Positions 1 to 21,778 of a DNA stretch of 21,778 bases are shown here, in pieces. Source of the stretch: a virus; IMG/VR virus record IMGVR_UViG_3300031669_000264, positions 1 to 21,778 of that record; one strand, given 5' to 3'. How positions within the stretch are numbered: position 1 is the stretch's first letter; every line of letters starts with the position of its first letter. The translations under genes were made by a program, and so were the position numbers. The notes under the pieces are model-generated. The model saw nothing but the letters and a program-made list of their open reading frames with translations, did not search any database and was not told the origin of the DNA.

Positions 1-664
1 GCGGGGCGCTCATTTGCAGCACGCCGCCGTCGTTAATAAACGACACACCTACAAAGACGAAGTTGTATTGAAACGGAACCGGAATGGATCGGTTATTGAT
101 GAGCTGATTTAGTGCGGTGAACACCGGGCCGGCAAATGACGAGATGGTGAATGTATTGCCTGACACCGTAATGGACGGAGGAAGATTCAAGACAGGAAGG
201 TCGCTTCCGTTCGGCCCGTTGATAAATCGACTTATGCGATTTTTCAGCCACTGCATCGTGAAGACTTGACCATCCCCACGGTACAGAATCCATGTCAGTA
301 CTCGCTTGTATATATCGTCCGTGGCAATGGAAGAAAGACCCGACGACTCATATAGTAGGCCGTCATAGTCCAGCACGTCATACGGGACGCTGTTGTAACC
401 AGCGGTGACATACTTCGTCTGTGTGGCGAGAACGGGTCGCGCGACACCATAGACGCCTTGGCCAAGCCAATCGAGAAGTGATCCTGTGATGTTGGGCGAG
501 ACATAGAGGCCAAAGGGCGTACCCGTGAACCAGTCCAGATAGCCTTGCGCTAGCGCGTTTTGCGAGGCAACGAACGCCTGAAGGTCCGCATCATCGGAAT
601 ACTCTTGATACAGATAGGACGGGATAACCGTTTGCAGTGGGGTGGTGGAAAAGGATTCGATCAT
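1..664 (-). CDS. Tail/baseplate wedge protein, DUF2612 (P2 gpI-like), partial
   Basis: I translated this open frame by hand. It starts at ATG 664-662, overlaps the stop of the preceding gene as ATGA, and runs without a stop to the left edge, giving 221 codons with the C-terminus missing. The product begins MIESFSTTPLQTVIPSYLYQ and contains ADLQAFVASQNALAQGYLDWF and, further on, LLDWLGQGVYGVARPVL. This resembles the DUF2612 family of phage tail proteins, which take the place of P2 gpI or Mu gp48 in linking baseplate wedges to fibres. Its position next to baseplate J and the fibre fits that role. There is no signal peptide or membrane segment. The family call rests on recalled sequence patterns; the structural role is inferred from synteny. 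Confidence 0.8.
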   Translation of the reverse strand, partial: MIESFSTTPLQTVIPSYLYQEYSDDADLQAFVASQNALAQGYLDWFTGTPFGLYVSPNITGSLLDWLGQGVYGVARPVLATQTKYVTAGYNSVPYDVLDYDGLLYESSGLSSIATDDIYKRVLTWILYRGDGQVFTMQWLKNRISRFINGPNGSDLPVLNLPPSITVSGNTFTISSFAGPVFTALNQLINNRSIPVPFQYNFVFVGVSFINDGGVLQMSAP

Positions 665-1323
665 GCCGAGCCATCCGTTTCACCGATTAAGGTGCAAGTG
701 GTGTGCGAGACGTTCGTGCCGCCACCATTGAAGAAGTTGATAGTGAAGGGGTATTCGCGGTTTCTTGAACCTGACGAAGAACCTTTCGTATCTGTGGTGT
801 AGTAGGTGCTTGGATTGCCCGAGACGATGACCGGGCTAGCGGCTGGGTTGGTTACAATGCCCCCTGCGTCCAGGTCACCTATGCCGACGGCATAGCTACC
901 CCACAGGTATTGCACGTTGATTGAGCCGGCAGGCACGGCGCCCGAGGTGACCAGGTTAAAACCCGTGGAAGGATTGGACGTGTAAAGCTGCCACGTCGTA
1001 CCCGACACAATGCGGAAGCCGATGACAGCAAACCCGGTGGAATAGAGCGGTATGGAGTAAACCGACGAGTACGAAAAACCATTGATAGAAAGCGGTGAGG
1101 CATAGCTTGTGGTGCCATACGCGGCATACAGCGTGTTCAGATCAGCGTTGACGCTTTCGATGCCTGTCGCTGCTGCTGCGGTGCCATAACTGAGCTTGGC
1201 AAACTGATCACTTAGCTCACCGGCATCATCGGAAATACCCGACACGCGGGCTTTCGTTGTGCCTGCCACATAGGGGGCAAAGATGGCGCTGAGTAGCACG
1301 CCATTGGACTTGATGCCGCTCAT
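661..1323 (-). CDS. Tail fibre-associated protein of unknown function
   Basis: A 220-residue protein whose ATG (1323-1321) overlaps the stop of the S74 fibre gene by one base (TAATG), so the two are translationally coupled. It is rich in Ser, Thr, Gly, Tyr and Ala, with no signal peptide or transmembrane segment. Residues 1-60 look alpha-helical (AGELSDQFAKLSYGTAAAAT) and the remainder looks beta-rich, ending in a segment with INFFNGGGTNVSHTTCTLIG. I do not recognise the family. The composition and its place between a fibre and a wedge protein suggest a virion surface component such as a receptor-binding tip, fibre accessory protein or adhesin. That role is inference only. Confidence 0.7.
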   Translation of the reverse strand: MSGIKSNGVLLSAIFAPYVAGTTKARVSGISDDAGELSDQFAKLSYGTAAAATGIESVNADLNTLYAAYGTTSYASPLSINGFSYSSVYSIPLYSTGFAVIGFRIVSGTTWQLYTSNPSTGFNLVTSGAVPAGSINVQYLWGSYAVGIGDLDAGGIVTNPAASPVIVSGNPSTYYTTDTKGSSSGSRNREYPFTINFFNGGGTNVSHTTCTLIGETDGSA

Positions 1324-2357
1324 TACTTCGCTTCCAGCTTGGCGAGGCGTTTCTCAAGGGCCGCGATGACCTTGGCCTGGCGGTCGATCTCCTGACCCGC
1401 CCACATGGCTTGCTCGTAGGCAATGCCGAGCATGTTGACGGCGAGACGTTTGACCTTGCGCGGCGCCTTGGGATCAACCACGTATTCAGAGACAAGGGCG
1501 GCATCAAAGCGCTTCGCGGCCTGCGCCGTGCAACCTTTGCCTGACGCGTTGATGTCAGTACGGTCGTAGCTGACGAAAGGAAGCTTGCGGTGAATTGGTC
1601 GCGGCTCAACCACCTGAATGTTCGTTTTCAGGCGAGCATCGGAGGTGTTGAAGTTGGCGATGCCCACCGACGTAACCGTTCCGCCAATGGTGACGTTGGC
1701 GCTAAACGATGCCGATGTGGCTGAGAGTGCCAAGCACGACCACGCGCCCGCATAGGTAGCTGCGCTGGTGGATCGTGCGATAGATAGCACGGTGTTGAGC
1801 ACAGCCCCCGCATCAGTGTATGAGGTCAGCGTGTAGTTGGCGCCGATGTTGGCACCGCTTTGTGCTGACTCATCGCCCAGCTTTTGCAGCCAGCGAGCCA
1901 CACCTGCCGTTTCACCTTGCAGGCCCGAGTATGTAGTGCCCGCCGTGGGGCTATTGAGCTTGAGAACGGAGCTTGTCGAAGCTGGCGATATAGTGAGCTG
2001 GCCCGTGAGTGGCGAACCACTACCCGCCGCCAATGGCAAGTAACCACCCGCCACGAAGCTCTGCATCTGCCCCGCCGTGGGTCCGTTGTAAACGTAATCC
2101 CCCACCAGCCACGACAGCGCCGTGGTGCCCTCCTGCGCACGCATCACCGTCAGCGTTGAACCCGTGATCGCCGTGGCGTACACGATTTCAAAGTTATTGC
2201 GCGTTCCCTGATCATTCAGCGTCAGGACGTAATAGGCACCCACCGGAATGGATGCTGGCAGGTTGACCGAGCTTTCCAGCGTGATGCTTGTCGCGCTGGA
2301 GGAAATGGCCGACGCCAGTCCGGTGTTGACGTTGTTGGTAAATACGAAGGTGCTCAT
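1323..2357 (-). CDS. Tail fibre with C-terminal S74 intramolecular chaperone
   Basis: A 344-residue fibre protein. The N-terminal part (about 1-100) has beta-structured repeats similar to phage fibre attachment regions (SSSATSITLESSVNLP, NNFEIVYATAITGSTLTV). The middle is Ser/Thr/Ala-rich. From residue 239 it has SDARLKTNI, the signature of the peptidase S74 / endosialidase chaperone domain, which trimerises the fibre and cuts itself off at the Ser-Asp junction; S239 and D240 fit the catalytic Ser and the following Asp. The C-terminus (about 310-344) is a charged coiled coil (IDRQAKVIAALEKRLAKLEA). It lies 12 bases after baseplate J, and the next gene starts at its stop codon. The S74 call is strong; the receptor is unknown. 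Confidence 0.85.
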   Translation of the reverse strand: MSTFVFTNNVNTGLASAISSSATSITLESSVNLPASIPVGAYYVLTLNDQGTRNNFEIVYATAITGSTLTVMRAQEGTTALSWLVGDYVYNGPTAGQMQSFVAGGYLPLAAGSGSPLTGQLTISPASTSSVLKLNSPTAGTTYSGLQGETAGVARWLQKLGDESAQSGANIGANYTLTSYTDAGAVLNTVLSIARSTSAATYAGAWSCLALSATSASFSANVTIGGTVTSVGIANFNTSDARLKTNIQVVEPRPIHRKLPFVSYDRTDINASGKGCTAQAAKRFDAALVSEYVVDPKAPRKVKRLAVNMLGIAYEQAMWAGQEIDRQAKVIAALEKRLAKLEAK

Positions 2358-2369
2358 TTAGTTTCCCGA

Positions 2370-3782
2370 TCAGACTTGGGTGACGGTGACGCCCGTGGCG
2401 GAGCAATAGAAATAGCTTTCGAGGTCCGATGCAATAATGCTCGTCCCCGCGCCAGGTGAAGCCACCACGCCGTTAATCGTCACTACAAAAGTGAGTGTCG
2501 TGACATTGGAGGGTGCGATCACTTGAGCCGCCGCGTTCTGGAACGTAGCCTGCATCTCAAGCAGGTTAATGGGCTGCCCCACATAGATGGAGTTGAGATA
2601 AGTCTGTATGGCTGGCGCAGCCAGCTGATTGACGGCAGTGCCCGCGGTAAAGCTGGGAAGCGTGGTATTCCACGTCACCGCCACCGTCACCACCTGCTGC
2701 GGCGGGTTAACAAACGTGATGTTGTAGGTATTCGGATTCTGGTAGATCGAGACGTACACATTGCGCGGGTTTGGCGTCAGCGTGGCGCCTCCCGTATATG
2801 TGCCAAAAGCCGATCCATCCGTGGTCGTCGTGATCGTGGTCGCCGTGACGGACGCCACCGTATAGGTCACGTCAAAGCCTGTCGGTGTAGCGCCCGTTAC
2901 CGCGAAAGTCTGTCCAGCGATGTACCCGTGATTGAGGTTGGTCGTAATAACCACCGGGTTAGCCGCGGTCATGCCAGTGATGGCAAGTTGCGACCCCTGA
3001 ATCGCAGCAATGTCCGGCACACCCTGAAGGATGGCCGCGCCTACCGCATAGGCATCACCTCCACCGCAAATGATCTGCCAACCTCCTGAGACGGCATTGA
3101 TCGAGACAAGCTGTGGCTGCACTCCCGTGATCTTGTTCAGCAGGGTTTTGACGTATTCCGGCGTGCCCACGGACGTCATCTGCCCAGCCTGTATGACGCG
3201 TGAGCGATAGCTCTGCACGCTTTCGGCGCCCGTGGCCGGCGTTCCTGCCTCGGTGTTGTTCACCGTCAGCGTGTAAGCACTGGGCACGGAGGTGATGATC
3301 TGGTTGACTGTATCGGCAGGGATGGCGAATGTTCCGGAGGTGGTGGCCACTGCGTAGAGTTGTGGGCTATATCCGCCCGTCTCGATCACTCCACCGTCTT
3401 GCAGCGCGAACTGATGCGATCCATCGGACACCGTGAAGCCCGGCGACAAAACATAACCTGCCGGGCCGGCGAACTGAACATAAACGCTGGCATTCGTGGG
3501 CGTTCCTTGAGGCATGCCAAACTGTGCCCCGAGCTGGGCGAGCACGAAGGCGTTCGCCCCGTAAGGCGTCACGCTATTAAGCGTTTCCACGCGGGACTGA
3601 TCCATCACGACCAGAGCACCCACATCCGTGGAACTGATGTCCTCGATCAGCGATCCCGGAAGGTTTGCCGTGTAGCCGGGATTGGTCGACGCTACGCCGT
3701 TGATCAGTTCGGCGCGCAACGTGGCGGCAGGCGTAGGTACCGGCCCTGCGCTTGTCATCACAAGCGGGATGGATGTCGTCAT
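2370..3782 (-). CDS. Baseplate wedge protein J (gpJ/gp47-like)
   Basis: A 470-residue protein of the baseplate J family, which forms the wedge that triggers sheath contraction. Typical features are LRAELINGVASTNPGYTANLPGS near the N-terminus, the beta-structured region GYVLSPGFTVSDGSHQF (110-125), and the helical GAESVQSYRSRVIQAGQMTSVGTPEYVK core (185-212). Residues about 265-336 look like an extra beta-rich module (ITGMTAANPVVITT...GHGY-like turn...GTYTGGATL) similar to the E1-FCCH-type modules seen in phage tail proteins. The start ATG 3782 overlaps the stop of the gp25-like gene (ATGA). J following a gp25-like gene is the classic contractile baseplate order. Confidence 0.9.
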   Translation of the reverse strand: MTTSIPLVMTSAGPVPTPAATLRAELINGVASTNPGYTANLPGSLIEDISSTDVGALVVMDQSRVETLNSVTPYGANAFVLAQLGAQFGMPQGTPTNASVYVQFAGPAGYVLSPGFTVSDGSHQFALQDGGVIETGGYSPQLYAVATTSGTFAIPADTVNQIITSVPSAYTLTVNNTEAGTPATGAESVQSYRSRVIQAGQMTSVGTPEYVKTLLNKITGVQPQLVSINAVSGGWQIICGGGDAYAVGAAILQGVPDIAAIQGSQLAITGMTAANPVVITTNLNHGYIAGQTFAVTGATPTGFDVTYTVASVTATTITTTTDGSAFGTYTGGATLTPNPRNVYVSIYQNPNTYNITFVNPPQQVVTVAVTWNTTLPSFTAGTAVNQLAAPAIQTYLNSIYVGQPINLLEMQATFQNAAAQVIAPSNVTTLTFVVTINGVVASPGAGTSIIASDLESYFYCSATGVTVTQV

Positions 3783-4126
3783 GTGGGCAAGTCCGAGGTC
3801 AGCACAGCGCCGCTATGCGCGACTGCCGATACGTTGTATTGAGGAGGGAATGCCCCCGAAGCGCGATTGATCGCCAGGGATGCGAAGTAAGGAGCAAACC
3901 GCGTCTGTGCCTGCATGGCGTAGTAGTCGGGAAATACCTGCGTGATGACCGTCTGGTATTGCGGTATGCCGTAGTTCGCATAGAACGGCGACTCGCCCAG
4001 ATTCAGCTTGAGCACCTGCGCCAGCGTGGTCAGGTATACGTCATCGTCAAATCCCGCCGAATCGGTACTGACTTGCACCCATGTGTAGGTGCCGTCCGGG
4101 TTGTAGTTGCGTCCATAGGTTCTGAT
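3779..4126 (-). CDS. Baseplate wedge protein, gp25/gpW-like, with apparent non-canonical start
   Basis: A small baseplate wedge protein of the T4 gp25 / P2 gpW type. The core contains DDDVYLTTLAQVLKLNLGESPF, then YANYGIPQYQTVITQVFPDYY, all typical of the family. The first standard start in frame is GTG 4078, giving 99 residues. The frame continues upstream with TYGRNYNPDGTYTWV, which looks like the family's conserved N-terminus, and then reaches TAG at 4162-4160 without any ATG, GTG or TTG. The best candidate is ATC at 4126-4124, seven bases after a strong AAGGGG site (4139-4134), giving 115 residues beginning IRTYGRN. I used this start. The real start is uncertain; GTG 4078 is the conservative alternative. 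Confidence 0.75.
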   Translation of the reverse strand: MRTYGRNYNPDGTYTWVQVSTDSAGFDDDVYLTTLAQVLKLNLGESPFYANYGIPQYQTVITQVFPDYYAMQAQTRFAPYFASLAINRASGAFPPQYNVSAVAHSGAVLTSDLPT

Positions 4127-4139
4127 AGTCCTTCCCCTT
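4126..4139 (-). promoter_or_regulatory. Shine-Dalgarno site placing the gp25-like start at ATC 4126
   Basis: AAGGGG at 4139-4134 on the minus strand overlaps the spike stop codon. Seven bases separate it from ATC at 4126-4124, a normal spacing. The out-of-frame ATG at 4116 would give an unrelated peptide. This is the only strong ribosome site upstream of the conserved YGRNYNPDGTY segment. Confidence 0.5.
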
Positions 4140-4785
4140 AAACTGGTGGGCCAGAGTTGCTACCGCCCGACTGAACGCCGCTATGGACGTGGGTCTCAAA
4201 CAAAATACCGTCGATGGCCACACCGGAGCTGTTGATGGTCACCGTCTTCCCGCCACCCGTCAGCGTGATGCCAGACGAATCCAGCTTGATAGTGTTGGAT
4301 CCAAAGGTAAGCGTCGTGCCGTTTTGATCTGTGACAACCTGCGAGGTCGTCCCCGTGGTGGTGCGGATAATCGCGCCGTTCGGGCCTTGCACCTGCGCCG
4401 CGTTCTGGTCAATCGGTGGAGAGGCTTTGCTGCTCACTGGAACGAACACCAGCGCGGACAGGTTGCCGGGTCGTGTCAGTGTCGCTGTACCTCCACCTAG
4501 ACCGCTGATGCCACCCATATAGGCGTCGGCTGGCATCGTGACGCCCAAGTCACCGACCTGCGTGGGCATCCGTATCCACGAACTTTCCGCCTTAGGCATC
4601 GTGATCTGAGGAAGCGTCAGTGGCGCCGCGTTGACCTCAAAGGCAACCGTCACCAAGGCCCCCGAAACGGCAACCACGCGGCACGGGAGCGCCCTCCCTG
4701 TACTCTGTATGGCTGACAAAGCGCGTCGCTGTGCGCCCTGATTGAGCGTCTTTTGTAGCCAGAGCTTCGTGTAGTTGCTGGCCAT
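4138..4785 (-). CDS. Baseplate central spike protein (Gp138 / gpV / gp45-like)
   Basis: A 215-residue spike at the tip of the tail tube. Residues about 25-115 look like the OB-fold domain of Gp138-type baseplate proteins (LPCRVVAVSGALVTVAFEV, then PQITMPKAESSWIRMPTQVGDLGV). Residues about 135-195 are a short beta-helix-like region (IIRTTTGTTSQVVTDQNG, LTFGSNTIKLDSSGITLTGG). The C-terminus has ETHVHSG with His199 and His201, matching the HxH motif that binds an iron ion at the apex of contractile-tail spikes. The ATG overlaps the previous stop (TAATG). Strong call. Confidence 0.9.
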   Translation of the reverse strand: MASNYTKLWLQKTLNQGAQRRALSAIQSTGRALPCRVVAVSGALVTVAFEVNAAPLTLPQITMPKAESSWIRMPTQVGDLGVTMPADAYMGGISGLGGGTATLTRPGNLSALVFVPVSSKASPPIDQNAAQVQGPNGAIIRTTTGTTSQVVTDQNGTTLTFGSNTIKLDSSGITLTGGGKTVTINSSGVAIDGILFETHVHSGVQSGGSNSGPPV

Positions 4786-5735
4786 TACACAGTCACACAG
4801 TTAAAGACAGTGACCCAACTCGCCGCATCGGATGATCGGAAGTTGCCAATCTGGCGAAGTTCGGAAACGACGAAATTGTTCTGGAACGTGCTCTTGTATT
4901 TCAGGCTTGACGGCAGCGAAGCGGCGGAAGTCGAAACAAACCCCGGAGCGTTCTGCAATCCTTTGGGCATCGTGATAATCGACCCGATTTGCAGATCGGC
5001 ACGCATGACGGTTTTCACCTGAAGCGTGTTGACATCAATCCACGTCGGCTGCCCAACAAAGTCGTTGAAGTTGAGCTGGACCGGAGCCGGCGAATAGGTC
5101 TTGTCCAAGACAATGATTTTCCCGGCCTGAATCGTGATCTCAACACGTCCGTTAAAGTTATGCTCGGTATAGTCTCCTACGTACGTGGCAAGATCATCCA
5201 GCGTCGTAGCCGCGTGGAATTCGTCATGGTTCTGCACCAGATCGGCACTGATGTTCATGCTGATCGGCAGGTCGGGGTAGGCCACCTGCAGGCAGTGCGT
5301 AAGCGCATCGGCTAGCCGCTCGCCCTTGGGCCAGATCAGCGTCAGATTACCTTGGTTCTGTGGGGTATAGATGGAAGGAAGGAGAACGAGATCCAGTGTC
5401 ATCTCCGTACCCTCCCAATTTCCGAAGGCTTGGAACACTTTCCCGGCGATGATCGTTCCTGCCTGAGCAGGATTGGCTAGAGGAAAGCCGGCCTTCATGC
5501 CGGCCTTCATGATCAGATACATGCCAGCAAACTGCGTGGCTTGGCTCACGTCCTGCAGCGATACCCCTTCGATCGTCAGCGTCTGGCCACCACTAGGCGT
5601 GCCGTAAGGAAGTACCGGCATGTCGAACTCGATGTTCAACGCGCCGGAGTCATAGACACCCCTTGGATAGGATGACCACTGCTTTGCCGCCACCGATGAT
5701 CCTGTCGGCGTGAGGGTGATGTTGTAATACCTCAT
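4785..5735 (-). CDS. Baseplate hub / tail protein (gp44/gpD position)
   Basis: A 316-residue protein just upstream of the spike gene, where the hub protein that carries the spike normally lies (Mu gp44, P2 gpD). It begins MRYYNITLTPTGSSV and contains TLTIEGVSLQDVSQATQF and a DLVLLPSIYTPQNQGNLTLIWPKG segment. The second half has LNFNDFVGQPTWIDVNTLQVKTVMR and MRADLQIGSIITMPKGL, which resemble hub domains of related phages. It carries a duplicated MKAG (MKAGMKAG, residues about 76-83) from a 12-base tandem repeat in the DNA. It overlaps the previous gene as ATGA. Function rests on synteny and resemblance to structural hub proteins. Confidence 0.75.
   Translation of the reverse strand: MRYYNITLTPTGSSVAAKQWSSYPRGVYDSGALNIEFDMPVLPYGTPSGGQTLTIEGVSLQDVSQATQFAGMYLIMKAGMKAGFPLANPAQAGTIIAGKVFQAFGNWEGTEMTLDLVLLPSIYTPQNQGNLTLIWPKGERLADALTHCLQVAYPDLPISMNISADLVQNHDEFHAATTLDDLATYVGDYTEHNFNGRVEITIQAGKIIVLDKTYSPAPVQLNFNDFVGQPTWIDVNTLQVKTVMRADLQIGSIITMPKGLQNAPGFVSTSAASLPSSLKYKSTFQNNFVVSELRQIGNFRSSDAASWVTVFNCVTV
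5487..5510. repeat. Tandem duplication of a 12-base unit
   Basis: GCCGGCCTTCAT occurs twice in a row (5487-5498 and 5499-5510). On the minus strand it encodes MKAG twice within the hub gene and keeps the frame, so it looks like a recent in-frame slippage duplication. Confidence 0.85.
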
Positions 5736-6010
5736 GGGGTTTGTTCAAAATTCCCGGTATCCTCGCGGAACAACAGCGTGGACGCGGTAAAGATGTTGGG
5801 CGCGAGATAGATGTCTGCGCCAAGCGGTGAGCCCACAAGTGCGCCGGCCCAGATAGTCGCGCCGCTCTGATCGGATAGCGTCAGATACCAGCGCTGACCA
5901 GCTAGGTTCCACATCACTGCGCCGTTGTAGCTCTGGCCGTCCAGGGTGAAGATGGTGGAGAACGGAGGTGTCGCATTATTGTTGGGCGTGAAGGCAATCA
6001 GCGTGGTCAT
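5732..6010 (-). CDS. Small baseplate plug-like tail protein (DUF6983-like)
   Basis: A 92-residue protein with a single compact beta-rich domain: FTLDGQSYNGAVMWNLAGQRWYLTLSD, then GATIWAGALVGSPLGADIYL, and a C-terminal STLLFREDTGNF. This resembles DUF6983 proteins, similar to the small plug protein of cyanophage-type simple baseplates that sits between hub and tube. It is coupled to both neighbours by ATGA overlaps, between a tail protein and the hub protein. The family call is from recall and is fairly good; the exact place in the particle is inferred. Confidence 0.7.
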   Translation of the reverse strand: MTTLIAFTPNNNATPPFSTIFTLDGQSYNGAVMWNLAGQRWYLTLSDQSGATIWAGALVGSPLGADIYLAPNIFTASTLLFREDTGNFEQTP

Positions 6011-6735
6011 AGCGGCTGCGACAAGTAGCTGATGACGGACCCGGCGGCATTCGTGATGCTGCTCGCCGCGCCTTGTGCCGGCGATCCCGCCAAGGCACTC
6101 GCGCTAGACCATCCGCTCGATGTGACCTGGGAACCGCCCGATATCTTGCTCATAAGGCTGTTGTATGCCAAGGCAGCTTGCTGCTGGGTGACCAGTGGTT
6201 TTACAAAGTCAAGCTGGTATTCCACCTGTTTCTGTTTCGTCGTGCCGCTGGTGATGTCCGTCATGGCCGTCATCAGACAGTTGGTATACAGAAAGGCCGG
6301 CGTAGCGATGTGGTAAGAGCCGCCTGCGTTGTTGTGCTGGTTGAGTGAGTTCTGCAGGGATGTGAAGATGGCCAGCTTCGTCAGATACCCGGCCGTATCC
6401 TTGACTGGCGCGATCATGTTCAGCGAGATGTTCAGCGGCTGCTGGATGATCGCGTTGGCGGCCACTTGCTGATTGGCGAAGGGATATGTGCCAATGGTGT
6501 TGCTGATCAGCGTACTTCCGGGCAACGGCAGGTAACGGGCGAAGAAGTCATCCGTGGAAAGTGACCTGGTTGTGGCAATGCCCTGCACCAGCGACGCAGC
6601 TTGACCCACTAGAGCGATGATGGGCAACATGCCGCCCGTCGTGCCGGAAGCGATACCGTCAACAAGAATGATGGGCGAGACCTGAAAGGCGAGGTCGTAG
6701 GTTGATCGGAAGGCAGAGGAAAGATTACTCATCAT
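6007..6735 (-). CDS. Tail/baseplate protein of unknown exact role
   Basis: A 242-residue protein directly after the tape measure gene and before the plug and hub genes. It starts MMSNLSSAFRSTYDLAFQVSPIILVDG, a pattern seen in tail proteins at this position in similar phages. It has a hydrophobic, Gly/Ala-rich stretch (TGGMLPIIALVGQAASLVQG, about 34-53) and an Ala/Ser-rich C-terminal tail (about 195-242). ATG codons at 6735 and 6732 are adjacent; the first overlaps the tape measure stop. It probably joins the tail tube or tape measure to the baseplate hub. That is inferred from position. Confidence 0.7.
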   Translation of the reverse strand: MMSNLSSAFRSTYDLAFQVSPIILVDGIASGTTGGMLPIIALVGQAASLVQGIATTRSLSTDDFFARYLPLPGSTLISNTIGTYPFANQQVAANAIIQQPLNISLNMIAPVKDTAGYLTKLAIFTSLQNSLNQHNNAGGSYHIATPAFLYTNCLMTAMTDITSGTTKQKQVEYQLDFVKPLVTQQQAALAYNSLMSKISGGSQVTSSGWSSASALAGSPAQGAASSITNAAGSVISYLSQPL

Positions 6736-8555
6736 ATCCCCGCCGCGTTAGCAGAAACGGCGACGTTTGTGCCGGACTTGTTGTTGATTGTGATCTTCAC
6801 TTCGCGCTTCGTCTGTGCCAGATCGCGCAATACGCGGTTGATGAAGTTTTGCGTCTCCTTAGGCGCGTGGCTTTCCCAATTCGCTCCATAGGTATTAACG
6901 GCCTTATCGACGCCACTAGGGTTCCAGTTCCATGCGCCGATTTCCTTTCGGATATCACCCTTGTACCTTTTCTGAAGCTGATGCAGGAGTACCGCTCCAC
7001 CCATAGCTGACTGGATTGGATCGTAGGGATTCTGGACGCCAAGGGCTGAGGATACTTTAGGCATAAGCTGCATGAGTCCTTGTGCACCCTTCGATGACAA
7101 CGCCATGGGATTGAACCCCGACTCATTTGCCGCCAGGGCGGATAAAATGCCATGGGGAATGTTCTGCGCTCCCTCTAGTTCGGAAAACGTCTTCTTGTAT
7201 TTTTTCGGCTCCCTCAGCATGGCCGGATTGACGCCATAGGAGCTTGAATACGATTTCAGCCAATGGGCAACCACGCTGTCTTTATCGGCTAGGTGCGACT
7301 TGCCAGACTGGATATCGTTGTATTTATTTCCCGCCCATGCAGCCTGCTTCAGCCCCTCCGTAGTTGGAGCCAGCGCCGCGTTACCCGTTCCTGCCGTTCC
7401 TGGATTTAGGATACTAGCCGCTTTGGAAATGGCGTTTACAATGATTTTCAGCCCAGCCCCAAACGATTTTACGTCACTCTGGAAGTCCGCCGACCCAAGG
7501 TAGTTCGCGAAGGTCTGCAAACCGTTCTGTATGGACCTCAGGTTCTTATCGGTGAATATCCCGTTGATCAGGATCTCCGCATCCTTTTCCAGATGCGTCA
7601 TGAAGGAGCCAAGCGTGGGAGCCAGTGCCGTCAGCTTATTGGTTAGAGCAGTCTCCAGCTTCTGACCGGCAAGCGTCAGCTGGCGCGTGAAGCTATACAG
7701 TGCGTTGGTACTCTTGCCGCTGATGTTGAGCGTGCCTGAGTCACGATTGAACTGTGCCTGCGCGGACTGCAGTTGATCGAGCGGCGTAGCACCCAGACGG
7801 CGCATATCCTCCAGCGTGAGGCCCGACTGCATAAAGCCCGTGGCCTTCAGATTGGCGTCGGTATGCTGCGCCGACGGCGTACTGTTCCACCAGTTGTGCG
7901 CTTTGATGGCGAGGCGACCGGACACATCCGCCGCATTCATGCTGCCGAGCTGACTCTGCCCCATGCCAGTTGCCATGCCTAGCCACATGCGCCCCTGATA
8001 ACTGTTTTGGGCATTGGCCACGCTGCCGAGAATCGACGGGTTGAGATAACGCCCGAAGTCGGTATTGAACGCCCGGTATTGCCCCGTCGTCAGGCCCAAG
8101 CCGAGCGCCGAGCGCTGGTTGCCTACCGCCGCGCCGGCCAACTTGTCCGCGCCAAACGTAGCCCCCGCAAACAGTCCCGTGCCCCATGCTGCCGTCTTGA
8201 ACAGGAACTTGCCGATGCCGAAGATGGAATCAGAGACCTTCTTGGCCTCCTTGGCCATGTTTTTCAGGCCGGACTCACTGTGTCGGGTGGCCACCTGGAA
8301 CTGCTTCTGCGCCAGCGTGCCCTCCTTGAGCTGCTTGGTGACATCGTGAGCATGATGCGAGGCGCGCAGCATGGATTCCACCAGCGCGCCCGAGGCGGCT
8401 GCAAAACTCTTCGCCGCGGCCTTGGTTTCCGCGTTAACCTTTTTCCATTCCTCCGGGAGCGTGCCGATGCCCTCCTGGAACTCCTGAAACATCTCATAGA
8501 ATTCCTTGAACTGCTTGTCATTGATGTCAATATCAATGATGGGTTTATTCGGCAT
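6732..8555 (-). CDS. Tape measure protein with C-terminal lytic transglycosylase domain
   Basis: A 607-residue protein that sets tail length and is ejected ahead of the DNA. The first 120 residues are charged and helical (FKEFYEMFQEFQEGIGTLPEEW, VNAETKAAAKSFAAASGA). A Gly/Ala-rich region follows, with a hydrophobic stretch near FGIGKFLFKTAAWGTGLFAGATFG (about 112-135). The C-terminal about 130 residues form an SLT-type (goose-lysozyme-like) domain: the catalytic Glu is about E478 in ESGFNP, followed by SSKGAQGLMQLMP and the later EIGAWNWNPSGV. This domain would cut peptidoglycan during entry. At about 600 residues it predicts a short tail. It sits right after the chaperone genes, as expected. 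Confidence 0.93.
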   Translation of the reverse strand: MPNKPIIDIDINDKQFKEFYEMFQEFQEGIGTLPEEWKKVNAETKAAAKSFAAASGALVESMLRASHHAHDVTKQLKEGTLAQKQFQVATRHSESGLKNMAKEAKKVSDSIFGIGKFLFKTAAWGTGLFAGATFGADKLAGAAVGNQRSALGLGLTTGQYRAFNTDFGRYLNPSILGSVANAQNSYQGRMWLGMATGMGQSQLGSMNAADVSGRLAIKAHNWWNSTPSAQHTDANLKATGFMQSGLTLEDMRRLGATPLDQLQSAQAQFNRDSGTLNISGKSTNALYSFTRQLTLAGQKLETALTNKLTALAPTLGSFMTHLEKDAEILINGIFTDKNLRSIQNGLQTFANYLGSADFQSDVKSFGAGLKIIVNAISKAASILNPGTAGTGNAALAPTTEGLKQAAWAGNKYNDIQSGKSHLADKDSVVAHWLKSYSSSYGVNPAMLREPKKYKKTFSELEGAQNIPHGILSALAANESGFNPMALSSKGAQGLMQLMPKVSSALGVQNPYDPIQSAMGGAVLLHQLQKRYKGDIRKEIGAWNWNPSGVDKAVNTYGANWESHAPKETQNFINRVLRDLAQTKREVKITINNKSGTNVAVSANAAGI

Positions 8556-8560
8556 GAGGG

Positions 8561-8860
8561 TTAGCCTTTCGCCTTGAGCAGTTCAATAAGGTAGCGTTCG
8601 CGGAATTCGCGGGCGGACTTGTGAGGGAAATCGTATTTCTCGAACACATCCTGAAATCCGAACCCCGCTACTTGACTTAGGACGGAACCGACGACGCCGC
8701 CTTCTTTGCGGAAGATCCTTCCTTCGTCAAGGTCGGCAAGGAACTGGCGAACGCCGAAAGTGGAGAGGATGTGCTCGACCCCTTCAAGAGCGAAGCTGTC
8801 GCCTGCGCTATGCGTTCGCGTTCCGCCCGGCGCCCCATCGCATAGTGGCAAGTAAAAAAA
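8561..8860 (-). CDS. Tail assembly chaperone, frameshifted C-terminal part (T-like)
   Basis: This frame is reached by a -1 slip from the G-like gene and ends at the TGA just before the tape measure start. The extension reads YLPLCDGAPGGTRTHSAGD, then FALEGVEHILSTFGVRQFL, and ends REFRERYLIELLKAKG, adding 97 residues. The full product is 240 residues, 143 of them shared with the G-like protein. In lambda-like and P2-like tails such fused chaperones bind the tape measure and recruit tube subunits. The frame has a possible ATG at 8887 of its own, but no clear ribosome site was seen, and frameshifting is the normal route. Strong call from gene order, overlap and slippery site. Confidence 0.85.
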   Translation of the reverse strand, partial: FFYLPLCDGAPGGTRTHSAGDSFALEGVEHILSTFGVRQFLADLDEGRIFRKEGGVVGSVLSQVAGFGFQDVFEKYDFPHKSAREFRERYLIELLKAKG

Positions 8861-9282
8861 GTGATAGCAGACTCCGCCTCGCGCCATTCATCCGCATCAA
8901 TGATTTTCTGCTGGATAGCCGCGTCCACAGGAAGGGAATCCCAGCCATCCGGGCCCGGAGCAAGCACCATCGTCAGGCGTTTTAATTCAGCGAGCAGCGC
9001 CGTTGCAGCGCCGTCCTTGGGATTGCCAGCATCATCGAAGTCGCCCCGGTCCGCGGCATCCTTCTTGGCCTCGTCCTTGAGCGTCAGCGCCGCAATACGC
9101 GGGCCGGCGTCCATCTGGAAATAGGTGCCCTTGCTGGCAAGGCTGGATTTGGTCGCGGCAAGGATTCGATAATTCGCCTCGAACACTTCGCGCGAGATAG
9201 GCGTGTGAAATCCATAGACTTGCACGCCTTTGTCGTCGGACCGGATCGGCACGACAAGATTCAGATTTTCGTTGATTTGCAT
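8677..9282 (-). CDS. Tail assembly chaperone, G-like (zero-frame product)
   Basis: A 201-residue protein between the tube and tape measure genes, the standard position for the lambda G / P2 E chaperone. It begins MQINENLNLVVPIRSDDKGVQ, with a folded N-terminal half followed by KDEAKKDAADRGDFDDAGN and TMVLAPGPDGWDSLPVDAAI. The zero-frame tail after the slip site is Ala/Ser-rich (SSLPTLTKEGSSAKKAASSV), as in other short chaperone forms. The start has an AGGA site (AAGGACAACCC before ATG). It does not enter the virion. I place it by synteny and by the frameshift site, not by a named Pfam family. Confidence 0.85.
   Translation of the reverse strand: MQINENLNLVVPIRSDDKGVQVYGFHTPISREVFEANYRILAATKSSLASKGTYFQMDAGPRIAALTLKDEAKKDAADRGDFDDAGNPKDGAATALLAELKRLTMVLAPGPDGWDSLPVDAAIQQKIIDADEWREAESAITFFTCHYAMGRRAERERIAQATASLLKGSSTSSPLSAFASSLPTLTKEGSSAKKAASSVPS
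8854..8860 (-). promoter_or_regulatory. Programmed -1 frameshift site, T_TTT_TTT
   Basis: Seven consecutive T on the minus strand read ACT TTT TTT ACT in frame zero, a perfect X_XXY_YYZ heptamer with the first T at 8860. After slipping, the reading continues TAC TTG CCA. The -1 frame stays open for 294 bases to the TGA at 8561, while frame zero stops at 8677. Confidence 0.85.
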
Positions 9283-9310
9283 GGGTTGTCCTTATGCTCC
9301 ATGGGTGAAT

Positions 9311-9354
9311 AGCCCCTTACCTGACGCTGCGGCAGGCAGTAAGGGGCTGCTTTT
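9311..9354 (+). terminator. Long hairpin with T-run on the plus strand
   Basis: AGCCCCTTAC (9311-9320) and GTAAGGGGCT (9339-9348) form a perfect 10-bp stem with an 18-base loop, followed on the plus strand by GCTTTT. All genes nearby are on the minus strand, where no T-run follows the stem. It could be a terminator for antisense plus-strand transcription, or a hairpin that stabilises the tube mRNA 3' end. The long loop lowers confidence that it is a standard terminator. Confidence 0.45.
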
Positions 9355-9381
9355 CGGGTTTCCCCTAGCCGCAACGATGCA

Positions 9382-9828
9382 TCAGACCAAGTTCCACAAA
9401 TCGGAGTTGGTCTGATAGATGCCCTTGATCATCACTCGCACAACGGGGTCCATACCGTCAAAGGCGCCAGGCTCGATGTCTCCGATCACACAGTTCTGCA
9501 GGGTGATCGGGGCAAACGCGGCTGTATCGCTGTAGACCGTAACTGGACCGATCGCACTCTGAGTACCGCCTTGATCAAGCCATGCCGAAGCAAGTCCCTG
9601 CGGGCGAAGAAGACCAACGGTGACGCTGGCCATCACATACGGCTCAGGGGAAGTGACGCCCCCCGTAGCCGTGGGGATCAGCTCAGCAAACGCGCCCTGA
9701 AACGAAACCGTCGCGAACGATTTGCTCATATAAGGCGCTGTGATATTCAGGTTGGGATAGTTGGGCACAACGATCGAGACGCGAACTCGATTCAGCGTGC
9801 CCTGCGGGACAAGCGGCGGATTAGCCAT
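9382..9828 (-). CDS. Tail tube protein
   Basis: A 148-residue protein immediately after the sheath gene (9-base gap), where the tube gene lies in nearly all contractile tails. It begins MANPPLVPQGTLNRVRVSIV, has a beta-rich core with ITAPYMSKSFATVSFQGAFAELI and YVMASVTVGLLRPQGLASAWL, and ends VVRVMIKGIYQTNSDLWNLV. The AAGGAG site is five bases from ATG. A 99-base gap with a strong hairpin separates it from the chaperone gene, suggesting that expression drops after this abundant protein. Identification rests on position, size and tube-like composition. Confidence 0.8.
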   Translation of the reverse strand: MANPPLVPQGTLNRVRVSIVVPNYPNLNITAPYMSKSFATVSFQGAFAELIPTATGGVTSPEPYVMASVTVGLLRPQGLASAWLDQGGTQSAIGPVTVYSDTAAFAPITLQNCVIGDIEPGAFDGMDPVVRVMIKGIYQTNSDLWNLV

Positions 9829-9837
9829 GACTGCTCC

Positions 9838-11160
9838 TTACGCTGCGAACTGCACAGCGTCCAGATTGAAGGTGATGGTGAGGAAGCCGGTCTGGCCCAC
9901 GATGGTGGCGGAGAGCCCGTTATAAATGCCCGCGTTGTAATCGCTCGGGTTGGCCTGCGTGTAGGTATAAAACGGCACGGCGTTCACGGTGACACTCAGC
10001 GCGCAACCGAACGAAACGGCCGAGTCACCTATCTGCTGTGCCGTGGCTTGCAAGGTGTTGATGCCGGGCTGGTCGTACAGCAATGGCGGTTGACTATTTG
10101 AGCCGTTGATGATCGCCGCCGCCAGCGCCTGCTTCAGTTGAATGCGGCACCAGTCGATGCCATACCACCATGCAGCTTGCTCGCCATCCATGGTGGTGCC
10201 TTTGAACTGGGCTGACGTCGAAATGCCGCCTTCGGCTCCCGTGATGACCAGATTGCCGAACGCAGTAAGCACGGTGTCCAGACTGGTCGCGTTGCCCATC
10301 TGTGCCCATGGCACAACGCCATAGAGGTAGCGATAGGACATCGGGGCAAGCTTGTTGGCCGTGCTCGGCTTGTTGACCAGCCATTGATAGAAGAACGCCG
10401 CCGACTGCTGCTCGGTACTTGACGCCGAGGGGCTTGGAACGACTGCAAACACCGCTTTGTTGGCCGCATAGACGCTTATGTTGCCCACGGATGTAGTGAC
10501 GAAGAAATACGTCTGTCCGCTGGGGCTTTCGTAGTTCGCGGCCATGGTGTTCAATGCAGCCGCCTGCGCATCCCACGAACCTGGCAGCAGGTAGGCATAG
10601 AACACCTGCGGGTTGCTGTATGTGGCGATCCACGTATTCAACGCCGCGATAGACAGGGCCGCCGTGGTGAGAGCTCCCAGTTCAAGCACGTACAGACCCA
10701 CCGAACCGCCTTGAGCAAAGAACGTCGTGGCGGAGTTGGTCAGGAAGGCCGAGCCGGGAGGGGTGTATGTTCCCGGCGCCGTTTCTGTCCCCGGACTAGC
10801 TGCCAAAGGATAGGTGAACGTGTCGGTGCCCGTCACGGTGGCGAGGAACGTGCCGTTATAAGCCGCGGGCGTTGCGCCTGCGATAGTGGTAAGGAACGTT
10901 TCGCCAGTGGCCAGTTGCAGCGTGGCGCCGGCCGTTGCTGTCACTACGCCGGTCGACCATGCGAGGCTCGTGATAGGCAGCGAGGCCACAAGAAGTGCAG
11001 TGACTTCCGCCAGCGTGCCGCAATACTGGTAGGAACCGGCCGCGAGAGTGGTGCCGCCCGTGGAAACCGCCGCGCCGCTCTGTTGAAGCTGCGAAGGGGA
11101 TGGCGACTGCGTAACGGTCGTATTGACCGTGACGATGGTGGGGGTGATCGTGGTCGCCAT
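9838..11160 (-). CDS. Tail sheath protein (DUF3383)
   Basis: A 440-residue DUF3383-type sheath, the contractile outer tube. The N-terminal region is Thr-rich (TPTIVTVNTTVTQSPS). Residues about 62-135 look like an extra beta-rich insert (FLTTIAGATPAAYNGTFLATV, TGTDTFTYPLAASPGT, APGTYT). The remainder contains STAFFAQGG-like strands, NTMAANYESPSGQTYFFV, MGNATSLDTVLTAFGNLV, and a C-terminal AGIYNGLSATIVGQTGFLTI segment expected for the sheath handshake domain. An AGGAGG ribosome site lies seven bases before ATG, fitting high expression. The family assignment is fairly secure because the tube gene follows directly. Confidence 0.85.
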   Translation of the reverse strand: MATTITPTIVTVNTTVTQSPSPSQLQQSGAAVSTGGTTLAAGSYQYCGTLAEVTALLVASLPITSLAWSTGVVTATAGATLQLATGETFLTTIAGATPAAYNGTFLATVTGTDTFTYPLAASPGTETAPGTYTPPGSAFLTNSATTFFAQGGSVGLYVLELGALTTAALSIAALNTWIATYSNPQVFYAYLLPGSWDAQAAALNTMAANYESPSGQTYFFVTTSVGNISVYAANKAVFAVVPSPSASSTEQQSAAFFYQWLVNKPSTANKLAPMSYRYLYGVVPWAQMGNATSLDTVLTAFGNLVITGAEGGISTSAQFKGTTMDGEQAAWWYGIDWCRIQLKQALAAAIINGSNSQPPLLYDQPGINTLQATAQQIGDSAVSFGCALSVTVNAVPFYTYTQANPSDYNAGIYNGLSATIVGQTGFLTITFNLDAVQFAA

Positions 11161-11178
11161 GGGGCGTCCTCCTGATTG

Positions 11179-11466
11179 TTACGCGTTGAATATCAGATAG
11201 ATGCCGAGATTTGTAATAACGCCATTATCAGGTGCGGTTGCCCAAGTGAAATTAACTACCGTCCCTGAAATGGATGCCGTAGGAGTCACACCTCGGTCTA
11301 CGGTGATCTGATAAATTCCAACTGGGGATTTATTGGGGACGTGATTGTCCGCAGCGATTTGATCGAAGAAATCAAAGCTTGCGGAGGTACTTGTGCCGTC
11401 CCCAATAAAGGCAACGCCATATCCGGAAAATGAAGATGGGTTAACAAAGGATATTTGAATGGCCAT
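11179..11466 (-). CDS. Small structural protein of unknown function
   Basis: A 95-residue protein. The start is set at ATG 11466, which overlaps the stop of the preceding gene (TAATG); an open extension upstream lies over the neighbouring gene and is not used. It reads MAIQISFVNPSSFSGYGVAF, with a later GIYQITVDRGVTPTASISGTVV. The composition is beta-rich and no motif is recognised. The base composition is slightly AT-rich compared with its neighbours. Its position between the neck genes and the sheath suggests a virion decoration or neck component, but this is not shown by sequence. Confidence 0.6.
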   Translation of the reverse strand: MAIQISFVNPSSFSGYGVAFIGDGTSTSASFDFFDQIAADNHVPNKSPVGIYQITVDRGVTPTASISGTVVNFTWATAPDNGVITNLGIYLIFNA

Positions 11467-11762
11467 TATGAGAATGCCACCGAAAACACTTGGGAAGTGC
11501 CTGGAACAACAACAATGCCAACGGCACAAGGAAACGTGAAGCTATAGGTGCCAACGGCAAGCGGAATGTTTGCAACAAGATTGGCGGCTGATACGGCACC
11601 AGTCGTCGCACAGTCATGAACAGAACCCTCGGAGGCGGTTCCAAGAACATTGTTGTTGACGGTAAAAACGGTACCGGGAGTTGCCTTGACGACGGTCGCA
11701 GCGGTGATGTTGAGAACGGAGGCGCTGCCGCCCGGACGCGGAACGATGGGATACTGAGCCAT
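11466..11762 (-). CDS. Small structural protein, decoration-like
   Basis: A 98-residue protein beginning MAQYPIVPRPGGSASVLNIT, with VKATPGTVFTVNNNVLG and AVGTYSFTFPCAVGIVVVPG. The beta-sandwich-like pattern and the VVPGTSQVFSVAFS ending resemble small capsid-associated or tail-associated proteins common in phages. Two Cys residues are present (HDCATT and FPCAVG). It has an AAGGAG ribosome site seven bases upstream of ATG and is coupled to the next gene by a one-base overlap. I cannot name a family; a surface or neck role is inferred from location and composition. Confidence 0.6.
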   Translation of the reverse strand: MAQYPIVPRPGGSASVLNITAATVVKATPGTVFTVNNNVLGTASEGSVHDCATTGAVSAANLVANIPLAVGTYSFTFPCAVGIVVVPGTSQVFSVAFS

Positions 11763-11796
11763 GGTGTTACTCCTTGGTGACGATGGAAGAGCTTGC

Positions 11797-12747
11797 TTAG
11801 GTGGTTAGGCTGACGGATGCCGAAAGGATGAGACGACGTGCCACGGCATCGGCGGTGCCTTGGTAGTAGGAGGCGATAATGGTCAGGGTCTTTTTCATCG
11901 CCAGCGCGGCGATTTCCACCTGCCCGCGTTTTTCATCGCGGATGGCAGGCGAGTTGCAGAATCCGAAGTCGTCGGTATTGAGTGAGTAATCAATCAATGC
12001 GGCGTAATACTGAATCACCTGCTGGCTGGTGAACCCATAAAAGGTCAGGCGCACCGTGTCACGCATGAGCTGTGACGAAGGGAGCGAATGAAGCGGCGCA
12101 GATCCCGATCCCGTTGTCCCAGGCCAGCCATAAATCGGAAAGGCGCCGATGGCTTCCGTTAGTGCGGGCTCGATATGCGCCACGATGTAGGGCGGTTTAA
12201 CATTGTCTGGCACGAGAAACGATGCATAGACCGGCGCCGCGCTGTTCTGTGCCAGCCAGATCGGCAGGCTATTGGACACAATCGGTTCAACGGGTAAATC
12301 AAGCGCAGAGGCGACTAGTTGCGAGGCGAGCGCCGGATACACCGCATAGCCGCTGTAGTGCCACAACCCGGACTGCTGATAGAACGATCCATGATCAGCA
12401 AAGGCGATCTGGATCGTCGCGCCGTCTACCGTCCACGCCCCAATCCACATCGTGCCGGGGCTGATGGCATTGAGCTGGGTTATTTCCTCGGTCGCTGTGA
12501 AAACAAAGCGATTGATGGCAATCGTCTGGTCTTCATCCTGGTGCCGGTCGGTGATGTAATGCAGCGAGCCGTTAAAGTCCGCTGTGTCGGCACTGGCCAC
12601 CCAGAAAATATACCCGTCTTCGGAAAGCACCACTTTCGTGTATTGCGTGAAGACAATCGACTGATTGCCCGAAATGCTCGATACGCCCGCTGCCAATGCC
12701 GCCTGCAGCGGTGCCGAGGCGGCGGTGGCTTCAGAGAGCAGTGACAT
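11797..12747 (-). CDS. Neck/tail-completion region structural protein, unknown
   Basis: A 316-residue protein. It begins MSLLSEATAASAPLQAALAA, then VFTQYTKVVLSEDGYIFWVA, and later YVVAHIEPAL-like and PIYGWPGT stretches, ending VARRLILSASVSLTT. No known domain is recognised. Aromatic residues are frequent (IFWVAS, SGLWHYSGYAVYPALA). It overlaps the preceding gene (TGATG). Genes at this location, between capsid and sheath, usually encode head-to-tail joining proteins; a segment near 220-260 (MRDTVRLTFYGFTSQQVIQY) resembles tail-terminator-like proteins in its helix-strand pattern. That resemblance is weak. Confidence 0.6.
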   Translation of the reverse strand: MSLLSEATAASAPLQAALAAGVSSISGNQSIVFTQYTKVVLSEDGYIFWVASADTADFNGSLHYITDRHQDEDQTIAINRFVFTATEEITQLNAISPGTMWIGAWTVDGATIQIAFADHGSFYQQSGLWHYSGYAVYPALASQLVASALDLPVEPIVSNSLPIWLAQNSAAPVYASFLVPDNVKPPYIVAHIEPALTEAIGAFPIYGWPGTTGSGSAPLHSLPSSQLMRDTVRLTFYGFTSQQVIQYYAALIDYSLNTDDFGFCNSPAIRDEKRGQVEIAALAMKKTLTIIASYYQGTADAVARRLILSASVSLTT

Positions 12748-13178
12748 CAGTCAATCCATGCGCGGAAACTGGCCTGATACAAGCCGGTATCAATGAATGC
12801 TTGCCGTGGCTTGTTCTTCGCCGCGTACGGATGTTTCTTGCGATGATTCACACCTGCATCCGCCGCCTTTATCGGCTGGGTCGTCGGCAACGTGCGCTGC
12901 ATCTCGCCGGAATCGAGGAAGTCGCGAAAGCGTTCTTCCACCTTGCCCATCGCGGGTTTCAGGTCGAGAAGGCTGATGTGATTGCCTTGCGCGATGCTCT
13001 CGATTGCGCCGGCCACTTGATTCACCAGCGTTTCAGCGATGAACCCCTCGTTTAGTTCAAGGAAGGTCCGCATGACGTGATAATCATTCTCCAGGTACTC
13101 GGCCACATCCCCGGTCGTCGTCACACCATCTTTGTCGCTGTAGCCGACATCCACGACGCCGAGGTGAAGTTGTTTCAC
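12747..13178 (-). CDS. Neck/tail protein, possibly HK97 gp10-like, unknown
   Basis: A 143-residue protein. I chose GTG 13178, which overlaps the previous stop as GTGA; a longer open frame to 13238 would run into the preceding gene. It starts VKQLHLGVVDVGYSDKDGVT. It has a helical stretch FIAETLVNQVAGAIESIAQG, then KPAMGKVEERFRDFLDSGEM, and ends RQAFIDTGLYQASFRAWID. The final FIDTGLYQASF resembles the VDTGxLxxS motif of HK97 gp10 / Mu gpG-like tail-completion proteins. The call is tentative: motif resemblance plus position between capsid and sheath. Confidence 0.6.
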   Translation of the reverse strand: MKQLHLGVVDVGYSDKDGVTTTGDVAEYLENDYHVMRTFLELNEGFIAETLVNQVAGAIESIAQGNHISLLDLKPAMGKVEERFRDFLDSGEMQRTLPTTQPIKAADAGVNHRKKHPYAAKNKPRQAFIDTGLYQASFRAWID

Positions 13179-13630
13179 GATACGTCCACCACAGTCGGAC
13201 CATAGGACTGTGCATAGCCGAGGTATTGCCTCCCCCACGGCGTTTTCTGCACATCGATGTCCGAATACGTGAGGTTCTTCATGAACTCAGGCACCACCAG
13301 CGTCTGACTGGTGGCTTCGTCACTGCTTGATGCCACGCCACCTACCACAAAGGACATGAGTGAGAATTGTGTGCGGGCCGAAGTAAAGAACGTCTGCCCG
13401 GCCTGATCCTGTGCGATCGTGAGCAGGTGGTGCAGTCCGAGGTTGTAGACCGCGATGACATACAGTCCTTGCGGCATCTGCGGCACTGTGTTGGTTACGT
13501 CGAGGGCATAGTCGAACGCCCAGGTGTAGTAGTCCGAGTTAACCGGCAGAATCAGGGCTGTCACGCCCTGCCCTTGGCAGAACGTGATGAAGTCCGCCTG
13601 ATTCGGTGTAAAGGGATTGACAAAGGCCAT
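13175..13630 (-). CDS. Connector/neck protein of unknown family
   Basis: A 151-residue protein starting MAFVNPFTPNQADFITFCQG, with a mixed helix and strand pattern: ALILPVNSDYYTWAFDYALD, VPQMPQGLYVIAVYNLGLHH, then MSFVVGGVASSSDEATSQTL and VVPEFMKNLTYSDIDVQKTP. Size and position match the head-tail connector or adaptor proteins that follow the capsid gene. ATG overlaps the stop of the gene before it (TGATG) and the next gene begins at its own stop (GTGA), so the three are coupled. No family is recognised with confidence. Confidence 0.65.
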   Translation of the reverse strand: MAFVNPFTPNQADFITFCQGQGVTALILPVNSDYYTWAFDYALDVTNTVPQMPQGLYVIAVYNLGLHHLLTIAQDQAGQTFFTSARTQFSLMSFVVGGVASSSDEATSQTLVVPEFMKNLTYSDIDVQKTPWGRQYLGYAQSYGPTVVDVS

Positions 13631-14133
13631 CAGCTGATCTTCAGGCTGTCACGGCCGTCTTCAGCGACACCTACCTTGAAATGGATGGCGTCCTTACTGG
13701 GTCGCTCGTTGCGTGGCGTGTCCTGATGTACTTCGACTTCAGTCACCTTGGCCATGCGCTTGTTGGTGCGCTTGTCCCGATTGGCCCGGTCAAAGCCCAA
13801 TGCGGCCTTGGTAGCCTCATCGGCTGACCGCCGCTCCTGATTCTCCACCACGGCCTCGTGGCCAGAGAGAATCTGGCTTTCGGTGATGGCCTTGCCGATG
13901 CGGTACAGCAGGCCTGGAAATTGCTTCAGCTTGCTGTTGATCTCGGTCGCCGCGCGGGCGCCGTATTTCTCCAGCTGTTTGACGACGGAATCAATCTGTG
14001 CCGGATTCCAGTCGCGCCCCAATTCCACCTGCGTGCCTGAGGGAATGCGGGTGTAATAGGGTCGATTGGATTCCAGCACACGATAGTGATGATTCCAGTC
14101 TTGTTTGGTGGTGTTGGCGATGAACAGAGACAT
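13630..14133 (-). CDS. Capsid-downstream protein of unknown function
   Basis: A 167-residue protein. The start is ATG 14133, with an AAGGGG site upstream; an open frame continues to 14739 but lies over the capsid gene and is antisense-type shadow. It begins MSLFIANTTKQDWNHHYRVL, contains RPYYTRIPSGTQVELGRDWN, a helical KQLEKYGARAATEINSKLKQ, and a Lys/Arg/Glu-rich C-terminal half (GFDRANRDKRTNKRMAKVTEV). It may bind nucleic acid or the capsid interior. It starts just after two terminators, so it probably has lower expression than the capsid. No family is assigned. Confidence 0.65.
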   Translation of the reverse strand: MSLFIANTTKQDWNHHYRVLESNRPYYTRIPSGTQVELGRDWNPAQIDSVVKQLEKYGARAATEINSKLKQFPGLLYRIGKAITESQILSGHEAVVENQERRSADEATKAALGFDRANRDKRTNKRMAKVTEVEVHQDTPRNERPSKDAIHFKVGVAEDGRDSLKIS

Positions 14134-14151
14134 GAGGTTTCCCCTTAAAGG

Positions 14152-14175
14152 AAAAGCCCCTGGGATCCAGGGGCC
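14152..14175 (-). terminator. Second rho-independent-type terminator after capsid gene
   Basis: On the minus strand, GCCCCTGG, loop ATC, CCAGGGGC (14174-14156), followed by TTTT. The perfect 8-bp GC-rich stem lies just upstream of the ribosome site of the next gene, so it probably reduces but does not block its transcription. Confidence 0.75.
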
Positions 14176-14180
14176 GAGCA

Positions 14181-14203
14181 TAAAAAAAGCTCCTTTCGGA
14201 GCC
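14181..14203 (-). terminator. Rho-independent terminator after capsid gene
   Basis: On the minus strand, GGCTCC, loop GAAA, GGAGC followed by seven T and A (14203-14181). It has a classic GNRA-tetraloop hairpin with a T-run, 26 bases after the capsid stop codon at 14229. Confidence 0.9.
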
Positions 14204-14228
14204 GCCAGAGTATTGCTGCGAAGTGGTA

Positions 14229-15254
14229 TCAGTAAGCCATGCTGAGCAGATACAGGCCCTGCGGGCGGATACCCCAGCCGGAGGTGATACGAAGCTCCTG
14301 CACTTCGGTGATCGCGCCGTCCGGGGTTGGCGTCGGGATCTTCAGCGGAGCGGCCATGTCGGCATATTGCACGTTGACAGCCTTCATGTTCGGATTCACA
14401 TCCGCGAACACGTTGGTGTTGATGCCATTGATGTCGGGCTGCTCGATCTCCGGCAAGGTCATGATCACCAGATCCGTACCGCCCGCACCCTTGCCGATCA
14501 GGGTGTCGTCGTAGAACCACTCGACGGTATCGCCATTGGCCTTGGCGGTCTCGCTTACGACTTCGGCCGTGGTAGCCGTGCCGGCGCCGGGACGCTGATA
14601 CTGCACGACCTGCACGATGTTGGCATACCCCAACTGCAATCCAATCCGCTGCGGGCAGATGATCTTGATGTTGTTGCCTACCACCGCGCCGGATTGATAC
14701 ATGCCGCTCTTCAGCGCCACGATCTGACCGAGCAGCCACAACGCCATCTCGCCGTTGTCATAGGTCGTCACTGAGTCATTGCCGTAGCTGTCGGGTGGCA
14801 ACGTGACCGCAGTGGCGCCCGCGGTGTTAACCAAACCTTCGCCATTGGCCGGGCTGAAGCCGTACAGCAACGCGGAGCGCATCTGCTGGAAGATGCCCTG
14901 ACGCATGGCCAGGTCCTGCGCGTGCGGAAGCGAGATGTTGTAGTTGCCGGCCGCCGCCATGTCGTGATGGTCATAGATCGCGCGGGTGCGGATCAAGTAA
15001 GTCGGCGTGGAGAAGTAGCTCGCGGTCAGGGTTGCGCTGGGCAACTGGTTGAACGAGGACTGAGACGCCTGCACATCGGTACGCAAATCGAGCGAGTTGA
15101 TGTAGACGTACAGGTCTTCGCTGCTGATCTTGACACGGGGCTTGCCACCCTGAAGCGCGGCAAAGGCGCCGGAGGGCTGGGCATACGTGATGATCAGGTC
15201 CGGTTCCGAAAAGCTCGGAGTCACCTTGGCCTGTGCGGGAAAGAAATTGCTCAT
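14229..15254 (-). CDS. Major capsid protein (DUF2184)
   Basis: A 341-residue protein of the DUF2184 family, HK97-fold capsids of some contractile phages. It begins MSNFFPAQAKVTPSFSEPDL, has an N-arm and then DLYVYINSLDLRTDVQASQS. Mid-protein features are YLIRTRAIYDHHDMAAAGNY (helix region) and MRQGIFQQMRSALLYGFSPA. The C-terminal part has DTVEWFYDDTLIGKGAGGTD, LPEIEQPDINGINTNVFADV and ITSGWGIRPQGLYLLSMAY. An AAGGAG site lies nine bases before ATG, and two terminators follow. It lies just after the small structural protein gene, so these are probably co-transcribed at high level. Strong call. Confidence 0.92.
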   Translation of the reverse strand: MSNFFPAQAKVTPSFSEPDLIITYAQPSGAFAALQGGKPRVKISSEDLYVYINSLDLRTDVQASQSSFNQLPSATLTASYFSTPTYLIRTRAIYDHHDMAAAGNYNISLPHAQDLAMRQGIFQQMRSALLYGFSPANGEGLVNTAGATAVTLPPDSYGNDSVTTYDNGEMALWLLGQIVALKSGMYQSGAVVGNNIKIICPQRIGLQLGYANIVQVVQYQRPGAGTATTAEVVSETAKANGDTVEWFYDDTLIGKGAGGTDLVIMTLPEIEQPDINGINTNVFADVNPNMKAVNVQYADMAAPLKIPTPTPDGAITEVQELRITSGWGIRPQGLYLLSMAY

Positions 15255-15267
15255 AGCTCAGTGCTCC

Positions 15268-15864
15268 TTACAGAAGGATGGTGGCAGCAGAACCGGCGAC
15301 CCACGTCACGGCACCTGTGCCGGAGTCGTAGGCAACAACCTTGCTGCTGGCGTTGATGGAGAGGATCTTGACGTTGAACGCGTTGATGCTGTCGTAGGGG
15401 ATCAGCTCGTTGTTCGTGAAGTCCCACGACACCTGCTGGGTGATGGCATTACCATCGACCGCGGCAGCCAGCGCAGCACTGCACTTCACGCGGATGCGCG
15501 CCCCGCAACCCAGACGGAAATACGGAATCGTGCCGCCGCCGGAAGTGGTCTGTACCGAGTTGCCCGGCACGATCACCATGTTGTAGCCCTGGGTGAAAAC
15601 GCTGAAGCCCGTGGTGGTGGCGTCATTCGTGGCCAGAGCCAGCGAACTACCCAAGACGCCTTCGCCAGTGGCTGGCACCAGTTCCTGAATCGGCAGACCG
15701 CCCCAGACGGGCTGGGTCACCGCCGCAGCGAGCACGCCGGAGTTGAGGTACATGCGTGACGACGGATCGTCAACGAAGTCACCCTGTACGAAGCCCTGAG
15801 TGGCCTGCAGAAAGGTGTTCTGCGGAGCCGACGTGAGGGCGGGGTTGAAAGAGACAGTAGCCAT
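15268..15864 (-). CDS. Capsid decoration / cement-like structural protein
   Basis: A 198-residue protein beginning MATVSFNPALTSAPQNTFLQ. It has SSRMYLNSGVLAAAVTQPVW, GGLPIQELVPATGEGVLGSS, and GARIRVKCSAALAAAVDGNA. The C-terminal half is beta-rich (KILSINASSKVVAYDSGTGA). Proteins of this sort lie between protease/scaffold and capsid in similar phages and are usually head decoration or cement proteins. ATG overlaps the protease/scaffold stop by one base. Its link with the capsid gene (13-base gap) supports a head role. The exact function is inferred. Confidence 0.75.
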   Translation of the reverse strand: MATVSFNPALTSAPQNTFLQATQGFVQGDFVDDPSSRMYLNSGVLAAAVTQPVWGGLPIQELVPATGEGVLGSSLALATNDATTTGFSVFTQGYNMVIVPGNSVQTTSGGGTIPYFRLGCGARIRVKCSAALAAAVDGNAITQQVSWDFTNNELIPYDSINAFNVKILSINASSKVVAYDSGTGAVTWVAGSAATILL

Positions 15865-16736
15865 CAGTTGACTCCCTTGTTGTGGTTACGATTGATGGTC
15901 GCGACGATGCCGGGCGACTTGAAATGGGACAGCCAGGTGTCGATATCGCCGGTATAGCTGGTGACATCACGGCCAGCCGCATCGCGGCGGACGTGCGCGA
16001 TCAGACGACCCTTGGGTGCATTCGCCGGGTTCATGGCGACCGCTTGCGCATCGGAGTAGATCAGACGCTCGATCGCATCGAAGGCCGCGCCATCCAACGA
16101 GTCCAGACGGGCATCTTTCATAGCTGCCGAGTGCTTCTGGAACTTCGCCGCCAGACGCTTGCGGTAGGCAATCGGGCTTTCGCCATGCAGCGGGGCATTG
16201 ACACTATCGCCGAACAGACGGGCGACACCCTCAGCCTTGGCCTGCGCGGCGCTCAGGGCGTCACGGTCGGCGTTGGAAAGTGGCTGGGACAGGCCATTCA
16301 GGCGAGCATCCATGGCGCGGATCTGGGAACGCAGGTCAGCATTCTCCCGCGACTGGGAGTCCTTCCGATCCTTGCGCTCTTCCTTCTCTTCGTCCGAATC
16401 CTTGCGCGCATCCTTCTTCTCTTCCTTTTCCTCTTTCTCGCCCCTTTCCTCCTCGGAGTCCTTGCGAGCATCTTCGCGATCTTCGTCCGAATCCTTGCGG
16501 TCTGCCTTGGCCTTTTTCTCCTCAGCGACCTTGCCGGCGATCTTCTCGGCAGCTTCCTTGTCGTATCCCTCGCCCTCGACCTTCTTCTCCAGACCGTCGA
16601 AACTGTCCTTCTTGGCCGAATCGGCCTCGAACTTGTCGCCACCCTTGTTTTCGATGGCGTCCATACGGGCGCTCATCGAATCGAACCGCTTGCCCAACTC
16701 GTCAGCCCACGCCGGGGCCTTATCTTCGTTTGCCAT
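15864..16736 (-). CDS. Possible separate scaffold protein from an internal start
   Basis: ATG at 16736-16734 within the protease gene, preceded by a GAGGA ribosome site about 7 bases upstream. It gives a 290-residue product reading MANEDKAPAWADELGKRFDS, the C-terminal part of the fused protein. The start of this segment looks like a natural N-terminus, and the product (coiled-coil, Lys/Glu/Asp-rich linker, then a globular C-terminus) is what an internal scaffold would be. Lambda C/Nu3 uses the same strategy. This is inference from sequence; both proteins share the same stop. Confidence 0.5.
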   Translation of the reverse strand: MANEDKAPAWADELGKRFDSMSARMDAIENKGGDKFEADSAKKDSFDGLEKKVEGEGYDKEAAEKIAGKVAEEKKAKADRKDSDEDREDARKDSEEERGEKEEKEEKKDARKDSDEEKEERKDRKDSQSRENADLRSQIRAMDARLNGLSQPLSNADRDALSAAQAKAEGVARLFGDSVNAPLHGESPIAYRKRLAAKFQKHSAAMKDARLDSLDGAAFDAIERLIYSDAQAVAMNPANAPKGRLIAHVRRDAAGRDVTSYTGDIDTWLSHFKSPGIVATINRNHNKGVN

Positions 16737-17759
16737 GGTTGAATCCTCGTTGATGTTGACACCGTTAGGCGTGCCGCCCTTGTCCCATACGCCCTCCTCG
16801 CAGATGGCGAGATGGTCTAAATAGGACGGTTTACCCTCGATTAGCACCGTTTTGCCATCGGATAACTCGATGGTTTCAGTCGAACCGGCGTCACGGAAAA
16901 CAACGGCCGGGCTTGTTGAGATGTGCGACGTCAGCATGAGCTGCGCCGCATCGTCATCAAACACTTTTGCAATGCCCCATACCTCATCACCTTTGAGGTA
17001 GGGCAAGATGACCATGCCAATGGCACGATCACGGTATTCTTTGGTATCGAGGATTCCCTCGGTGGGGTGCTCGAAGATCAATGGCAGCCCGTTGCAGCGC
17101 TCCACGAAATCATCGGACAGGAAGTCTTCCGGTGGCCGATATACGTACTCGTCCAGCGCCTGGCGATAGCTGGTGCCCGTACCCGTTACGCGGACATCGA
17201 ATAGCCAGATGTTTTCGTATTGCTGCGGGCTGGAAAGCTCGCCGGCCATAATGGCCTTGGCGATATCCAGCTCGTGCATCTGGGCGGATTCGCCCGATCC
17301 CGCCGAGTCTTTGCGCGACTCTCTCGACTTTAATTCTTCCTCGATGAGGTTTTTAACGTGCGTTGAGCCAATTCCTTTGTCTCCGGTCTTCTCGATCAGC
17401 TCCAATGCCTTTTTTAGATGTTCGGTTTCCTTTCCTTTGAGGTATTCAGCTCCTGCAACATTCTTTCCTCCTTGGAGGGTATTGAATTTCTTTGTAAATT
17501 CATGAACGAAAGGAGCCGCCTTTGTTTCTTTCATGGCGACCGGCTCACTGGGGGATGATTTCTCGCCACCGGACCCGGACCCTGACCCGAACTTCCCATC
17601 TTCGGCACGGGGATGGGAAGCCTCCTCCCATGCCGCATCAAGACGCATACTGTCCATCGACACAAACTCCTCCCCCACACTTTCCGGTATGCCAAGCGTA
17701 GAATGGCCATGGGCTGCCGCTTCCATCGCGTTGTGTTGTTTCTCGCTGACGGACGGCAT
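15864..17759 (-). CDS. DUF2213 prohead protease fused to scaffold
   Basis: A 631-residue head-maturation protein. Residues 1-35 are MPSVSEKQHNAMEAAAHGHS... and 43-57 have WEEASHPRAEDGKF, a short motif seen in several phage head proteins. Residues about 77-150 form a low-GC insert. The DUF2213 protease core (about 161-325) begins HELDIAKAIMAGELSSPQQY and has GLPLIFEHPTEGI (H231) and TSHISTSPAVVF (S281/S283), candidate His and Ser of the protease. Residues about 342-500 are highly charged with repeated RKDS(D/E)E units, and 500-631 form the C-terminal head domain. Protease-scaffold fusions with removal during head maturation are well known. The start ATG 17759 has only a loosely spaced AAGGA site. 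Confidence 0.85.
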   Translation of the reverse strand: MPSVSEKQHNAMEAAAHGHSTLGIPESVGEEFVSMDSMRLDAAWEEASHPRAEDGKFGSGSGSGGEKSSPSEPVAMKETKAAPFVHEFTKKFNTLQGGKNVAGAEYLKGKETEHLKKALELIEKTGDKGIGSTHVKNLIEEELKSRESRKDSAGSGESAQMHELDIAKAIMAGELSSPQQYENIWLFDVRVTGTGTSYRQALDEYVYRPPEDFLSDDFVERCNGLPLIFEHPTEGILDTKEYRDRAIGMVILPYLKGDEVWGIAKVFDDDAAQLMLTSHISTSPAVVFRDAGSTETIELSDGKTVLIEGKPSYLDHLAICEEGVWDKGGTPNGVNINEDSTMANEDKAPAWADELGKRFDSMSARMDAIENKGGDKFEADSAKKDSFDGLEKKVEGEGYDKEAAEKIAGKVAEEKKAKADRKDSDEDREDARKDSEEERGEKEEKEEKKDARKDSDEEKEERKDRKDSQSRENADLRSQIRAMDARLNGLSQPLSNADRDALSAAQAKAEGVARLFGDSVNAPLHGESPIAYRKRLAAKFQKHSAAMKDARLDSLDGAAFDAIERLIYSDAQAVAMNPANAPKGRLIAHVRRDAAGRDVTSYTGDIDTWLSHFKSPGIVATINRNHNKGVN

Positions 17760-17795
17760 GGGTATGGGATGTCCTTGAGACTATTCGGAGTTGAA

Positions 17796-18170
17796 ATGAA
17801 ACGATTCGCTTTACTGCTCGCTCTACTGCCTGCCGTGGCCTTCGCCCAGCAGATGACGCACATGGAAAAGCTCATGGCTCAAGCCATGGCCAAGTCCGCA
17901 CAACCCGGCTCGGGCGACTTCCCGGCCTCCTGTGACTCACCCATGGCCAACGATCAGATGATGCAGGCGATGCAACAGGTCGTCGGCAACCCGATGGGTG
18001 ATGTGCTTGAGCAGATCGTCGTGACGCGCCAGGTAGGCGAGACCACCGACGACGGGTACTCCTGCATGATCGCAGCCATCTGGCGTGACCATGTTCGGCA
18101 GCATGGCTTGCTGTCCTTCATCAAGTCGCCCAATGGCGTGATTGTGAATTGGCACCCGTTCGGGTACTAA
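17796..18170 (+). CDS. Small exported protein (moron-like), function unknown
   Basis: A 124-residue plus-strand protein, opposite to all neighbouring structural genes. I chose ATG 17796 because CGGAG lies five bases upstream and because it opens with a clear signal peptide: MKRFALLLALLPAVAFA, cleavage after A17 (AFA/QQ). An ORF extension to 17613 is antisense to the protease gene and rejected. The mature protein is Met-rich and has two Cys (C46, C90) that could pair in the periplasm. It ends in GVIVNWHPFGY. Its stop overlaps the convergent head-gene stop by four bases. The position suggests a moron, for instance one affecting the host envelope or superinfection; no family is recognised. Confidence 0.75.
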   Translation: MKRFALLLALLPAVAFAQQMTHMEKLMAQAMAKSAQPGSGDFPASCDSPMANDQMMQAMQQVVGNPMGDVLEQIVVTRQVGETTDDGYSCMIAAIWRDHVRQHGLLSFIKSPNGVIVNWHPFGY

Positions 18171-19936
18171 GCCGCCCTAACCCGCGTCTCACTCAGCAAC
18201 TTGCGCCCCTTCTCGGTCAGCATGTCGTCGGGAAGGTCGCGTAGGTTCGTGTAATAGACGACGTAGCAGCGGCAATTATGTGTTATTATGTTGTTCGTGA
18301 CATACCAGCCCATTCTTGTCTGGAGGTTGTACACATGCCCCGCAAAGTCAACCCTGTTAACGCTCACGACATTATCCGTTTGCGCAGCGAAGGGAAGAGC
18401 CTCCATGAAATCGCTGACTGCCTTGGCGTCTCCGTTGCAACCCTCCACAATCGAAGGAATGCGGGACTCATCCAATGGGGAAATCTCCCCAACATAGATC
18501 GGGTTGCATCCCTTGATGGCAGAAGCCTTGCGAAAGACCATCTTTCCGGGAAAAGCATTTTTTCGCTTGCCAAGGAAAGTGGAGTATCCCGAGCTTGCAT
18601 TATCAAATCCATCCGCAGCGTAGGCGTTGAGCCTAGGCGTCAAAAGGAGGCGAACATACTCATAGCATCCAACAAGACGCCGGAACAGCATGCCGCCGGC
18701 GCTAAGGCTGCTAATGAGGCATGCAAAGGAAGAAAGGCCTCTATGGCTGAAAAAATCAAAAGGGCCGCCACGCGGTCTTGTATTGCCGGAATGGGTGAAC
18801 GCGAAGTCTTGGAAGCCCTTATCAAGCGCGGTGTGCTTGCAGAATTGCAGTGGCCTTGCGGCCCTTACAATATCGACGTTGCCTGTCCTTCCGTCGCCGT
18901 GGAACTGCTTGGATTGCCCACTGCGCACCTCAGGAACCCCAGATTCAGCGAGCGAGCCAAATACCTTCGCGATCGTGGGTACTGCGTCATCCTTGTCCTT
19001 TGCCGAAACAAGCGTATTGATGACCTCACCAACGCGCTTGATCACGTCGTCTCCCTTGTTCAAGATGCCCAGAGCTTTCCATCCATGCGAAGTAAGGACT
19101 GGATGATTCGGTGTTCCTCGAAGCGTCTCCCCAGAAGCCGTGACAACCTCAATGAGCTCTCCGACATACCAGCGTCGATACGCTATTTCCACACCGTCAG
19201 CGAATGGCACCACTGAATCGCCCGGAAAACAGAAAACCTCCTCACCGGCTCCGGTCATCTCGTCCAGATAGCCGGCGCCCTTGTGTAGCAGACCCTTTTC
19301 CATGGCCCAGCTGCCGCGCATGGCGTAAACCTTCTGGTCGCGCTCCTTGTGGTCGGGCCGGTAGTCATACCCCGCCTGCCGCCAGTGCGAGCGCCACATG
19401 CCAGCGATGGCCTTGGTATCCGCGGCAATCACCGCGTCAATCGAGGCCATGAGCTTGTGGCCCTGGTCGATGGCCACGCGCCTTTCCTCGAATGTCACCC
19501 GGCGCAGCGCCTTGGTGATGTCCGCCTTGACCTCGCGCTTGTCCACTACGCGCGATCCACCCTCAGGGATGGAACTCGCCCAGCCAGAGAACCGCTGGAG
19601 TGTCCGGTCGACCATCTGCTCGCGGTTTAGCTTGATCAGGTTGGCGCTAGCCACAATCCGGCGGGACAACTCGTCGCGCAGCTGCGGTTTCAGATGCTGG
19701 ATAGTGAACCGTGACGCATCCGGATGTCGGCGCTTGATGGCGGTCGGAGTCAGGACGCGCTCGAAACTGGCCTCCAGCGACCGCTTCAGATGCTGGTGGG
19801 TAACCTTCTCCGATGGGAGCTGTTCCTCAGCAGCCTTCTGCAGACGCTTCAGCCACAGGTCTAGAATGTGGGGGTCAGCGAAACCGTGCTCGGTGAAGTG
19901 AGCGATGGCGCTTGCCAGCAGTTCGAGGAAATTCAC
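18167..19936 (-). CDS. Mu gpF / SPP1 gp7-like minor head protein interrupted by an intein
   Basis: A 589-residue precursor. GTG 19936 overlaps the portal stop (GTGA). The N-extein (1-235) is helical and charged and ends KGAGYLDEMTGAGEEVF; the C-extein (555-589) starts CRCYVVYYTNLRDLPDD. Joined, they give a 270-residue protein whose GEEVFCRCYVVYY matches the Cys-rich CRC end motif of Mu F-like proteins. Such proteins act in head assembly with the portal. The intein (236-554) begins CFPGDSVV and ends THN before Cys555, so splicing would restore the head protein. Nearly all the intein is overlapped in antisense by the plus-strand nuclease gene. If splicing fails, head assembly should fail. Confident for precursor and intein ends. 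Confidence 0.88.
   Translation of the reverse strand: MNFLELLASAIAHFTEHGFADPHILDLWLKRLQKAAEEQLPSEKVTHQHLKRSLEASFERVLTPTAIKRRHPDASRFTIQHLKPQLRDELSRRIVASANLIKLNREQMVDRTLQRFSGWASSIPEGGSRVVDKREVKADITKALRRVTFEERRVAIDQGHKLMASIDAVIAADTKAIAGMWRSHWRQAGYDYRPDHKERDQKVYAMRGSWAMEKGLLHKGAGYLDEMTGAGEEVFCFPGDSVVPFADGVEIAYRRWYVGELIEVVTASGETLRGTPNHPVLTSHGWKALGILNKGDDVIKRVGEVINTLVSAKDKDDAVPTIAKVFGSLAESGVPEVRSGQSKQFHGDGRTGNVDIVRAARPLQFCKHTALDKGFQDFAFTHSGNTRPRGGPFDFFSHRGLSSFACLISSLSAGGMLFRRLVGCYEYVRLLLTPRLNAYAADGFDNASSGYSTFLGKRKNAFPGKMVFRKASAIKGCNPIYVGEISPLDESRIPSIVEGCNGDAKAVSDFMEALPFAAQTDNVVSVNRVDFAGHVYNLQTRMGWYVTNNIITHNCRCYVVYYTNLRDLPDDMLTEKGRKLLSETRVRAA
18284..18289 (+). promoter_or_regulatory. Weak -10-like TATTAT ahead of the plus-strand nuclease
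   Basis: TATTAT at 18284-18289 in a locally AT-rich patch 46 bases before the nuclease start. It overlies the last intein codons and the splice junction. No good -35 element was seen at the usual distance, so a promoter is only possible. Confidence 0.25.
18322..18326 (+). promoter_or_regulatory. Shine-Dalgarno site of the antisense nuclease gene
   Basis: GGAGG at 18322-18326, eight bases before ATG 18335. It supports this start over the earlier ATG at 18278, which has no such site. It lies on the plus strand, inside the minus-strand intein C-terminal block coding region. Confidence 0.75.
18335..19216 (+). CDS. HTH plus Vsr/DUF559-like nuclease, antisense inside the intein (predicted homing endonuclease)
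   Basis: A 293-residue protein encoded entirely antisense to the intein. Two helix-turn-helix units are visible: SLHEIADCLGVSVATLHNR (about 22-40) and SIFSLAKESGVSRACIIKS (about 74-92). The nuclease part (about 150-225) has GEREVLEALIKRG (E155/E157), GPYNIDVACPSVAVELLG (D181, E190), TAHLRN (H198) and RAKYLRDRGYCVILVL. This pattern is that of Vsr/DUF559 PD-(D/E)xK-fold enzymes, the class used by some phage homing endonucleases (for example I-Bth0305I). The C-terminus (KDWMIRCSSKRLPRS) resembles endings of this phage family. By role it should cut head genes that lack the intein and drive copying of the intein. Motif assignment is good; activity is predicted. Confidence 0.85.
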   Translation: MPRKVNPVNAHDIIRLRSEGKSLHEIADCLGVSVATLHNRRNAGLIQWGNLPNIDRVASLDGRSLAKDHLSGKSIFSLAKESGVSRACIIKSIRSVGVEPRRQKEANILIASNKTPEQHAAGAKAANEACKGRKASMAEKIKRAATRSCIAGMGEREVLEALIKRGVLAELQWPCGPYNIDVACPSVAVELLGLPTAHLRNPRFSERAKYLRDRGYCVILVLCRNKRIDDLTNALDHVVSLVQDAQSFPSMRSKDWMIRCSSKRLPRSRDNLNELSDIPASIRYFHTVSEWHH

Positions 19937-21477
19937 CGACGCGCCTTCTTGAAGTCGGAAAGGGCGAAACTGATACCCTTCGGGAGCCGGGAATCCATCC
20001 GTTTGTTCTGCCGCTCCACATCCTTCTCATTCGGCGCCTCATTCACCGGCTCATCACCACCCATAGGCGGTGCAGGTGGCTCATAGGAGGCCAACGCATC
20101 CAGATCAAGCGTGAGTGGCGCGGAGAACATCAGATCGCGCTCGTTCATCACATCTGCAAGCCAGCCCGCCAATACCGCCTTGTTTTCCGGGTCCATGACG
20201 GGAGCCATGACCTCAAACACCGCGATAGCGGACTTGGCAATGATGTCGTCTACCTTGACCTTTTCGCTATCCGGCTCGGTCAGCAGGTTGGGCCACACGG
20301 CGGTGAAGGCGTTCTTCCACTCATAGAACGCGGTCTCGAAGGGAACGTCGCCCAGCTCACCTGGATACTTGCGCTGGAGCGAGGCATAGAACTCCGGGTT
20401 CCACGCGCGGTGCATGACGATGTTGTCAAACCATGCATAAGCAGGGTTCATCTCCAATCGCTTGCCGGCGATGTAGGTAGCGATCTGCTTGGCATCCTCG
20501 CTTCCTTCACCAAAGCCCTCGGCCAGCGTCTCATCATTCAGCATGCTTGCAGGCATGTTGTCGGAGCTGGCGATGTTCTTCAGGATGTTGTTGCGAGCGA
20601 ACTCGGCGGCATCCTTGAGATTCTTCAGGTCGATGGACTGAAGATCCTCGTCAATGCCCATCGAGATCACATTGCCCGTTTTGGCACCCTTGATGGCCTC
20701 GCGCTTGAATCCGAAGAAGCCACGCGTTCGCTGGTCCACAATCGAGCCAGGCTGTTTCATTTTAGCAACGAGAATGCCAGCCTTTTCCGTTACTGCCTGA
20801 TCCGTGATCATCGACTGCACATAGGACTTCAGCGGGTACAGTCCACGCTGATAGACTGAACGACCGACGAAGCCAAAGGCGGAGTTGGTCCAGTCGATAT
20901 AGATGGGCTGCTCGTTGGACATCACCAGCGAGCGGCTGGGGTGGTAGTTCTTGCCGGCCACACTCAGATAGCGCGGGGTCATGAAGTCCGGCGCATTCGG
21001 GTCTTGGTTGAGCGTAAGACTGCCGGCCGTGTTCAGCGGATCGGCAATGTTGAAATACAGGTCACGTTTCCACAACTCCTCGAGCGGTATCGGGCTCGTG
21101 GTCGGGATGTCAGGGCAGACCATGATGATCGAGGAAATGCCATATACGCGTGACAGCGTGGCAAGATTCTTGATCAGGGTCGTCGCACCCACACCACCGA
21201 TCCGATCCCATTCTTTGCGGAAGGCGCGCACCAGATCCTCTTCGGGACCTCCTGGAATCTCGATCTCTCGCTGTTGGCTCTGCGCGATCGCTATGGGCTT
21301 TTCAGCCATCTTCGCGCCCAGCGGGTGATAGGTGTAGATCGTCTTGGCGATCTGATATGACGGGGCGCTACCGGGCTGGATTTCATCACACAGCAACAGG
21401 TCGATCAGTGCTGGAGAGAGGCTATTACCCACCCCAAGCAGGGCCGGGCCGCTCTGATTGGTGTCGGTTGATGCCAT
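19933..21477 (-). CDS. Portal protein (DUF1073)
   Basis: A 514-residue portal of the DUF1073 type, the dodecameric ring through which DNA is packaged and ejected. It begins MASTDTNQSGPALLGVGNSL, then SYQIAKTIYTYHPLGAKMAE, typical of the family's N-terminal region. Other family-like segments are VYGISSIIMVCPD, IYIDWTNSAFGFVGRSVYQR, TDQAVTEKAGILVAKMKQPG, NNILKNIASSDNMPASMLND and EDAKQIATYIAGKRLEMNPA. The C-terminus is basic (LSDFKKARR). It starts three bases after the terminase stop and is translationally coupled to the head gene by a GTGA overlap. Strong call, supported by terminase-portal-head order. Confidence 0.92.
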   Translation of the reverse strand: MASTDTNQSGPALLGVGNSLSPALIDLLLCDEIQPGSAPSYQIAKTIYTYHPLGAKMAEKPIAIAQSQQREIEIPGGPEEDLVRAFRKEWDRIGGVGATTLIKNLATLSRVYGISSIIMVCPDIPTTSPIPLEELWKRDLYFNIADPLNTAGSLTLNQDPNAPDFMTPRYLSVAGKNYHPSRSLVMSNEQPIYIDWTNSAFGFVGRSVYQRGLYPLKSYVQSMITDQAVTEKAGILVAKMKQPGSIVDQRTRGFFGFKREAIKGAKTGNVISMGIDEDLQSIDLKNLKDAAEFARNNILKNIASSDNMPASMLNDETLAEGFGEGSEDAKQIATYIAGKRLEMNPAYAWFDNIVMHRAWNPEFYASLQRKYPGELGDVPFETAFYEWKNAFTAVWPNLLTEPDSEKVKVDDIIAKSAIAVFEVMAPVMDPENKAVLAGWLADVMNERDLMFSAPLTLDLDALASYEPPAPPMGGDEPVNEAPNEKDVERQNKRMDSRLPKGISFALSDFKKARR

Positions 21478-21480
21478 GAA

Positions 21481-21778
21481 TCAATACCCTTCGGTGTCGC
21501 CCAGGCTGATGGCGACGCCATACGTGAATGTATCGAGAAGATCGCGGGGGCCGTCTTTCTGACCCATGCGGAAGCTGCAGACCTGCGAAATAAAATGGTT
21601 GCGCGTCTGGCCCTTGTAATTGACCGTCTTGTCGTGCGCGTAGCGGCTGATCTTCACCTCGCCGCGATAGACATAGCCTGAGACCGACAACGCGCGACCT
21701 TCCTTTCCCATAGCGACCAATGCACCATCAATGGGTGCTGCCGGCCATCCGCGCCGCTGTGCCTGTTGTAGCAACACG
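21481..21778 (-). CDS. Terminase large subunit, C-terminal part (partial)
   Basis: The last 98 or so residues of the packaging ATPase/nuclease; the gene continues beyond the right edge. The first codon in the window, GTG, is internal and not a start. The sequence contains DGALVAMGKEGRALSVSGYV, YKGQTRNHFISQVCSFRMGQ and ends GPRDLLDTFTYGVAISLGDTEGY. The DLLDTFTYGVAIS segment matches the end of phage terminase nuclease domains, where a conserved Asp near the C-terminus helps bind metal. Its position before the portal gene is standard. Confidence 0.85.
   Translation of the reverse strand, partial: VLLQQAQRRGWPAAPIDGALVAMGKEGRALSVSGYVYRGEVKISRYAHDKTVNYKGQTRNHFISQVCSFRMGQKDGPRDLLDTFTYGVAISLGDTEGY

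Follow-up and report, generated by a model that had tools for sequence, protein, structure and literature searches.

Natural AUU starts are carried by infC and pcnB of E. coli, and the baseplate gene 26 of phage T4 has an internal AUU start from which a shorter product is made. Gene 26 is, like the gp25-like gene described here, a baseplate gene, but its AUU is internal, whereas the ATC, ATT or ATA codon (ATH) of the gp25-like gene would start the full-length protein. AUC is weak as a start codon in laboratory tests and, to our knowledge, natural AUC starts are very rare. In S. aureus, infC, cvfC1, ccpN and citZ start with AUU or AUA behind an extended Shine-Dalgarno (SD) sequence and yield about 10% of the AUG output in poor medium, with ccpN reaching up to 30% in rich medium (PMC13009471). 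The gp25-like genes resemble these in the combination of AUH with a strong SD, and the start is conserved among relatives of cvfC1 and ccpN; the S. aureus genes are cellular and their sites were mapped by ribosome profiling (PMC13009471), whereas the gp25-like gene is a phage structural gene, and in its case AUC is included and the changes recur within a single family. Translation re-initiation in E. coli takes place at starts near an upstream stop and is enhanced by an SD; that work describes reporters with non-canonical starts which, like the gp25-like start, lie near a stop, but for which a mutant initiator tRNA was used (PMC2268962). Translational coupling falls steeply with distance (PMC10666635). 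An AUC start in a phage gene was not found in our literature search, and no AUC, AUU or other near-cognate start in a gp25-like gene was found among the papers listed, which were mostly without subscription papers; a term search of PMC11445065, PMC11497404, and PMC9841429 returned nothing on AUC. AUH starts as such are already known; none of the papers searched showed them recurring within a family of phage structural genes.

The window, i.e., the whole stretch of DNA analysed, is a virus record of 21,778 bases with contractile-tail genes coded on the minus strand. In transcriptional order, these include a baseplate hub gene (4785..5735, −; phrog_196, E 4.1e-22), a baseplate spike (gpV apex) gene (4138..4785, −; Pfam Apex PF18946, E 7.9e-6), the gp25-like baseplate gene read from ATC (3779..4126, −; 115 codons plus TGA), and a baseplate J-like gene (2370..3782, −; phrog_6 baseplate wedge subunit, E 1.8e-23), the ATG of which overlaps the gp25-like stop (ATGA). 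The gene order spike (V), W, J is seen in the window, with the spike gene upstream and J downstream, and the same order was seen by eye in two related loci (L170 and L177) as well as in the annotation of Shewanella phage QDWS.

The gp25-like protein is very probably translated from AUC at 4126, helped by a strong SD; this reading is based on the frame, the spacing, the alignment with the canonical starts of relatives, the recurrence of ATH, the conservation of codons 2–16, and the predicted fold. Read on the minus strand, an in-frame TAG (4160..4162, −) closes the gp25-like frame upstream; from there the frame is open down to TGA 3779, including 11 codons ahead of the ATC. It reads TAG (4162-4160), CAA CTC TGG CCC ACC AGT TTA AGG GGA AGG ACT, ATC (4126-4124), and continues AGA ACC TAT GGA CGC ... 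TGG GTG (4078-4076). The sequence-only reading had claimed that no ATG, GTG or TTG stands between the TAG and GTG 4078, and this was exact: none was present in frame between 4159 and 4079, so that GTG 4078 is the first canonical in-frame codon and is where the program-made list of open reading frames begins the gene. Its second claim, of an AAGGGG correctly spaced for the ATC, also held. The SD TTAAGGGGA (4133..4141, −) ends 6 nt before the proposed ATC start codon (4124..4126, −), its core AAGGGG (4139-4134) is separated from the ATC by 7 nt (AAGGACT), and it overlaps the TAA stop of the spike gene (4138..4140, −), which lies 11 nt before the ATC. The duplex with ACCUCCUUA was calculated at −8.3 kcal/mol, and an SD of this strength or stronger was carried by 12.5% of 176 relatives with canonical starts. 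An out-of-frame ATG (4114..4116, −) within TATGG, which arises from the conserved Tyr-Gly codons, was taken as incidental; by eye, its frame closes after 28 codons.

Relatives were collected from viral contigs (the best 80 of 212, of 419, of 108, and of 415 confirmed stretches), and further ones from genomes and two pattern scans; after removing exact copies over 250 bases and 8 partial or edge rows, 212 distinct loci were retained. Aligning relatives to see where their ATG falls, as had been suggested from the sequence, supported the non-canonical ATC start: the aligned first codon, exactly at the window's ATC, was canonical in 192 of the 212 loci (ATG 172, GTG 17, TTG 3). The phrog_7986 profile matched the ATC-started protein at E 1.5e-40 with profile positions 1-111 on residues 1-111, and the placement of the ATC is better than chance because position 1 of the profile meets residue 1 and 192/212 loci are canonical exactly there. 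Among the other 20 loci, 13 had an upstream canonical codon at most 15 codons away and carried CTT, CTA, TTA, GCT, CCG, CCA, CGT or AAG and in one case ATT (L401) as codon 1, and seven had no such upstream codon. All seven of the latter carried ATH, namely ATC in the window and L170, ATT in L169, L329, L345, and L447, and ATA in L148 (7/7 versus 1/13 with an upstream canonical codon; Fisher p 1e-4). Among these seven, the window itself was picked because of its ATC, two loci were obtained with an ATH-specific scan, and another two with a scan for which one of the latter served as the query. The ATH pattern scan returned 19 stretches, 7 of them in the family, and a DTG control scan returned at least 120 stretches, with 78 in the family among 80 sites examined. 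The genome scan yielded four relatives of the gp25-like gene, and when 399 and 398 genomes were searched with the family, 1 and 4 of them matched, respectively (centre genome counted), so that genomes enlarged the sample little.

The near-cognate reading is most compelling at loci where the next in-frame canonical codon is distant, i.e., in the window and L170 (codon 17 in both), L148 (codon 18), and L329 (codon 73). A GTG follows the ATT soon in L169 and L447 (codon 7) and in L345 (codon 9), so these three could start there and lose only 6 to 8 residues; the GTG at codon 7 of L169 pairs with −2.4 kcal/mol versus −7.3 at its ATT, and the GTG at codon 9 of L345 with −4.4 versus −10.3 kcal/mol at its ATT. 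L345 also has a GTG at codon 30 with good SD pairing (−7.9). Canonical codons further upstream were found in L329 (36 and 39 codons upstream, within the spike gene, which is in a different frame) and in L447 (31 codons upstream, in a frame overlapping the preceding gene). L401 looks like an eighth ATH case: its upstream TTG (−15) sits in the spike open reading frame, TAGGAG was found by eye 8 nt before the ATT, and the ATG used by its close relatives is followed in L401 by a TAG three codons later (by eye). L148 may be a decayed prophage; its contig has an open reading frame resembling the window's gene at 19933-21477 (by eye), with the spike open reading frame directly after it.

Two of these loci have further features between the spike and gp25-like genes. 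In L169, the hairpin CCCCGCCTAGCGGGG, which resembles a terminator and has a T-run behind it, was seen by eye just ahead of the ATT start (reverse strand, upstream of 4896). In L447, a gene at 1992-2495 (+), which we take to be HNH-like by its motif, lies between the two genes, and its stop lies 5 nt before the ATT.

The seven ATH starts had stronger SD pairing, from −6.4 to −11.8 kcal/mol, than the 192 canonical starts with their median of −5.0 kcal/mol (Mann-Whitney p 8.6e-4, without correction for kinship). The distance from the stop of the upstream open reading frame to the ATH codon was 11 nt in the window, 15 in L170, 53 in L169, 13 in L329, −4 in L148 (AUAA overlap), 15 in L345, 5 in L447, and 22 in L401, so nearness to a stop is usual but not constant. 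When the stretch from −25 to +25 was folded for six ATH loci, they shared no trend.

It is very unlikely that the ATC arose from an ATG or GTG start in this contig alone, whether through an error in sequencing or assembly or through a recent mutation. Such an origin would agree with the window being known from a single contig and with the GTG or ATG starts of its nearest relatives. Megablast of the window against phages gave no match, the best near-full-length relative reached 73% (among the matches listed; the scans may omit records very near the window), and no second copy of its gp25-like gene was found in the collections searched, so base 4124 rests on a single assembly. Such an origin is opposed by ATH codons at other loci of the family, with identical copies in several contigs: the ATT of L169 was found in 5 contigs that do not differ over 545 bases, the ATC of L170 in 2 contigs, and the ATT of L447 in 2 contigs, in each case with different metagenome numbers. 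As ATH recurs at six other distinct loci, sequencing error is disfavoured as a general explanation. Moreover, the seven non-canonical loci are not a mix but all ATH, which by chance has a probability of 0.0027 assuming equal odds for the seven non-canonical single changes from ATG, or 0.006 if six lineages are counted. Finally, 9.7 kb of the window (12083-21778) recur almost unchanged (99.8%) in the contig L486, and the comparison showed 20 mismatches (9 nonsynonymous, 5 synonymous, 6 intergenic) and 2 gaps in 9697 columns; 18 of the 20 mismatches and both gaps fall into two clusters, and with only two mismatches outside of them, isolated base errors in the window assembly look rare.

A second alternative, in which GTG 4078 (codon 17; 4076..4078, −) is the true start and the real protein has 99 residues, is judged very unlikely and was rejected as the main start, even though no canonical codon precedes it in frame and the program-made list uses it. 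Its best SD pairing is weaker (−5.7 kcal/mol) and 12 nt off, and in L329 no canonical codon follows the ATT before number 73. A GTG start would also drop 16 conserved residues, a segment that lies in frame in the relatives, as a canonical codon stands at residue 1 in 192/212 and upstream in 13/212 loci. The conserved N-terminus ahead of GTG 4078 proposed by the sequence-only reading was confirmed by the conservation of codons 2–16 (pN/pS 0.32-0.51 for the window versus four relatives with ATG or GTG, and 0.23 for L170 versus L169, the proteins of which are 86% identical with many synonymous differences between the genes), and the structure prediction places part of a beta-hairpin there. For the latter, a first structure model (22 rows, pLDDT 66; weak fold searches) was replaced by a model from 126 rows (pLDDT 82, pTM 0.72), in which strands are predicted at residues 3-8 and 14-19. 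As strand 3-8 and part of strand 14-19 precede the GTG, a start there would remove the hairpin.

The same model bears on the identity of the product. The protein belongs to phrog_7986, to which PHROG assigns no function; Pfam and NCBIfam searches of the window's protein gave no match, and a PDB sequence search with the family returned only titin, at a chance-level E of 1.1. In Foldseek searches, the top match was T4 gp25 (probability 1.00, E 3.5e-3, TM 0.48), none reached E ≤ 0.001, and matches 1-5 were all T4 gp25 or gp25/TssE-type baseplate entries of contractile systems. VIA aligned residues 22-115 of the model with the T4 gp25 crystal structure 5iw9 (Z 6.8, rmsd 4.3, 94 aligned) and gave Z 6.1-6.4 for 5iv5, 9f4b, and 7kh1, aligned from residue 1; with Z under 8, support for the gp25 fold is moderate. 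The name gp25-like used in the sequence-only reading is hence backed by fold and gene order, with no match to a Pfam or NCBIfam model, and the product is, with moderate confidence, a predicted gp25-like baseplate wedge protein or sheath initiator. It is similar to the sheath-initiator family of T4 gp25, P2 gpW, and TssE in predicted fold and in its position between spike and baseplate J, and differs in the missing Pfam/NCBIfam sequence match and in the ATC start.

The remaining alternative, in which the N-terminal segment lacks its own start codon and is made by ribosomes that shift frame in the spike gene or read through its stop, is extremely improbable. In its favour are the end of the spike gene only 11 nt upstream and the frame open for 11 codons ahead of the ATC. 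Against it, no standard slippery heptamer was seen by eye where the spike gene ends, and most relatives have a canonical start of their own at the same place. In addition, the frame offsets to the upstream stop are 2 (window, L169, L148, L447), 0 (L170, L345), and 1 (L329, L401) at the eight ATH loci, which argues against one such mechanism, as no single event fits all.

Other parts of the window showed features unrelated to the start codon. The differences from L486 form a cluster at 16424-16486, in a low-complexity charged region of a 631-aa gene, with two opposite 1-base gaps. Two overlapping open reading frames (9282-8677 and 8887-8561, −; phrog_11810 and phrog_14324) occupy a position where the programmed frameshift of a tail assembly chaperone might be expected. 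The head-morphogenesis gene (19936-18167, −) contains an intein-like stretch (Pfam Intein_splicing, E 8.3e-7, below the curated cut-off), and antisense within this gene lies an open reading frame of 312 aa (18278-19213, +) with helix-turn-helix matches and without a match to a nuclease domain. Aggregatibacter phage S1249 has a homologous antisense frame within its Mu F gene (338 aa, unannotated; an intein match was found there, too), as does Gordonia phage Affeca within its MuF gene (280 aa), and the frame of the window was matched by 122 phage records, 35 of them at ≥80% coverage. It may encode a homing endonuclease of inteins that is conserved in antisense orientation.

Reconstructed on trees, ATC, ATT, and ATA starts arose several times among the gp25-like relatives. 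In the tree of the gp25-like protein with residue 1 removed (193 rows), the 6 ATH rows required 5 changes, 3 of which were forced by supported branches; in the baseplate-J tree (130 of 393 rows after thinning), the 7 ATH rows required 6 changes, at least 4 of them forced by supported branches. Both were short-search trees. L170 and L169 (as L177) were sisters in the J tree, and the window joins them in a polytomy, so all three may owe their ATH codon to one origin.

Near-cognate starts were also counted in the neighbouring genes. Under a strict rule, by which the frame had to be free of canonical codons all the way to position 3 of the model, the same loci gave 5/194 for the gp25-like gene, 1/132 for the hub, 0/171 for the spike, 0/189 for J, and 0/149 for the tail I-like gene. 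With the 15-codon rule, the counts were 7/212 for the gp25-like gene, 1/152 for the hub, 0/192 for the spike, and 0/213 for J; the tail I-like gene (30/172), the gene at 5732-6010 (7/147), and the gene at 6007-6735 (3/94) have a canonical codon further upstream at these loci; these cases were therefore taken as N-terminal extensions, and the three genes were excluded from the comparison. Without the window and without the loci found by pattern or their twins, 4/172 gp25-like loci compared to 1/424 for hub, spike, and J under the 15-codon rule (p 0.026), with some bias remaining since L329 and L345 came from the scan queried with L170. The counts are suggestive of an enrichment of ATH starts in the gp25-like gene relative to its neighbours. 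The baseplate hub gene of L338 (708 onwards, +) has an ATC 5 nt behind GGGGAGG, with the next canonical codon at 53, and appears to be a second gene with a near-cognate start.

For initiation at AUC 4126, the following course is proposed. The strong SD UUAAGGGGA, which overlaps the spike stop codon, would set the 30S ribosome subunit on the AUC, and the AUC in the P site would presumably be read by the initiator fMet-tRNA with the third base mismatched. The product would be fMet-RTYGRNYNPDGTYTWV..., 115 residues long and beginning fMet-Arg-Thr. Ribosomes finishing the spike gene 11 nt upstream may assist by coupling, and the output would probably lie below the AUG level.

Whether AUC, AUU, and AUA amount to a recurrent, selected trait, in which the wedge protein is under-initiated with compensation by the SD and its ratio to the neighbouring baseplate parts is set in this way, is a more tentative matter, and we regard it as possible rather than probable. 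If it were true, near-cognate starts would be a hidden low-percentage feature of phage structural operons that is missed by gene callers restricted to ATG, GTG, and TTG. Such callers would in any case truncate or miss genes of this kind, and here they would cut off the front of the protein. The repeated replacement of ATG or GTG by AUH within one family, behind a strong SD, makes start-codon tolerance testable by comparison of relatives and with simple reporters.
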